Assembly (NCBI GenBank): GCA_900455155.1
Contig: UGUC01000004.1
Coordinates: forward strand, 248,001 to 312,000
Direction: 5' to 3'
Source: Providencia stuartii
Lineage (GTDB): Bacteria; Pseudomonadota; Gammaproteobacteria; Enterobacterales; Enterobacteriaceae
DNA length: 64,000 nucleotides
Shown here: positions 1-64,000 of the stretch, in pieces
Layout: every line of letters starts with the position of its first letter
How positions within the stretch are numbered: position 1 is the stretch's first letter
Program-made: the position numbers and the translations under genes
The notes under the pieces: model-generated
Seen by the model: the letters and a program-made list of their open reading frames with translations, nothing else
Databases searched by the model: none
What the model was told of the DNA's origin: nothing

Positions 1-251
1 TAACTATGACGGCAAAATGTCAAATTAATTAATTCTATTTTAAGATTATATATAAATAAATTATATGGGTTAGCCTTAGCCTATAAGGAACTATTTGTCT
101 CTTAGATATGGATAAGGGATAGGTAGCAGCAGGGACGATGTTTTTATTAATGATGTAACCTTTGCTTTATCAACAAAAAATGAAATTAACACTCTTCAAT
201 TTATGTGTGGTGACTGGTTTCTATTGTCTTTTTACTAGAAAGGAAAAATAA
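1..251 (+). promoter_or_regulatory. Upstream region of the first fimbrial operon
   Basis: AT-rich leader with no gene. An AGGAAA ribosome binding site lies a few bases before the pilin ATG at 252. The pilin start sequence (ATGAAATTAAC) also occurs about 70 bases upstream near 179, a small duplication. I found no convincing invertible-element repeats here and no recombinase gene in the window, so phase inversion as in mrp operons is not supported by this sequence alone. Confidence 0.4.
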
Positions 252-803
252 ATGAAATTAACAAAATTAGCAGTTGCAACTGTATTTGCGGCGTCTGTTG
301 TGTCATTTAGCGCAATGGCGGATAACACCGGAACGATTAACTTTGTGGGTACAGTTGTGAACACGCCTTGTAATATCGAGCAGTCTTCTCTGAAACAAAC
401 CGTTGATTTCGGTCAGCTGTCTCGTAAAGCGTTGGAAAGTGGTAAGCCTGCGGAAGCAGAGTTCGAGATCAAATTCACTGGCTGTGACTTTGCTAACTTT
501 GGTAAAGATACTGAAGGTAACCCTGTTGCGGTGAAATCAATGGAACTCGTGTTTACTGGCCAAAGCTATGCAGATAAAGGCAACACGCTGCTGGCAACTT
601 CCGCGGGGAATTCGAACAACCTCGGTATTTTGATTGATGGTTTTGAGTTCGGTAAAGCCACAGACGTTCTCCCTCGTATTGCCAACACAAATGGTGAAAA
701 TACTTTAATTTTTAAAGCATTGGCGAAAGCGGTTGATACCACTAAAGATGTTGCGGAAGGGCGATTCAGCGCCATCTCTAACTTCCGTATCACGTACCAG
801 TAA
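252..803 (+). CDS. Major fimbrial subunit, MR/P-type (MrpA-like)
   Basis: Type 1-family pilin of 183 residues, the usual length. A Sec signal peptide ends at about residue 23 (cleavage after AMA). The mature chain has the pilin disulfide pair at about Cys40 and Cys78 and ends in FRITYQ, with the penultimate Tyr of donor-strand pilins. It should be the main shaft subunit, exported to the periplasm, held by the chaperone encoded at 4196 and assembled by the usher at 1657. It is first in an eight-gene operon whose order matches mrpABCDEFGH of Proteus mirabilis. The hairpin just after it probably raises its transcript level over the downstream genes. The reading frame is intact, unlike several neighbours. 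Confidence 0.9.
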   Translation: MKLTKLAVATVFAASVVSFSAMADNTGTINFVGTVVNTPCNIEQSSLKQTVDFGQLSRKALESGKPAEAEFEIKFTGCDFANFGKDTEGNPVAVKSMELVFTGQSYADKGNTLLATSAGNSNNLGILIDGFEFGKATDVLPRIANTNGENTLIFKALAKAVDTTKDVAEGRFSAISNFRITYQ

Positions 804-847
804 GTCGATACATTGACCGTCAGTGAACGCTGGCGGCCAAGGGGCTC

Positions 848-883
848 ACGAAGAGGGGTAAAGTGCAATCTCGCCCTCTTCGT
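848..883 (+). terminator. Intercistronic hairpin after the major pilin
   Basis: Inverted repeat ACGAAGAGGG / CCCTCTTCGT separated by about 16 bases, followed by a pyrimidine-rich stretch but no strong T-run. Position and form fit a partial terminator or an mRNA 3'-stabilising hairpin, as is common after major pilin genes. Function is inferred. Confidence 0.55.
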
Positions 884-1036
884 CTTCTCAATCGAAAGTC
901 AATAAATTGATTTTCTTCATGGAGTTAACAACCTCTAACGACTGCCGTCAAACAGTATTTGTTTGTTAACAGTCATAACACAGGTGGATTTTTTTACTGT
1001 CTGCAAGGGAGAAACGGGTGGCTGTTTATCAACGGC

Positions 1037-1599
1037 GTGAGTTTGCAAACAACAGGGATCCTCTTTTCGCTGATTTTGGGGGGGCACATCGGCTTTTGGC
1101 GCCAACGAGGTGGGCATGCGCCATGAAGGTGTCACTAAACTGGTTGGCAGTGTGATCTCAACACCATGCTCGATTGTGATGTCAAATCGCGACCAAACGG
1201 TCGATTTTTCGTCGTTAACGTTGACGATGCTCTCAACCGCCGTGGCGCGTGAACAACAAACACGCCCTTTTGACATTGAGCTTCGTGACTGTGGCAGTGT
1301 GTACAGCACCCTTGACAGTAAAACATGGACAATACGTTTTGACGGGCAAGGGGCCGATAATATCGACGCATTTGCCTTGCAAGGGCCTTCTCAGGGGTTG
1401 GGCGTATCCGTGCTGGATAACACGAAAAATATCGTGATCCCTGGGGAAACCTATCCTTTGTTTGACAGTGTGTTACGGCAAGGTCAATCGGGGGCAAACC
1501 CTCTTTTTGCGCTATTTTTTACGGCTCGAGCTGACAGGAAAGCCGCTACAAGCAGGACGTTATCACGGGCTGGTTCGTTTTTTTATCGATTATCAATAA
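1037..1599 (+). CDS. Minor fimbrial subunit (MrpB-like), two frameshifts
   Basis: Pilin-like protein in the mrpB position between the major pilin and the usher, likely a shaft terminator or anchor subunit. A signal-peptide-like stretch (LFSLILGG then TSAFGA) is joined to the pilin domain only if one G is removed from the seven-G run at 1078-1084. The end of the pilin (FFIDYQ, stop at 1597) is reached only if one T is removed from the run at 1515-1520. The core shows the pilin Cys pair (STPC and LRDCGS). The start is uncertain: GTG at 1037 fits the signal peptide, but an upstream start in the same frame is possible. Both shifts are at homopolymers, so they may be sequence errors; slipped-strand phase variation at the G-run is the alternative. 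Confidence 0.65.
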
Positions 1600-1656
1600 A
1601 GCACAGAAGCACGTCTTCAATGATGACATTGAGGAGGCATTCTTGCTGTCTTTGGG

Positions 1657-4179
1657 ATGGTACAGAGCATGATGTTCAAACTTAGCAAAGTCAGGCAGGC
1701 CGTTTTATTGGCGGTGAGCGTCAGTGCATGCACGGTGTCTGCAACAGAGTTCAATACTGACGTATTGGATGCGGAAGATATGCAAAACGTCGATATGAGC
1801 CAATTTTCCGTTGCGGGTTATGTGCCTCCCGGAGACTATGTGTTAACCGTGTTTGTTAACGGCCAGCGCTTAGGGGCGCCTCGTGATATCACGGTCTTAG
1901 CACAACATGCCATTTGCATACCGGCGAACTTACTGAATCTGATTGGCCTGAAAGATTCGGCAAAACAAAAAGTCACCCTTTCCGAGGCGGGGCAGTGCCT
2001 TGATTTTTTCCGCGTTAACAGGGGTGAAATCGACGGTTGAATTGTCCACACTCTCACTGAAAATCACTATTCCCCAGTTATGGATGGAATACCGTGATCC
2101 AAACTGGACACCCCCGGCGTTATGGGAAGAGGGGGTGAATGGTGCCTTTGTGGATTATAGCGCCAATGCGTCTGTCATCGAAGAAAGTCGCGGGAGCAAA
2201 CGGGTCTATTTATCCACCAATGGTACAACAGGTCTTAACCTCGGTGCTTGGCGTTTTCGTGGTGACTATAACGCGAACTACCAAAAACAGCACGGTGGCA
2301 GCAACCCCCAAGAAACCCACCGTTTTGATTTTAGCCGGCTGTATGCGTTTACCTCCTTGAAGAAATTAGCCTCTATTTTGACCATTGGGGAAAACTACTT
2401 CTATTCTGATGTGTTTGAGTCATGGCAATACAGTGGTATCGCCCTCGAAAGTGACGACCGCATGTTACCGCCTAAATTGGTGGGGTACGCGCCGGAAATT
2501 ATTGGCGTGGCGAACACGAATGCCACGGTGATTGTGCGTAGCCAAGACCGCGTGATCTTAGAAACCACGGTGCCCCCGGGGCCGTTTCGCATTCAGACCT
2601 TGGACAGCGGCGTACGAGGGGTGCTCGATGTCACTGTGCGTGAAGAAAATGGCGAAGAGAAAACATTTAGTCTCAACACCGCCTCACTGCCTTATTTAAC
2701 CCGCCCGGGGCGCATTATTTATAAGTTAGTGGCGGGTAAAACGCGCTATGACGGTCATCGCCTAACTGGTAAGCCGGTGATCAGCGGCGAGTTGTCTTAT
2801 GGGTTATCCAATGCGTGGTCACTGTATGGGGGGACGCAACTGAATGGGGATTACCAAACCGCAGCGATAGGGATTGGACGAGACTTGTTTGCATTTGGGG
2901 CATTGTCACTCGATATGACGCAGTCTTTTGCCCGCTTTACCCATCACACGCTGCAAGGCCGCTCCTATCGCCTCAACTATGCAAAGTCATTTGATGAGTT
3001 ACGCACGGATATTACCTTTGCAGGGTATCGATTTGCCGATAGAGATTACCGCACATTAAGCCAATTTATAGATCAAAGCCGTAGCGGTCATGTGGCGCGT
3101 GTGGCAAAAGAAAACTACCAAATCTATCTGAACAAGTATTTTGATAATTTCAGTTTATCGTTGAATTATCAATACAGTACTTATTGGCAAGATAAACCGC
3201 AAACGCAATATGGTTTATACGCCAGTACCAATATCAGCATACCTGGGCTATCGCAGCAAGATGCCAATATTTCATTATCGGCGACGCGTACCGAGCGTGA
3301 TAACGGCTATAAAGATGATGCTATCAACCTGTATTTAACGGTTCCTCTGTATCGCGGGCACAATATCACCTTCTCCGAACGCTATTCACGTGCCGGTGAG
3401 TATAACCAATATAGCCACAGTGTCGGGTATAGCGGCTATAGCGATCGTGATAATTACAGCCTGAATGTGGGGTATAACCACGGACAGCATATGCAGAGTC
3501 AGTCGAGTTTCAGTGGCTATTATTCACGCGATCTGTCGCAGGCTAACTTATCCACAAACGTCAGTTATGTGCCACAACAATATCGCAGTTTTGGCGCCTC
3601 GATTAACAGTGGGATCACGGCGACGGCTCACGGGGTAGCACTGCACCGTTCAGCAAATGGCGATACCCGCTTAATGATTGAAACACCGGGGGTGGGGGAT
3701 GTGCCACTGGACAGTGGCGTCATCAAAACCAACCGTTTTGGGATTGCGGTTATTCCTAACGTGAACAGTTACCGTAAATCGACGGCGTCGATTAACACCA
3801 GTCAGCTGCCAGAGAATTTAGAAACGTTACAGTCAACGACCGACATTACCTTAACCAAAGGCGCGATAGGTTACCGCCGTTTATCGGTGATGAAAGGGGG
3901 AAAAACTGTTCGCCATCGTATCGTTGAGTGATGGCAAAAACCCCCCGTTTGGGGCCAGTGTGCGCAATGCTGACAACCGTGAATTGGGCATTGTGGGTGA
4001 AGAGGGGGGTGACGTGGTTGGTCGGTATTTCCCCTCAAGAAATCCTGTCTGTTTATTGGGCCGGAAAGAAGCAGTGTGAATTACGCATGCCTGACAATGT
4101 CACGTCATTATCCAGCATGTTATTGCTGCCTTGCGCTGCGCCCGCGCTGTCAACGGCAAATGTAACGCCAGCAAAATAA
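1657..4179 (+). CDS. Fimbrial outer-membrane usher (MrpC/FimD family), frameshifted
   Basis: Outer-membrane usher that secretes and polymerises the pilins. A signal peptide (ending near TVSA), the N-terminal periplasmic domain, the 24-strand barrel with plug, and the C-terminal domains (PPFGASVRN, then a Cys near KKQCE) are all present, but spread over three frames. The shifts are at T6 (2004-2009), A5 (3901-3905) and G6 (4004-4009); removing one base from each restores one protein of about 840 residues, the normal usher size. ATGs at 1669 and 1672 are alternative starts. It is followed 16 bases later by its chaperone. The clean restoration and homopolymer positions favour sequence error over a true pseudogene. 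Confidence 0.85.
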
Positions 4180-4195
4180 GTCTTTTATTCGTTTT

Positions 4196-4939
4196 ATGAG
4201 GTCAATGATGTTGAATTTAGGTCAAAGATTATGCCATATGTGGGTGGGTATCGCGGTATTTGTCTCAATGAGTGCCTACAGCGCAGTCACATTAGATAGA
4301 ACACGCATCATTTTTCCGGGAACGGAAAAATCGATTAACGTCACCATTTCGAACGATAACCCTGAAGAAGCTTACTTAGCCCAAAGTTGGATTGAAGATT
4401 TACAGGGAAATAAGCTCACCAAAGGGGCTATTTTGGCGACGCCGCCGTTGCAACGCATTGAGCCCATGAGCAACAGTTTAGTGCGTTTAAGCACGACGCC
4501 GGCACTGAGCCAATTGCCACAAGATCGTGAGTCGGTGTTTTACTTCAATTTGCGTGAAGTGCCCCCTAAATCCACCGATGGCAATACCTTACAAATTGCC
4601 TTGCAATCACGGGTCAAACTGTTTTATCGACCGGCCAGTATTTTGCCTGAATCGGACACTAAGTGGGCGCATCAAGTCACATTAACAAAGATAGCGAAAG
4701 GTTATCGCATCAATAATACCACGCCATTTCACTTAACGGTGATTGGGCTAGGGAACAGTCAAGCCGCGGCTGAGCACAATTCATTTGATGTGGTTATGGT
4801 GCCGCCTAAGTCAACACAGGATGTGGTATCCCCCGCACTGTCCACACCGTATCTGACGTACATCAATGATTATGGTGGTAAGCCCACGCTGGCATTTCGT
4901 TGCCAAGGTGAGACTTGCACGGTAACGGGTGAGCCGTAA
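4196..4939 (+). CDS. Periplasmic fimbrial chaperone (MrpD/PapD family)
   Basis: Periplasmic pilus chaperone of 247 residues, intact. A signal peptide ends near MSAYSA. The two-immunoglobulin-domain PapD fold is indicated by the N-terminal GTEKSINVTISN strand region, the conserved LPQDRESVFYFNLREVP segment containing the F1-G1 and subunit-binding features, and the C-terminal INDYGGKP motif. It delivers pilin subunits to the usher by donor-strand complementation. ATG at 4205 is another possible start. Its stop overlaps the upstream flank of the next minor pilin, consistent with one polycistronic message. Confidence 0.9.
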   Translation: MRSMMLNLGQRLCHMWVGIAVFVSMSAYSAVTLDRTRIIFPGTEKSINVTISNDNPEEAYLAQSWIEDLQGNKLTKGAILATPPLQRIEPMSNSLVRLSTTPALSQLPQDRESVFYFNLREVPPKSTDGNTLQIALQSRVKLFYRPASILPESDTKWAHQVTLTKIAKGYRINNTTPFHLTVIGLGNSQAAAEHNSFDVVMVPPKSTQDVVSPALSTPYLTYINDYGGKPTLAFRCQGETCTVTGEP

Positions 4940-4970
4940 TTTTCAGCGTATGAGCGAACGGGAAAGGACG

Positions 4971-5399
4971 ATGCGTAAACACAACATGTTCATCAAAACA
5001 GCCGGGTACAACGCGGTACTGTTTGTTCTTGGCAGTGTCTTGAGCCAATGGGCGATGGCTAATAGCCCTGTGGCGAATACACCGGTTAATCAATCGGACT
5101 ACGAACCGCAGCATCAAGGCCAAATACAGGTGAGTGCCACGCTATTTAATGCCCCCTGCAATTTGTCGTTAGATAACACGCTGCGTTTGATTGGGTGTGG
5201 CGCGGGAAACAAGTACCAAGAAATGGCGGTGTTTAATGCAGCAGCCAATACCCCAGCGAGTGTGCGGCTTTACGATGTACAACGCGGGGTGTTTTCAGTG
5301 CGTTACCCGCTGTCTTTGCTAAATGGGGATAATCCAATCGACCTACCGACATGGATGAAAGATGGGCACACGGTGCGTTTAGAGGTGAGCTATGAATAG
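4971..5399 (+). CDS. Minor fimbrial subunit (MrpE-position)
   Basis: Small pilin-like protein, about 142 residues from the ATG at 4971, chosen because GGAAAGG sits directly upstream. A longer in-frame start at 4929 would overlap the chaperone gene. A hydrophobic signal segment ends near WAMA, followed by a short pilin domain with paired cysteines (NAPCNLS and LIGCGAG) and a C-terminal VRLEVSYE tail typical of donor-strand subunits. It likely acts as an adaptor in the pilus tip. It overlaps the next gene by eight bases, suggesting coupled translation. Confidence 0.75.
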   Translation: MRKHNMFIKTAGYNAVLFVLGSVLSQWAMANSPVANTPVNQSDYEPQHQGQIQVSATLFNAPCNLSLDNTLRLIGCGAGNKYQEMAVFNAAANTPASVRLYDVQRGVFSVRYPLSLLNGDNPIDLPTWMKDGHTVRLEVSYE

Positions 5400-5926
5400 G
5401 GCAGCAAAGTATATTTGGCTGTTTTCGGTGGCGCTTTTCGGGGGAGCTTCTCAGGTACGCGCGGCCAATAGCTTAGATATTGAGTTGAGTGGTGAGCTGG
5501 TCAACACGGCATGCCAAGTGGCAGCCGGCTCTCTCCATCAGAAAATCACACTGTATAACTTGCGTTGGCAATTGATTAATGAAAATGGCACCAGCGCGGT
5601 GACGCCCTTTACCATTGCCATCGATAAGTGTAGTGCAACGGATTTACAAAAAAGTATTCAATTAACGTGGAAAAGCAGCGAATTAGTCACGATTGGCGGT
5701 GAGAGTTTTTTAACCACCAAAAGGCGACAGTGGGGTCGTCTTGGGGCTGGTCGATCATGATGAAAAACCCCTTGTGTGGAATAAGCCGATGACGATGGGT
5801 GATGTCAGTGTGGTTGACGGCTTACAACAATTTGATTTTGGTGTTTTTGTCCGTAAACCCGCCACTGGCGAAGCTAATGTGGGCGATTTTTCCGGGATCG
5901 TGACCTTTCAGGTGGAGTACGAATAG
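5392..5926 (+). CDS. Minor fimbrial subunit (MrpF-position), one frameshift
   Basis: Pilin-family adaptor. A signal peptide ends near VRAA, a Cys pair follows (NTACQVA and IDKCSA), and the tail is VTFQVEYE. The frame breaks at A4 (5719-5722); removing one A joins TTK to GDSGVVLGLVDHDEK and gives a protein of about 177 residues, normal for the family. It starts inside the end of the preceding gene and its stop overlaps the GTG start of the next, so the four minor-subunit genes are translationally linked. Single homopolymer indel, so probably intact in the cell. Confidence 0.75.
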
Positions 5927-6459
5927 TGATAAGACTGAATAAGCTCAAACAGCCTCTCGGGTTACTCCTGTTATTGACCGTATTAGAGAGCCACGCTGAC
6001 GTTTTGGTGGATGTGACCGCTACCATGGTAGATCCCGCTTGTAATATTCGCAGTGAAAACAGCAGCTCACCGCTGAAAATTGGTTTCGGCACACTTAACC
6101 CAAACTCACTGAATACATCGGCGGCAGTGAACGATTTTTCACTCTATATCACGGGGTGTAATTTCAACAATACGTTAGCTATCGTGTTGAGCCCCAAAGG
6201 GGACAGCAGCGTGTTATATAACGGGAAAAATATTTTAGCGACCAGTATCAATGGGCTGGGTATTGATTTTAAAGAGGTGACGGGCGGCACGGTGCGTGCA
6301 TTGGAAGTGAGTAAAAAGCAACGAATTTACCCCGAACGGGTGGACGCGACATTGTACCGCATGGATTTACAAGCGCAATTAGTGAGTACGGTGCCGATCA
6401 ATCAATTGGCTCTGGGGAAATTTACGTCAACCGTCACCCTTTCTGTGACTTATCATTAG
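5926..6459 (+). CDS. Minor fimbrial subunit (MrpG-position)
   Basis: Pilin-family protein of 177 residues, intact. It begins with GTG at 5926, overlapping the TAG of the preceding gene, which makes the start choice firm. A signal peptide ends near ESHA, followed by a cysteine pair (DPACNIR and ITGCNF) and a C-terminal VTLSVTYH strand. It is probably the tip adaptor between shaft pilins and the adhesin encoded next. The frame is clean and its codon use is like its neighbours. Confidence 0.85.
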   Translation: MIRLNKLKQPLGLLLLLTVLESHADVLVDVTATMVDPACNIRSENSSSPLKIGFGTLNPNSLNTSAAVNDFSLYITGCNFNNTLAIVLSPKGDSSVLYNGKNILATSINGLGIDFKEVTGGTVRALEVSKKQRIYPERVDATLYRMDLQAQLVSTVPINQLALGKFTSTVTLSVTYH

Positions 6460-6466
6460 TAGGATC

Positions 6467-7598
6467 ATGATTATGTTGAACTTAAAAGGCATTATTCTTA
6501 CACACGGGTTGCAGTCTTTTAAAAAAAAGAAAATCGGCTGGGGGGGCATTGCATCAGGCGGTTTATTACTTCCCTCGATTGCCCTAGCAAACTATGCACC
6601 GATGATCCAAAACCCAAATGATGGCTATTTGATCACACTGGCGAGTAATAGCGCAATCGTTTCGACGCCTGTCACCGGCTCTGATGGTAAAAATTATTAT
6701 CGTGTGGGGGGAGCCGATAGTGATTAGTAGCATTGACTCAGCGGTTAAAGCAACGGGAGCGGCAAAATGTATTGGTAGAACTTGGGGGGGAACAAGTACG
6801 AGGATTATTGGTAGTGATAATGCTTACCACAGGCTATTCATGTATGTCCCTGAAGCCGCTACGATAGAAGGCAAACCAGGTTATCGCATCAATAGTAACG
6901 TCGTGATGACCGTTGAGAGTAGAATGCTTAATTGGATCAATATTACGGGAGCTGGAGTTTGTGCGAATGCTTCGAGTACAGCGATGATAGCGTCGGCATC
7001 TAATTTTGGAGTACAGTTTCCCATCACCGTAACATTTTATATTAATGAGCGCATTATTGATGGTCAGGTGATGATTGCTGCTATGCCTCTTGGGGGGTAT
7101 GTACGTGCATTTATGAACCCTAAAGTACCGCCAATCTATACATCTTGGCCATTAGAGGAAACAACGGTTCCAATGCGCTTACTCTCTTCAACATTAAATG
7201 TGGGCTCATCGTGTAATACCACCACGACCACTGGGCAAGCGGGGACAGTAAACTTACGGCATGGACACTTAAACACATTAAATTACGATAGTGTTGTCAC
7301 TGAACAAGTGACTTATAACTGCAAGTTCGCTATTCCAACAAATGTCAGGTTACGCCTTGATTATGCAACAGACAATGACCCACAGAAACGTTTACCAATG
7401 ACGAGTAGCCAAAATAGTAATCATAAAATCTACAGTAACTTGACCATGACCGATGAAACAACGGGTCAAACGGGTAAAGATTTTAAAATTGAGATTAAAG
7501 ACCTAAGAACAATTAAAATTACGAGTCATATCCAAGGAACAAATGCCGCCGCGGGGGATTATAAAGGTTCGGCTTGGTTGATAGCGACATTTGATTAA
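6467..7598 (+). CDS. Fimbrial tip adhesin (MrpH-position), one frameshift
   Basis: Two-domain tip adhesin, the last gene of the operon. A long N-terminal segment with a positively charged KKKK stretch precedes the hydrophobic signal core ending near ALA. A lectin-like domain follows, then a C-terminal pilin domain (about the last 130 residues, from VGSSC) ending AWLIATFD. The frame breaks at G6 (6706-6711); removing one G joins YYRVG to EPIVISS, giving about 376 residues. I could not match the lectin domain to FimH, PapG or UclD. It lacks an obvious HxH pair in the lectin part like the zinc site described for MrpH. The ligand is unknown. Confidence 0.75.
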
Positions 7599-7637
7599 TT
7601 GTTTATATTTTTTCTCGATAAGATAAAAGTAAGTTAA

Positions 7638-7670
7638 TAAACGGCCTTGATAAAATATCAAAGCCGTTTA
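7638..7670 (+). terminator. Hairpin at the end of the first fimbrial operon
   Basis: Near-perfect 15-base inverted repeat (TAAACGGCCTTGATA against TATCAAAGCCGTTTA) with a 3-base loop, 40 bases after the adhesin stop. The T-run after it is weak, so it may terminate with factor help or protect the mRNA end. Confidence 0.5.
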
Positions 7671-8202
7671 TTGACAGGGGCAGGAAATGAGAAAATCTTC
7701 CTTAGCTAATTTTGAATATTTCATCAATATCAGCCCCCTAAGGGGATAACTGTTTTTCTTTTTCAGCGCTAATTAATAGCCAGTCATCACTGGCTGTTAA
7801 TTGCCAATTCATCAAGAGTACTATTTAACTATTGTAACTTTACCATCAATAATGGATAGATAAGGCGTTGTTGTAAAGATTTCACCATCTGCATATTTTT
7901 ATAATTATAAAATGCAATATTTAACTTGGTGATAGTTTTAGTCTAGAAAGAACAATGGGTTATCAATAATTAATAGCTTCCTACAACTGTGTATTACTGA
8001 TTAATTCTTTTTGAATTTTGCTATTTTTAGCATTGGATTTAAACTAACCCTCTTTAACTGTTGTCTCTTGCTCTGCTAATAATGTCTATTCTTCATTAAT
8101 GGGGAGGGAGTGGACATGGCTCTATCATCATTTGTGTAGGGCCATGTTTAACATGGCCCGAGTTTGAATTACTAATGAGGATTATTGATGTTTAAAGTAT
8201 TA
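7671..8202. other. Gene-free AT-rich spacer with palindromes and an IS end
   Basis: No supported gene. It holds a 32-base palindrome at 7771-7802 (arms AATTAATAGCCAGT / ACTGGCTGTTAATT), a fossil of the IS3-type right end near 8096-8116 (ATTAATGGGG...GTGGACA, compare 57997-58015), and a tight palindrome at 8139-8159 (GGGCCATGTT / AACATGGCCC) just downstream of the minus-strand gene at 8203. Confidence 0.5.
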
Positions 8203-9156
8203 TTATCTAGAAATAATAAATTTTTCACCATCAAAGCGTAATTTCGGATTAATACCAATAGACTGACCAGACTCTAAATCTTTAAAAGCGATTGGTGACT
8301 TAAAAACTGAAATAACACGATTATCAAGGTATTTAGAGATCTCACTATTACTAGAAATATTGAGTGGTTTTAACTGATACTGCTCTTTGTCGAAAAGCAT
8401 AGAAAAACCAAGGGATTTATAATATGATTCAACGCTCCCTCCATCTGCGGAACTTGATTCTTCTAACATCTCATTAAACAATAGTTTTATTTTTTTCTCA
8501 TCTTGTCGGTTAAAAGCATCCCATATTTCGGTATAAATCTCTTTTAATTTAGCTTGCTGTTCAAGAGGGAGGTCATTAAAAAATTTAATGTTATCATTAA
8601 ATTGGTATGATGTAGTCCACTTCCAAGCTGGAAAGTCTTCTCTGATATTAAATTGTTGAGTCATTCTATAGTACTTATTATTCTTATCAACGAATTCAAC
8701 CTTTAAATCATCCGCTAGTTCTCCCCAGTTAATGTTCGAATTTTTATAGTGAGATGCTTTTTTTATGTTAAAATCAATATCTTCGTTTGGTCTGTAACTA
8801 ATAAGTGAAATATGGTTTAACTTATCACTTTCAAATCTATCTCTAGCTAGAAACTCAAAATTACACTCGGTACCTGTAGTGAAAATTTCGGAATTTTTAT
8901 TTAGTGAAAGTAATACGATTCTGATTTTGTTGTTTTTTTCTTTAAGAAAGGAGCCAATACCAAATGTAGTATTGAATTTATTCATATCAGAATTATATAT
9001 CAGCATTACATCATTAACATATAGTTCCATCCCACATTGATTTAAATCAATGCCTATTTTATAGTCATATTTTTTTAGTTCATTATCATGCATTTTTGTG
9101 GCAGCAACATTAGATGAAATGAAGATCAACATTAATAATAGTATTTTCTTAATCAT
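8203..9156 (-). CDS. Secreted protein of unknown function
   Basis: I do not recognise this 317-residue protein. It begins with a clear Sec signal peptide (about 19 residues, ending NVAA) and has no further membrane segment, so it is probably periplasmic or secreted. The N-terminal part has a QCGMELYVNDV segment; only two cysteines are evident in the mature chain. The very AT-rich coding sequence suggests acquisition. Directly upstream on the same strand lies the degraded tail of another gene (9322-9650), so this could be the surviving partner, for example an immunity protein, of a lost toxin. That reading is inference from layout, not from homology. Confidence 0.6.
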   Translation of the reverse strand: MIKKILLLMLIFISSNVAATKMHDNELKKYDYKIGIDLNQCGMELYVNDVMLIYNSDMNKFNTTFGIGSFLKEKNNKIRIVLLSLNKNSEIFTTGTECNFEFLARDRFESDKLNHISLISYRPNEDIDFNIKKASHYKNSNINWGELADDLKVEFVDKNNKYYRMTQQFNIREDFPAWKWTTSYQFNDNIKFFNDLPLEQQAKLKEIYTEIWDAFNRQDEKKIKLLFNEMLEESSSADGGSVESYYKSLGFSMLFDKEQYQLKPLNISSNSEISKYLDNRVISVFKSPIAFKDLESGQSIGINPKLRFDGEKFIISR

Positions 9157-9321
9157 AATTTACCCGTTAAAATGATAAATAGGTATCGTACCTTCAGCCT
9201 TAGGAGCGAGAACTATATCTTCTGGGAGAAATTCTCATTTAAATTTATTGGTAGTAGAACCTGTTAATTGACTTGTTCATTTCCCACTATACCAGCTTTA
9301 ACCTCAAATTTATAATTGAAT

Positions 9322-9650
9322 TTAAGTTATGGTATTTTTATCCACCACTAACCTAAAGTTAATACTGCCACTAAATTCCCCTTCTAATTTAGAAGTGAGC
9401 TTCATTTCATTATCAAAAGTTAGTTTTAATCCACTGCCTAAGAGCCGAGCTTCAATGAAAAGGCCTTGTATAGCCATTCAAGTCTGGCTTATTGCGTGAT
9501 TCCTCTTTTTCTTCCATATGCAGACAGAACTTACGCCATTTTTCTCCAGTTCCTGTACGAGTGAAAACAACATTAATAATATCAATTCATAATCCTAAAC
9601 CAATAAGTGATCCGAAGGAGAAGTCAAAGGGGTTGTTGTTAGCATTGTAA
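9322..9650 (-). pseudogene. Degraded C-terminal remnant of an unknown gene
   Basis: On the minus strand, coherent coding is interrupted by stops and shifts. One stretch reads GLFIEARLLGSGLKLTFDN and continues to a natural stop at 9322. Another, upstream, reads NNNPFDFSFGSLIGLGL, a stop, then IDIINVVFTRTGTGEKWR and on to DLNGY. Amino-acid composition looks genuine but the frame is broken in at least two places. It precedes the secreted protein at 8203 by about 170 bases on the same strand and may be its former operon partner. No function can be assigned. Confidence 0.45.
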
Positions 9651-9825
9651 TTAATATCGCTAATAGATATTTTCTAATGCTCGACTATATTTTAATACAT
9701 TGATATATAAGTGAATTGTTTTGAGATAATCAAGGGTGACTCTAAAGATAAACTTCAATAGCATATTATTTGAGCAATACTTATTATCCTTTGTGATGGC
9801 TTTAATTGCCAATCCCATTGAATAC

Positions 9826-9866
9826 AAAAAGACCCCCAATAATTGGTTGCCCAGTTATTGGAGGTC
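9826..9866 (-). terminator. Rho-independent terminator of the acetyltransferase gene
   Basis: GACCCCCAATAA pairs with TTATTGGAGGTC across a 12-base loop. On the minus strand the stem is followed by five T residues (A-run at 9826-9830), 30 bases after the stop of the gene at 9897. Confidence 0.8.
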
Positions 9867-9896
9867 ACTTCAAGTCACGCCTTTAAATCAAAAGGG

Positions 9897-10346
9897 TTAT
9901 TGTTTGATTAAATCAAACTTAGCTAAATACTCCCCCCAATCAGCTAGGCCTTGAAATTCAAACCCGACACTCTGATAAAAGTGGTGTGCACCCACGTTAT
10001 CGGTGTGATAGCCAATCATAATGGCAGGAATATTATCCTTATTTGATGACTTTATCTCATCAATTAATAAAAGCATGGCCTGCAAACCATAGCCTTGACG
10101 CTGATGAGATTCATCTATCATAAAGCGATAAATCCAATAATTCCCATCGTCAGGGTCAATGCCATACATGACTAACCCAACGAGTGTTTCTTGATGCTGG
10201 ATCCCTTTAACGATAAACCGTGGTAAGAATTGGACTTCGGCAATTGAATATAAATTGGAAGCAATAAATTGTGATTGTTCCTCTGATACTTGCAAATCAG
10301 CACAATCTTCCCAGTTATCTTGATTCAGCTCAACAAGTGTTACCAT
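9897..10346 (-). CDS. GNAT-family N-acetyltransferase
   Basis: 149-residue acetyltransferase that should move an acetyl group from acetyl-CoA to an amine. The acetyl-CoA loop is seen as IDESHQRQGYGLQAM (R/Q-x-x-G-x-G/A pattern, about residues 77-91), followed by the last conserved strand with NVGAHHFYQSVGFEFQG. Length and layout resemble the PaiA/BltD-like polyamine acetyltransferases, but the substrate cannot be read from the sequence. It is monocistronic, with its own terminator at 9826 and AGGAG upstream of the start. Confidence 0.8.
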   Translation of the reverse strand: MVTLVELNQDNWEDCADLQVSEEQSQFIASNLYSIAEVQFLPRFIVKGIQHQETLVGLVMYGIDPDDGNYWIYRFMIDESHQRQGYGLQAMLLLIDEIKSSNKDNIPAIMIGYHTDNVGAHHFYQSVGFEFQGLADWGEYLAKFDLIKQ

Positions 10347-10575
10347 TAACTTCTCCTTTTTAGAGAAGTAAACCTTCTCTAAATTATGAATGAATAGAAT
10401 ATGCAGTGAATTTATTTAGATTGTTTTTACGCATGGTAACCCCCTTAGTGAAATTGATGGCATAGCCGAATTGGCAATTTAAAATGCGGCTCAAATATGC
10501 CGGAATGGTGATGAAATAACAAGATAGTGCACAAAATATTTTATTGTGCTGGTAGGAAATACATTGGGGCATTGA

Positions 10576-10609
10576 TAAAAAAACCTGCCAATTTTATTTA
10601 GCAGGTTTT
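10576..10609 (-). terminator. Terminator of ridA
   Basis: AAAACCTGC and GCAGGTTTT form the stem around a 12-base loop, and on the minus strand the hairpin runs into at least six T residues. It lies shortly after the restored ridA stop. Confidence 0.85.
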
Positions 10610-10624
10610 CCAATGATAGGTAAA

Positions 10625-11012
10625 TTATTTTACGAACAGCGATCGCTTCGATCTCGATTTTTACATCTTTCGGTAAACGGGCAACTTCAACGCAAGAGCG
10701 CGCTGGGAATGGTGCATTATGCTGCTTGAAAAACTCTTCATAAGTTGCATTTACGGTTGCGAAATCGTTCAAATCTTTCACAAATACCGTGGTTTTCACG
10801 ATATTGGCAGCGCTAAGGCCTGCTTTTTCTAAGATAGCTGCCACGTTTGCGAGTGATTGACGAGTTTGTGCCGCGATATCTTCAGGCACTTCACCTGTTT
10901 TTGGATCAACAGGGATCTGGCCAGATGTAATGACCATACTGCCTAAGTCAACACCTTGAACATAAGGGCCAATAGCTGCCGGTGCGTTTTCTGTACTGAT
11001 TTCGTATGACAT
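10625..11012 (-). CDS. ridA: RidA, 2-iminobutanoate/2-iminopropanoate deaminase
   Basis: Reactive-enamine/imine deaminase that protects PLP enzymes from 2-aminoacrylate damage; cytoplasmic trimer. The sequence has the family features QIPVDPKTGEVPEDI, FVKDLNDFATVNATYEEFF, and the signature region PARSCVEVARLPKDVKIEIE with the active-site Arg. As written, the frame reads on past the usual C-terminus (AIAVRK) for 45 extra codons. Removing one base from the four-T run at 10628-10631 puts a TAA at 10625-10627 and gives the standard 128 residues, followed directly by a terminator, so the normal end is chosen here. It sits downstream of pyrI as in E. coli. Confidence 0.95.
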
Positions 11013-11116
11013 AAATACTCCGTTTAATCAGGTAAAAAAGTGGTAACTTTCGCTTATAGAAGTTCAGTATAAAGCTTTGAAGCTCACATACAAAGCCGTG
11101 GTCACACGAATCTCAT

Positions 11117-11581
11117 TTATTGGTTATTAATAACGGCATCTCTGTCGAACTCTTTTTCACAAAATTTACAGGTTAGCGCCACTTCTTTGCCCATTTTTTT
11201 CACCTTAAAGCTACTAGACACCGGCTCATTATGGCTAATACAGTTACTATTTGGGCAAATCAATACATTGTCGATATATTCAGGTAATCGTAACTCTAAT
11301 TTTTCAACCACTTGGTAGTCTTCGATACGATTAACGGTTGCTTCTGGTGCATACATCGCTAATTGGTTGGCTTGCTCTGGTGTCAAAAAAGTATTTTCGA
11401 TTTTGATTAAATCTTTTTTCCCCAAGTTATTCGAGGGTAAATTTAAACCGATGGTAATGCGCTCATCTGTTAAGGTGAGTTTAAATAGACTCAATAGCTT
11501 AAAACCAATTTGAGCAGGAATATGGTCGATGACAGTGCCACAACTAATTGCTTCAACTTGTAATTTATGATCGTGTGTCAT
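11117..11581 (-). CDS. pyrI: Aspartate carbamoyltransferase regulatory chain
   Basis: Regulatory subunit of the PyrB6-PyrI6 aspartate transcarbamoylase, binding ATP or CTP for allosteric control of the first committed step of pyrimidine synthesis. It has 154 residues, the normal length. The N-terminal nucleotide-binding domain includes [13 protein letters not shown] and the C-terminal zinc ribbon shows CPNSNC and CKFCEKEF, the four zinc-binding cysteines. It is 13 bases downstream of pyrB in the attenuated pyrLBI operon. Confidence 0.97.
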
Positions 11582-11594
11582 GATGTGTTTCTCC

Positions 11595-12530
11595 TCAGAT
11601 GGCCAATTCTTTATTTAAAACCAGAGACAACAAAGCTTGCCTTGCGAAAATGCCGTTACCCGCTTGTTGGAAATAGTAGGCGTAAGGGGTCTTATCAACA
11701 TCAACAGTGATTTCATCAACGCGCGGTAATGGATGTAAAACTTTAAGATTGGGTTTGGCATCTTGTAAATCTGCGGCACGGAGTACAAATTGCGCTTTGA
11801 CATTGGCATATTCAGACGGGTCTAAACGTTCTTTCTGTACTCGTGTCATATAAAGGATATCCAACTCAGGCAGCACTTCATCAATATTGTTATGTAAGCT
11901 GTATGTGGAGCCTTTTTCTTCAAGAAGATGCAGGATATGGATTGGCATAGATAGCGCTTCTGGCGCAATAAAATAAAAGTGATTGCCTTCAAATTTAGAG
12001 AGGGCTTGTGTCAGTGAATGGACTGTTCTGCCGTATTTTAAATCACCCACCATTGCGACTTGTAGGTTTTCAAGACGACCTTGGGTTTCTTGGATAGTAA
12101 AGAGGTCGAGTAGTGTTTGTGTTGGATGTTGGTTTGAACCATCACCAGCATTGATAATGGGAATTTCCCCCGCAAATTGGCTGGCTAAGCGTGCAGCACC
12201 TTCTTGTGGGTGGCGCATCACGATAGCATCGACATATTGGCTGATCACCGAAATGGTATCTGCGAGTGTTTCACCTTTTTTCCCCAGTGACGTGTTGGTG
12301 CTGTCAGAAAACCCCACAACAGATGCTCCTAGGCGGTGAATTGCGGTCTCAAAGGATAAACGTGTGCGAGTCGACGCTTCGAAGAAACAACTGGCGATGA
12401 CTTTATGTTTTAAAAATTCTGGCTGAGGTTGCTGTTTTAGGGAGGCAGCCACTTTGAGCACAAGTTCAAGGTCGGTGCGATCTAAATCATTAATTGAGAT
12501 TATGTCGCGTAGGTATAGAGGGTTCGGCAT
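11595..12530 (-). CDS. pyrB: Aspartate carbamoyltransferase catalytic chain
   Basis: Condenses carbamoyl phosphate and L-aspartate to N-carbamoyl-aspartate in the cytoplasm. It has 311 residues, as in E. coli. Carbamoyl-phosphate site [12 protein letters not shown] (about residues 51-62), central [12 protein letters not shown], and aspartate-side HPLPRVDEI are all present. Translation begins 15 bases after the stop of the leader peptide pyrL, and an attenuator hairpin lies between the leader start and this gene, so expression should respond to UTP supply. Confidence 0.98.
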
Positions 12531-12545
12531 CGTTGTTCTCCTGTG

Positions 12546-12695
12546 TCAGCAAGACGTATAAGGTGAAAGGCCAAAAAAAAGCCCCTCAATGAGGGGCTTT
12601 TCTTGAAATACGGAGGGGAAAAACAGGCTGTCCAGACCGCCAGAAGGCAGTGCAGTGGAGGTGTTCTTTGAAACAAATAGAGCAACAGCGTTCAT
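12546..12695 (-). CDS. pyrL: pyrBI leader peptide
   Basis: 49-codon reading frame starting at ATG 12693-12695 behind a GGGAG ribosome site and ending at TGA 12546-12548. It reads through the attenuator hairpin (EKPLIEGLFFGL is encoded by the stem and T-run), the same arrangement as E. coli pyrL, which also translates across its terminator. When UTP is low, polymerase pauses in the T-rich leader and the coupled ribosome prevents hairpin formation; when UTP is high, transcription stops. The function is known for the family; the arrangement is seen here directly. Confidence 0.88.
   Translation of the reverse strand: MNAVALFVSKNTSTALPSGGLDSLFFPSVFQEKPLIEGLFFGLSPYTSC
12573..12602 (-). terminator. 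pyrBI attenuator
   Basis: AAAGCCCCTC and GAGGGGCTTT form a perfect ten-base stem with a very short loop. On the minus strand it is followed by eight T residues. It lies inside the pyrL reading frame and just before pyrB, the position of the UTP-sensing attenuator in enterobacteria. Confidence 0.93.
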
Positions 12696-12877
12696 GTTTT
12701 CTCCCGGCAAATTGTGGCGCATTATACGCGTGTCTTTTCATGACGCAAGCGTTTGCATACAGAAAAATAGATTTTTTTGCGTCTAAGTCCACTTACGTTT
12801 CCAGTTATTTTGTATAAAAACAGTCAAATCAGAGAGATATTTGTCATTGACTGAGTCGCTTAGCGAGTCGTTCTAAT

Positions 12878-13040
12878 TTAACCATCAATAACACCCTGAC
12901 CTTTATCTAAAATATCAGGCTCATACATTTGCCACCATGCTTTTTCTTTGAGGTAAATTTCGTTAAACGGATCACCCTGTTGGGGTAGCAATAAATCCGT
13001 CACTCCATTAGGACTGCCTTTTTCTATCCGCAATCACGGC
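12878..13040 (-). pseudogene. Short C-terminal fragment of an unknown gene
   Basis: Minus-strand stretch that reads NGVTDLLLPQQGDPFNEIYL, continues with KAWWQMYEPDIL and ends at a TAA at 12878-12880. There is a stop just upstream of the segment, and the preceding frame (PSPKYNHGQP) may belong to the same fossil. It looks like genuine protein sequence but I cannot name the family. It lies between pyrL and IS6 debris, marking the edge of an inserted region. Confidence 0.35.
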
Positions 13041-13189
13041 TGACCATGATTATATTTCGGAGAAGGTAAGAGTTGCAGAGGTGCTGGAGATTGCGCTAAC
13101 ACCGACATTATGCGCATAGCACTCATGCCCAGCACTAATCCCATCGGCATCGAATGCTCCCCAAGAGCTGCCAAGAAGAGACAGCTCGA

Positions 13190-13345
13190 ATAAATTGATA
13201 TTTTTTGAGTTTTTACGGAGTATCGGTGCATATTCAATAAACCAACGATAATTCGTCGAGCGATGAACCGACATACCGTGTTCGGCCAGCATATCACTGA
13301 CTTTAGTGACATGACTTTTCCTAAAGAAGCGAGCAATGACCTTAA
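13190..13345 (-). pseudogene. IS6-family transposase remnant
   Basis: The minus strand reads SDMLAEHGMSVHRSTNYRWF followed by EYAPILRKN, matching the helix-turn-helix segment near the N-terminus of IS6/IS26-type transposases (typically MLAERGVSVDHSTIYRWV and RYAPE). The DDE catalytic region is absent and the frame does not continue as a transposase. It is one edge of the accessory block between the pyr and arg genes. Confidence 0.65.
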
Positions 13346-13471
13346 TGTTGTTCACTTCGACAATTTTTGCAACAAGCCCACAAAAAGCGCAGTTTATCCT
13401 ATAATCAACGCATCGAATACTCGACCGTCTCCTTTCACTTAAAATCAAGTTTCTTGATATTTATTCGAGGA

Positions 13472-14461
13472 TTAAGCTTGTGTCGACCCTCTAGTGACAA
13501 CTTTTAACGTAACGAACTGTTTTTCTATGATTTGTGGATTATTTGATATTTTTTCTAATAGCATTTTGATAGCGATTTCCCCTATGTATTGAGTCGGAAT
13601 TTGTACGGTAGATAATTCTGGGTTCAAATAGCTGCAAAGATCTGTGTCATTGAATCCTATTACTGCCACATCGTTAGGAATATGAATGTTCAGGTGTTTT
13701 GCTGCCCGATAGATAGCGCCTGCTAAAATATCGTCATCACAAAAAACAATATTGGGTTTTTGCTGCAGTAATATCTCTGCATTCTCAGTTGATTGCGCGA
13801 GATTGAATGATGAATACACGATATGTTTAGATTTTTCTGGATTTTCTAATGAATTGAATTGCTGATCAAAAAGTTCATGCCGCGTTAAGAAGTGTTGCCT
13901 TGGAAGATCAATTCTAAAAGAACCAACTCTGAATCGTTTCATTTTACTTGCAATGTAAAATATAGATTCGATCGCTTTTTTTACCTCTAAGCAAATATCG
14001 TTGTTTTTTTCGTCATCAGACTCAATAAATATCAGTTTTTCTCGGTAATATCTTAATAATTCGATGTTTTTCTTGTCACATGAGTAAATTATACCGCCAC
14101 TGATAAGCTTACTTTGAAATAATGATATTAGATGCTCATGCCATTGTTTGTTAGCATAACTATCTAAAAGAATTAAAGAATAACCAGATTTGGTTGCGAA
14201 AATTTCTGCTGCATGAACAACTTTTGCAAAATAAGGTTGCTGAATATCTGGGACAATAAAGGCGATAGTCTTAGAATTCCCACTGCGTAAAACTTGCGCA
14301 TTAATATTGGGATGATAACCAAGTTCTTTTGCAACGCTGAGAATTTTTTCGCGCGTTTTATCAGATACTCTGCCATGATAACGACCACTGAATACGAGAG
14401 ATACTGTTGATTGTGATACATTCGCTAAACGGGCGACATCTTTGCTATTAACCGTAGACAT
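13472..14461 (-). CDS. LacI-family transcriptional regulator
   Basis: Repressor of the LacI/GalR type, about 329 residues from the ATG at 14461, chosen because MSTVNSKDVARLANVS begins the typical family start and GAGAGGAA lies upstream; an upstream in-frame start at 14491 is less likely. The N-terminal helix-turn-helix is VARLANVSQSTVSLVFSG. A periplasmic-binding-protein-like sensor domain follows, with FCDDDILAGAIYRAAKHLN and VAVIGFNDTDL near its C-terminal half. It is divergent from the transporter-hydrolase-nucleotidase operon at 14809 and probably represses it through the operator at 14685. Its ligand is probably a nucleoside or a breakdown product (inference from the neighbours). Confidence 0.88.
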   Translation of the reverse strand: MSTVNSKDVARLANVSQSTVSLVFSGRYHGRVSDKTREKILSVAKELGYHPNINAQVLRSGNSKTIAFIVPDIQQPYFAKVVHAAEIFATKSGYSLILLDSYANKQWHEHLISLFQSKLISGGIIYSCDKKNIELLRYYREKLIFIESDDEKNNDICLEVKKAIESIFYIASKMKRFRVGSFRIDLPRQHFLTRHELFDQQFNSLENPEKSKHIVYSSFNLAQSTENAEILLQQKPNIVFCDDDILAGAIYRAAKHLNIHIPNDVAVIGFNDTDLCSYLNPELSTVQIPTQYIGEIAIKMLLEKISNNPQIIEKQFVTLKVVTRGSTQA

Positions 14462-14630
14462 TTCCTCTCCAACAATAAAAAACATAATCAATAGATAAAT
14501 AATAATATATTCTTATATCAAATAGGTAATGACCGCATGTATTAATACTAAGGGATAAAACCTATTTGAGCCTACTAATTTATCAGTATTCTTCAATGAT
14601 ATGATCACCATCAAGTCATACGTATAACCT

Positions 14631-14650
14631 ATTGTGAAGTACATCACTTT
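14631..14650 (+). promoter_or_regulatory. CRP-like binding site
   Basis: TGTGA-AGTACA-TCACT matches nine of the ten conserved CRP half-site bases with the right six-base spacer. Its centre (14640.5) is 41.5 bases upstream of the start point predicted from the -10 box at 14670, the exact geometry of class II CRP promoters. The -35 region is poor, as expected for an activator-dependent promoter. Confidence 0.7.
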
Positions 14651-14669
14651 ATTCTTACTAGTTAGTGAG

Positions 14670-14700
14670 TATATTAATTGAACATGATAAGCGTTTATGG
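14670..14700 (+). promoter_or_regulatory. -10 box and LacI-type operator of the nucleoside operon
   Basis: TATATT at 14670-14675 is the likely -10 box. About ten bases on, GATAAGCGTTTATGG at 14686-14700 has the central CG and near-symmetric arms of LacI-family operators and would overlap the start of transcription, where the divergent regulator could block the polymerase. The 127-base leader to the transporter ATG contains no other clear signal. Confidence 0.55.
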
Positions 14701-14808
14701 GATAGACTGTGATTAATTTAAGTTAAAAAATATTTTTAAGTGCAATGCCTCGGCTCCCATAATAAATAAGTGTATTTATATATTATTTCGTGAGGTAAAA
14801 AGACTATC

Positions 14809-16053
14809 ATGAGTATAATCACTCGATTAAAAATAGTTTCATTTTTACAGTTTTTCATATGGGGCTCTTGGTTAGTTACCTTTGCATCATATATGCTCAA
14901 TACCCTTCATTTTAAAGGTGGGGATGTAGGGTTAATATTTAGCACACTAGGAATAGCATCATTATGCTCACCTATTTTAATCGGTCTAATAGCAGATAAA
15001 ATCAACAATAGAAAATTAGTTTATGTCACAACTCATTTGATATCAGCATTTTTTCTAATTCTAATGGCGCATAGTTCTTCATTTAGCTTACTTTTTTTAA
15101 TGACATTGTTTCATCTTCTTTTTTATATGCCAACAATGTCGATATGCAATAGCATAATTTTTGAAACTATTGGTAAGGAAAAATTAAATTCAGAAGAATA
15201 TTTTCCTAAAATTAGAGTGTATGGGACGGTTGGGTTTATATCCGCAATGTGGATAATTAGTTTATTGGAATTAGAAACTAGCTATTATCAACTGTACATT
15301 GCTGCAATTGCTTCTGTTATTTTGAGTATTTATTCTATTGTTTTTATCTCAATAAATAATCACAGTAAATCTGTAATAGATGCTCCTCATGCTTTTGAAT
15401 TTAGCGACTTAAAAATTCTATTTGGAAAGCCTCAAGTGGTTGTTTTTCTGTTTTTTTCTATGCTATTAGGATCTGTTTTACAGATCACAAATACATTAGG
15501 CGTACCTTTTTTACAAGACCTTTCTGAATTACCTGAAGCCAAAAATTCAATTTTTTCAGCGCATCCGACAATATTCTTATCAATATCGCAATTTTCTGAG
15601 GTCTTGTTTATATTGCTACTCCCATTGTTATTAAGGTACATAAAAATAGAGAAAATTTTATTACTAAGTATGATTGCGTGGATATTACGTTTTGGATTAT
15701 TTGCTTATGGCGATTTTACATATATAGGAACCATGGTGTTATTTCTTTCTATGATAATTTATGGTTGTGCATTTGATTTTTTTAATATATCTGGTTCTTT
15801 ATTTTTGGAAAAAGAAATAACCCCGGAATTTCGATCTACCGCGCAAGGTGTATTTACTACATTGGTTAATGGTTTTGGTACTTTTTTAGGGGCAATACTG
15901 AGTGGTTGGGTATTAGACCTTAATACAACGAATGGTGTTGTTGATTGGAAAATGTTCTGGATTATATTCACTAGTTATACGCTTGTATTTACACTAGCTT
16001 ATGTGGTCTATCTGATTTTTACAAAAAACAATGTTAAAAAAATTCATGTTTAA
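14809..16053 (+). CDS. Nucleoside:H+ symporter, NupG/XapB-like MFS transporter
   Basis: Inner-membrane transporter of 414 residues with about twelve hydrophobic segments. The start FLQFFIWGSWLVTFASYM and the segment GLIFSTLGIASLCSPILIGLIADK are characteristic of the nucleoside:H+ symporter family (NupG, XapB, YegT), as is the conserved PxSxCNSI-like PTMSICNSI. It should import nucleosides or related compounds by proton symport. It is the first gene of an operon with a hydrolase related to adenosylhomocysteinase and a secreted 5'-nucleotidase, which suggests scavenging of nucleotides from outside the cell. The ribosome site GAGGTAA precedes the ATG. The coding region is very AT-rich. Confidence 0.85.
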   Translation: MSIITRLKIVSFLQFFIWGSWLVTFASYMLNTLHFKGGDVGLIFSTLGIASLCSPILIGLIADKINNRKLVYVTTHLISAFFLILMAHSSSFSLLFLMTLFHLLFYMPTMSICNSIIFETIGKEKLNSEEYFPKIRVYGTVGFISAMWIISLLELETSYYQLYIAAIASVILSIYSIVFISINNHSKSVIDAPHAFEFSDLKILFGKPQVVVFLFFSMLLGSVLQITNTLGVPFLQDLSELPEAKNSIFSAHPTIFLSISQFSEVLFILLLPLLLRYIKIEKILLLSMIAWILRFGLFAYGDFTYIGTMVLFLSMIIYGCAFDFFNISGSLFLEKEITPEFRSTAQGVFTTLVNGFGTFLGAILSGWVLDLNTTNGVVDWKMFWIIFTSYTLVFTLAYVVYLIFTKNNVKKIHV

Positions 16054-16083
16054 TAAAAATGTAAAATTTTTGAGGTATATATT

Positions 16084-17292
16084 ATGTTAGATATCGATCA
16101 GTACTCTATTCAAGATATGAGTTTGGCAGAACTTGGGATGAAGCGTATCAATTGGGCAAAAACACATATGCCTATTATGAAGCATTTAATAAAAAGACTT
16201 GAACAGGAACAGCCTTTTAAAGGAATGACTATTGGCATTTGTTTGCATGTTGAAGCGAAAACAGGAGTATGGCTTGAAGCTTTAACAAAAGGTGGCGCTA
16301 GAATTGCCATTACAGGCTCTCCTGGTTCGACACAGGATGAAACAGCCGCAGCATTGGTTAAGTATATGAATGTCAGTGTTTTTGCGAGAAGAAACGAGTC
16401 ATTTGAGGATCATATTACCTATTGTAAAAAGGTATTAGAAATGAACCCTTGCATCATTGCTGATAATGGCGCTGATTTGCATGAACTAGTCCTGACTGAT
16501 CCTAAATTTAAGTCGTTACAAAAGACAATTATTGGTGCAACTGAAGAGACAACAACAGGGGCAAATCGTTTACGAGAAAACTTTGTTTCTCAACTTTGGC
16601 CAACACTCATTATTAATGATACTCAGTCTAAGCGAATTATAGAAAACAGATATGGCGTCGGTTCATCAGTTGTTGAAAGTATTGCTCATGCGACTAATGT
16701 GATGATACACGGTAAAAAGGTTGTCGTTATCGGATATGGATATTGTGGTTCTGGTGTAGCGCAGCGCTTCAGAGGAATGGGGGCTCATGTTACTGTTGTT
16801 GACACAAATCCACTGACTCGGTTGGAGGCACATTTAGAAGGTTTTCAGACCGCGGAACTTTTGGATACTTTGTGTGATGCTGATTTTGTTGTCAGTGTAG
16901 TGGGACGAGATAACATACTGACCTCGAAGCATTTTACGGCAATGAAAGATAATGTCATTGTGGCAAATGCAGGGCACTTTCAACGTGAAGTTGATATAAA
17001 AGCGCTGAATTCCATCACATCTAGTTGCGAAGACGTCACGCCTAATATCAACAGATACCAACTGAAAACAGGTAAAAATATATTTTTAATGTCTGATGCA
17101 AATTTAGTCAATTTATCCGCAGGTAATGGTAATCCTATTGAAGTGATGGATTTAGGACTGGCGCTACAAACATTAAGCTTAGAAAAAATAGCACTCAGTA
17201 GTAAAACATTAAAAAATATCCCACAACCAGTTCCTTTTGATATAGAAATGAAAGTGGCGCAACTCGCCTGTGATAATTGGATCACGCATTAA
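16084..17292 (+). CDS. Adenosylhomocysteinase-like NAD-binding protein, atypical
   Basis: Member of the S-adenosyl-/S-inosylhomocysteine hydrolase superfamily, 402 residues, near the short archaeal-type length and lacking the C-terminal extension of long SAHHs. Conserved: H55 (CLHVEAKTG), D131 (DNGADLH), E154/E155 (GATEETTTG), K183 (NDTQSKRI), Rossmann loop VIGYGYCGSG (215-224) and NAGHF with H298. Changed: the D that follows the lysine is E187, the active-site Cys is V192, and the His of the usual GHP motif is N350 in GNGNPIEVMD. Enterobacteria normally recycle SAH through Pfs/LuxS, so a hydrolase here is unusual. It sits 30 bases after a nucleoside transporter and before a 5'-nucleotidase, so its substrate may be a scavenged nucleoside thioether. 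Function is inferred. Confidence 0.75.
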   Translation: MLDIDQYSIQDMSLAELGMKRINWAKTHMPIMKHLIKRLEQEQPFKGMTIGICLHVEAKTGVWLEALTKGGARIAITGSPGSTQDETAAALVKYMNVSVFARRNESFEDHITYCKKVLEMNPCIIADNGADLHELVLTDPKFKSLQKTIIGATEETTTGANRLRENFVSQLWPTLIINDTQSKRIIENRYGVGSSVVESIAHATNVMIHGKKVVVIGYGYCGSGVAQRFRGMGAHVTVVDTNPLTRLEAHLEGFQTAELLDTLCDADFVVSVVGRDNILTSKHFTAMKDNVIVANAGHFQREVDIKALNSITSSCEDVTPNINRYQLKTGKNIFLMSDANLVNLSAGNGNPIEVMDLGLALQTLSLEKIALSSKTLKNIPQPVPFDIEMKVAQLACDNWITH

Positions 17293-17376
17293 TTTGAGTC
17301 AAGGTGTAATGACTTAATAAACATTAATGTTTAGTGCAAAACAATTATTATAATAAATTAATTTTGAGATAATAAT

Positions 17377-19255
17377 ATGAAGAGAATATTTCTTGGTTCA
17401 TTATTAATAAGCGTTTTAATCTCATCATCGTATGCTGATAATTTAGTTGAGGTTAATATACTCAGTACATCAGATATCCATTCTTTTATTAGTGATGATA
17501 ACTATTACAGTAATACTAAAAGCGAAAATTATGGTTTGATATCATGGATAGGCACTATTGAAAAGTTTAGACGTGACCATAAAAATACTTATTTAGTTGA
17601 TACTGGCGATCTTTTATCAGGAAACCCAATCGGTAATCATGTCATTAAACGTTATAATCAGAATGATGCCTATTATAATATTTCTCCTATTATATGCAGC
17701 TTGAATGCCCTAAATTATGATGTCGCAACTCCAGGTAATCATGATTTTGATAATGGCGTTGATTTTTTAAAGAAGTCTTATTCAGGTGCAAACTTTCCTG
17801 TGGTTTTAAGTAATGTTATTGATAAAGAAAAACAGGAAAGCCTTTATCCTGAGTATATTATAAAAGAAAAAAATGTAATCGATGACGTAGGTAAAAATCA
17901 CTTATTGAAAATTGCTTACATAGGCTTGGTTCCTCCGCAAACAATGCTTTTTAATAAAAGTAAACTGGAAAATAAAATTATATTTTTTGATATGCTAGAA
18001 TCTGCCAATAGCGCAGCAGATAAGGCTAGAAAGGATGGTGCAGATCTTGTAATTGCTTTATCCCATTCAGGGATTGATGTATCACCAATTGAATATGGAA
18101 TGGAGAATGTAGCATATTATCTTGCAAGAAATCCAAATATTGATGGTGTTTTATTTGGTCATACTCATGAAATATTTCCTTCTAAAAAAAACGATAGCGC
18201 ATGAAAATATTAATATTGAATCAGGAAAAATATTTGATAAGCCAGCCGCACAACCAGGGAAATGGGGGGAGTCAGTATCTGCAATAACCTTTAACCTTGA
18301 AAAAAAGAATGGGCAATGGCTTATAAAAAGTAGTAAAGGTTATCAGTTAGAAAAAAGTGATGTGCCTGCTGCGGAAAATACTATTAAAAGTGTATTATCA
18401 TGTATAAATGATACAGAAATAGACTTAAAAAAAGATTTAGATAAGGAGGTCAGTCTTGATCAATTTAAAATTGATAATAATTTTAATTTAATAGGAAATG
18501 AAAGTTTAACAACACTCCTTGTTGATTCAATTCATGATTATATGAAAAATTACACAAATGAAAATGATAAGCTGCTTGTTTCTATTTCACCTTCTTTTTC
18601 ATTAAATGACGATAATTATATCATTGATATACAGGATAGAAAGCTTACGAATAGAGACTTAAATCAAATTTTCTACCCTGCTTATTTATCCGCCTTAAGA
18701 GTAAATAAACAGCAGATAATTGAATGGTTAGAAATGAGCTCGAATATATACAACTCCCCTGATGGTGACTCTACTCCTTTGATAAATAATCAGTTTCATA
18801 GTTTTCTATTTTACCCAATAATAGGGTTGACATATGATGTAAATATTAGCAATCAGCCGTTATACGACTTGTCTGGTAAGCGGAATGAACAGGTGAAAAA
18901 AGGAAGGATATCTAATATTCGTTATAATGGTATAGAAATAACGGACGAAGATTCCTTTATTATTGTTGCTAGTAAATATGCGCCTTTTTTTCAAAATAAT
19001 AAAGATAGCCCTTATTTAGATATTGGAAATGAAAGAAATATTGATATTTTCAGTAAATATATTTCCTCACACCATGAATATTCTAAACCTAAAAATAATT
19101 ATCGCATAATTTCTGACTTACCAGTACAAATGCATTTAGTATTACCGCATTACACAGACAAGTCAGCGACGTTCTTATGGAATAATCAATATGAACTGAA
19201 GTTGAATAGCCAAGATAAAAAGTGGATGACTTACCAAATAAAAATAAGCAAGTGA
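17377..19255 (+). CDS. Secreted 5'-nucleotidase / 2',3'-cyclic phosphodiesterase, one frameshift
   Basis: Periplasmic metallophosphoesterase of the UshA/CpdB type. A signal peptide of about 20 residues ends SSYA. The dinuclear metal site motifs are LSTSDIHSF, DTGDLLSGNP, TPGNHDFD, ALSHSG and FGHTHEIFP, in the correct order, followed by the C-terminal substrate-binding domain. The frame breaks at the eight-A run 18184-18191; with seven A the two parts join into about 625 residues, close to CpdB length. It would release nucleosides from external nucleotides for uptake by the transporter encoded two genes upstream. A terminator follows at 19261. Confidence 0.82.
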
Positions 19256-19260
19256 CATTT

Positions 19261-19308
19261 GGAGACTATTTTAGGTCGTTGAGAATGGCTAAGGTAGTCT
19301 CCATTTTT
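19261..19308 (+). terminator. Terminator of the nucleoside operon
   Basis: GGAGACTA and TAGTCTCC pair across a 26-base loop and are followed by ATTTTT, six bases after the nucleotidase stop. Confidence 0.75.
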
Positions 19309-19319
19309 AGTTGACCGTT

Positions 19320-19735
19320 ACAGCTTACCTGTATTTAAAGTTTTTGGTTGCCGTTCGGTCGGATACTATTGGATTGCGAGTGATGATTTAGCGGCGGGTG
19401 GTCGCCTTGGCTCATGGATGGCGCTACAAAATGTCATTGAATTGGGTATCGATTCAGTTGCCCATTGCATTAAGGTTGATGATACGGCACCGGGTATTGA
19501 AGAAGGGCGTAATGCGGGCATGTGGAGTGTTGGTCTTGCTTTATCAGGTAATGAGTTTGGTAAAACATGGGATGAATATCAAAGCATGTCAGCCGATGAC
19601 ACCACACAATTACGCCAGCAAGCAGCTAATAAATTATTTACTGCGGGGGCGCATTATGTGATAGGGACATTAGCTGAGCTACCTGATCTTATAGAGAAGA
19701 TAAATATTCGACTGGCTAATGGCGAAAGACCTTAA
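19320..19735 (+). pseudogene. phnX: phnX fragment (phosphonoacetaldehyde hydrolase C-terminus)
   Basis: Reads [20 protein letters not shown] and on through [20 protein letters not shown] and LALSGNEFG to ANGERP, the C-terminal half of the HAD-family enzyme that splits phosphonoacetaldehyde to acetaldehyde and phosphate. The N-terminal half, including the nucleophile motif, is missing. The junction upstream ([13 protein letters not shown]) looks scrambled. It follows directly after a terminator with no promoter, so it is a fossil left by the insertion of the nucleoside operon or by deletion. Confidence 0.85.
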
Positions 19736-19842
19736 GTCACCGTATCGCCGATTTCAATTAGGCTGAGTTCGAGTCTGTGCGATATTGTGGTGCCTATTAT
19801 CTCAATTTTTATGAGTAGGCACCACCGACCTAAGCCACTCAA

Positions 19843-20868
19843 TTAAATAACACCACGAGGTAATTCAGGTGCTAATGTTGCAACCATTACCGCTTTGATT
19901 GTGTGTAAACGGTTTTCTGCTTCATCGAACACAATGCTGTAAGGGGATTCAAAAACCTCTTCCGTGACTTCCAAACCTCCCCACATATCAAACTCTTTAG
20001 CGAGTTGTGCGCCAAGGGTAGTATCTTCATTATGAAATGCAGGTAAACAATGTAGGAATTTGACATCTGGGTTACCAGTGAGCTTAATGACATCCATATT
20101 CACTTGATATGGCTTAAGTAAATGAATTCGTTCAGCCCAGACTGCTTTTGCTTCACCCATTGACACCCAAACGTCGGTATACAGGAAATCTGCACCTTTG
20201 ACCCCTTCAGCGACATTCTCAGTGAGCGTGATTTTCCCTCCCGTTTTCAGCGCCGCTTTTTGGCAAATTTCAACTAATTCAGCTTCCGGCCAGCAACTTT
20301 TTGGTGCAACTAAACGCACGTCCATCCCCGTCAGTGCGGCGGCTTCTAGCATGGAATTCCCCATGTTGTTACGCGCATCGCCTAAATAAGCAAATTTAAT
20401 TTCGGATAGAGGCTTGTTCGGTTGATGTTCTCGGATAGTGAGTAAGTCGGCTAATAACTGTGTGGGATGGAATTCATTCGTTAATCCATTCCATACAGGC
20501 ACTCCCGAATGTGTTGCTAAGGTTTCAACCGTTGACTGACTAAACCCCCGATATTGAATACCATCATACATCCGACCAAGCACTCTCGCGGTATCTTTCA
20601 TGGTCTCTTTATGCCCGATTTGACTACCGGAAGGGCCAAGGTAAGTCACTCTAGCTCCTTGATCAAACGCTCCAACTTCAAAGGCGCAGCGTGTGCGTGT
20701 AGAGTCTTTTTCAAAGATAAGGGCAATATTTTTACCCGCGAGTAGCGGTTTTTCGAGGCCAGCTTTCTTCTGTGCTTTTAGCCATGCTGACAGTTTCAAT
20801 AATGAATGAATTTCGTTAGGTGTAAAATCAAGTAACCTAAGAAAATGCTTTTTATAGAAGGGGTTCAT
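19843..20868 (-). CDS. argF: Ornithine carbamoyltransferase
   Basis: Makes citrulline from ornithine and carbamoyl phosphate in arginine synthesis; cytoplasmic trimer. 341 residues. The carbamoyl-phosphate motif [20 protein letters not shown] (about 53-72), the [12 protein letters not shown] motif and the ornithine-side [12 protein letters not shown] motif with its catalytic Cys are intact. It is divergent from rraB, as argI is in E. coli. Tandem ARG boxes just upstream indicate repression by ArgR-arginine. An imperfect inverted repeat at 19789-19823 lies downstream but lacks a T-run. Confidence 0.97.
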
Positions 20869-20887
20869 AAAATTCAGCCTTTTTTAT

Positions 20888-20924
20888 TTGAATTAATATT
20901 CAATTTATATTCATAAAAATTCAA
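20888..20924 (-). promoter_or_regulatory. Tandem ARG boxes (ArgR operator)
   Basis: TTGAATTAATATTCAA at 20888-20903 is a perfect ARG-box core. A weaker second box, TTCATAAAAATTCAA, lies at 20910-20924. Their centres are 21 bases apart, two helical turns, the standard arrangement for the ArgR hexamer. Confidence 0.85.
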
Positions 20925-21031
20925 AATCAACCCCCAATAGAAAAGAAATTATTCATTCAGGTATGGTGTCACTGGCAGCCCTATGGGAGAATGGCCTAGA
21001 GACTAGCGATAATGAAAAAAGAGGTGTGGAT

Positions 21032-21445
21032 ATGGTGGATAAAGCTGAGTTAGAGGCACAATACGAAGAAACGCGTCTAATTATTGAAGAGTTACTGGAA
21101 GATGGCAGTGATCCTGATGCATTGTATGCAATTGAACACCATTTCTCAGCAGACAATTTTGAACTACTAGAAAAAGCAGCGGTAGAAGCCTTTAAATTAG
21201 GCTATGAAGTCACTGATGCGGAAGAGTTGGAAGTCGAAAATGGTGTGACGCTAATGTGTTGTGATGTGATCAGCGAAAGTGCACTTAATGCAGAGTTGAT
21301 CGATGCGCAAGTTGAACAGTTGATGAAGTTAGCTGAAAAATTAGGTATCAACTATGATGGTTGGGGAACTTACTTTGAAGACCCTGATGCTGAATATGAT
21401 GACGAAGACGAAGACGGCGAAGAAGGTGGAGAACGTTTCCATTAA
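21032..21445 (+). CDS. rraB: RraB, regulator of RNase E activity
   Basis: Binds RNase E and inhibits or redirects mRNA decay. 137 residues from the ATG at 21032, chosen over the upstream ATG at 20963 because GAGG lies just before it and the E. coli protein starts at the equivalent place. Conserved [31 protein letters not shown] and [10 protein letters not shown] are followed by the very acidic tail typical of the family. A 10-base inverted repeat (TGCCTGCTTT, 21478-21518) follows the gene. Confidence 0.95.
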
Positions 21446-21477
21446 TTCGGCAAAGGCTGTAATTTAAACCGTGTAAT

Positions 21478-21518
21478 TGCCTGCTTTTGATATGTTGATC
21501 CTAACAACAAAGCAGGCA
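21478..21518 (+). terminator. Hairpin after rraB
   Basis: Perfect ten-base arms TGCCTGCTTT / AAAGCAGGCA around a 21-base loop, 30 bases after the rraB stop. There is no T-run after it, so its terminator role is uncertain. Confidence 0.5.
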
Positions 21519-21617
21519 CATGATGACCGAAAAATAGTTAACGATTCAATCCATATCCTAAATAACTGGCTAACATGGCATATCTATCTTAGTCAGCCAG
21601 CTATCAATAAACCTTTC

Positions 21618-21815
21618 TTAAGCTGGATCTGCTGGGTACCCTGCTGTACTGAGTGCGGTACGGAAAATACTTTCATCAATACGGCTGTTGATCTGCACTT
21701 TTTTCGTCGCAGGGTCTGCTTCAACCTGTGCTTGCGCATCAATATCTAATACCACTTTTTTGATTGATTTCGCGCAGCCATCACAAGCCATTTTTGGGAT
21801 AGTTAAATTAATCAT
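21618..21815 (-). CDS. copZ: CopZ-like copper chaperone
   Basis: 65-residue heavy-metal-associated domain protein with the Cu(I)-binding MACDGC motif (CxxC at about residues 10-13) in a beta-alpha-beta-beta-alpha-beta fold. It should carry Cu(I) in the cytoplasm to CopA or CueR. It has its own CueR-type promoter at 21846 with an exact 19-base spacer, so it is induced by copper. It lies just downstream of cueR on the same strand. Confidence 0.88.
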   Translation of the reverse strand: MINLTIPKMACDGCAKSIKKVVLDIDAQAQVEADPATKKVQINSRIDESIFRTALSTAGYPADPA

Positions 21816-21845
21816 TTTTACACTCCTATTATCAATACGTTAATC

Positions 21846-21876
21846 AATATAAAGCTTCCCCCTATTGGAAGGTCAA
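21846..21876 (-). promoter_or_regulatory. CueR-type promoter of copZ
   Basis: Minus strand: TTGACC at 21876-21871, a 19-base spacer containing the dyad CTTCC...GGAAG, then TATATT at 21851-21846. The overlong 19-base spacer with a dyad between the boxes is the hallmark of MerR-family activated promoters. It starts right at the cueR stop codon. Confidence 0.8.
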
Positions 21877-22338
21877 TCAATTTTTTACCATACGCATTGA
21901 GAAATTATCGAATCGACGATTTTTAGCTGGCGGCGTCTCATCGCGCTTTGTTGGGTTCACTAAATTTTCAATGATCGGACAATCAGGTTTATTGTCGCCA
22001 TGGCAATGTTGAGTCAGTGTTTCTAATGTTTTAGCGATAGCTTGTAGTTCATTGATTTTTCTTTTTAGCTCGGAAAGATGGGTGAGTGCCATCGCCTTAA
22101 CATCGGCGCTAGTGCGTTCTCTATCCCGCCATAAGTACAGTAAAACAGAAATTTGTTCAGTGGAAAAACCGAGTGCTCGAGCGCGGCGGATAAGATTAAA
22201 GCTATCGACATCGGATTGATTGTAATAACGGTATCCTGCATCGGTACGCTTAGCCTTGGGGAGCAAACCTGTTTGTTCATAATAACGGATCATTTTTGCT
22301 GAGATACCAGAAAGTTTGGCTGCTTGACCAATATTCAT
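21877..22338 (-). CDS. cueR: CueR, Cu(I)-responsive MerR-family activator
   Basis: Copper-sensing activator, about 153 residues from ATG 22338 (an upstream in-frame start at 22377 lacks a ribosome site). The N-terminal winged HTH is MNIGQAAKLSGISAKMIRYY, a long dimerisation helix follows, and the C-terminal CHGDNKPDC holds the two Cu(I)-binding cysteines spaced as in E. coli CueR. It should activate the overlong-spacer promoters of copZ and copA found on either side. The tail after the metal loop is longer than in E. coli. Confidence 0.92.
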   Translation of the reverse strand: MNIGQAAKLSGISAKMIRYYEQTGLLPKAKRTDAGYRYYNQSDVDSFNLIRRARALGFSTEQISVLLYLWRDRERTSADVKAMALTHLSELKRKINELQAIAKTLETLTQHCHGDNKPDCPIIENLVNPTKRDETPPAKNRRFDNFSMRMVKN

Positions 22339-22382
22339 AATTTTACCTCTCCAACAGTATGATACCCCTTGAAACAAGGTGC

Positions 22383-22652
22383 TTATGACTTCTCTTTTGC
22401 CCGTTTAAGAGCGGCGATAATGTTTGGTTTTTGTGAGGCAAAAGTGCCGTAAAATAGATGCTCTCCAATTAGGGTAATTGGCGCGACACGTACGCCAGTA
22501 CGCGCCTTCGCCTCGGCCATAATTTGTGGGTCGGTCAGATCCCGCTCGTCAAATGTAAGTTGCTCTTTAACCAACCACTCTTTGAGCAATTGGCAATCGG
22601 GGCAGGTGGGGGTGGTGTAAATTGTAATTTTAGGTTGAGATGTCAGCGCCAT
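22383..22652 (-). CDS. Glutaredoxin-like protein (CPDC)
   Basis: Small thioredoxin-fold protein of about 89 residues with the redox motif TPTCPDCQLL and the cis-proline segment RVAPITLIGE. The start at 22652 is preferred over 22655 because it is six bases from AGGAG. It resembles NrdH/glutaredoxin-like proteins rather than classic GrxA. It lies between cueR and copA on the same strand, so it may serve copper-stressed thiols or reduce metal-site cysteines; that link is inference from the location. Confidence 0.8.
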   Translation of the reverse strand: MALTSQPKITIYTTPTCPDCQLLKEWLVKEQLTFDERDLTDPQIMAEAKARTGVRVAPITLIGEHLFYGTFASQKPNIIAALKRAKEKS

Positions 22653-22710
22653 CATGTTCTCCTTTCGATTGGTATAGCCAGACCTGAGCAAGGCCTGGCT
22701 TGTCGATTGT

Positions 22711-25208
22711 TTATTGAGTGATGCCTTCTTTCATCGGTGCTTGGAAGCGTTTAAGACGTAAGGCGTTACCTAATACAAAGACGCTAGAAAGAGCCATTGC
22801 CGCCGCCGCTAAAATCGGTGAAAGCAAAGTGCCATTAATTGGGTACAGTAAGCCTGCTGCCACTGGGATCAAGAGCGCGTTATAAGCGAACGCCCAAAAT
22901 AGGTTTTGTTTTATATTACGGATAGTCGCTTGGCTTAAGGCAATTGCATCGACAACACCACGCAAATCACCTGACATCAAGACCACATCTGCCGCTTCAA
23001 TGGCGACGTCTGTTCCCGTACCGATAGCCAACCCAACATCGGCTTCGGCAAGTGCAGGAGCATCGTTAATACCATCTCCCACAAAGGCGACTTTATTGCC
23101 ATTACTACGGAACTGTTTTAGTGCTGCGACTTTGCCGTCAGGCAGTACTTCGGCAGCCACTTCATCAATACCGAGTTGCTTAGCGATTGCAGCAGCCGTT
23201 GCCGCATTATCACCGGTGATCATCGCCACTTTTAAGCCTAATGAATGTAAGGCTTTAATCGCTTCTGGGGTGGTCTCTTTTATTGGGTCAGCAACGGCAA
23301 TAATTGCTGCTAAACGCCCATCAATTGCCGCATACAGCGGGCTTTTGCCTTGTTCGCCTAAACGTAATGCGGTTGGTTGGAAATGGCTCACTTCTAAGCC
23401 GAGTTGTTTCATAAAGCGGTCTGCCCCGACAGAAACTGAACGGCCTCCTACTTTCGCTGAAACACCAAACCCAGGTACAGCTTCAAACTCTTCGATTGCG
23501 GCAAATGAAATCCCTTTTTCTTTTGCGGCAGCCACAATGGCTTCGGCTATCGGATGCTCGGAGCGGGTTTCAATCGCAGCAACTAAGGCTAAAACTTCAT
23601 CATATTCAAATCCTTCTGCTGGAACGAGATCGGTTAATTCAGGGCGACCTTTTGTTAACGTACCGGTTTTATCCAGAGCGACGACACTGACATCACGCAG
23701 AGCTTGTAAGGCTTCACCTTTACGGAAAAGAACACCTAATTCCGCTGCACGACCAGTACCGACCATAATAGATGTTGGTGTCGCAAGGCCCATCGCACAC
23801 GGACATGCAATAATCAATACCGCAACGGCGTTGATCAGAGCAAAGGTGAGCGCAGGATCTGGGCCAAAAATCAACCAAATAAAGAAAGTGATAACTGCAC
23901 CTGCCATGACCGCTGGCACAAACCACATCGTGACTTTATCCACTAATGCTTGGATTGGTAGTTTGGATCCTTGCGCTTCTTCAACTAAGCGAATAATTTG
24001 TGCTAATACGGTGTTTGAACCAATTTGGGTCACACGGAAACTGAATGCCCCTGTTTTATTGATAGTACCGCCGACAACCTCAGAGCCTATTTCTTTTGAG
24101 ACAGGAACCGGTTCACCGGTGATCATGCTTTCATCGACATAAGAAGCCCCTTCGATAACAACACCATCAACAGGAATTTTTTCACCCGGACGAACGAAAA
24201 CAATGTCGTCGGTGGCGACTTCATCGAGTGGAATTTCGATCATTTTGCCATCACGTTCCACTCGTGCTGTTTTGGCTTGTAAGCCAACAAGGCGTTTAAT
24301 GGCTTGAGACGTCTTCCCTTTTGCTCGCGCCTCCAATGTGCGACCAAGCAGAATTAATGTCACGATAACGACCGCGGCTTCGAAATACACATTCGCAGTG
24401 CCAACGGGCAGAATTTGTGGCATAAAGGTGGCAACAACGGAATAGCCGTAAGCGGCTGCCGTACCGACTGCAACCAGTGAGTTCATATCCGGTGCAGCAC
24501 GCAGCAACGCGGGAACCCTTTTTGGAAAAAGCGCAAGCCTGGGCCGAATAAAACGAGAGTGGCTAACACAAATTGGATATACCAATTGAGTTGCTGACCG
24601 AGAGTATTTGCAACCCAATGATGAATACCCGGAATAAAGTGAGAGCCCATTTCAATAATAAATACTGGTAGCGTAAATATTGCGGCAGTAAATAGTGAAC
24701 GGCGCAGTGAACGCTCCTCTTGTTCACGACGTTCATCCGCTTGCTCATTCACATTGGTGCTGGCATCGGATAAGCGACGAGGCTTATAACCGGCTTGAAC
24801 AACGGCAGCTTCTAAGTCAGCGACAGTGACGGCTCCAGACAAATGGCGAATGCGAGCGCGCTCGGTGGCTAAATTGACACTCGCTTCAATAACACCGGGT
24901 ATTTGAGTAAGTGCTTTTTCAACACGACCAACACAAGATGCACACGTCATCTCTTCAATGGCTAATTCTGTGATTTCTTCTCTGACTTTATAGCCTGAAC
25001 TTTCAATAGCACGGATCGCGGCGTCTACATCAACATGCTCTTTAAATGTAATGCCTGCACGTTCAGTTGCTAAGTTCACGACGGCGGTATCAATATTATC
25101 AACCGCTTTTAAGGCACGTTCGACACGGCCTACACAGGATGCACAGGTCATTCCTTCGACTGGTAAACTCAGCCTATTGGCTGAAGATTGAGATAGATTC
25201 GTAGTCAT
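22711..25208 (-). CDS. copA: CopA, Cu(I)-exporting P1B-type ATPase, one frameshift
   Basis: Inner-membrane Cu(I) efflux ATPase. Two N-terminal metal-binding domains (MTCASC at about residues 20 and 88), then membrane helices, the actuator TGEP, the CPC copper channel motif ([13 protein letters not shown]), the phosphorylation motif DKTGTLT, SEHPI and [10 protein letters not shown]. The frame breaks near 24516, where three G (minus strand) stand for an expected four; restoring one joins FFQKG to [14 protein letters not shown] and gives about 830 residues. This is the only clear deletion among the homopolymer shifts in the large genes. A CueR-type promoter lies directly upstream. Confidence 0.93.
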
Positions 25209-25240
25209 TGATTTACCCTCTTAAGTATCATCATGCGTAA

Positions 25241-25271
25241 AGCCTAACGTTTACCTTAAGGGGAAGGTCAA
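25241..25271 (-). promoter_or_regulatory. CueR-type promoter of copA
   Basis: Minus strand: TTGACC (25271-25266), a 19-base spacer containing the dyad ACCTTCCCCTTAAGGT, and TAGGCT (25246-25241). This is the same architecture as the E. coli copA promoter. Confidence 0.82.
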
Positions 25272-25294
25272 GCATTTTTTTTATTATTATGTTC

Positions 25295-25333
25295 AAAAAA
25301 GAGATAGCCACAGTCAAATGTAACTATCTCTTT
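25295..25333 (-). terminator. Terminator of the RND efflux operon
   Basis: AAAGAGATAG / CTATCTCTTT stem followed on the minus strand by a run of T. A second perfect hairpin (GTTCGCTAAAC / GTTTAGCGAAC, 25368-25396) lies between it and the permease stop. Confidence 0.75.
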
Positions 25334-25411
25334 GTTTTATATGCAATATAATAGGTTTGTGTTATGAGTTCGCTAAACTATCGTTGTTTAGCGAACTGTT
25401 TTTGAGGTCGA

Positions 25412-28400
25412 TTATGGGGATTTTTTACCCGCTAATTTACGTATCATCATGTAGAAAACAGGGGTTAATAGTAAACCAAATAGCGTTACACCTAGCATGC
25501 CGAAGAACACCGCAACCCCCACGGCTTGTCTCATCTCTGAACCCGCTCCCGTCGCTAAAACAAGCGGGATCACGCCAGCAATAAAGGCAAAGGATGTCAT
25601 CAAAATAGGGCGTAATCGTAGATGAGCGGCTTCTGATACGGCGGCTAAAGGATCTTTTCCTTGTCTCTCTTGGGCGATCGCAAATTCAACAATCAAAATC
25701 GCATTTTTTGCAGCAAGGCCGACCAGCACAATGAAAGCGATTTGTGTGAAGATATTATTATCTCCATTGAGCAACCATACGCCGGCAATAGCAGAAAGTA
25801 GAGCCATTGGCGCGATTAATAGTACAGAGAATGGTAATGACCAACTGTTATATTGAGCAGCCAAGATCAAGAAAGCAAATAGCACTGCTAATGGGAAAAT
25901 ATAGAGTGCTGAATTACCCGCTAACTGCTCTTGATAGGTTAGATCTGTCCATTCAAAGCTCATGCCTTCGGGCAATGTTTCACGTAAGATCTTCTCCATC
26001 GCATCAGTGGCTTGTCCTGAAGTAAAGCCAGGAGCCGCGTTGCCGGTGATATCGACAGAAGGGTAACCGTTATAGTGGATCACGCGATCAGGGCCATTTG
26101 TACGGGTAATCGTCACTAAGCTACTCAGAGGGATCATCTCCCCATGCTTATTACGCACCTTGATGAGTTCAATATCTTTAGGATCCATTCTAAAGGGCGT
26201 ATCTGCTTGCACAATGACGCGATAGGTTCGACCAAAACGATTGAAATCATTGACGTAGAGTGATCCCAAATTAATCTGTAATGCATCAAAGATATCGGTG
26301 AGCGTAACACCTTGCGCTTTGGCTTTTTCGCGATCAATATCCACATCGATTTGTGGCGAATTGGTCTGGAAACTTGCCATCATGCCAGTTAATTCGGGGG
26401 CTTGCATTGCTTTCATCAACACTTGCTCTTGCACTTGCGCTAACGCATCAAAGCCAAGATCAGCCCTATCTTCTATTTGTACCTTAAAGCCCCCCATCGA
26501 ACCCAAGCCGGGAACCGGAGGTGGAGGGAATATGCCAACAAAACCATCCGGTATTTGACTAAATTTACCCATTAGGCGTTCGGCGATGGCATTTGCTGAG
26601 AGTGAAGGATCTGTACGCTCATCAAACGGTTTGAGCATTGCAAACATGAGTGCTGAATTCGGTAAGTTAACGGGGCCATTTACAGAGAGGCCAGGGAACG
26701 CTACCACGTTTTCAACACCAGGCTCCATCAGTGCGAGGCGTGACATCTCTTTCACAACCGCTTCTGTTCTATCGAGAGAAGCACCCGAAGGCAATTGCGC
26801 GACGCCAATTAAGTAATATTTATCCTGTGCAGGAACAAAGCCATTAGGAACCACTTTAAACCCGAGTGCGGTTAGCCCAACAAAGCCAAGATATAGCACA
26901 AGAATAATTAAACTTCCTCGTATGCAGCGGCGTACAATCTGAACGTATTTGTTGGATAATGCATTGAAAAAGAGATTAAATTTAGCGAAAAAGCGACTAA
27001 ATATCGCATTGATAATGCGAGTCAACCAGTCTGGTTTGCTATTTTTATCATGGGGCTTCAGTAAGATAGCACTGAGAGCAGGAGATAAGGTCAATGAGTT
27101 AATCGCAGAAATAATCGTTGAAATCACGATCGTTAATGAGAATTGTCGATAAAACTCACCTTGTAAACCGGATAAAAATGCGGTTGGAATAAAAACAGCC
27201 GCTAATACTGATGTAATGGCAATAATAGGGCCTGTGACCTCTTCCATCGCTTTAAAGGCGGCTTCTTTTGGTGTTAATCCTTCCGTGATATGCCTTTCAA
27301 CGTTTTCAACGACGACTATCGCGTCATCCACCACTATCCCTATTGAGATAACTAAACCAAATAGCGATAGTGTATTGAGAGAAAAGCCGAATAGGTACAT
27401 AAAGGCAAATGTTCCCACGAGTGATACGGGAACAGCTACTAACGGAATGATTGATGCTCGCCAACTTTGTAAAAAGAGCACCACGACAATAACCACTAAT
27501 ATGGTGGCTTCAAGTAAGGTGATAGCGACCGATTTTAGTGAGGCGCTGACAAAAATGGTTGGATCGTAGGCAATTTTATAGTCGATCCCTTCGATAAAGT
27601 TAGCCTGTAAACGAGCCATGGTTTCTCGTACCGACTCTGCCACTTCCAACGCATTTGCTCCGGGGCTCATGACAATCTGTAAGCCAACCGCATTTTGCCC
27701 ATTCAGTAAGCTGCGAAGTGAATAATTATCGGCACCTAGCTCTAATCGAGCGACATCTTTTAAATAGGTCGACTGCCCATCTTCGCCTGTTTGAATAATA
27801 ATATTGCCAAATTGCTCCTCGGTTGTGAGTCGACCAAGTGCATTGACGCTGATTTGAAATGAGGACGTTGAGTTCGGCTGCTGCCCAATCGAACCTGTAG
27901 CGACTTGAATATTTTGTTCGCGAATAGCCGTAACGATATCATTTGCCGTTAAGCCTAATGATGCGACTTTTGTGGGATCAATCCATGCTCGCATCGCATA
28001 TTCACCTTCCCCCCAAACTAATGCGCTGGCAACACCGGGTAATCTAGCAATTTCATCACGCACATTGAGTAAAGTGTAATTAGAGACAAACAGTGGGTCA
28101 TAGACATTATTGGGTGAGTACATATGGACGACCATTAGGACATCCGGTGACGTTTTTTCCGTTGTGACGCCAATTTGTTGAACTTCTTGAGGCAAGCGAG
28201 GAATGACGCGCGAAACTAAGTTTTGCACTTGAATTTGTGCAATATCGGGGTCGACATCTTGCCTAAAAGAGATGGTCAGTACCATTTTTCCATCGGTCGA
28301 CATTTGCGAGCTCATATAGAGCATGCCTTCTACCCCATTAACCGCTTGTTCGATGGGGGAGGCCACCGTATCAGCGATCACCTTGGGTGTTGCACCTGGA

Positions 28401-28552
28401 TAACTGGCGATAACCTGAACCGTAGGGGGAGTCACGGATGGATATTCGCTTAGGGGCAATTTATAAAAGCTCAAAATCCCTGCTATCAATATAAATATTG
28501 ATAAGACCATGGCAAAGATAGGGCGCTGTATAAAGAAACGGGGAAAATTCAT
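25412..28552 (-). CDS. RND efflux permease, MexF/AcrB-like (HAE1)
   Basis: Proton-driven inner-membrane drug efflux pump of 1046 residues, full length and intact. The twelve-helix layout with two large periplasmic loops is present. The proton relay residues are seen as GIVVDDAIVVVENVERH in TM4 (two Asp) and GLAAKNAILIVEF in TM10 (Lys). The N-terminus NFPRFFIQRPIFA is typical of the family. Start and stop of adaptor and permease overlap by one base (TAATG), showing coupled translation. Closest in style to MexF, OqxB and TtgB; the outer-membrane channel is not in this cluster, so it probably uses TolC. Substrates unknown. Probable control by the MerR regulator at 31017. Confidence 0.92.
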   Translation of the reverse strand: MNFPRFFIQRPIFAMVLSIFILIAGILSFYKLPLSEYPSVTPPTVQVIASYPGATPKVIADTVASPIEQAVNGVEGMLYMSSQMSTDGKMVLTISFRQDVDPDIAQIQVQNLVSRVIPRLPQEVQQIGVTTEKTSPDVLMVVHMYSPNNVYDPLFVSNYTLLNVRDEIARLPGVASALVWGEGEYAMRAWIDPTKVASLGLTANDIVTAIREQNIQVATGSIGQQPNSTSSFQISVNALGRLTTEEQFGNIIIQTGEDGQSTYLKDVARLELGADNYSLRSLLNGQNAVGLQIVMSPGANALEVAESVRETMARLQANFIEGIDYKIAYDPTIFVSASLKSVAITLLEATILVVIVVVLFLQSWRASIIPLVAVPVSLVGTFAFMYLFGFSLNTLSLFGLVISIGIVVDDAIVVVENVERHITEGLTPKEAAFKAMEEVTGPIIAITSVLAAVFIPTAFLSGLQGEFYRQFSLTIVISTIISAINSLTLSPALSAILLKPHDKNSKPDWLTRIINAIFSRFFAKFNLFFNALSNKYVQIVRRCIRGSLIILVLYLGFVGLTALGFKVVPNGFVPAQDKYYLIGVAQLPSGASLDRTEAVVKEMSRLALMEPGVENVVAFPGLSVNGPVNLPNSALMFAMLKPFDERTDPSLSANAIAERLMGKFSQIPDGFVGIFPPPPVPGLGSMGGFKVQIEDRADLGFDALAQVQEQVLMKAMQAPELTGMMASFQTNSPQIDVDIDREKAKAQGVTLTDIFDALQINLGSLYVNDFNRFGRTYRVIVQADTPFRMDPKDIELIKVRNKHGEMIPLSSLVTITRTNGPDRVIHYNGYPSVDITGNAAPGFTSGQATDAMEKILRETLPEGMSFEWTDLTYQEQLAGNSALYIFPLAVLFAFLILAAQYNSWSLPFSVLLIAPMALLSAIAGVWLLNGDNNIFTQIAFIVLVGLAAKNAILIVEFAIAQERQGKDPLAAVSEAAHLRLRPILMTSFAFIAGVIPLVLATGAGSEMRQAVGVAVFFGMLGVTLFGLLLTPVFYMMIRKLAGKKSP

Positions 28553-29773
28553 TATCTGTTTTCCTCTATTTCATCTGAAGGTTGATGTTGAGTTTGGTGA
28601 GGCTCTTTTGTTGATGAAGGATCCATTGAGGTGTATTCAGGCATCACCGCCATACCCGGTCTAACAAGGCCTTTAATAATGACCTTTTCACCCGCAGTTA
28701 AACCCTCATTGATCACTCTAAGGCCATCAACTAGGGCACCTAACTGGACAGGGCGATATTCAGCTTGGTTATTGTTATCAAGAACCAAGACATAGTTTTG
28801 CCCTTGATTAGAGCCGATTGCTTGGTCATCAATTAAAATGGTGGTTTTTTTAGGGCCGGTAGGAAGTTGTGCACGAATAAAAGCGCCGGGAATCAGTTTC
28901 CCCTCTTTGTTAGCAACGACGGCGCGCACTTTTACTGTGCCTGTTGTCCGCTCTATTTGGTTACCAACAAAATTCAGGCTTCCTAAATAGTGGGTACTTT
29001 TTTCATTCGGTAATTGTATGGTAACGGGCGGTAATGTGGCCTTAGTATTGCTTATTGTTGATGATTGTAACCCCGCTAATTGATGAAAAGTGGCTTCATC
29101 AATATCAAAATAAGCATATATTGGGTCAATTGAAACAATCGTAGTTAAACGTGTTGCACTACTGGTGTCACCACCAGTCACTAGGTTCCCTTCAGTAATA
29201 AAGGCTCTATCGACTCGGCCTGCAATAGGGGAACGAATTTGCGTATAAGATAAATTGAGTTTGGCGGATTCTACCGCGGCTTTTGCTGATTTTACTTGTG
29301 CATTATTTTGCGGTCAGCGTGGATAAGGCATCATCATAATCTTTCCGCGAAACGGCACCTTTATTTACTAATCCTTTGAGGCGTTGGTAATTTCTACTAG
29401 CTTGAGCCGCTAAGGCTTCTGCTTGGCTTAATTTTCCCTCAGCCTCAAGCAAGGCGATTTGAAATGGATGAGGGTCGATTTGGAAGAGTAAATCGCCTTT
29501 TTTAACCAGTTGCCCTTCAGGAACGTCTACAGAATTAATCCGTCCACCCACGCGAGAGCGTAAATCAACCGTTTTGGGTGAAGCTAAGTAGCCTGTAAAT
29601 TCAGAAAAAGGAGTCATTTCCCGTTGGATCACTTCCGCGACAGGCACTTTAGGGAGCATCGTAGAACTTGTCGTTTCGGGTTTATTATCATTATTAGCAT
29701 CTTGTGCGATAGCGAGGCCGCTTATCCCCATAGCCACAACAAATGTCGCATATATTCCGATTTTCATCTTCAT
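28552..29773 (-). CDS. RND periplasmic adaptor (MexE/AcrA-like), one frameshift
   Basis: Periplasmic adaptor (membrane fusion protein) that links the permease to an outer-membrane channel. A signal peptide ends near SGLAIA, without a lipobox Cys. The lipoyl half-motifs (GRINSVDVPEGQLVKKGDLL and IRSPIAGRVDRAFITEGNLV) flank an alpha-hairpin (AEGKLSQAEALAAQASRNYQ), and the C-terminal beta-barrel follows. The frame breaks at T4 29306-29309; removing one base joins TLTA to NNAQVKSAKAAVES, giving about 406 residues, normal for the family. First gene of the pump operon. Confidence 0.88.
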
Positions 29774-29838
29774 AATAAACTTTACCTAATTAATTGATTT
29801 CATTGTTAGCTTTAATGTTGAATAACCAATGTTGTGTA

Positions 29839-29869
29839 AGGGTAAAGGTTACAGTAGTTGTAAGGTCAA
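29839..29869 (-). promoter_or_regulatory. MerR-type promoter of the RND pump operon
   Basis: Minus strand: TTGACC (29869-29864), 19-base spacer, TACCCT (29844-29839), with a partial dyad TTACA...TGTAA. The first twelve bases, TTGACCTTACAA, are identical to those of the promoter at 30940 that drives the MerR gene at 31017, pointing to a shared regulator. Confidence 0.6.
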
Positions 29870-30078
29870 CAGTTTTAATGCAAGCAGGTGTGGGAATATA
29901 TTGAAGGACAGTGTTTACGTTTATTTTTAATTAAATAAATTGAATACTCTCAATAAGATTATCTTAGAGATAGATATAAAAATAAGTTTGCAAAAGCCAA
30001 ATAAGTTATTGACCTTGTATCTACTTTAAGGTTTTTAATATTCATCATTAATTAAAACACGGACATAAATAAGGATTA

Positions 30079-30372
30079 ATGATGAAAAAGATTATCGCTT
30101 TATTTGTATTAAGCCTAGTTAGTTATCAAGGCGTCGCTGCAAATAATCAAACATATTCTCAACAGGCATCAAATAAGGTTACTGAGAATTATTTATCTGT
30201 AGATACGCATAAAAAAATACTCAGCTCAGCCACATTTATTGGTGATGCGAGTTTATCATCAATAGAAACGCAAGCTCAGGAAACGGCAAAAAAGATAGGG
30301 GCGAGTAGTTATAAAATTGTTGGAGCAAGTGGCGAAACTAAACTCCGAGGACATGTTATATTTTATCAATAA
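30079..30372 (+). CDS. DUF1471 small periplasmic protein (YhcN/BhsA/McbA-like)
   Basis: 97-residue secreted protein. A signal peptide ends near GVAA; the mature part contains the DUF1471 core, with ETQAQETAKKIGASSYKIVG and the closing GHVIFYQ strand. Members of this family are stress-induced periplasmic or outer-membrane proteins affecting biofilm, copper permeability or acid response. It is divergent from the RND pump and 29 bases upstream of a MarA-like regulator, so the two form a small operon. ATG at 30082 is an alternative start. Its specific role is not known. Confidence 0.78.
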   Translation: MMKKIIALFVLSLVSYQGVAANNQTYSQQASNKVTENYLSVDTHKKILSSATFIGDASLSSIETQAQETAKKIGASSYKIVGASGETKLRGHVIFYQ

Positions 30373-30401
30373 AATCCTTTGATTTTATAAGGAGATGAGC
30401 G

Positions 30402-30755
30402 ATGAGTCATCACACCATTAGAGAAAATGTGATACAAGATATTCTTTTATGGATTGATATGAATGTGGATAAGCCACTGAATATTGCGGAAATCTCTCAT
30501 AGGGCTGGCTATTCAAAATGGTATTTTCAACGTATTTTTAAAAATACCGTGGGCGTCAGCTTAGGGCAATATCTTTTAATTAAGAGGCTATTAAAGGTGT
30601 CATCTGATTTGAAACAGACAAATGACAAGATTATTGATATTGCTTTTAGATACGGTTTTGATGGACAGCAAGGGTTAACAAGAGCTTTTAAGCGTAAATT
30701 GAAAGTAACCCCTGCTAAATATAGGAGAGAAACCGCACTCAGGTACCATGCGTAG
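30402..30755 (+). CDS. MarA/SoxS-like AraC-family activator
   Basis: 117-residue protein consisting only of the double helix-turn-helix domain, like MarA, SoxS and RamA. It begins HHTIRENVIQDILLWIDMNV and continues SHRAGYSKWYFQRIFKN (first HTH), DIAFRYGFDGQQGLTRAFKR (second HTH) and PAKYR. These proteins activate efflux and redox-defence genes by binding marbox sites. Next to a divergent RND pump, an efflux role is likely, but no separate sensor domain is present, so its own expression must be the control point. GGAGATGAGC precedes the ATG. Confidence 0.88.
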   Translation: MSHHTIRENVIQDILLWIDMNVDKPLNIAEISHRAGYSKWYFQRIFKNTVGVSLGQYLLIKRLLKVSSDLKQTNDKIIDIAFRYGFDGQQGLTRAFKRKLKVTPAKYRRETALRYHA

Positions 30756-30939
30756 TATAGCGTATTTTGATAACAATCGTGTCATAAAGTATTAAGCCTA
30801 GCTAGCCAGCTAGATAATGCAATAAACTAAAAATTGTTGGTCTAGCGGCTAGCTGAATAGGTTAACCTTTGATGGTTTTACTTTTAATTTGTTGAAATAA
30901 AAAAATTAAATAAGAAAAATAATCAAATCATCGTTTTTC

Positions 30940-30970
30940 TTGACCTTACAATAATGGTAAGGATTAGCAT
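30940..30970 (+). promoter_or_regulatory. MerR-type autoregulated promoter
   Basis: TTGACC, 19-base spacer, TAGCAT, with the dyad CCTTACAATAATGGTAAGG between the boxes. The elongated spacer with a central dyad is the sign of a MerR-family operator. It drives the MerR gene at 31017, and its first twelve bases recur in the RND promoter at 29839. Confidence 0.75.
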
Positions 30971-31016
30971 TATTGAAAATTTAAAATAATCTATCTCTGT
31001 TTTTAGGTGGAAGAAT

Positions 31017-31415
31017 ATGAAAATAGGTGAAGTATCAAAATTATTCAATATTCCAAGAGAGACAATACGGTTTTATGAAAAAGAGGGCCTAATCGTTCCT
31101 CCGAATAGAAATGATAATAACTATCGCAGTTACAGTGAAAACCATATTGAACGACTCCGTTTTATAAAAAATTGCCGTAGTCTTAATATGTCTCATCGTG
31201 AAATAAAAAAACTATTAGATCTGGTGGATAATAATAGTGATGATTGTGAGCTCGTTGAGGGCGTGATTAACTCACATCTATTTAATATTAGAGAAAATAT
31301 CGAAAAGCTGAAAAAGCTCGAAAGAGAATTGATTATCTTACAAGATCATAGCAATGAAATGAATAGCAATCATAAGTGTGGGATAATAAAAAACTTATTA
31401 TCTAAAGAGATTTGA
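31017..31415 (+). CDS. MerR-family regulator (CadR/PbrR-like)
   Basis: 132-residue MerR-type activator: winged HTH MKIGEVSKLFNIPRETIRFY, then FIKNCRSLNMSHREIKKLLD, a long dimerisation helix, and cysteines in DDCELV (about 76) and HKCGII (about 120). The Cys pattern is like the Cd/Pb/Zn-responsive CadR/PbrR/ZntR group, but the His/Cys-rich tail of those proteins is short here. No metal-efflux ATPase lies beside it. The shared operator half-site suggests that it controls the RND pump 1.2 kb away. Ligand unknown. Confidence 0.82.
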   Translation: MKIGEVSKLFNIPRETIRFYEKEGLIVPPNRNDNNYRSYSENHIERLRFIKNCRSLNMSHREIKKLLDLVDNNSDDCELVEGVINSHLFNIRENIEKLKKLERELIILQDHSNEMNSNHKCGIIKNLLSKEI

Positions 31416-31451
31416 TCTTTAACGTTATACGATTTTCTATCTATATAGGTA

Positions 31452-31479
31452 ATAAGGATAGCAGCTTGGCTATCCTTAT
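31452..31479. terminator. Hairpin between convergent genes
   Basis: Perfect 11-base arms ATAAGGATAGC / GCTATCCTTAT with a six-base loop between the MerR gene and yjgM, which converge. The T-tail is weak on both strands. Probably a bidirectional terminator. Confidence 0.6.
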
Positions 31480-31490
31480 GGAGACTGTGA

Positions 31491-31991
31491 TTACAGTGCT
31501 TTTAGCATACGGATTTCACAATCGCTGTGGCCTGTATTGCCGAGTGGCTCATCGATAAATTCAAAGCCTAATTTCTCATACAGTTTAATGGCTGCTTGTA
31601 AATCTGCGGTTGTTTCTAGGTAGCAGCGTGTATAACCTTGTGCTTTAGCAAACTCTAATGACATTAGTACAATCTGCTTAGCGACCCCTTTACCTCTTAA
31701 TACCGAAGAGAGATACATTTTTTGTAGCTCGGCTGTTTCATTATCACCGCCAGCTAATTGTGATATGCCACCACCACCGACAATTTTACCGTCCATTTCA
31801 ACGACCCAGTAAGCACTACGAGGCTTGCTATAGACTTCATAGAGCGTATCTAAAATAGGATCGGCTACCGCAAAACCTTTATCAGCCGTTAAGCCATGTT
31901 CTGCTGAAACTTCACGGATAACCGCGGCAATCCCCGCATTATCTTTTTGTTCGATTAAACGAATAGTGTGGGTTGTTGTATTTGTTGTCAT
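31491..31991 (-). CDS. yjgM: YjgM-like GNAT acetyltransferase
   Basis: 166-residue GNAT acetyltransferase. The acetyl-CoA site is [20 protein letters not shown] (Arg-x-Gly-x-Gly/Ala type, about residues 90-109) and the last motif is [20 protein letters not shown]. It occupies the place of yjgM in E. coli, next to valS. Substrate not established from sequence. A good Shine-Dalgarno (GAGAG) precedes ATG 31991. The neighbour yjgN of E. coli is absent. Confidence 0.82.
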
Positions 31992-32152
31992 GAGAAACTC
32001 TCTTTATTTATTGTTTTGTACTACTCAGTGAGAGAGAACCAGAAGGGAACTTCAATCTGAGATCTGCGAACGCAGTCGTATCATAATAATCGATTAATTA
32101 ATGTGGGTATAGGGTTCGGGATTGATTTACTTATTTAGATAGGTGTTCTAAT

Positions 32153-32187
32153 AAAAAACCCCTATTGGCGAACCAATAAGGGTTTTA
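32153..32187 (-). terminator. valS terminator
   Basis: AAAACCC-TATTGG and CCAATA-GGGTTTT arms around a CGAA-type loop, with six T on the minus strand after the stem. It lies 22 bases past the restored valS stop. Confidence 0.88.
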
Positions 32188-32208
32188 AGTCAGTGTGAAA
32201 GAGGCAAA

Positions 32209-35107
32209 TTATAGCGACGCAATGGTCACTTTTTGTGCTTCTAACTTACCTTTAGCTTCAATGTTAGCCGCTAGGGCGCTCGCGCTCTTTCTCAACAACG
32301 GCAGCAGGTGCACGGCTGACAAAACCTTCATTAGCGAGTTTGCTTTCAATAGACTCAATCTCTTTGAGTACTTTCTCTAACTCTTTATCCAAACCGCGCT
32401 AACTCGGCATCTTTATCAATCAGGCCTGCCATTGGGATCAATAGCTCAGTACCGCTAACCAGTTTTGTCACAGAAAACTGGCGCTTCTTCACCGTCTGCC
32501 AGTACCGTGATACTTGCAAGGCGTGCCATGGATTTAATAAAGTTTTGGTTTTCTGCAACGCGACGTTTCGCATCTTCAGAAGCACCACGCAGTAATACAT
32601 CTAGTGGTTTTACCCGGCGAAATATTCATTTCGGCACGAATATTACGGACAGCAATGATAGCTTCTTTGATCCATTCCAAATCACTCAGTGCTTGCTCGT
32701 CCACTTTAGCTGCATCAAATTCAGGGAATGGTTGTAGCATGATGGTATCTGCATCAATCCCTTTGACAACTTTCACACGTTGCCAGATAGTTTCCGTGAT
32801 AAATGGAATAATAGGGTGTGCTAAACGTAATAGCGCTTCTAATACTTCGATCAGCGTGAAACGTGCTGCACGAGCTTGCGCTTCATTACCTTTGTGAACA
32901 GCAGGTTTTGATAGCTCCAAGTACCAGTCACAGAATTCGTTCCAAGTGAAATCATACAAAATACCCGCGGCAATATCATAACGATGGGTATCGAGGGCTT
33001 CACGGTACGCTTTGATGGTTTGGTTGAACTGAGCCATGATCCAGCGATCAGCCAAAGAGAAGCTCATTTCACCACCGTTCTGACCACAGTCTTGATTTTC
33101 TGTGTTCATTAGGACAAAGCGGCTTGCGTTCCATAATTTATTACAGAAGTTGCGGTAGCCAGACAGACGTTTCATATCCCAGTTGATATCTCGGCCTGTT
33201 GAGGCAAGCGCCGCTAAGGTAAAGCGTAGTGCGTCAGTACCATGTGCTTCAATACCGTTTGGATACTCTTTGCGAGTACGCTTGGCAATTTTTTCAGCCA
33301 ATTGTGGCTGCATCATATTGCCAGTACGTTTCTCAAGCAGATCTTCTAACGAAATACCGTCGATCATGTCCAGAGGGTCGATAACGTTCCCTTTGGATTT
33401 AGACATTTTTTGGCCTTCTTCATCACGGATCAAACCCGTCATATAAACGGTTTTGAACGGTACTTGCGGTACGCCGTTCTCATCTTTAATGAAGTGCATG
33501 GTCATCATGATCATGCGGGCTATCCAGAAGAAAATAATGTCGAAACCACTGACCAACACATCGGTAGGATGGAACGTTTTCAGTGCTTCGGTATTTTCAG
33601 GCCAGCCTAATGTTGAGAAGGTCCATAAACCGGAAGAGAACCAAGTATCCAATACGTCTTCGTCTTGGCGCAGTGCAATCTCTGCCCCCAAGTTGTTTTC
33701 ACGACGAACTTCATCTTCATCGCGACCCACATAGACATTACCTTTGTCGTCATACCATGCAGGAATACGATGACCCCACCACAATTGGCGAGAGATACAC
33801 CAATCTTGGATATCACGCATCCAAGAGTAATACATATTTTCGTATTGGCGAGGTACGAATTGAATACGACCATCTTCAACCGCTTTAATGGCATCTTCTG
33901 CTAGCGGCTTAGTACGAACATACCATTGGTCAGTTAGCATTGGCTCGATAACGACGCCACCGCGGTCACCATAAGGCACTGTTAAGTCATGCGGCTTAAC
34001 TTCAACCAATAAACCTAACTGCTCAAATTCCGCGACAATCGCTTTACGTGCAGCAAAACGCTCCATACCACGGTAAGCTTCTGGGATTTCACTGCTATAT
34101 GCGGTTGATGGGTTACCGTGAGTATCAAAGACTTCTGCTTCACTACGGACATTACCATCTAAATCCATCATGTTGATCATAATGAGCTGATGACGTTTAC
34201 CGACTTCATAGTCATTAAAGTCATGAGCAGGGGTAATTTTCACGCAGCCAGTGCCTTTTTCCATGTCGGCGTGTTCGTCACCGACAATTGGAATACGGCG
34301 ATTGACGATTGGAAGAATAATTTCTTTACCAATTAAATCTTTATAACGGGGATCTTCTGGGTTAACCGCCACACCAGTATCACCCAGCATAGTTTCTGGG
34401 CGTGTGGTTGCGACAACCAGATAATCTTTACCTTCGGCTGTTTTTGCACCATCTGCAAGTGGATAGCGTAAATGCCACATGGAACCTTTGATTTCACGGT
34501 TTTCGACTTCCAAATCAGAAATCGCAGTGTGGAGTTTAGGATCCCAGTTAACGAGGCGTTTACCACGATAAATTAAGTTATCTTTATAAAGACGAACGAA
34601 GGCTTCTTTAACGGCTTTTGATAGGCCTTCATCCATTGTGAAGCGCTCGCGCTCCCAATCAACAGAGTCACCTAAACGGCGCATTTGTTGTGAAATGGTG
34701 CCACCAGACTCTGCTTTCCATTGCCAAATTTTGTCAATAAACGCATCGCGGCCGTAATCGTGACGAGTTTTGTTCTCTTCAGCCGCGATCTTACGTTCAA
34801 CAACCATTTGGGTTGCGATACCAGCATGGTCAGTACCTGTTTGCCACAGCGTATTTTTACCTTGCATGCGTTGGTAACGGATCATGGTATCCATAATCGT
34901 TTGCTGGAAAGCATGCCCCATATGCAGGCTACCTGTGACGTTTGGTGGTGGAATAACGACACAGAAACTTTCTTTGCTAGTATCCCCGTTTGGTTTGAAA
35001 TAACCGCTTTTTTCCCAATGAGCATAGCGTGCTTGCTCTATTTCAGCGGGATTATAAGTTTTATCGAGCGAAGGCTCGGCAATCGCATTATCTGGTTTCT
35101 TATCCAT
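32209..35107 (-). CDS. valS: Valyl-tRNA synthetase, four frameshifts near the C-terminus
   Basis: Class I synthetase charging tRNA-Val; essential and single-copy in enterobacteria. HIGH-type signature HMGH (in [11 protein letters not shown]), editing domain, KMSKS loop ([11 protein letters not shown]) and anticodon domain are intact in one frame to about residue 833. After [10 protein letters not shown] the frame breaks four times: runs at 32608-32611, 32474-32477, 32391-32393 and 32274-32276 each have one base too many. Removing these bases restores the C-terminal coiled coil ([20 protein letters not shown], then [20 protein letters not shown]) to the stop at 32209, about 965 residues. Four losses in an essential gene are implausible, so they are read as sequencing errors. 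holC lies 13 bases upstream. Confidence 0.95.
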
Positions 35108-35120
35108 TTTTATATCGTAT

Positions 35121-35570
35121 TCAGTTAGTTGGCGGCGTCGCCATAGTCAAATTGAAGCCGACGCTGCGGTAAATTTTATACCGTTCACGCGCCAACTGTT
35201 TTAAAGTTTCATCAATAGGCACAAAGTCTATCACTTCATGGAATGCAGTGGCAAAGTCTGCAAACTGGCTCTGAAGATTGATCAGAATATCGCGTTGGGC
35301 ATTTCCACGTTTCCCCGGCCAGCAAATTTCAATCGGTGCGCCATAACGAGGCCCTTCACCAGCAAGGTTATGAGGCACGAACTGATGAGGATCTCTTTGC
35401 CAAAGTGACTCATCCAGTTTTTCTGCTTGCTCAGCGGTTTCACACGCGACTAAAACACGCTTACCATCACGCCACATTTGCGCCGCAAGTTCGCAAGCAA
35501 GCCATTCATGGGCTTCTAACTCCACTTGCGGCGATGGTTGTTCAAGCAAATAAAAGGTGGCGTTTTTCAT
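35121..35570 (-). CDS. holC: DNA polymerase III chi subunit
   Basis: Chi subunit of the clamp-loader complex, which pairs with psi (HolD) and links the replisome to SSB. 149 residues, normal length. Conserved ATFYLLEQ start, [20 protein letters not shown], the [18 protein letters not shown] segment and [10 protein letters not shown] are all present. It lies between pepA and valS on the minus strand, as in E. coli, and probably is co-transcribed with valS. Confidence 0.95.
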
Positions 35571-35639
35571 CTCTTTCTTTATGGAATAGAAAAATGTTAT
35601 GCAAAAAGGGTATTGCGACAGGCAATACCCTGAAATGAA

Positions 35640-35809
35640 GATGGGGCTATTTTAGCGTATCGCACTCTTGAGTGCTATATACTCGTCATAGTTCAAGTTG
35701 CAACGCCAATTTGACTCGCTACACCTTGAGCTATTTAGCGTCTAGACCCATGACGCGAGTTACAACGCAATGGTCTGTAACTCGCGTCATTATAGGACAT
35801 CAATTAAGA
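35640..35809. repeat. Intergenic palindromes between holC and pepA
   Basis: The spacer holds a perfect 14-base inverted repeat, ATGACGCGAGTTAC / GTAACTCGCGTCAT (35750-35790), 20 bases after the pepA stop, without a T-run. Just before it, ATACTCGTCATAGTTCAAGTTG (about 35682-35703) looks like a dispersed enterobacterial intergenic repeat. Family assignment is from memory and tentative. Confidence 0.45.
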
Positions 35810-37321
35810 CTAATCGTCGCCGTTCAGGCCAGCGCGGTTCAGTAAGAACTGTGACAACAATGACACAGGACGGCCTGTTGCGCCTTTTGCTTTACCTGAA
35901 CGCCATGCTGTACCAGCAATATCCAAGTGCGCCCAATTGTATTTGGTCGCAAAACGAGCGAGGAAGCAGCCCGCAGTAATTGCACCCGCCGGACGACCAC
36001 CTGTATTGGCTAAGTCAGCAAAATTAGAGCTGATTTGCTCATAGTATTCATCAGCTAACGGTAAGCGCCATGCACGGTCACCCGCTTGCTCAGAAGCGTT
36101 TAATAACTCATGAGCCAGAGGGTTGTGGTTTGACATTAAGCCAGTGTAATGGCTACCTAACGCAATCACACAAGCCCCTGTCAATGTGGCGATATCGATA
36201 ACCAATTCCGGCTCAAAACGCTCGACATAGGTGAGGGTATCACATAGCACTAAACGACCTTCGGCGTCAGTATTAAGTACTTCAACCGTTTGCCCTGACA
36301 TCGTGGTGAGGATATCACCTGGGCGATAGGCTCGTCCTCCTGGCATATTTTCACAGCCAGCCAGCACACCGACCACGTTGATTGGCAACTGCAATTCGGT
36401 GATAAAACGCATCACACCGTAAACCGTTGCAGCACCGCACATGTCATATTTCATTTCATCCATGCTATCTGCTGGCTTGATAGAAATACCACCTGAGTCA
36501 AATGTGAGGCCTTTACCGACTAATACAATAGGTTTCGCTTCAGGATCAGGGTTACCTTTGTACTCCATGATAGACATCAGCGATTCATTTTGTGAGCCTT
36601 GACCAACAGCGAGGTAAGCATTCATGCCTAGCTCTTTCATCTGCTCTTCACCGATAACACGTGTTGTCAGCCTATTTTCAGAAATGTCAGCTAATTGACG
36701 TGCTTGTGATGCTAAATATGCCGCATTACAAATGTTTGGTGGCATGTTGCTGAGATCTTTCGCTGCCTTAACACCGGACGCAATGGCGAGTCCATGGGCG
36801 ATAGCACGCTCACCGCTCGTTAATTCACGGCGTGTTGGCACATTGAAAACCAACTTACGCAGTGGACGGCGATGTTCCGTTTTATTGCTTTTCAATTGAT
36901 CAAAGACGTAGAGCGACTCTTTTGCCGTTTCAACAGCTTGACGTACTTTCCAATAATTATTACGGCCTTTAACGTGTAACTCAGTTAAAAAACAGACGGC
37001 TTCCATTGAACCAGTTTCATTCAATGTGCTGATTGTTTTCTGAATAATCTGTTTGAATTGACGCTCATCTAGCTCACGTTCTTTACCACAGCCGATGAGT
37101 AGAATACGTTCAGACAGGATATTTGGTACATGATGGAGTAGTAGGGATTGCCCTACTTTACCTTCAAGTTCCCCGCGGCGCAGCAGGGCGCTGATATATC
37201 CGTCACTTATTTTGTCCAGCTGTTCAGCTATAGGGGACAGACGGCGTGGTTCAAAGACTCCGACAACGATACATGCGCTACGTTGTTTTTCCGGGCTACC
37301 ACTTTTTACACTAAACTCCAT
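35810..37321 (-). CDS. pepA: Leucyl aminopeptidase A (PepA)
   Basis: M17 dizinc leucyl aminopeptidase, 503 residues, also known as the DNA-binding accessory protein in Xer recombination and carAB control. Metal-binding residues are seen in [16 protein letters not shown] (Lys, Asp), [11 protein letters not shown] (Asp) and the signature [14 protein letters not shown] (Asp, Glu, Arg). Intact. It is divergent from lptF as in E. coli, with 278 bases between the two starts that hold both promoters. Confidence 0.97.
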
Positions 37322-37599
37322 GCGTTCTCCTGAATCTTAAAGACAAAGGCCCATGCTCCCGCTAAAATTAGCGTTACAGCATAATCTACCTCATAGAGAA
37401 TGAACTCTTTATGTTAAACTGAGCAGATATCTGGTATTTCAATAATATTAAGCATGTTCTGATTGGGTAATCAGTATAGAGAATGCTTTTATATCATTCT
37501 AGTCATACAATGAGCCAGAGTATATGTTAACAAATGGTAGATATTGAACGAACTTAGCCATTTTCCACCCAAAAGACAAGTTTTCACAGGCGTATAAGC
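37322..37599. promoter_or_regulatory. Divergent pepA-lptF promoter region
   Basis: AT-rich spacer between the two divergent genes. It must hold both promoters, but I cannot assign boxes with confidence. No reading frame of note. Confidence 0.4.
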
Positions 37600-38698
37600 G
37601 TGATCATTATTAGATATTTGGTACGGGAGACCCTGAAAAGTCAGCTAGCTATCCTTTTTGTGCTAATGTTGATTTTTTTTAGTCAGAAGTCCATCGATAT
37701 TCTCGGGGCTGCTGTTCAGGGAAATATTCCTTCAGATTTAGTATTACCGTTACTGGGATTGGGCGTGCCTGAAATGGCGCAATTGATCCTCCCTTTAAGC
37801 CTATTTCTTGGGCTACTGATGACATACAGCAAACTGTACACCGAAAGTGAAATTACGGTGATGCATGCATGCGGACTCGGGAAAAAGCGTTCTGGTTAAG
37901 GCCGCTCTGGTGCTTGCAACGTTGACCGCATTGGTCGCAATAGGCAATATTGCGTGGATGCTTCCTTGGTCGTCGCAATATCAAGAACAGGTGCTGGCAG
38001 ACGCTAAAGCTAACCCTGGGCTAGCTGCCATGGTGGAAGGGCAATTCAAAACCACCAAAGATAGAAACATCGTATTGTATATTGGCGACGTCAAAGGTAA
38101 TGACTTTAAAAATGTCTTCTTAGCACAATTGCGCGCCACTAATGAACAGCGCCCATCGGTAGTGGTCGCCGATAGTGGCTATATGCGAGAAGATGCCGAT
38201 GGCCGACAAATTGTGGTATTGGATGAAGGAACTCGCTACGAAGGAACGGCATTATTACGTGATTTCCGCATCACCGACTTTAAAAATTATCAGGCGGTTA
38301 TTGATCACAAACCAAGTGATGCCCGCAATGATAGAGTCGAACAAAAAAATATGCTTCAGTTATGGAAGGCGAATGACTTTGATTCCAATGCAGAATTCCA
38401 TTGGCGCTTGACGATTGTCTTCTCGGTGGTGGTGATGGCATTAATGGTAGTGCCGCTGAGTGAAGTGAACCCTCGTCAAGGGCGGGTATTGAGCATGCTG
38501 CCAGCCATGTTGCTGTATCTTATTTTCTTCCTATTACAAAGTACATTGCGTAATAGCGCAGAAAAAGGGGATGTCGATCCGAAATATGCAATGTGGGCAG
38601 TTAACTTAGGGTATCTGGCTTTAGCGATTATCCTAAACGTATGGAATACCGTGCCAATGCGCCGTTTACGCGTCAAATTTAATAGAGGGGCTGCCTGA
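37600..38698 (+). CDS. lptF: LptF, LPS-export ABC permease, one frameshift
   Basis: Inner-membrane permease of the LptB2FG complex that extracts lipopolysaccharide for transport to the outer membrane; essential in E. coli. The N-terminal helices ([20 protein letters not shown]) run to VMHACGLGK, where the frame breaks at A5 37882-37886. Removing one A continues as [17 protein letters not shown] through the periplasmic beta-jellyroll to the C-terminal helices, giving about 366 residues, standard length. GTG at 37600 is the start used. It overlaps lptG by one base (TGATG). Confidence 0.95.
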
Positions 38699-39774
38699 TG
38701 TTTGGTGTTTTAGACAGGTACATTGGACGAACCATCCTCAACTCTATTTTAATGACCTTGTTTATGTTGGTGTCCCTTTCAGGGATCATCAAATTTGTCG
38801 AGCAACTACGTAAAGTTGGTGATGGTGAATATACGACCCTAGGCGCTGGGGTATTTACGTTATTAACGATCCCAAAAGATATCGATATTTTCTTTCCGAT
38901 GGCGGCGCTGCTCGGAGCTTTACTAGGGTTAGGTGCTTTAGCATCACGTAGTGAGCTGGTGGTTATGCAAGCTTCTGGCTTTACACGCTTGCAAATTGCA
39001 CTGTCCGTGATGAAAACAGCGATCCCTCTGGTTATTGTGGCGATGTTGATTGGCGAATGGGTTGCCCCAAGCGCAGATCAATGGGCGAGAAATTATCGCG
39101 CAGAAAAAATTGTGGGTAACTCATTAGTTGTGACCGATGAAGGGATGTGGGCGAAAGATGGCCCTGATTTTATTCATATTCAACGCGTCTCTGATACCAC
39201 ATCGATTCAAGAAGTGTCTATCTACCGCTTTAATGAGCAGCATAAGTTAACATCGGTGATGTTTGCTTCAAGCGGCGCTTATGACAAAGACAATCAATTG
39301 TGGGTGCTGTCTCAAGTTGATGAGTCTATTTTAAGTAGTGAGAAAAAAATTACGGGCTCCCAGCGCTTAACTTATGAGTGGAAAACGAACCTGACACCCG
39401 AAAAACTCGGTATCGTTTCCTTGAGTGCAGACTCCCTTTCGATTCGCGGGCTTTATCAATATATCGCTTACTTAAAAGAGAGTGGGCAGGTAGCCGCAGT
39501 CTATGAATTGAGTATGTGGAAAAAGATCTTAGCGCCTCTATCCGCAGCAGTGATGATGTTTATGGCCGTTTCATTTATCTTCGGTCCATTACGTACTGTA
39601 CCGATGGGGGTACGTGTCGTCTCTGGGATTGTTGGTGGCTTCCTGTTTTATGTCCTAAATGAAGGGTTTGGTAAGTGGAGTTTGGTCTACTCCATACCGC
39701 CTATTATTGCGGCGTTACTACCAAGCGTCCTATTCCTTGGGGTCAGTATTGTCTTACTGGTGAAACGTAAGTAA
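38698..39774 (+). CDS. lptG: LptG, LPS-export ABC permease
   Basis: Partner permease of LptF in the LptB2FGC transporter, 358 residues and intact. It has six membrane helices with a large periplasmic domain between the third and fourth. The start [17 protein letters not shown] and the helix SGIVGGFLFYVLNEGFGK are typical. Its ATG overlaps the lptF stop, so translation is coupled. A U-rich terminator follows at 39805. Confidence 0.97.
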   Translation: MFGVLDRYIGRTILNSILMTLFMLVSLSGIIKFVEQLRKVGDGEYTTLGAGVFTLLTIPKDIDIFFPMAALLGALLGLGALASRSELVVMQASGFTRLQIALSVMKTAIPLVIVAMLIGEWVAPSADQWARNYRAEKIVGNSLVVTDEGMWAKDGPDFIHIQRVSDTTSIQEVSIYRFNEQHKLTSVMFASSGAYDKDNQLWVLSQVDESILSSEKKITGSQRLTYEWKTNLTPEKLGIVSLSADSLSIRGLYQYIAYLKESGQVAAVYELSMWKKILAPLSAAVMMFMAVSFIFGPLRTVPMGVRVVSGIVGGFLFYVLNEGFGKWSLVYSIPPIIAALLPSVLFLGVSIVLLVKRK

Positions 39775-39804
39775 GCCAATTTTAAAATCGATAATATTCC
39801 AATG

Positions 39805-39840
39805 AGCCATCGTATTGAATAATGCGGTGGCTTATTTATT
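39805..39840 (+). terminator. lptFG terminator
   Basis: AGCCATCGTATT pairs with AATGCGGTGGCT (12 pairs, two of them G-U) around a five-base loop, followed by TATTTATTTG. Confidence 0.7.
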
Positions 39841-39938
39841 TGTATTAAACCAATCAATACTTGAAAGGCTCAGGGAGAGTTGGATGAGTAATAAAAATTC
39901 TAATTTTGAGTAAGTTACCAATAAATCGATTACCTAGC

Positions 39939-40277
39939 TCACTTATTTTTGGCATTTAATTTATTTTCTTGAGGATGGAAAATAGGGTGTGCTTTTTTAT
40001 TGCCAGTAGCTGCTTTCACGATATTCTCGTGCGTGATGCCATAAAACCCCATTACAGGGAGTTTTAATTGATTAGCCATGACTTGTGCATTTGAGAATCG
40101 CCCCCCTTCAGCACTATGACAACTGCATAGTTTTATAAGCGAAGGGCTCTGTTTTATGCCTTTAATTTTATCCGCTAGCAGCGCATGGCAATTGGCGTTA
40201 GTCACTTTCGCAAAAGTGCCATCTCGCATTTGCAGCAACCCTTTCTCACCATGCGTTTTAATAATAATTGATGACAT
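39939..40277 (-). CDS. Small protein with a caspase-fold-like (clan CD) pattern
   Basis: 112-residue cytoplasmic protein, not named in any family I can be sure of. The chain has a hydrophobic strand followed by a His-Gly (IIIKTHGEKG, His about residue 9), then a strand leading to LIKLCSCHSAEGG (Cys about residues 48-50), then SNAQVMANQLKLPVMGFYG. This His/Cys spacing after adjacent strands is like clan CD cysteine peptidases, as in C80 toxin-processing domains and related bacterial toxin modules. It stands alone without a toxin partner. It could be a remnant of a larger protein or a free regulatory domain. Catalytic activity is inference. Confidence 0.45.
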   Translation of the reverse strand: MSSIIIKTHGEKGLLQMRDGTFAKVTNANCHALLADKIKGIKQSPSLIKLCSCHSAEGGRFSNAQVMANQLKLPVMGFYGITHENIVKAATGNKKAHPIFHPQENKLNAKNK

Positions 40278-41265
40278 AAAATTCTCTCCTTGAATTGTTT
40301 ATGTCACTAGTATTGCTATGAATATGTCTTGGTGCTTGCAAAAAGCAATGATTGATAGTTATACAGTAAGAACAGTATTAATAAGCCATCAATATAATAT
40401 AAAAAGATTTGCCCCGTGATGCGTGCTGTCACTCTATTAAATAAGCTCTTACTGGTTATCATTGTGATCACAAAGGATAAAAATTAAGCGGGTAAGCACT
40501 GTTACCGACCAAAATCGCTCGGTAACAGTTGAGAAAACTTGCTGTTTAGCAATGACAACACGCAGTTATTTATCAACCCATTGCTAATTTAAGGACATTT
40601 AGAGTTAGTATCACTCGCCGTGCATTCAATACATTATGGTTGGCGATAACAAAGGATAAAAGTTAAGCACATCTGGCTCTTTTAGCGCTGCAAGCACCGT
40701 TACCGACCAAAATCGCTCGGTAACAGTTGAGAAAACTTGCTGTTTAGCAATGACAACACGCAGTTATTTATCAACCCATTGCTAATTTAAGGGCATTTAG
40801 AGTTAGTATCACTCGCCGTGCATTCAATACATTATGGTTGGCGATAACAAAGGATAAAAGTTAAGCGCGTCTGGCTCTTTTAGCGCTGCAAGCACTGTTA
40901 CCGACCAAAATTGCTCGGTAATAGTCGAGAAAATTTGCTGTTTGGCAATGACAACACGCAGTTATTTATCAACCTATTGCTAATTTAAGGACATTTAGAG
41001 TTAGTATCACTCGCCGTGCATTCAATACATTATGGTTGGCGATAACAAAGGATAAAAGTTAAGCGCATCTGGCTCTTTTAGCGCTGCAAGGACTGTTACC
41101 GACCAAAATCGCTCGGTAACAGTTGAGAAAATTTGCTGTTTAGCAATGACAACAAATGGTTATTTATCAACCCATTGCTAATTTAAGGGCAACAAGTTGA
41201 ATAAAATAGTGTCTTAGGGTTGGGGCATAACTCGCCAGTGCATTCATTGCGTCGGCGGTACGCTT
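40278..41265. other. Gene-free region holding a tandem repeat array
   Basis: About 1 kb with no supported reading frame between the 39939 gene and ampH. Most of it is the 198-base repeat array described separately. Confidence 0.7.
40472..41190. repeat. 198-bp tandem repeat, about 3.7 copies
   Basis: The motif ACAAAGGATAAAAGTT recurs at about 40471, 40650, 40848 and 41046: spacings 179, 198 and 198 (the first copy lacks 19 bases). Copies differ by only a few bases. Each unit carries a hairpin GTTACCGA / TCGGTAAC (ten-base loop) and a second small one TTGCT-GTTT-AGCAA. The conserved CACTCGCCGTGCATTCAATA lies between units. Although 198 is a multiple of three, no frame stays open through the unit, so it is non-coding. 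It could be an array of small RNA genes or a protein-binding array. Confidence 0.85.
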
Positions 41266-42493
41266 TCAATGTTTTCCATACGCATGGTTAGCCGATAGAG
41301 CGGCCACCATATCATTAACCCCCACGGTTAACTTACTAAACTTACTGCTGTCTTTGCGGGTCATCACCACAAAAACGCCGATATTTTGTTGTGGGATCAT
41401 CGCCATATAGCTATTAAACCCACCTCCACCACCCGTTTTCTGATAAATCCCCGGCCGACCATTTTGTGGCTTCATATAAACCCAGCCAAGGCCAATACCA
41501 TCCGCATGACCTGCAACATCCATGCCTTTGACATCAAGTAATTTTTCTCTTGGGAAGTAAATACCTTGCTCACGTGCTGCTGTGGCTTTTCTTAGGTTTT
41601 TATCCGTCGATAAAAATTGCTGCATCCACTTTTGCATATCCGCAGGCGTAGAATAGACACCACCGCTTCCTGCCGCCGCTAACGTGTTATGGCATGGGCT
41701 TGGCTTAGTGCCTTCCATCAACCTTGCGCATTGAGAGGCGTTAGGCGTATAGGTTGTTTCGGTCATTTTGGCTGGAGAAGTTACATAACGACTGAACAAC
41801 TGTGGATAGGACTGCCCCGATGCTTTAACCATTGCATCAGCAAGCAGATCATAAGCAAGGTTTGAGTAAGCAGCTTCGGTTCCCGGTGTCGCATCGAGTT
41901 TTACCATTTTTTAGCCAGTTCCAACGATTATCCTGCGTTGGCCAAATAAAAACAGGTCTACCCCATTTCCCCCCCGGCTGCTCACGTGGTAATCCGCTGG
42001 TATGGCTTGCTAAATGGTATAAACGGATAGGGTGACCACTACTATTATCAGGTACAGTGACGCCATGATAACTGTATTGTTGTAGAGGATCCGTTATCAG
42101 TAATTTTTTATCCTGCTCCAGCTTAATTAAGATCTCACTGGTCATTAACTTAGTGATAGAGGCAATCCTAACTAGCGAATGAGGGCCCGGTTTTTTACCA
42201 TTTCCGGGGGCGGTTTCCCCATAATAGCGTGATAGTGTTTGGTTATTATCAATAACAATGATTGCCATGCCCCGAGCATCGCTTTCGTTAAAAATGCGAT
42301 TTGCATACAGATCGACAATCTTCGCAACCCGCTCATAGGTTCTTCTATCGCCTTCAAACACTCGCCAGTCATTCGACTCAGCGTCATTATTGCCTTGTAA
42401 AAACTTAGGTTGTTTTTCTGTCGTCGTTGAGCAAGCTGCTAATGCGAGAGACAATGCAGACACTGACAGAATTTTTAGAAACGATCTCTTCAT
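41266..42493 (-). CDS. ampH: AmpH-like DD-carboxypeptidase/endopeptidase, one frameshift
   Basis: Class C beta-lactamase-fold peptidoglycan hydrolase. Motifs: SITKLM (nucleophile Ser, SxxK), AYSN (YxN) and KTGGGGGF (KTG). Close resemblance to E. coli AmpH in HTSGLPREQPGGKWGRPVF and MAMIPQQNIGVFVV. The frame breaks at T6 41907-41912; removing one base joins RWNWLK to MVKLDATPGTEAAYSN and gives about 409 residues. Unlike E. coli AmpH it has a lipobox (ALAAC, residues about 17-21), so it is a predicted lipoprotein. It is monocistronic apart from the tiny reading frame upstream. Confidence 0.9.
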
Positions 42494-42544
42494 GTTTAGG
42501 AGCCAGCCGATAGGTAATTTTGCAGATGGTCGAGCAGACCAAGG

Positions 42545-42631
42545 TTATTTTTTCTTAGCGAAGACCTTCATTAATGCACCTATTAGGATGCCAATAACTA
42601 CGCCAGTCGCTATCCAGCCTATAAAACCCAT
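42545..42631 (-). CDS. Possible 28-residue membrane peptide
   Basis: ATG at 42631 starts GFIGWIATGVVIGILIGALM followed by KVFAKKK and a stop at 42545. One hydrophobic helix with a positive C-terminus, typical of small bacterial membrane proteins. It lies 52 bases upstream of ampH on the same strand. The ribosome site (AAAGG) is some distance from the ATG. Expression is not proven. Confidence 0.4.
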   Translation of the reverse strand: MGFIGWIATGVVIGILIGALMKVFAKKK

Positions 42632-42897
42632 GTATAAATACCTTTACTAATTCAACAATGTGCATACGCTAGCAAAAATCGTATGAAGTCGCCAGCAGCC
42701 TTGATGAAGCAAATGATTAAATCAAATATTTGACTAAAGTAACATATGTCTAGGCTGATCATTAAGCAAAAAGCATTAAATGGCTAATAGAGAGAGTAGT
42801 TATTCAATTTTAGAAGGCAGGACGGTATATCAATCAGGGAGATATTAAGCAACATGCTTTTTTTTTAATCGAACAAACTGAATAATCAAGATAAATG

Positions 42898-42925
42898 TTG
42901 CTAGTCGAGACAAGGCAAGTATAAT
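42898..42925 (+). promoter_or_regulatory. leuX promoter
   Basis: TTGCTA, 16-base spacer, perfect TATAAT, ending 32 bases before the tRNA 5' end. Confidence 0.8.
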
Positions 42926-42957
42926 AGCCACGTTTTCCAAGAAACACATCACTTCGT

Positions 42958-43042
42958 GCCGGAGTGGCGGAATTGGTAGACGCAGTTGATTCAAAATCAA
43001 CCGCCTTCGGGTGTGCCGGTTCGAGTCCGGCCTTCGGCACCA
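42958..43042 (+). tRNA. leuX: tRNA-Leu (anticodon CAA)
   Basis: 85-base tRNA including the encoded CCA. Acceptor GCCGGAG pairs with CTTCGGC up to one mismatch-type wobble, the anticodon stem-loop is GTTGA-TTCAAAA-TCAAC with anticodon CAA, the variable arm is long as in class II tRNAs, and the T-arm is CCGGTTCGAGTCCGG. It reads UUG codons. It matches E. coli leuX, a well-known integration site for P4-type islands; here too a P4-type integrase gene starts downstream. Confidence 0.97.
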
Positions 43043-43056
43043 CTAAAGTGAAAATT

Positions 43057-43080
43057 AAGACGCTCAAGGCGTCTTTTTTT
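43057..43080 (+). terminator. leuX terminator
   Basis: AAGACGC / GCGTCTT stem, five-base loop, seven T. A decayed copy of the same segment occurs at 62109. Confidence 0.9.
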
Positions 43081-43324
43081 ATGCCTAAATCTTAAGGTTA
43101 CAAGGCTTTCCTCGCATTTTTAGTCAATGAATGTCAATCCAGCCCAACCTGTATGTGAGTATATCTGTCGCTTCGATAATATTTATTATGCATTATTGAT
43201 GCATTGCTAATGATAGTACATGCAGGCGCATCCTGTAGCGTAGGCCCGTAGTTATCTATGTAACGCGAAATCATCTGAGATATCTCGTATATATACCCAG
43301 TCTGGGGGGAAGAGAACAAAGAAT

Positions 43325-43669
43325 ATGGCATTAACTGATACGAAAGTTCGTGCAGGTAAACCAGACGAAAAAGCTTACACACTGACAGACAGTGATGGCT
43401 TGTTTCTGTATATTCACCCCAATGGTTCTAAATACTGGCGTTTCCGTTTTCGCTTTGGCGGTAAACAACATTTGATGGCTTTTAGTGTATACCCTGAGAT
43501 CTCTTTAGCAGATGCCAGAGAAAGAAGGGATGCTGCCAGAAAGCAAGTTGCTTTAGGTATTTATCCACGCGAACACAAGAAAGAATTAAAGGAAGAGCAG
43601 CAAAAGGAATTCAATACCTTTGAGAAAGTTGCTCGTGATTGGCACGCGACCAATAAAAAGTGGTCATAA
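43325..43669 (+). pseudogene. P4-type integrase, N-terminal fragment
   Basis: The first 114 residues of a P4-like tyrosine integrase: MALTDTKVRAGKPDEKAYTL, then DGLFLYIHPNGSKYWRFRFR, the arm-type DNA-binding domain, and the start of the core domain (FEKVARDWHATNKKWS). It stops where an IS3-type element begins at about 43670, so the catalytic domain with the Arg-His-Arg-Tyr residues is missing. Position and orientation right after leuX fit an integrase that brought in the island. A second fragment of a close relative lies at 47443. Confidence 0.9.
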
Positions 43670-44190
43670 GGCCATCCTTATCTTGTGATGTGTTTTGTTT
43701 TAATATTTCCTATGCTAGTGTTCTGCTTTAATAAAACAAGACACTTTAATAATGGAATATAATCCAATTATTGAGGTGTTAAATGAAAAAACGAACAAAC
43801 AGAATTTATACTACTGAGTTTAAGCAAGAGGCGGTCGCATCAGTCACCGAGCCAGGCTATAGCGTGCCAAAAGCGGCAGCTTCTTTAGGGATCACCGATA
43901 AATTATTTTATAACTGGAAAGCAAAATTCGACGCTGAGCAATCGGGTAACAGCTTGAATTCAGATGATAGAGCTGAGCTATTAATTAAGGCTTCGAAAGG
44001 AAATTAAAGAACTTAGGATGGAGAAAGAAATCCTAAAAAAGCCAGCGCCCTCCTGCTAAAGGAAACCAAGTAGCGTTTAAAACGATTAAGCAATTATCTT
44101 CACAGTTTCCCGTGCTGAAGCTCTGCAATTTAATGAAAACAAGTCGTTCTGCCTATTACGCTTGGCTCAAACTTACTTCTTATCGGCATT
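43670..44190 (+). mobile_element. IS3-family element, truncated and frameshifted
   Basis: The OrfA reading starts at 43783 (KKRTNRIYTTEFKQEAVASV, a helix-turn-helix of the IS3 group). After a stop caused by a shift near 43995 it continues as LRKEIKELRMEKEILKKASA in another frame, the usual leucine-zipper end of OrfA. The OrfB start follows (AFKTIKQLSSQFPVLKLCNL) but ends at about 44190, so the DDE domain is gone. It interrupts the integrase gene at 43669. Confidence 0.8.
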
Positions 44191-44223
44191 ACTTCAATTA
44201 CATTAACTTTGGCCCCAATATGG

Positions 44224-44499
44224 ATGGGCAATTTCATGGTGTTATCACTTGATTTTGCTACAAATTTTGAGTGGAAAACCTCAGCATATTGTGGGCAGAG
44301 GAAAATAAGTAATCCTAAAGAAAGATATTTTGGTTTTCATGCTGATAAGTATACTGTCTATTATTCTGATAGAAATGGAAAATGGAGGTTTGAAGAAATA
44401 AGATGTATAAAGAATCAAAACGGCGATGATTCTTTTATCAAGTTATCTATAGATGAAAACCCTATGCCTAAGTGGTTCAATGATGCAGAAAAAGATTAA
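44224..44499 (+). CDS. Hypothetical protein, possibly truncated
   Basis: About 91 residues from the ATG at 44224; ATG 44233 or TTG 44209 are also possible. I do not recognise it. The composition is mixed polar with several aromatic residues (YFGFHADKYTVYYSDRNGKW), no membrane segment. It begins exactly where the IS3 fragment ends, so it may be the 3' part of a longer gene cut by the element. The pattern of a small acidic-aromatic protein in a mobile region would fit an immunity protein, but there is no direct support. Confidence 0.4.
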   Translation: MGNFMVLSLDFATNFEWKTSAYCGQRKISNPKERYFGFHADKYTVYYSDRNGKWRFEEIRCIKNQNGDDSFIKLSIDENPMPKWFNDAEKD

Positions 44500-44585
44500 A
44501 AGTAGATCACTTATACAATACAAGTTAATGTTGCCTTGTAAGGCATACTAAAGTTAATGATGTTGGTGAGCCCACCAGCATCACG

Positions 44586-44603
44586 ATTAATGGGGAGTGG
44601 ACA
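44586..44603 (+). repeat. Solitary IS3-type right end
   Basis: ATTAATGGGGAGTGGACA is identical to the right terminal repeat of the IS3-type element at 56841-58015, but no matching transposase lies to its left. Remnant of a lost copy. Confidence 0.65.
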
Positions 44604-44720
44604 GATCGTCTGTAACCTAATCAGAATAACATTACATCTATAAAAATACATTGATGTTTGATTTTGAATCAAAAGTAAGATAAAAGAATATTAATCTATT
44701 TATATGATAAAGGTCAAATT

Positions 44721-45452
44721 ATGACACCGGAAGAAAAGGAATTATACGGCTCGATGATCGATTCAGTCGTTAAAGATGTCGAGGATATCGCAAATACGGC
44801 TTATCTAGGCGGTAAAAGGTCTATTCGTAGAACCTCTCATATGTTTTTACATCGGGAAGATTTGGGCGATCAATACGATGAGATCCATGATGCAGTATAT
44901 GAAAAATATGGTAAAAAAACTAAAGAAGAAGATGAGCGAATTTTAAGTTTAATTTGGGAGATTGTTAAGAATCCTGATATTATTATAGATGCCGTTGAAA
45001 TAATTATTAATGATTTAATGGACTCATCTTCTGAAGAAAGAAAGAAGAAAATAAAAATTTATGCTGAAGCTACAAAGAATATGACTAACTCATTAATACA
45101 AAAACAAATGGTTAAGAAGATGTTAGTATATACGATTGCTTATATAATAGCCCAAAAGATAATCAAAGATATCACGAAGAATGCCTTAGTGAAAAGATTT
45201 ATTACTTGGCAACTGTCGGCTTTAACAACATATGGTCTTTTTGAACAAATGGTTAAAGCATCTGATAGATTGAAAATTAAATATCCAAGGTTATATTTAA
45301 AATTAAAATCTAATAATCTAGATCTTACTTATTTTTTTATTGAGCCTCATATGGGATCATTAATTGAATCTTACTATTATGGTGATAGTTCAGTATTTAC
45401 GGATGAATTAATTCTTAAGCATTTAGATGGGTTAATTAGTGATGAAGAATAA
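44721..45452 (+). CDS. Unknown 243-residue helical protein
   Basis: Not recognised. Mostly helical by composition: an acidic N-terminal part, a charged middle (SSSEERKKKIKIYAEATKN), and one amphipathic or hydrophobic stretch (MLVYTIAYIIAQKIIKDITK, about residues 134-153) that could touch a membrane. The ribosome site AAAGG is a few bases before the ATG. It overlaps the next small membrane-protein gene by about ten bases, so the two are one translational unit. Surrounded by IS elements and an hcp remnant, AT-rich. A toxin or effector with a membrane immunity partner is a reasonable guess, but inference only. Confidence 0.6.
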   Translation: MTPEEKELYGSMIDSVVKDVEDIANTAYLGGKRSIRRTSHMFLHREDLGDQYDEIHDAVYEKYGKKTKEEDERILSLIWEIVKNPDIIIDAVEIIINDLMDSSSEERKKKIKIYAEATKNMTNSLIQKQMVKKMLVYTIAYIIAQKIIKDITKNALVKRFITWQLSALTTYGLFEQMVKASDRLKIKYPRLYLKLKSNNLDLTYFFIEPHMGSLIESYYYGDSSVFTDELILKHLDGLISDEE

Positions 45453-45642
45453 AATAATTAGTGTTTTTAAAAATTCGATTGCATTTTTGTATAGACAATT
45501 TAGTGATCTTATCCATATAGCTATTACAGCAGTGCTATGTTATTTATGCTTTCTTTTTTCACCCACTCTGCCAATAGCAATAATAGGATGTGTTGTTATT
45601 ATAATCGTTATGTTCTTACTTAGTATGTTTGTTTTTCCTTAA
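45442..45642 (+). CDS. Small two-helix membrane protein
   Basis: 66 residues from the ATG at 45442 (GTG at 45439 is in frame). After a basic N-terminus there are two hydrophobic helices, AITAVLCYLCFLFSPTLPIA and IIGCVVIIIVMFLLSMFVFP, with a short turn. Its start overlaps the end of the 44721 gene, so it should be made in step with it. The size and topology are common in immunity proteins and in small membrane partners of toxins. No family recognised. Confidence 0.6.
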   Translation: MKNKIISVFKNSIAFLYRQFSDLIHIAITAVLCYLCFLFSPTLPIAIIGCVVIIIVMFLLSMFVFP

Positions 45643-45645
45643 ACA

Positions 45646-45680
45646 AATAAAAAAGTAGTAGTGTAGAAATACTACTACTT
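45646..45680 (-). terminator. Terminator of the hcp remnant
   Basis: Perfect ten-base arms AAGTAGTAGT / ACTACTACTT with an eight-base loop; on the minus strand it is followed by TTTTTTATTT. It also lies just after the membrane-protein gene on the plus strand, so it may act in both directions. Confidence 0.8.
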
Positions 45681-45688
45681 AAGGTTTA

Positions 45689-46150
45689 TTAAAAAATATT
45701 ATTCTCTTTAATACTATAACCAGATGTGCCCGCCATGTGATGGGTGCATGTAATATCTGAATAATTAACCGAGATTAGTTCTTCGGGCTGGCTCATGTTG
45801 TGGGTTAAACTATGTGGATAACGTGTTGAAAATCAACTATTTGTGCCCCTTGAATAAGGATTGAATAATATTTTTCTTGTTTCCCATCCTGCGAAGTCCG
45901 ATAAAAATCAAATATTAGTTTGAGTACTTCATTATTTGATATGGCACTAAGAATCAATGGTGATGATTTATCTATAAGTTTTATAAAGTCTATTGGTAAA
46001 TGATTGACATTTTGGTGTCTAGTAATGGAGTTTTTAAATTCCAAAATAAAAATTTGATCTTCTTTTCCTACTTGGCTCTTGTTCCCGATAGAGTCTATTG
46101 AAGAACATCCTCTGGAGATAAGACCTTGTTTGTTGCCTTCCATAGTAAGG
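45689..46150 (-). pseudogene. hcp-like T6SS tube protein gene, cut by an IS
   Basis: Hcp-family protein of type VI secretion. EGNKQGLISRGCSSIDSIGN, GKEDQIFILEF, DKSSPLILSAISNNEV and FDFYRTSQDGKQEKYYSILI match the Hcp beta-barrel core. After HVIHIV the frame shifts by one base (about 45807) and continues as LTHNMSQPEELISVNYSDIT, then HHMAGTSGYSI, the usual Hcp C-terminus with its AGTSG motif. The first half-dozen residues are lost: the IS at 46149 enters the codons for YLT just before ATG 46143. No other T6SS structural genes are in the window, so this was an orphan hcp of the kind that travels with effector cargo. Confidence 0.8.
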
Positions 46151-46186
46151 TAATCCCCCCGTTTTTAACCGAGGTTATAAGTAGAA

Positions 46187-47014
46187 TCAGGTCATTCGTT
46201 GTAGATGTTGCATTGGGGTATAGCCATTCAACGCCATGTTCGGCCGTTCGTGATTATAAAACCATTGCCACCGTGTAGCATAGTCTTGTAATTCATCCAG
46301 TGATGAAAATAAGTATTGCCCTAACCACTCATAGCGGACTGTCCGATGATAACGCTCAATGTAAGCATTTTGCTGCGGATTACCTGGCTGGATAAAGTTT
46401 ATTTTGATATCTTGCAGATTAGCCCATGATATCAATATATTACTGGTGTATTCTGGCCCATTATCACAGCGTATGGAAACCGGTTTTCCTTTCCACTCAA
46501 TAAGTTGCTCTAGTACTCTTACAACCCGACTCGCCGGCAGGGAAAAATCCACTTCAATAGCTAATGCTTCACGATTAAAATCATCGATGATATTCAATAA
46601 ACGGACTGAGCGCCCATCCGACAGTTGATCATGCATAAAGTCCATTGACCAACATTCATTGCTCGTTTCGGGTACCGTCAGTGGCTCGGGCTTATCCCGT
46701 TTTAGGCGTTTCTTCGGCTTTATTCGCATGTTCAGTGACAACGCACAATAAATTCGGTAAACCCTTTTGTGGTTAAATCTTAAGTTTTTTACGTTTCGAA
46801 GGTATAAAAAGCACAAGCCAAATCCCCAGTTGCGCTGGCTATCAGTGATGCGTATCAGCCAGTCAGCTATTACTTCATTTTCTTTACTCAGTTTAGCTTG
46901 ATAACGATAACAACTTTCGCTCACTACAAATAACTGGCAGGCAAAACGTACGCTGATATTCCGTATTTTGACAGCTTCTTGCGCCATCCGCTTTCGATGC
47001 GATGGCTTCACCAC
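46187..47014 (-). CDS. IS3-family transposase OrfB
   Basis: 275-residue rve-domain DDE transposase. Catalytic residues appear in WSMDFMHD (first Asp), [10 protein letters not shown] (second Asp) and [17 protein letters not shown] (Glu). The N-terminal segment carries the HTH_21-type region [13 protein letters not shown] and [13 protein letters not shown]. It overlaps orfA by seven bases and is probably made as an OrfAB fusion through ribosomal frameshifting or coupled translation. Intact, in contrast to the other IS3 copies here. Confidence 0.93.
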
Positions 47015-47274
47015 TTTTTTGCCATAGCTTCCTGAATGATCTCAGCTTTCAACCTTTCTTCTGCATACATTTTTTTGAGGCGGCGATTTTCCTCTTCCAG
47101 TTCTTTCAAGCGGGTCATCATGGAAGCATCCATCCCACCAAAGCGTGAGCGCCACTTATAAAAACTGGCGTTGCTCATACCATGTTCGCGGCACAGTTCA
47201 GAAACAGGCGTTCCCGCCTCAGCTTGCTTAAGGATGGTGATAATTTGGCTATCGGTAAAACGTGCTTTTTTCAT
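47008..47274 (-). CDS. IS3-family transposase OrfA
   Basis: 88-residue DNA-binding protein of the IS407-like subgroup. Helix-turn-helix [20 protein letters not shown] with [17 protein letters not shown], followed by a leucine-zipper-like region [20 protein letters not shown] and the common end [11 protein letters not shown]. Precedes orfB with a seven-base overlap. Confidence 0.92.
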
Positions 47275-47356
47275 AGAGATCTCCTCAGTTCAGATTACGA
47301 GAAAATTCTACTTATTAATACACCGATTTTTCGGGGGGATTACCGGATTACCATAG

Positions 47357-47382
47357 CTGTCTCATTTTAGGGGATGTGGACA
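47357..47382 (-). repeat. Solitary IS3-type left end, inverted
   Basis: CTGTCTCATTTTAGGGGATG, then TGGACA, is the complement of the left terminal repeat of the 56841 element (one or two mismatches). There is no matching transposase beside it; it is a second fossil of that IS family, just outside the intact IS. Confidence 0.65.
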
Positions 47383-47383
47383 A

Positions 47384-47640
47384 CGCGAAATCATCTGAGA
47401 TATCTCGTATATACCCACTCTGAGGTGAAGAGAACAAAGAATATGGTATTAACCGATACAAAAGTTCGTGCAGCTAAACCGGACGGGAAAGGTTATACAC
47501 TGACTTTGTTAGTCTTTATTCGTTCTAGTGAATTGTGCTTTGCCCGTTGGGATGAAATTGATTTTGATAATGCCAAGTAGACGATCCCCGTGAAACGTGA
47601 AGCGATAGGTGAGGTTAAGCACTCTCATTGCTTTATGATA
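47384..47640 (+). pseudogene. Second P4-type integrase remnant with internal deletion
   Basis: The leader from 47384 repeats the one before the integrase at 43325 (ACGCGAAATCATCTGAGAT onward). From ATG 47443 it reads MVLTDTKVRAAKPDGKGYTL, then jumps inside the catalytic domain (FIRSSELCFARWDEIDFDNA), meaning several hundred bases are deleted. It then hits TAG where Trp is expected (K-stop-TIPVKREAIGEVKHSH). So this is a decayed paralogue of the leuX integrase, evidence for successive island insertions at this site. Confidence 0.85.
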
Positions 47641-47654
47641 AATCGATCAAAACC

Positions 47655-47920
47655 GCTGTTGGCGGTGAAGGTTTTTATACTAACCTAGTTTAGAATGAGG
47701 TTATCTCAGCGACATTTAGCAGTGATGAAATCAAAGGAACCTAGGCCCCTTGGGCTTACATTGACTTATCTGTTGAAATCGCTGAGAAAGTAGCAAAAGA
47801 TCCAATTATAAATAAGTTGTCAAATAGAGAATTACTGGCGTTTATAGTAACTCTCTACATTATCCTTTCTAAAACTTACCATAATACTTCAGTTGACATT
47901 AATCATTATCATTTTTAGAG
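47655..47920 (+). pseudogene. Decayed reading frame of unknown family
   Basis: One frame reads SIKTAVGGEGFYTNLV, stop, NEVISATFSSDEIKGT, stop, APWAYIDLSVEIAEKVAKDP and on to NHYHF. Both stops are TAG and both fit a former Trp (TGG) codon by context. The polypeptide looks real but I do not recognise it. Confidence 0.4.
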
Positions 47921-48767
47921 TAATTTGTTTCCTATTTTATTTTTAAAGTTTATTATCAATTATAATCAATCTTTTTTTGATCAATATTGGTTTTTTATTT
48001 TTATTGCGGAAGAGGGAGAAGGTGAATTAATACGAGTAAATTCTATTATAATGTGTAAATAATACTGAGCTTTCAACCATTCATTTGTATTTCTTATGTG
48101 TCTGATTGTTTTTTGTGCTTTAAGATTGAGTTTGAAATTACAGGAGTAAATAACCAGTATTCTGTTGGGTAAATAATTTTTGGCTAATTATCTTAACGGT
48201 GGATGTTTAACTGTTTTTATTTTCAATAACGTGAAAAAATTATTAGATTTATAGAATTTCTGTATTGGTTAGTATTTTAAATTTTCTTAGTGGATAATGT
48301 TTTGGTCACGTTTTTTGATATTCTTATTGAAATAAAATTCTTGTTTTCTTTATTTTGTTTGTTGATCGTGTTTTTTAGTTTTACTTCAGCAATTTTTTTG
48401 TTTTTTTAATATATGCCTACTTTAGCTATTTATTGTAAGTTATTGTTTCTAAATTACATGTATTACATGTAATTTATTTATCGTATTATTCACCTAAATA
48501 TTTCTTTTTATTTTAAATTAAAATCTAACTTTATTTATATTATTAATTAATAAGGGATTTTTCTTTTGATCCCCTCTTATTTTAATCGAAAAAACCGATC
48601 GAAAACAAAAATACAATAGATTTCGACTATCAAAATTAGACAATTCGATCGAAAAAAACAATTTTTAACTCGAAAAATGATTCTATATTCTAATGTGAGT
48701 TGACGAATGTTTCTCTTATAAACAATACATAGAATAAATCCGCTAATAATAGTTAGAGAGGTTTAGA
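47921..48767. other. Long AT-rich gene-free region upstream of the fim regulator
   Basis: About 850 bases, extremely AT-rich, no coding sequence. Probably an H-NS-bound regulatory region for the type 1 fimbrial cluster. A cluster of TCGAAAA motifs lies at its downstream end (see next entry). Confidence 0.6.
48587..48690 (+). promoter_or_regulatory. Cluster of TCGAAAA motifs
   Basis: Within about 100 bases, TCGAAAA occurs four times (near 48587, 48599, 48658 and 48671) together with TTTCGA (near 48620); two copies lie in CGATCGAAAA. The repeats stand out in otherwise A/T-only sequence and lie 80-180 bases before the XRE regulator gene. Likely binding sites for that regulator or another factor. 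Function inferred. Confidence 0.4.
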
Positions 48768-49049
48768 ATGCGAGAGCGAAAATATGATTCGTTATCTAAT
48801 AATATTGGCAGAATGCTGAAGTCTTATCGTAGAAGAACCGGATTAACAGGCAGCGAATTAGCCAAAAAAATTAATGTAAGTCAGCAACAAATATCCCGTT
48901 ATGAAAATGGGATTAATAATATAACATTCGACAAATTAATTATACTTTTTAATGCGCTTGAAATGGATGGGGCAGATGTTGAAATGTTTTTCGAAAAAAT
49001 AAAGCGTTTTTTTGATTCTGATAAATATAAAAACACACGCAGAGAGTAA
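48768..49049 (+). CDS. MrpJ-like XRE-family fimbrial regulator
   Basis: 93-residue single-domain helix-turn-helix protein: SNNIGRMLKSYRRRTGLTGS, ELAKKINVSQQQISRYENGI, and a C-terminal helical tail. It resembles MrpJ and its paralogues in Proteus, which are encoded with fimbrial operons and repress motility genes when fimbriae are made. In mrp it is the last gene; here it is the first, 147 bases before fimA. A GAGAGG ribosome site precedes the ATG. It probably balances this operon against flagella or other fimbriae. Confidence 0.82.
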   Translation: MRERKYDSLSNNIGRMLKSYRRRTGLTGSELAKKINVSQQQISRYENGINNITFDKLIILFNALEMDGADVEMFFEKIKRFFDSDKYKNTRRE

Positions 49050-49195
49050 TAAGGCATGGCAGATATTTAAATTTAATTGAATTACAGTTTTGTAATTTAA
49101 TTAAATTCGAACATTTTAACTGTGTCTTTATTTAAATGGTACTAACCCTCCTCTATTGTCAAAGTTTTTGCAATAAATAAACATAAGGAAATTTT

Positions 49196-49744
49196 ATGAA
49201 AGTTAAATCACTAGCACTTGTTATTGTTTCGGCTCTATCTTTAAGTTCAGTTGCTGCTGTTGCAGAAACGACAACAGTTAATGGCGGTACTGTGCACTTT
49301 AAAGGTGAGTTGGTGAACGCAGCATGTGCTGTTGATGCTAACTCTGTAGAACAAACTGTACGTCTTGGCCAATTCCGTACTGCTAAGTTAGCACAAGCAG
49401 GTGACACCAGCTCTCCAGTTGGTTTCAACATTCAATTGAATGATTGTGATACCACTGTTGCAACGTCTGCAAAAGTCGCGTTTAGAGGCGTAGCCGCAAA
49501 TGCCGCTAACCCAACGGTTCTAGCTGTTGCGGGTTCAGCAGCAGGTTCTGCGACTAACGTTGGCATTCAAATTTTAGACTCCAAAAGCGTACCTCTAGAT
49601 CTTGATGGTGCAACATTTAGTAGTGCTATCACTTTGAATGATGGTAATAACGTTCTGCCATTCCAAGCACGTTACTATGCACTTGGTGCAACAACAGCAG
49701 GTATTGCGAATGCTGACGCAACATTTGCGGTTCAGTACGAGTAA
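49196..49744 (+). CDS. fimA: Type 1 fimbrial major subunit
   Basis: 182-residue pilin. A signal peptide ends AVA at about residue 23; the mature part has the Cys pair in NAACAVD and LNDCDT and ends FAVQYE. It is the shaft pilin of the fim-type operon 49196-55878 (fimA, I, C, D, F, G, H order). ACATAAGGAAATTTT precedes the ATG. Ala/Thr-rich and with different codon use from the surrounding AT-rich sequence, as usual for abundant pilins. The frame is intact. Confidence 0.92.
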
Positions 49745-49826
49745 TTATTGCGCGATGGATGAAGGGTGAAAAACCCAATAGGCCATGGACGGCTTTTTAT
49801 AAACAAAACTAAAAAGGTGAAAGCTC

Positions 49827-50364
49827 ATGAGAGGGCTGATACTTGCTCTACTACTTTTGGTTTCTCCGCTTATGGAAGCTGGAAATAAGTGGCAAGTCCA
49901 ACTTCCAGGCGGAGGAATGCGCTTTCAAGGGGAACTGATTGCTGAAGCTTGTAGTGTTGAAACTTCAGATAGAAGTTTGATCGTGAATATGGGGCAGTTG
50001 CGCACCAATATGCTCAATGCATCAGGCCAAGATACAGACCCCGTGATCTTTGATATTCATCTCCGAGAATGTAGCGCTGTTGCTAGTGAATACGTCTCAA
50101 TCACTTTTGCGGGTATTGCTAACGATAAAAACCCAGCGATCTTTTGCTATTGATAATGGACCTAATACGGCAACAGGTGTGGGACTGGCTATTTTTGACT
50201 CAAAAGATACGTTGATCCCAATAAATAGTTCACCACGAAAAATAGAGCGAGTCAGTAACGGTGATATGACTTTACATTTTGTCGCGAAGTATCGTGCGAC
50301 TAGCGACCAAATTACAGGCGGAAAAGCGGATGCTCAAGCACTGTTTTCGCTCACATATGAATGA
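49827..50364 (+). CDS. fimI: FimI-like minor pilin, one frameshift
   Basis: Pilin-like protein after fimA in the FimI place; FimI is thought to terminate or anchor the rod. A signal peptide ends near PLMEAG. The Cys pair is in AEACSVE and LRECSA. The frame breaks at T4 50142-50145; removing one T joins DKNPAIF to AIDNGPNTATGVGLAIFDSK and gives about 178 residues ending FSLTYE. Overlaps the next possible start codon at 50361. Confidence 0.8.
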
Positions 50365-50432
50365 ATAAAAAGATCAAAAAAATGTCTGCGCGTATTTTTA
50401 ATGTTTTTAGTAAAAGAAGGACAGATGTAACC

Positions 50433-51132
50433 ATGAGAACAGGAACAACTCGTAAACTAATTACTGCGTTATTTATATTACTCTGCTCAAGTATATCAAC
50501 TCAGGTATACGCAGGAGTTGCTTTGGGCGCTACGCGGGTTATTTACCCTGCAGGGGCAAAAACAGGTTCAACTTGCTGTCACCAATAATGATGAAAAGGG
50601 CGTTTTTCTTATCCAATCATGGGTAGAAAATGCTAACGGTCAAAAAGATAACCAATTTGCTATCACACCTCCGCTGTTTTCTATGCAAGGTAAAAAAGAA
50701 AATACCTTACGAATTATTGATGCAACCAATAATCAATTGCCTAAGGATAGAGAAAGCTTGTTTTGGTTAAATGTCAAAGCGATACCTGCTATGGATAAGT
50801 CAAAGCAAAATGAAAATACCCTGCAATTAGCGATTATCAGCCGTATCAAACTTTATTATCGTCCTACTGATTTGGCGATTGCGCCAGATAAAGTGGCTGA
50901 AGAATTACGTTTTAAGCGGCAAGCCGGAACACTGTTTGTCACTAATCCAACACCATATTTTGCCACGGTAGCTGAACTAAAAATCGGCTCGGTGAAGCTA
51001 GATAATGTGCTAGTACCGCCTTTCGGTGACGCGTCAGTAACCGTACCGGCTAATGCAAATGGTGAGATTACCTTCCAAACCATCAATGATTACGGCGCAT
51101 TAACCCCCAAAATGACGGGGCGTACTCTGTAA
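50433..51132 (+). CDS. fimC: FimC-like periplasmic chaperone, one frameshift
   Basis: PapD-family chaperone for the type 1 pilins. The ATG at 50433 gives a good signal peptide (ending TQVYA); ATG 50361, overlapping the fimI stop, would add 24 residues and cannot be excluded. The frame breaks at G4 50553-50556; removing one G joins VIYPAG to QKQVQLAVTNND. The core LPKDRESLFWLNVKAIP, AIISRIKLYYRP and C-terminal INDYGALTP are diagnostic. About 232 residues. The usher follows 90 bases downstream. Confidence 0.88.
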
Positions 51133-51222
51133 AAGCGGGTTTCTTACTTATAAAAAATAGCTAACTATCACTTTGAATTAAATAACTTACTGAGCGATTT
51201 AGCAGATCGGGTCGGAGGGAAC

Positions 51223-53859
51223 ATGTCATATCTGGCATCTGGAAAAGAGCCATTAATTTTGGAGAAGAAAACGTTTTTTGGCAATCTACCCGAGCGCCAT
51301 TTTCCCTTAATTCCATTGGCACTCTTTATTGGTGTCTGCCTATACCCTACTTGGGCTGAGGCAGAATTATACTTTAACCCACGCTTTTTGTCTGATGATC
51401 CTTCTGCTGTTGCTGACCTGTCTGCTTTTGAACAAGGTCAAGAAGTACCTGAAGGCACTTATCGTGTTGATGTGTATCTCAATGATGGATATTTATCGAT
51501 TCGAGATGTTCATTTTACTATCGATAAGAGTAGCAAAGAATTGTCGCCATGTTTAACGCTTGGTGAGTTAGCTAAAATGGGTGTGAAGACATTGGCCATT
51601 CCAAATGTCGAGACAATCTCTGAGGACACTTGTCAGCCTTTAAATACATTGATTGCTGATTCAACATCAAAATTTGATGTTGGCTTACAACGTTTATATA
51701 TCACTGTGCCTCAAGTGTATATGAGGGATAGAGCGCGAGACTTTATTCCTACTGAGTATTGGGACTCTGGTATTACTGCAGGTCTTTTAAATTATAGCCT
51801 CACGGGAAGTCGTGCACGTAACCAAAATGGTACTCATAGCAGCTATACCTACCTGAATTTACAGAGTGGATTAAACCTTGGGCCATGGCGCTTGCGCGAT
51901 AACTCCACATGGAGTCACAGTAGCGGTAAGACTAACAGTGAAACGCGTTGGGAGCATATCAATACTTATTTAGAGCGCGGTATCAATGAATTTCGCTCAC
52001 GCTTAACGGTAGGTGATAGTTACACACTTGGTGATATTTTCGACAGTTTTAACTTCCGTGGTATTCAATTAGCTTCCGACGATAATATGCTACCGGAAAG
52101 CGAAAAGGGTTTTGCGCCTGTGATCCGTGGTATTGCACGAGGCACTGCTGACGTTTCAATTAAACAAAATGGCTATGAAATTTACCGGAATACTTTTCCG
52201 CCAGGGCCTTTTGTTATTAATGATTTATATGCGGCAGGGAACAGTGGTGATCTCCAAGTTACCATTACAGAGGCGGATGGTTCAATACAAAGCTTCACGG
52301 TGCCTTATTCTTCGGTGCCTTTGCTACAGCGTGAAGGGCATACTAAATATGCGGTTACAGTAGGTGACTACCGTTCAGGAAATGGGCAACAAGAAAAGCC
52401 GACCTTTGTACAAGGTACCATAATGCGTGGTTTGTCATATGGTTGGACGCTATATGGTGGAACGCAACTTGCAAATCGCTACCAATCTTTCAACGCTGGT
52501 ATTGGTAAAAATATTGGTGTGTTTGGGGCATTATCCGTCGATATTACACAAGCTAATGCCAAGCTACCTGATGATAGTAATCATCAAGGACAATCTATTC
52601 GCTTCTTATATAACAAGTCACTGAATGAAACGGGAACAATTATTCAGTTAGCTGGTTATCGTTATTCAACTAAGGGTTATTACTCATTCGCGGATACCAC
52701 CTATAAACGAATGGATGGCTATAACCTTGCAACACAAGATGGTGTTATACAGGTTACGCCGAAATTCACCGACTACTACAACTTAGCCTATAACAAACGC
52801 GAAAAAATCCAATTAAGTTTGACTCAACAATTGGGTGAACAATCGACGTTATATGTGACGGGTAGTCACGAAACATATTGGAATACTAATAAATCAGATA
52901 AGCAATTACAGGTTGGTATCAATACGTTAATCGAAGGGATCAATTGGGGCTTAAGTTACAGCCTATCGAAAAACTCGTGGCAGGATGCCAACGACCAAAT
53001 GTTGGCCTTGAATGTAAATATTCCATTCAGTCATTGGCTGCGTTCGGATAGCCAATCTATCTGGCGTAATGCAAGTGCCAGCTATAACGCTTCACATGAT
53101 CTGAAAGGCCGAGTCACCAATACGGCTGGTATCTATGGAACATTATTGGATGACAATAATTTAAGTTATAGCGTGCAAACAGGTTATGCCGGGGGTGGGG
53201 AAGGAAACTCTTCTGCAACAGGCTATACCTCACTCAACTATCGCGGTACTTATGGTAATGCCAACGTGGGCTATAGCTATACCAATGACTTAAGCCAGAT
53301 GTATTACGGTTTAAGTGGAGGGATTTTAGCGCATGCTAATGGGGTCACGTTAAGCCAACCAATGAATGATACGGTGGTTTTAATTAAAGCGCCGGGTGCT
53401 GGGAATGTCAAAGTTGAAAACCAAACCGGTGTTACAACGGATTGGCGTGGTTATGCCGTTTTGCCCTATGCCTCTGATTACCGTGAAAACCGAGTCGCTC
53501 TTAATACCAATACATTAGCTAATAATGTTGATCTTGAAGATCCCGTCGTGAGTGTTGTACCGACTCGAGGTGCAGTAGTGCGTGCGGATTTCCATCCTAA
53601 AGTAGGTGTGAAAGTACTAATGACACTCATGAGACAGGGCAAACCTGTGCCATTTGGTGCAGTGGTAACCTCAAAAGGCAGTAATGGTGGCAGTATTGTT
53701 GCCGATGATGGACTGGTTTATCTAACAGGGTTGCCACTGGCAGGGCAATTGGTTGCTCGCTGGGGAGATAGCCCAGATGCACAATGCCAAGTCAACTACA
53801 CACTGCCTGAGCAAAGCCGGCAGGAAATACTCAGTAAGCATCGTGTAGAGTGCCTCTAA
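51223..53859 (+). CDS. fimD: Type 1 fimbrial usher
   Basis: Outer-membrane usher of 878 residues, intact. The signal peptide is long and ends near AEA; the mature N-terminus LYFNPRFLSDDPSAVADLSA is the chaperone-binding domain with its Cys pair (SPCLTL, EDTCQP). The barrel and plug follow (for example YTLGDIFDSFNFRGIQLASD), and the C-terminal domains end with QCQVNYTLPEQ and a final ECL. It forms the pore that polymerises Fim pilins. GGAGGGAAC precedes the ATG at 51223. Confidence 0.96.
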   Translation: MSYLASGKEPLILEKKTFFGNLPERHFPLIPLALFIGVCLYPTWAEAELYFNPRFLSDDPSAVADLSAFEQGQEVPEGTYRVDVYLNDGYLSIRDVHFTIDKSSKELSPCLTLGELAKMGVKTLAIPNVETISEDTCQPLNTLIADSTSKFDVGLQRLYITVPQVYMRDRARDFIPTEYWDSGITAGLLNYSLTGSRARNQNGTHSSYTYLNLQSGLNLGPWRLRDNSTWSHSSGKTNSETRWEHINTYLERGINEFRSRLTVGDSYTLGDIFDSFNFRGIQLASDDNMLPESEKGFAPVIRGIARGTADVSIKQNGYEIYRNTFPPGPFVINDLYAAGNSGDLQVTITEADGSIQSFTVPYSSVPLLQREGHTKYAVTVGDYRSGNGQQEKPTFVQGTIMRGLSYGWTLYGGTQLANRYQSFNAGIGKNIGVFGALSVDITQANAKLPDDSNHQGQSIRFLYNKSLNETGTIIQLAGYRYSTKGYYSFADTTYKRMDGYNLATQDGVIQVTPKFTDYYNLAYNKREKIQLSLTQQLGEQSTLYVTGSHETYWNTNKSDKQLQVGINTLIEGINWGLSYSLSKNSWQDANDQMLALNVNIPFSHWLRSDSQSIWRNASASYNASHDLKGRVTNTAGIYGTLLDDNNLSYSVQTGYAGGGEGNSSATGYTSLNYRGTYGNANVGYSYTNDLSQMYYGLSGGILAHANGVTLSQPMNDTVVLIKAPGAGNVKVENQTGVTTDWRGYAVLPYASDYRENRVALNTNTLANNVDLEDPVVSVVPTRGAVVRADFHPKVGVKVLMTLMRQGKPVPFGAVVTSKGSNGGSIVADDGLVYLTGLPLAGQLVARWGDSPDAQCQVNYTLPEQSRQEILSKHRVECL

Positions 53860-53869
53860 GGAGCAAAAA

Positions 53870-54406
53870 GTGTTTGATAAATTGAAGATTTTTTCTGCAA
53901 CCTTGCTGACGTCGATCATGTTTTCTGCAAGTGCTTATGCAGCGGATAGCACGATCACTATTAAAGGCAATGTCAAAGACAACACTTGTGCAGTCGCACC
54001 GGGTTCTCAGAATCAAGTCGTTGATCTGCTAAATAATGCCGTTAGACAACTATATGCCATCGGTGAAGTGACACCACTTGTGCCATTCCAAATTGAGCTT
54101 ACCCCTTGTGGGGCGTCAGTATTAGCCGTCAAGGTAGGATTTGTGGGCATCGCAGATGCAAACAATACGTCGTTATTGGCGTTAGAACCAGGAACTTCTA
54201 ATGCTTCAGGAGCAGGGATACAAATTTTAGATGGCAGTAGAACGCCATTGGTACTCAATGCCAATAGTAATCAAATTGCATGGACACCATTGGTTGCTGG
54301 GCGAAGTAATACCTTGCAATTTTATGCGCGATTGATGGCTTCTAATTTACCTATTGTTGCAGGTCATGTACGAGCGACAGCAACTTTCACGCTTGAATTT
54401 CAGTAA
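53870..54406 (+). CDS. fimF: Type 1 fimbrial minor subunit FimF-like
   Basis: 178-residue pilin-like adaptor. It starts with GTG at 53870 eleven bases after the usher stop, behind AAGGAGC. The signal peptide ends AYA; Cys pair in DNTCAVA and LTPCGA; C-terminal TFTLEFQ. It occupies the fimF position and should join FimG to the rod. Intact. Confidence 0.85.
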   Translation: MFDKLKIFSATLLTSIMFSASAYAADSTITIKGNVKDNTCAVAPGSQNQVVDLLNNAVRQLYAIGEVTPLVPFQIELTPCGASVLAVKVGFVGIADANNTSLLALEPGTSNASGAGIQILDGSRTPLVLNANSNQIAWTPLVAGRSNTLQFYARLMASNLPIVAGHVRATATFTLEFQ

Positions 54407-54418
54407 ACAGGGGATGCC

Positions 54419-54931
54419 ATGATTGATAATTATTGGAAGAGGATCATTGCACTACTATTGGGGGTGTTATCAAGCCAGATAACCTCAAGCTATGCGGCGG
54501 ATGCCACAGTCACCGTGAATGGTAGTGTGGTGGCAAAGCCTTGTACTGTAGCAACCACTACCGCCAATGTTGAATTGGGTGATCTATATACCCTCAATTT
54601 AATTTCTGCTGGCTCAGCCTCTGAATGGCATTCAATTTCATTGAATTTAGAGAATTGCCCGGTTGGTACATCAGCAGTGACGGCAACCTTTCAAGGGATC
54701 GCCGATACCACTGGCTATTATAAAAACCAAGGTACGGCAGGCAACATTCAGTTGCAATTGCAAAATAGTGCAGGAACAAATTTGAATAACGGTGCGCAGC
54801 AAAAATTACAGGTCAATGATTCTACCATGTCGACGAGTTTTCCATTAAGAGTCAGAGCATTAACAGTCAAAGGTGGTGCGACACAGGGAACTATCCAGGC
54901 AGTGATTGATGTCACTTACACTTATCAGTGA
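54419..54931 (+). CDS. fimG: Type 1 fimbrial minor subunit FimG-like
   Basis: 170-residue adaptor. A signal peptide ends SYAA; then DATVTVNGSVVAKPCTVAT with the first Cys and LENCPVG with the second; C-terminal IDVTYTYQ. In type 1 pili FimG donates its N-terminal strand to FimH. Spacing to fimF and fimH is about ten bases on each side, so all three are tightly co-translated. Intact. Confidence 0.88.
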   Translation: MIDNYWKRIIALLLGVLSSQITSSYAADATVTVNGSVVAKPCTVATTTANVELGDLYTLNLISAGSASEWHSISLNLENCPVGTSAVTATFQGIADTTGYYKNQGTAGNIQLQLQNSAGTNLNNGAQQKLQVNDSTMSTSFPLRVRALTVKGGATQGTIQAVIDVTYTYQ

Positions 54932-54939
54932 GTTAAACC

Positions 54940-55878
54940 ATGAATGTAAAAAAAATGATTAAATTATTTTTCGCTAATCTGATTATTTATTTAGCCAGTA
55001 TCTCTTCTGTGTATGCATTTACTTGTTATGACTCAACGGGGAATGTATTGGATAGTCTTTCGGGGACAGCGACTGCGAACGTTTATGTTAACCTTCAACC
55101 GAGTGTGCAAGCAGGACAAAACTTAGTGGTGGATTTGTCACGATCTATTTTTTGTCGCAACGATAGTCCTTTAACTCGTAGGGACTTGGTGAGTATGAGA
55201 CGAGGCTCCGCCTATGGTGGGGTATTGTCGAACTTTAATGGTTCATTACGCTATTATACGTCAAGCTATCCGTTTCCGTTGGTGTCACCGACTCATCAAC
55301 AGAATTTCCCTTCAGGGAATTATACACCTTGGAACACTCAGCTATATTTGACCCCTATTTCAGCGGCGGGGGGAGTGGTTATCAATAAAGGCACTCGTTT
55401 TGCGACATTGGTGATGTACCAAGTTGGCTCTGCTCTTGTTGGTGGCGGTAATGTGGAGACGGCGACCTTTACGTGGAATTTATATGCCAACAATAATGTA
55501 GTAGTACCTATTGGTGGTTGTGATGTTTCTTCGCGTAATGTGATCGTTAATCTGCCTGAATATCCTGCAACTGCACCAGTACCACTTTCTATTTATTGTG
55601 CACGAAATCAAAATATTTCTTATTACCTGACAGGTTCGACGGATACTAGCTCTTCCATATTTGCGAACACTTTTTCGGGAACTAATGCGGCAAAAGGCGT
55701 CGGGATCCAATTAGTGCGTAATGGAAACGCCATCCCAACTAACCAAAACGTGCAGTTGGGGGCTGTGGGAACATCTGCGGTGAGTTTAGGTTTGAGTGCA
55801 CGATATGCACGTACTACAGGGCAGGTGACGGCAGGGAAAGTACAATCAGTGATTGGTGTTACTTTTATCTATGATTAA
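54940..55878 (+). CDS. fimH: FimH-type tip adhesin with a changed binding loop
   Basis: 312 residues: signal peptide to about residue 26, a mature N-terminus beginning with Phe (FTCYDS), a lectin domain, then a pilin domain from GGCDVSSRNV to VTFIYD. Similarity to E. coli FimH is strong: ANVYVNL, GQNLVVDLS, RGSAYGGVLSNF, SYPFP, LYLTP. Mannose-pocket residues Phe1, the Asn-Asp pair in FCRNDSP, Asp54 (in RRD) and Gln133 (in MYQV) are kept. Tyr48 is Ser, Ile52 is Arg, and the loop holding Asn135, Tyr137 and Asp140 is replaced by a longer Gly-rich one (VGSALVGGGNVET). It may still bind mannose weakly or see another sugar. Confidence 0.95.
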   Translation: MNVKKMIKLFFANLIIYLASISSVYAFTCYDSTGNVLDSLSGTATANVYVNLQPSVQAGQNLVVDLSRSIFCRNDSPLTRRDLVSMRRGSAYGGVLSNFNGSLRYYTSSYPFPLVSPTHQQNFPSGNYTPWNTQLYLTPISAAGGVVINKGTRFATLVMYQVGSALVGGGNVETATFTWNLYANNNVVVPIGGCDVSSRNVIVNLPEYPATAPVPLSIYCARNQNISYYLTGSTDTSSSIFANTFSGTNAAKGVGIQLVRNGNAIPTNQNVQLGAVGTSAVSLGLSARYARTTGQVTAGKVQSVIGVTFIYD

Positions 55879-55886
55879 AGAGAGAG

Positions 55887-56075
55887 TCAAATGTCGCTAA
55901 ATTCAATCGCTGCATTTGACGAATTCAGCCTGTTATGTGATTTATGTGAGACAACGCGTACAGGCTGCAACGTATCTTTTAATAAGCTTTGAGTAACGAA
56001 TGTATTTAATAAACGCCCAAGTGAAGATAGATAGTGATGTGAAATAATCAGTAATTCGCGGTTGAGTCGTGCCAT
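55887..56075 (-). CDS. Short hypothetical frame downstream of fimH
   Basis: 62 codons on the minus strand, containing RELLIISHHYLSSLGRLLNT. It is directly downstream of the 56079 frame and separated from it by a stop and a frame change, so it may be the end of one longer broken gene. No family recognised; support is weak. Confidence 0.25.
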   Translation of the reverse strand: MARLNRELLIISHHYLSSLGRLLNTFVTQSLLKDTLQPVRVVSHKSHNRLNSSNAAIEFSDI

Positions 56076-56078
56076 TTG

Positions 56079-56297
56079 TTAAGGAAACATTTCTATAGGC
56101 ATGCCAACAGCCATCAAGCCTTGAGCGGAATATCTCATATCATGTAATGACTGAACAACTCGACTTATTTGTTTTTCAGCGAGTTGTTCTTTGTGCTGAG
56201 CGGCAGGGTATTTATTAAATTCATTGCTATCTGAACGTAGGTCGGTTCGGCTCAGGGCAAAGGTATTATCAGCAATTAATAATACGTTATTAATCAT
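56079..56297 (-). CDS. Hypothetical small protein, second of a pair
   Basis: 72 residues, starting with an ATG that overlaps the stop of the preceding frame by four bases (ATGA), a common sign of real operon structure. Content is polar and helical (EQLAEKQISRVVQSLHDMRY). Not recognised. Convergent with fimH. Could be a regulator or a toxin-antitoxin half, but nothing in the sequence proves it. Confidence 0.4.
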   Translation of the reverse strand: MINNVLLIADNTFALSRTDLRSDSNEFNKYPAAQHKEQLAEKQISRVVQSLHDMRYSAQGLMAVGMPIEMFP

Positions 56298-56527
56298 TTC
56301 ATTATCTCATGTATAAATGAAACCGAACCTTTAAAGTTTGATTTGCCTTTCTTCCAATAACCTTTAGTAAACAACAACTTTTTGGGAATATCAGTCTCAT
56401 TGATAAAGAGATCTTTTAGGTATGCAGCGACTTGTCGTTCATAAGTCAACCACACTTGCCCTTGTTTATCAGAGAGTCTGTAATGGCTGATGGCTTGCAC
56501 AAGTGAGCTATTCATTCCACATGTCAA
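56294..56527 (-). CDS. Hypothetical small protein, first of a pair
   Basis: 77 residues; an inner Met at 56515 (MNSSLVQAISHYRLSD) may be the real start. A basic C-terminal half (KGYWKKGKSNFKGS) suggests nucleic-acid contact. Overlaps the next gene by four bases. A symmetrical operator-like site (TAATGTGA-TACG-TCACATTA) lies upstream at 56601. No family recognised. Confidence 0.4.
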   Translation of the reverse strand: MTCGMNSSLVQAISHYRLSDKQGQVWLTYERQVAAYLKDLFINETDIPKKLLFTKGYWKKGKSNFKGSVSFIHEIMK

Positions 56528-56600
56528 AATGTCGGATGCGGATTTGCCAATTGCTTTTTAATAATGAGTAATCAATAAATTTATCCACATCATCACAGCA

Positions 56601-56620
56601 TAATGTGATACGTCACATTA
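56601..56620 (-). promoter_or_regulatory. Palindromic operator-like site
   Basis: TAATGTGATACGTCACATTA has perfect eight-base arms around a four-base centre. It looks like a CRP-type half-site pair but with a four-base instead of six-base spacer, so a different factor may bind. It lies about 75 bases upstream of the paired small genes at 56527. The rest of 56528-56840 is gene-free. Confidence 0.4.
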
Positions 56621-56840
56621 TTGGGATAATTTGTTGTATATCACGCACTCTTGCCTCTCGTTTGCTGTGAGCATCGCATTCCAACATAACATCAACTATT
56701 TTATTCAATGTGTTATGTATAATTTCCGCCTATTTACAGCAGCGAAAAAAGATACTGATTGATGATAAATGAAGCAGATGATAGGACAATATTGGGATCA
56801 ATCGCTTGGCAATCAGTTAAAACTATCAGTATTAGTGGAA

Positions 56841-58015
56841 TGTCCACTTCCCCTAAAATGAGACAGCTACAATTAGATTTTCTGCCTTAAAAATTGCAGA
56901 GGTCATGATGAAAAAAGTTCGTTTTACTGAGACTCAAATCGTTAATATCTTAAAACTCGCTGATTCAGGGATGAAAGTGGAAGATATTTGTCGCCAAAAT
57001 GGCGATCAGTAATATTACTTATTATAATGGTGGTATGGAAGCTAATGATGTTAAAAGATTAAAAGAGCTTGAAGAGGAAAATGCCAAGCTTAAAAAATAT
57101 TTGCAGAAGTCAGCCTTGAAAATCAGGCGATGAAGGAACTTTTTGCAAAAAAGGGTTGGTAGTGGCGGAAAAGAAGTCTTGTACTCAGACTTTAAAAGAG
57201 GCAGGTTTATCAGCCATTAAAGCTTGTAAATTAACATCATTACCTCGGGCAACATTTTATCGCCGACAGCTAAATTGGCGTGAAAGAGATCGTGCAGTGA
57301 TTGATGCTATTCAATCAGTTTTAGCTAAATCGCCACAATCAGGATTTTGGAAATGCTATTTTCGGCTAAGATTTCAAGGCTATCCCTTTAATCATAAACG
57401 AGTTTATCGCGTTTATTGCCGTTTAGGGTGAAACCTGAAACATCGAGTTAAAAAAATACTGCCGAAACGAGAAAAAAGCCCCTTAGTGATTGAAGAAGTC
57501 CCGAATGTTCAATGGGCATTGGATTTTGTACATGACAGTTTATATTGTGGTAAGCGTTTCAGAATATTGAATATTATTGATGAAGGAACACGTGAATGTT
57601 TGGCGATTGAAGTGGATACATCGTTGCAAGCTGAACGGGTTATTAGAGTGCTTGAACGCTTAAAAGTCGACAGAGGAGTGCCGAAACAAATACGCGTGGA
57701 TAATGGATCTGAGCTTATTTCAACCAACCTATTGAATTATTGTACAAATAATCAGATTGAGCTATGTCATATTCAACCCAGTAAGCCACAACAAAATGGC
57801 TTTATCGAACGTTTTAATGGCTCGTTCCGCCGTGAATTTCTAAATGCGAATTTTATTTGAGTCATTAAACCAAGTACGTGAAATAGTGTGGTATTGACAG
57901 CAAGAGTGTAACTAAAACCGAACGCACGAAAGTTTAAATCATCTCCCTTCGGAGACCTATCGTATATAGTTAGAAAACTCTAAGTTAAAGTGTCTCAATT
58001 AATGGGGAGTGGACA
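56841..58015 (+). mobile_element. IS3-family element with decayed transposase
   Basis: Terminal repeats TGTCCACTTCCCCTAAAATG (left) and the complement-like AATTAATGGGGAGTGGACA (right) bound 1175 bases. OrfA starts at 56907 (KKVRFTETQIVNILKLADSG) but is broken near DICRQNG and lacks a segment. OrfB (from 57162) has an in-frame TGA at 57429 where NLKHRV should continue, then VQWALDFVHDSLYCGKRF with the first Asp, QIRVDNGSELISTN with the second, and QQNGFIERFNGSFRREFLNA with the Glu, then a shift and more stops. A dead copy. Ends of the same element occur alone at 8096, 44586, 47357 and 62381. Confidence 0.88.
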
Positions 58016-58274
58016 CATGACTAATTGTTTTTTATGCTAAAATTAAAGATGAAAACTCACAACATCGTATGGTGAATCCAACCATTTTAATTGGGGGCCA
58101 GTACAGTATGTTATAAATTGGAGAGTAATTGGTTCAATACTTAGCACCAAAAAAGAACAATCTTTACTACATCCTGCAAAATAAAACGTCTGCTCCTCGC
58201 TCAGACCAGACTGTCAGGTTTAATAGTATTCTACAATAAACCCTGACAGTTCAAGTCTGAGCTAATATATAATG
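58016..58274. repeat. Spacer with a large nested inverted repeat
   Basis: No gene. GCTCAGAC (58199) pairs with GTCTGAGC (58262), and inside it CTGTCAGG-TTTA pairs with TAAACCCTGACAG, making a long interrupted stem of 64 bases just past the helicase gene stop. There is no T-run. It may be a terminator, or an element end. Confidence 0.55.
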
Positions 58275-61200
58275 TTACCGTCGTTCAAGGTTGTTGTGGA
58301 TAGCTTGAATTTCTTCTTTCAAACTTCCACCACAATAAACCATAGAGGTATCATATCGTTCATACTTGGCTTCACGAGATGCGCTAAACCAATTGAATGA
58401 GCCAATGCAGAGTAAATTATCATCTCCGATAACAATTTTACTATGAACTCGTCGCACTAGCTTTGTAGCAATACCATAAGAATCTAATTGTTCCAAGGCA
58501 TTATGAAGATTGACTTCTCTTTCTTTACGTTTTTCAGGATCAGAGTGTTGGATATTGTAATTTCTATCGGTGATCACTTTTACTTGGATACCCTTAGCTG
58601 TTGCTTGAGCCATGGAATCAATGAATCCAGCTTGTTCAAGTTTTTGCAAATTTAACCAAGGGGATATAATGGTAATATGTTTTTCAGTGTTACTAATTGT
58701 TTGATTTAAAAAGTCATCGTGCTCTTTCACACCGTGAAGCGTGTATATTTGAGTATTCGATTTTTGTAAGTCTTGCCTTTCTTTGTATTCGAAATGTAAG
58801 GCATTCCTTTCCTCTAAGAATAAGTATTTGGCAAGCAATCCCCTTGGTGAAGAAGGGGGTTGGATTTCAAATAAATCCATATCTCCAAAAACAAGAAAAC
58901 TATCCTTAGCGCGTGATACAGCAACATTCAGCATGCTGTTATCACTATCGATAAAACCGCCATCTTCATGTTTTGAATATACAGGGGAAAATATAACAAT
59001 CGCTCTTTCTGCGCCTTGAAGTGAGTGAACAGTACCGACAGTTAGTGTATTTTCACTAGTTTCAGCAGTAATTCCTTGTTTACTAAGAGCATCTTTAATA
59101 GTTGAAACTTGAGCACTGAATGGCGTTACTATTCCAACTATTTGCTGAATAGGTTTCCCATAGTGATTTTCGATACGTTGTCGATTTTCTATTAACCAAG
59201 CTGAAATGATTTCTGCTTCTAATCGATTGAAACGGCTTCCTGTATTTCTTTGCTCACCTTTTCCATCGATATGGAGATAGCCCATTGCAGGGAATAAAAG
59301 GTTGTCACTATCTCCTCTTTTTGGTAGTAATTTTCCTTGATAGCAAAGCTCATTACAGTACCCGATGATGTTATCAAAGCAGCGTCGATGCTCGTAAAGA
59401 TACATACCTCTCTCTAAATCAGAGTCATAATGGTAGCGTGAAGACAATTGTGCAATTTTCATTACACTGCCAGAAGCTGAACACTTTCCGAGTTCGGTGA
59501 TTGAGTCATATTCTGCATTGATTTGTTCTTGTGTATTTTCGCTCAGAATTTTTTCTTCCAACATGTTTCCGGAGTCAATGGCTCGAGTGATATTCCATAT
59601 TGGAGGTATTTGTGCAGTATCGCCAATAACAAGTGCTTTTTTAGCAAATGCGAAGGAGGCCGCAGCAACTTCAGGTAGTACTTGACCGGCCTCATCGACA
59701 ATGAGTAAATCAGCAATATTATATGCATAGCCTCTTTCATGCTTTTTTTGCCCTTTATTTGCGGGTAAAAGCATATAGTTAGGTAACATATAGCAAGTCA
59801 TTACCACACATGGCGTTAACATCATTTTACGTTGCCAGTGACGTTCTACTGTTTTAAGCCCGTTTTTTCCTTTCTCCTTGTTAAGATCATCAATATTGAG
59901 TACATCAATGAGCCAACGGCCTTCCCAATAATGAGTGGTTAGCAAAAATAGAGGAAATCTGATTTGTGTGTCAGCCAGTTCATCAATTTGCAACAAGTTT
60001 GGTTCTTCACCCTGTTTATATCCAAGTTCAGAAGCAATGGTGAGCCACTTTGCCAATATCTCTTTTTCTTGTTGGGTTATTTGATGTATATAATTAATTT
60101 GTTGTTGATAATCCTCTTGTTTTCGCTCTTCACTATCGAGCAATTTTTTAATTAAACTATCAATAACATTGATTTCAGTTGGTTCTTTTTCAATGTCGAA
60201 GCCATCTAATTTATCAGCAAGGAACAGCTTAACTTGGTAGTAACGCTTTTTTCCGACTGGTGGAAGCCATGAAAATAATGAAATAAATAGAGATTCATTC
60301 GCTCTATATTTATCCCATTCTACTGAAGCAATTTTTAACCTATCTATTTTAGATTGTGTTTTTGATAGTAATACGGTCTGGTCATTAAGATAAGAATTTA
60401 TATCATCGGATACTTGGGCGATTTTCCCTCGAATTTCTTGTAGAGAATCCCAAGTTTGCTTTATCTCAACTAACTTATTGGACTGCTCGGAGAGTTGTTC
60501 ATGCAATAACGCAATAATTTTTTCAGGGGATGAACAATCTTTATTGGGGAATGCCAATTTGGCTTTATTTAAATAAAAATCTAGTGCGCTTTCAATATAT
60601 TCTTTAGATTCTATTTCTTTAAAAAACTCGTCAGTCTGGTACTTTTTGATTGCTTCTGCTTTCTTGGTACTTGAAGGGAAATAAGCACCAAAACTTTTAA
60701 TATTTGGCAGCCAGCGACCTGACATAGCGCCATTTCCTTCGGAAAAGTCCTTTCCAAATGCTTCGATGATATTAGTGACGGCTTGGTTATTGGTTGAAGT
60801 CGCAAGTACAATTGGCGGATTTGTTTGTTCGAGCGCGGCTTTAGCCCAAAGCGTTGCAATAATGGATAAAAGTAAAGTCGTTTTTTCCTGTGCCAGGAGG
60901 GCCGTTGACTGCTAAAATATCGCCGTCATTGGCATTAAGAAAATGACCTAGTGCATCTCGCTGAGCCAGCGCTAAAGGAAACCTATCCCCAGAATGACCT
61001 AATCGATAAACAAAGGAATCTTCAGTTGAAATTAGTGGCTCGATTTCAGGAGAAGTGAAGTTAGCGAACCGCTCAAATAATGGGACTTTTTTCTTATTTA
61101 CAAGTAAGTGGTCATAAAGAGAAAGAATATGAGTACTAGCACCTTTAGGTTCTACTTTTTTTAGTATATATCCGTAATCGGCAAGTTCATACTGTTCGTG

Positions 61201-61785
61201 AGTGTTTATCCAAGATTCAGCGATACTATTTAATAGTTTATATGAATCATCTAAATATGACCCCCACCCTTGGAAATAGCCTTCATATCTTTTCTCTTTT
61301 TCTTCTTCAGTTTCTTCAGTTTCTAAATGAGATTCATCATAATGCATAGATGATGATGTATTCGTCGTTTTATATTTATCGTACTCAGATATTTCACCAA
61401 TAGAGAATGAACCATGAGACAGCGGTTCAAGTAGATCTCTAGGAATGACGGTAGTTGATGTTGGAAATAAAAAACCTTCTCGATTTATTTTTGCTAGTGT
61501 CACAAGCGGGGTGACATATGTTGGACTGCCAGCAAGGCGTTCTTTTCCATGTTGTATTAGCCGTATAAAAACTTTTGGGCGTAAAATGACATCTACTGTG
61601 TTTACATCATCTTTTTCATCGGAAAAAAAACGCTCAGTAATAATGCTATCAAGGCGACCTGATGAAACACTTTCCCATTTAATCAAATTATTCGTGTCTC
61701 GTTTTTCTAGAGCCCCTTTTCCTGACTCCGCATCAGCTAGTGAATTTCGCCAATAAGCGGCTAATTTTAGATAGTTATCATCCAT
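58275..61785 (-). CDS. SF1 helicase fused to a PLD nuclease, type II Mokosh-like, one frameshift
   Basis: Large protein of about 1169 residues once one base is removed from the six-T run at 60881-60886; the shift falls inside Walker A, so GPPGTGK continues as [12 protein letters not shown]. An N-terminal region of about 290 residues precedes the UPF1/DNA2-type helicase core: Walker A at about 295, [13 protein letters not shown] (motif II), [43 protein letters not shown] and [17 protein letters not shown]. The C-terminus is a phospholipase-D-type nuclease domain with one HKD motif (HSKIVIGDD) and GSFNW. A single-gene helicase-PLD architecture is that of the type II Mokosh antiphage system. Defence function is inferred from architecture and island location. 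Confidence 0.82.
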
Positions 61786-62096
61786 TTCCTGTCCTAAAAA
61801 TAATAATATTTAATTGACTATAATAAGATAAATTTATATATAGAGCGTTATTCTCCATACTCACAGGATAACTTCAATATAAAATTTAACTTGATTTTAA
61901 GTTTTGATAGGGGGTCTAGAGCGGTGTCGGTTATCTGATAACTTATAAGCATGTATTGTTCCACCTGCATCGCGATTACTTGTATTAGACAGCTATCAGA
62001 AAAAGTAAGAATTTCACCTGTTGGTATAAATAAATTTATACCTTCATATTTTAATTTAGATCACGAGGTTAAGTGTTATGTGCGAGTACTACCTCC

Positions 62097-62275
62097 GCTA
62101 AAGTGAAAATTAAGATACTAAAGGCGCCTTTTTTATGTCTGAAATCTTAAGTTTACAAGGCCTTCCTCATGTTTCAGTCAATCCATATCAATATAATCCA
62201 ATCCACACCATCTTTTTTGTGAGTATATCTGTTGTTCCGATAATGTTTATTACTCATTATTTAATAACTACACTC
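62097..62275 (+). repeat. Decayed copy of the leuX 3' flank (att-like)
   Basis: TAAAGTGAAAATTAAGA, the terminator region, AAATCTTAAG, TTACAAGG and GTGAGTATATCTGT occur in the same order and spacing as at 43044-43200 downstream of leuX. A degraded tRNA 3' end (GCGAGTACTACCTCCGC) precedes it at about 62080. So a second, older attachment-site junction lies here, 19 kb from leuX in direct orientation. Confidence 0.75.
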
Positions 62276-62380
62276 GTTCCAAAACTGCCTGCGCCCCTGT
62301 TTTCTGGTAAATCCACTTTGGCATAGTTAAAGGCTTCGTCATATTTGAAGTAGTGATTTTCACTATCTAGTTACTGGGGT

Positions 62381-62600
62381 TGTCCATTTCTCATTATTTG
62401 AGACAGGCCAACTTAGAATTTAACTAACTGATTCAAATAAATAGGTATTTAAACATTCACGATGAAACGGCTCATTGAATTGCTCGATAACGCTATTTCA
62501 CTGTGGCTTATTGGGTTAAATATGGTATAACTCAATTTGATCATTTTCGCAGTAGTTCAATAAATTAATTGAAATTAGCTCGGGGCTATTAGCCACGTGA
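62381..62600 (-). pseudogene. IS3-family OrfB remnant, reversed
   Basis: The plus strand starts with TGTCCATTTCTCATTATTTG, then AGACAG, a decayed right end of the 56841 IS. On the minus strand, coding reads ELISINLLNYCENDQIELYH, stop, NKPQ, stop, NSVIEQFNEPFHRECLNT, matching the OrfB segment around the second Asp and Glu of the 56841 element. Fossil of a reversed copy. Confidence 0.75.
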
Positions 62601-62846
62601 ATTTCTTGGACAATCCTCCTTGTATTGTACACTTTCGAACACATGTTCTTACATGTTATCTGGCTAATAGGGTGTCGATTTTAATTATGGGTATTTGAGT
62701 GAATAACGCTCAGTACCTTAGATGGTTATCACAATATAAGGTGTCATGCATAATATCTAATGCCTACTAGGTATCTGATATTTTTTCACATTGAGCTGAA
62801 CAATAAAAACAACTCTTATTGTTTGAAAACTTGTTCACGATGCCAA

Positions 62847-63689
62847 TTAATAAATATATCTTTTTGGGTATTCCATCGTATCTTTAGGCAAATAGATTAA
62901 TTTACCTGCAAAATTCCAGAATAACTTTTCTACCATCTGGTTACCATTAACCCCTTTAGAGACCAGTAATTTCATATTCTCATCAAGGCCGATAGCGCCC
63001 ATATCAAAAGCGGAATGATGCAGTGAACATAAAGCAATCCCATTATTAATCGTGCATGGACCACCAAACTGTTTCCACTTAATATGAGCGGCTTCTAAAC
63101 CAACAACAGCACTATCATAACGTAAATTGTAACCGCATATAGCACATTGATAATTGTAAGCTCGTAAAATATTTTGCCTAAACGCGGGGTCTCGGGCCTT
63201 GCGGATTTCATGGAGTGGAAAGTCGAGACGGCTAGCGATAATATCTTGTACATTTTCAGGAAAATGCTCATTTAAAATCTGTTGGGCTAACTTATCTATC
63301 AAAGTAGGCCTTTTTAGAAGAAGTTGGTAGCTTTCTTCATTAAACCCGCCAAATATATTTTGCTGAATTAACTCATTTTTAGATGGCTGCTTATTCCCTT
63401 TTTTCAGTTCGTATTCTTCTGTATTTTGTAAATCCCAAAAACCATCCCGTTTTAATCGCCAAAAAGGCATATTTGGATAGTGTTCTCGGCGATATGGGCC
63501 AAAACTAATAAGCAATTCTAATAGCTGTTGGTGAATTTCATTTCCATAATTAAATAGACGGGGATGCCCCTTTCGATATTCTGAAAGTACCAATAAAAGC
63601 AATAGCGGCTTATGAGGGGCTCTTTGATCGCCTTTACGCCATATCGTCAAGTTAGAAATATCATTCTGTAGCGCACTGGAAGTATACAT
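62847..63689 (-). CDS. HNH restriction endonuclease, phosphorothioate-DNA-dependent family
   Basis: 280-residue type IV restriction-like enzyme. The N-terminal part (about 1-165) has the sulfur-binding-domain signature of ScoMcrA-type proteins: WRKGDQRAPHKPLLLLLVLS (about 18-37) and FGPYRREHYPNMPFWRLKRD. The C-terminal HNH nuclease has CAICGYNL, LEAAHIKWKQFGGPCTINNG and CSLHHSAFD, with paired zinc cysteines and catalytic His. Related enzymes cut DNA carrying Dnd-type phosphorothioate modification, so the host should lack such modification, and no dnd genes are in the window. Frame intact. It is 1 kb from the helicase-PLD gene, forming a small defence cluster. Confidence 0.85.
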   Translation of the reverse strand: MYTSSALQNDISNLTIWRKGDQRAPHKPLLLLLVLSEYRKGHPRLFNYGNEIHQQLLELLISFGPYRREHYPNMPFWRLKRDGFWDLQNTEEYELKKGNKQPSKNELIQQNIFGGFNEESYQLLLKRPTLIDKLAQQILNEHFPENVQDIIASRLDFPLHEIRKARDPAFRQNILRAYNYQCAICGYNLRYDSAVVGLEAAHIKWKQFGGPCTINNGIALCSLHHSAFDMGAIGLDENMKLLVSKGVNGNQMVEKLFWNFAGKLIYLPKDTMEYPKRYIY

Positions 63690-64000
63690 AGTTATTTTAT
63701 TTTCAGCAGATTAGAGTTATTACCATTTATTTGGGCAAACAGATGCAGCAGCTTACAGCTAGTTTCCATCTATTTACCTTATTTTACAAATTCGCTATAG
63801 AAAAATGGTTTGTAAGACGACAAAAATTTAATTTGACGATATTTGTATGGATTATTGATAATCGCCAAATCGTTTTAAGAAAATAAGCAAAGAAAAACAG
63901 CGGATTATACGGAAAATTAAGTCAGCTGATAAGCATTGACAACGTTTTCAGAATTCAAAAATTCCAGTGTAAATATTGTGTAAGGTCGTAGAAGCTAATA
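63690..64000. promoter_or_regulatory. Upstream region of the HNH gene
   Basis: About 310 AT-rich bases to the window end. It should hold the promoter of the minus-strand HNH gene, but no boxes can be assigned with confidence. No reading frame of note. Confidence 0.4.

Follow-up and report, generated by a model that had tools for sequence, protein, structure and literature searches.

Do two defence genes that lie side by side in a genomic island work as one system, or have they been gathered independently at the same site? This question is raised by a stretch of 64,000 nucleotides of Providencia stuartii DNA (contig UGUC01000004.1; hereafter the window). It encodes a protein with helicase and PLD nuclease domains (the gene mkoC) and, in tandem with it, an HNH nuclease, which a preliminary description of the sequence had read as joint defence cargo. 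Our preferred reading, to which we give a probability of about 0.8, is that these are two known defence genes, acting independently and gathered at a known enterobacterial defence hotspot (leuX).

A predicted type II Mokosh gene

Type II Mokosh is defined by an SF1 helicase and a PLD nuclease encoded in one gene. The preliminary description had proposed this architecture and a profile search to check it, and the search bore it out. On the reverse strand, the open reading frame at 60841-61785 matches positions 1-279 of the PADLOC MkoC profile PDLC03924 (286.6 bits), and the one at 58275-60725 matches positions 332-1135 of the 1136 in the profile (1084.6 bits). The former is the N-terminal piece and ends at Walker A; the latter carries the SF1 helicase motifs and a C-terminal PLD/HKD nuclease domain, with Pfam matches to AAA_12 and PLDc_2. 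Read from stop to stop, the C-terminal frame has 878 open codons, starting from about 60911, and covers profile positions 279-1135, so that the full length of the profile is spanned over two frames. The HKD signature of the PLD domain lies at 58392-58445 (reverse strand), and its residues H1114, K1116, D1121, S1129 and N1131 are invariant in 21 relatives, as are the motifs of the protein. Judged from these matches, mkoC (58275-61785, reverse strand) is a type II Mokosh gene; the E-values place the family matches of both mkoC and the HNH gene beyond chance. Mokosh I and II both have a PLD-like domain according to an excerpt of PMC10952713. In the predicted structure of an intact homologue (mean pLDDT 56.1, pTM 0.37; locus L023), the helicase seems to contain a long helical insertion, and the PLD end seems better ordered.

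By sequence, the relatives of MkoC with solved structures are DNA2, an RNA-helicase-like protein, Upf1, SMUBP-2 and Sen1, which could point to a host enzyme of RNA or DNA metabolism rather than to defence. We regard this as very improbable, given that mkoC is patchily distributed (17 of 394 genomes of the order; full length in 2 of 24 Providencia genomes, counting this one), lies in an island and matches the PADLOC profile over its full length.

The reading-frame break in mkoC

The preliminary description, which spoke of a single protein, evidently read across a break: in the assembly the protein is divided between two frames, broken at the Walker A codons (GPPGTGK, 60883-60903, reverse strand, located by translating the three frames). 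Only one of the two other frames at the break carries on the MkoC protein. As the C-terminal frame, with its 878 open codons, reaches back to profile position 279, one frameshift is enough to part the two pieces. Programmed frameshifting at Walker A was considered and set aside, since GPPGTGKTT stands in a single frame in all 21 aligned relatives and an assembly error is the simpler explanation.

Alternatively, mkoC could be a true pseudogene in this strain, leaving the HNH nuclease as the only functional gene of the two. The frame is broken as assembled, Walker A is a spot where a genuine inactivating mutation would also work, and degraded copies or relics of mkoC exist elsewhere (in genome G016, in E. 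coli MG1655 and at two Xenorhabdus loci). Against this, frame breaks are common in this assembly. We compared 63 reference open reading frames with it and with a control genome, and dropped those without a match at 80% coverage (15 and 22, respectively). Among core proteins near the locus, 12 of 48 are frame-split in this assembly, compared with 0 of 41 in the control, and the only valS match above the cut-off in this genome is itself interrupted. In addition, the remaining 816 residues of MkoC form an open frame with 96% identity to the intact homologue of Providencia sp. UBA10704. The pseudogene is thus unlikely. Given the broken core genes and the interrupted valS, a sequencing or assembly artefact is the likeliest cause of the frameshift at Walker A. 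Frame breaks in this assembly should not be taken for pseudogenes.

A predicted phosphorothioate-dependent nuclease

The second gene (62847-63689, reverse strand) matches NF045808 (PT-DNA_restrict) with 432.7 bits, above the cut-off of 180. Residues 20-170 of its product match the sulfur-binding domain (SBD) of ScoMcrA (5zmm; phmmer, whole-sequence E 8.2e-09), which places the SBD at about 63180-63635. The HNH domain lies at about 62982-63146 (HNH_2, residues 182-236, the sole Pfam match at E 0.01). An SRA domain was found neither by Pfam at E 0.01 nor in the comparison with ScoMcrA. On these domain matches, the product is an EcoWI-type SBD-HNH protein, a predicted phosphorothioate (PT)-dependent nuclease. 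The preliminary description had called it a ScoMcrA-type sulfur-binding HNH nuclease; the PT-dependent SBD-HNH part of that label stands, whereas EcoWI-type fits better than ScoMcrA-type because SBD and HNH were found, and SRA was not. EcoWI restricts dnd+ plasmids in vivo, according to an excerpt of PMC7461809.

The expected absence of dnd genes agrees with what we found for dndC, the one gene of the Dnd and Ssp systems searched for: the DndC profile TIGR03183 has no match at E 0.001 in this genome, whose assembly has a completeness of 94% and many frame breaks. A type IV enzyme is compatible with a host in which no dndC match appeared. The order-wide sample rules out a strict mutual exclusion between PT-HNH and dnd genes, since dndC lies about 4.5 kb away in 2 of 18 genomes with the nuclease.

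Organisation of the leuX island

A genomic island at leuX, the tRNA-Leu(CAA) gene (42958-43042, forward strand; ARAGORN), reaches into the window with its distal end; leuX serves as its attachment site and anchors it on the left. This tRNA gene is followed by an N-terminal fragment of a leuX-type tyrosine integrase (43325-43669, forward strand), recognised by protein identities of up to 96% with open reading frames beside leuX in other Providencia; the NCBI-annotated integrase of locus L167 shows 71%.

Between mkoC and the HNH gene lies a relic of an attachment site (62077-62261, forward strand) in which the 3' flank of leuX is copied; it repeats 43040-43113 and 43124-43197 at 82% and 77%. Homology with the mkoC element of another Providencia genome (G017) stops at 62098, where that genome has an att core; the corresponding core here appears to have decayed. 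Over 857,730 bases near mkoC and PT-HNH genes we counted 25 att cores, and a plain shuffle gave 2. We take this count as support alone, since intact leuX genes account for several of the 25 and a shuffle is a weak control. An IS3-family transposase relic (62444-62620, reverse strand; tblastn, 59% over 59 residues) lies between the att relic and the HNH gene, and a second one (57156-57860, forward strand; NF033516) lies inverted on the other side of mkoC, the two sharing a 74% DNA match (57685-57864 with 62429-62607). Under our preferred reading, mkoC would form the end of the cargo of one leuX element, with the HNH gene beyond the decayed right attachment site of that element, and separate integrations would have brought or trapped the two genes.

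Association of the two genes across genomes

Their joint cargo status thus becomes doubtful: att flank and IS3 relics separate them here, and each occurs without the other in a Providencia leuX island (mkoC in G017, the HNH gene in G022). These facts also led us to reject an operon, and we conclude that the two genes probably act independently. Nor do they form a conserved, co-inherited pair in one orientation: they are in tandem here and convergent in E. coli N1420, Pectobacterium polonicum and Enterobacter asburiae.

An alternative is that MkoC and the PT nuclease are a functional pair, either a two-armed system or a means of protecting the leuX site from Dnd islands that use the same hotspot. 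We counted the neighbours of mkoC at 33 loci (up to two open reading frames per side within 3 kb, dropping those below 110 or above 900 aa). NF045808 is tied with TssD as the commonest NCBIfam family, with matches at 3 loci (3 of 120 nearest neighbours): P. polonicum (459.5 bits), N1420 (436.8 bits) and E. asburiae (154.8 bits, below the cut-off of 180). An SBD piece also adjoins mkoC at L151. In the 25-locus set of this count, L043, L046 and L047 were excluded for a partial mkoC, while L045, likewise partial, was retained; N1420 and L084, E. coli matches of the mkoC search, were added by hand. Order-sample loci left out were the duplicates L149, L150 and L162 and the non-duplicates L152, L159, L160 and L161, the last four without a PT-HNH match by tblastn. 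Of 5426 E. coli genomes, 5 have the full-length pair in adjacent positions, both genes co-occur in 4 of 393 genomes of the order besides this one (Fisher p 0.003, uncorrected for kinship), and Dnd is listed at 2% among the systems of E. coli hotspot 37 (excerpt of PMC12707154).

Adjacency at 3 of 33 loci is nevertheless a minority. Three of the four co-occurring genomes belong to one family and have 300 kb or more between the genes, with a degraded or partial mkoC in two of them; in the fourth, the genes are 22 kb apart. With the lone genes and the varying orientation added, a functional pair seems distinctly unlikely. Since a few other genera also have the two genes close together, some functional link may still exist. 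A phage collection gave 2 partial mkoC matches; in a plasmid collection, strict E-values left 47 matches for mkoC and 11 for the HNH protein.

The E. coli homologue yjhR

In both N1420 and MG1655, the leuX island carries at its distal end the gene yjhR, an E. coli homologue of mkoC. In N1420 a full-length yjhR faces a PT nuclease gene, and MG1655 (K-12) keeps relics of both before nanS, and these paired relics would also suit the functional pair. The comparison ties the K-12 pseudogene yjhR directly to type II Mokosh. We dropped the idea that yjhR is the orthologue of the Providencia gene, as another E. coli copy of mkoC, at tRNA-Phe, resembles the Providencia protein more closely (66%) than yjhR of N1420 does (57%). 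The position of this closer copy also indicates that leuX is not the sole home of mkoC.

Proposed action

Independent action would take the following form. The MkoC helicase (Upf1/Dna2-like SF1) may load on some nucleic-acid feature that marks phage infection, which its PLD-family nuclease domain would then cut. In the type IV enzyme, the SBD would read phosphorothioate in incoming DNA and the HNH domain would cut close to it.

Genes for MkoC and PT-dependent nucleases adjoin more than once. One can also conceive of a recurrent, selected combination at the Enterobacterales leuX hotspot. In it, the PT nuclease, often near the island end, would exclude DNA that bears Dnd marks, including Dnd islands in competition for the attachment site, and MkoC would handle unmarked phages. 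We consider this speculative and unlikely; if true, E. coli K-12 would carry a fossil pair, yjhR and an unannotated SBD-HNH relic before nanS.

Comparison with known systems

Both genes are of known kinds, type II Mokosh and EcoWI-type nuclease. Like the EcoWI-type family, the Providencia enzyme has SBD followed by HNH, with no SRA found, and it has the KPLLLL and PFW-L-W residues given for the family in the excerpt of PMC7461809; it is about 58% identical to the enzyme of E. coli N1420. It shares the sulfur-binding domain with ScoMcrA (5zmm). In contrast, ScoMcrA is SBD-SRA-HNH according to PMC7461809, its chain has 561 residues compared with 280 here, and a methionine takes the place of its pocket tyrosine (Y164) in the phmmer alignment.

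YjhR of N1420 shares no more than 57% identity with the intact MkoC homologue from Providencia. It is full-length, whereas mkoC is frame-broken in this assembly, and mkoC is oriented relative to leuX opposite to yjhR in N1420 and MG1655. Past the HNH gene lies a candidate penicillin-acylase-like open reading frame (our reading), where N1420 has an HNH open reading frame and nanS.

In E. coli, leuX is defence hotspot 37 (excerpt of PMC12707154), and the Providencia locus is placed at this same site. It shares with the hotspot, as described there, the leuX anchor near lptG, a leuX-type integrase (here a fragment) and variable defence cargo, and has an att duplication. It differs from the E. coli hotspot in the fimbrial operon that this genome carries in its island.

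Two defence genes and their site in the genome

The left-to-right order in the window (an ORF matching annotated lptG, tRNA-Leu(CAA), an integrase fragment) identifies its site as leuX, described in a passage of PMC12707154 as defence hotspot 37 of E. coli. The PADLOC model PDLC03924 detects mkoC, the type II Mokosh gene, at 58275-61785 (minus strand) in two pieces: a C-terminal ORF (58275-60725, minus strand; model positions 332-1135 of 1136, 1084.6 bits) and an N-terminal one (60841-61785, minus strand; positions 1-279, 286.6 bits). Between its flanking stop codons, the C-terminal frame spans model positions 279-1135, and the match across both segments bears out the Mokosh type given in the preliminary description. 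The claim that one protein unites a helicase and an HKD nuclease stands for domain content (Pfam AAA_12 and PLDc_2; HKD signature at 58392-58445, minus strand), but not for the sequence as assembled, where a frame break leaves two ORFs. Sequence search with an intact MkoC homologue gave as solved relatives DNA2, an RNA-helicase-like protein (8ftm and others), Upf1, SMUBP-2 and Sen1. Inverted IS3 relics (57685-57864 and 62429-62607, 74% identical) flank mkoC on both sides.

The junction of the two pieces falls on the Walker A codons (60883-60903, minus strand, from frame translations). The motif GPPGTGKTT lies in a single frame in all 21 aligned relatives, among them the mkoC of Providencia sp. 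UBA10704, which is 96% identical over the 816 C-terminal residues. We compared proteins of another Providencia genome (G021) with the window's own contig and, in parallel, with a control genome. Of the 48 proteins matched in the own genome, 12 were split over frames, against none of the 41 matched in the control (Fisher p 0.0003); small indels split many ordinary genes of this assembly. Among the interrupted genes is valS (ORF 32576-35107), for which a single match in the own genome passes the cut-off. Because core genes are split at this rate, valS is interrupted and stated completeness is 94% (96-100% for 23 relatives), a sequencing or assembly error is the likeliest cause of the break in mkoC. 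Pseudogene calls resting on this assembly alone are unsafe.

The second gene, PT-HNH (62847-63689, minus strand, 280 residues), matches NF045808, the phosphorothioated DNA-binding restriction endonuclease family, with 432.7 bits (cut-off 180). Its first part matches the ScoMcrA sulfur-binding domain (5zmm, E 8.2e-09), its second is HNH_2 (Pfam), and it shares the conserved residues KPzzLL and PF-L-W of EcoWI relatives given in part of PMC7461809, in agreement with the phosphorothioate-dependent HNH nuclease first proposed. As for the dnd genes expected to be missing, a profile search for DndC alone found no TIGR03183 match in the own genome. Across the order, DndC is carried by 21 of 394 genomes, including 2 of the 18 with PT-HNH, where dndC lies about 4.5 kb away; strict mutual exclusion therefore lacks support in this sample. 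The survey passage in PMC7461809 places dnd clusters close to fewer than 3.6% of such enzymes. In L142 and L143 (loci of genomes G160 and G201), a divergent PT-dependent SBD-HNH gene about 4.5 kb from an unusually long dndC frame (624-626 codons) possibly encodes a nuclease tolerating the marks of its own host.

To the right of PT-HNH, we read a penicillin-acylase-like ORF, then ORFs whose relatives in three Providencia genomes (G021, G011, G023) lie distally in the leuX region, on its far side. Elsewhere in the window, a chaperone-usher fimbrial operon (about 49196-55878) sits between two IS3-family copies (46187-57860) with inverted ends at 47354-47382 and 56841-56869 (97% complementary), and may therefore have been moved by them.

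One cargo or two integrations

The preliminary description had the two genes acting together as one defence cargo. Between them, repeat comparison revealed a copy of the leuX 3' flank (62095-62168, 82%; 62188-62261, 77%), preceded by an apparent decayed attachment core and followed by an IS3 relic. The mkoC element of G017 is homologous to 58185-62098 at 95%, and an attachment core occurs in G017 where this homology ends, at 62098. G017 gave no match to the HNH gene; G022 has that gene (80% identical), with an attachment core on its leuX side, and gave no match to mkoC. In these two genomes, the gene that is present lies about 20 kb from leuX. Full-length mkoC and full-length PT-HNH each occur in 2 of 24 Providencia genomes, the own genome counted in both, and a 39-residue mkoC relic remains in G016. 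The intervening flank copy and IS3 relic, and two genomes with one gene each, speak against a joint cargo; judged from these sequences, mkoC and PT-HNH would have arrived by two integrations.

Recurrence in other genomes

In E. coli, some MkoC homologues are annotated as helicase YjhR. An Enterobacter mkoC query matched 2282 of 5426 genomes (829 at 80% query coverage or more), and an E. coli PT-HNH query 4922 (1889 at that coverage). Both genes are full and adjacent in five of the 5426, counted at 80% or more of a joined query, and the same five top the mkoC match list. In one of them, N1420, the annotation shows the mkoC homologue and PT-HNH as intact and convergent, with about 0.3 kb between them. 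After them, an HNH ORF and nanS close an island that starts with an integrase related to the leuX ones. The MG1655 pseudogene yjhR corresponds to mkoC residues 757-1169 and lies at the distal end of the leuX island. Between it and nanS is an unannotated SBD-HNH relic (L163:42249-42535, equivalent to E. coli PT-HNH residues 8-96). An E. coli mkoC at tRNA-Phe is closer to the Providencia protein (66% identity versus 57% for N1420 yjhR), and its location counts against a simple leuX story.

In Pectobacterium polonicum, mkoC, cut by a contig end, is convergent with a PT-HNH neighbour. In Enterobacter asburiae (L035:12540-13487), the gene convergent with mkoC couples a sulfur-binding domain to a divergent HNH-type end; its overall identity is 33%, and it scores 154.8 bits with NF045808, under the family cut-off. 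Among the 120 nearest mkoC neighbours (33 loci), NF045808 matches three, one under the cut-off, and ties with TssD as top NCBIfam membership. In a PADLOC count, three neighbours likewise match candidate family PDC-S02 and each of two HNH models, while Septu and type I methyltransferases account for two each. tRNA-Leu(CAA) lies in the examined flanks of 5 of 25 mkoC loci. PT-HNH also occurs about 2 kb from leuX in Proteus mirabilis, as a partial gene (residues 1-203, 80%), and at full length in a further E. coli record. One P. mirabilis record filed as a plasmid (L166, NZ_OL790811.1) is evidently a chromosome, since it spans 4.08 Mb with lptG-like and leuX genes.

Among the 394 genomes, mkoC is found in 17, PT-HNH in 18 and both in 5, the own genome included. 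Without the latter the Fisher test gives p 0.003, but three of the remaining four come from one family. The genes are at least 300 kb apart in those three and 22 kb apart in the fourth; they therefore seem to be linked less by conserved pairing than by common hotspots and defence-rich lineages.

Activities and comparison with known systems

For both genes, domain content, motifs, location and neighbours are established directly. EcoWI cleaves in the vicinity of GpsAAC/GpsTTC, and in vivo it restricts dnd+ plasmids (as excerpted from PMC7461809); by analogy, the window's HNH protein would act likewise. With its helicase, MkoC would locate or remodel nucleic acid of the phage, which the PLD domain would cut; a passage of a review gives the Mokosh mechanism as unknown (PMC12926258).

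Our literature search found no paper connecting yjhR with Mokosh or pairing it with leuX, and the main text of PMC10121019, on E. coli defence islands, contains neither "Mokosh" nor "yjhR". The MkoC profile of the PADLOC scan matches in the E. coli control genome and gives this link directly, so that joining yjhR to Mokosh is a modest addition. Mokosh is reported from P. stuartii (18 systems, 6.12%; passage in PMC12935923) and type II Mokosh from Salmonella Typhimurium (in part of PMC11305592). Both mkoC and PT-HNH belong to known kinds, and leuX is a known kind of site.
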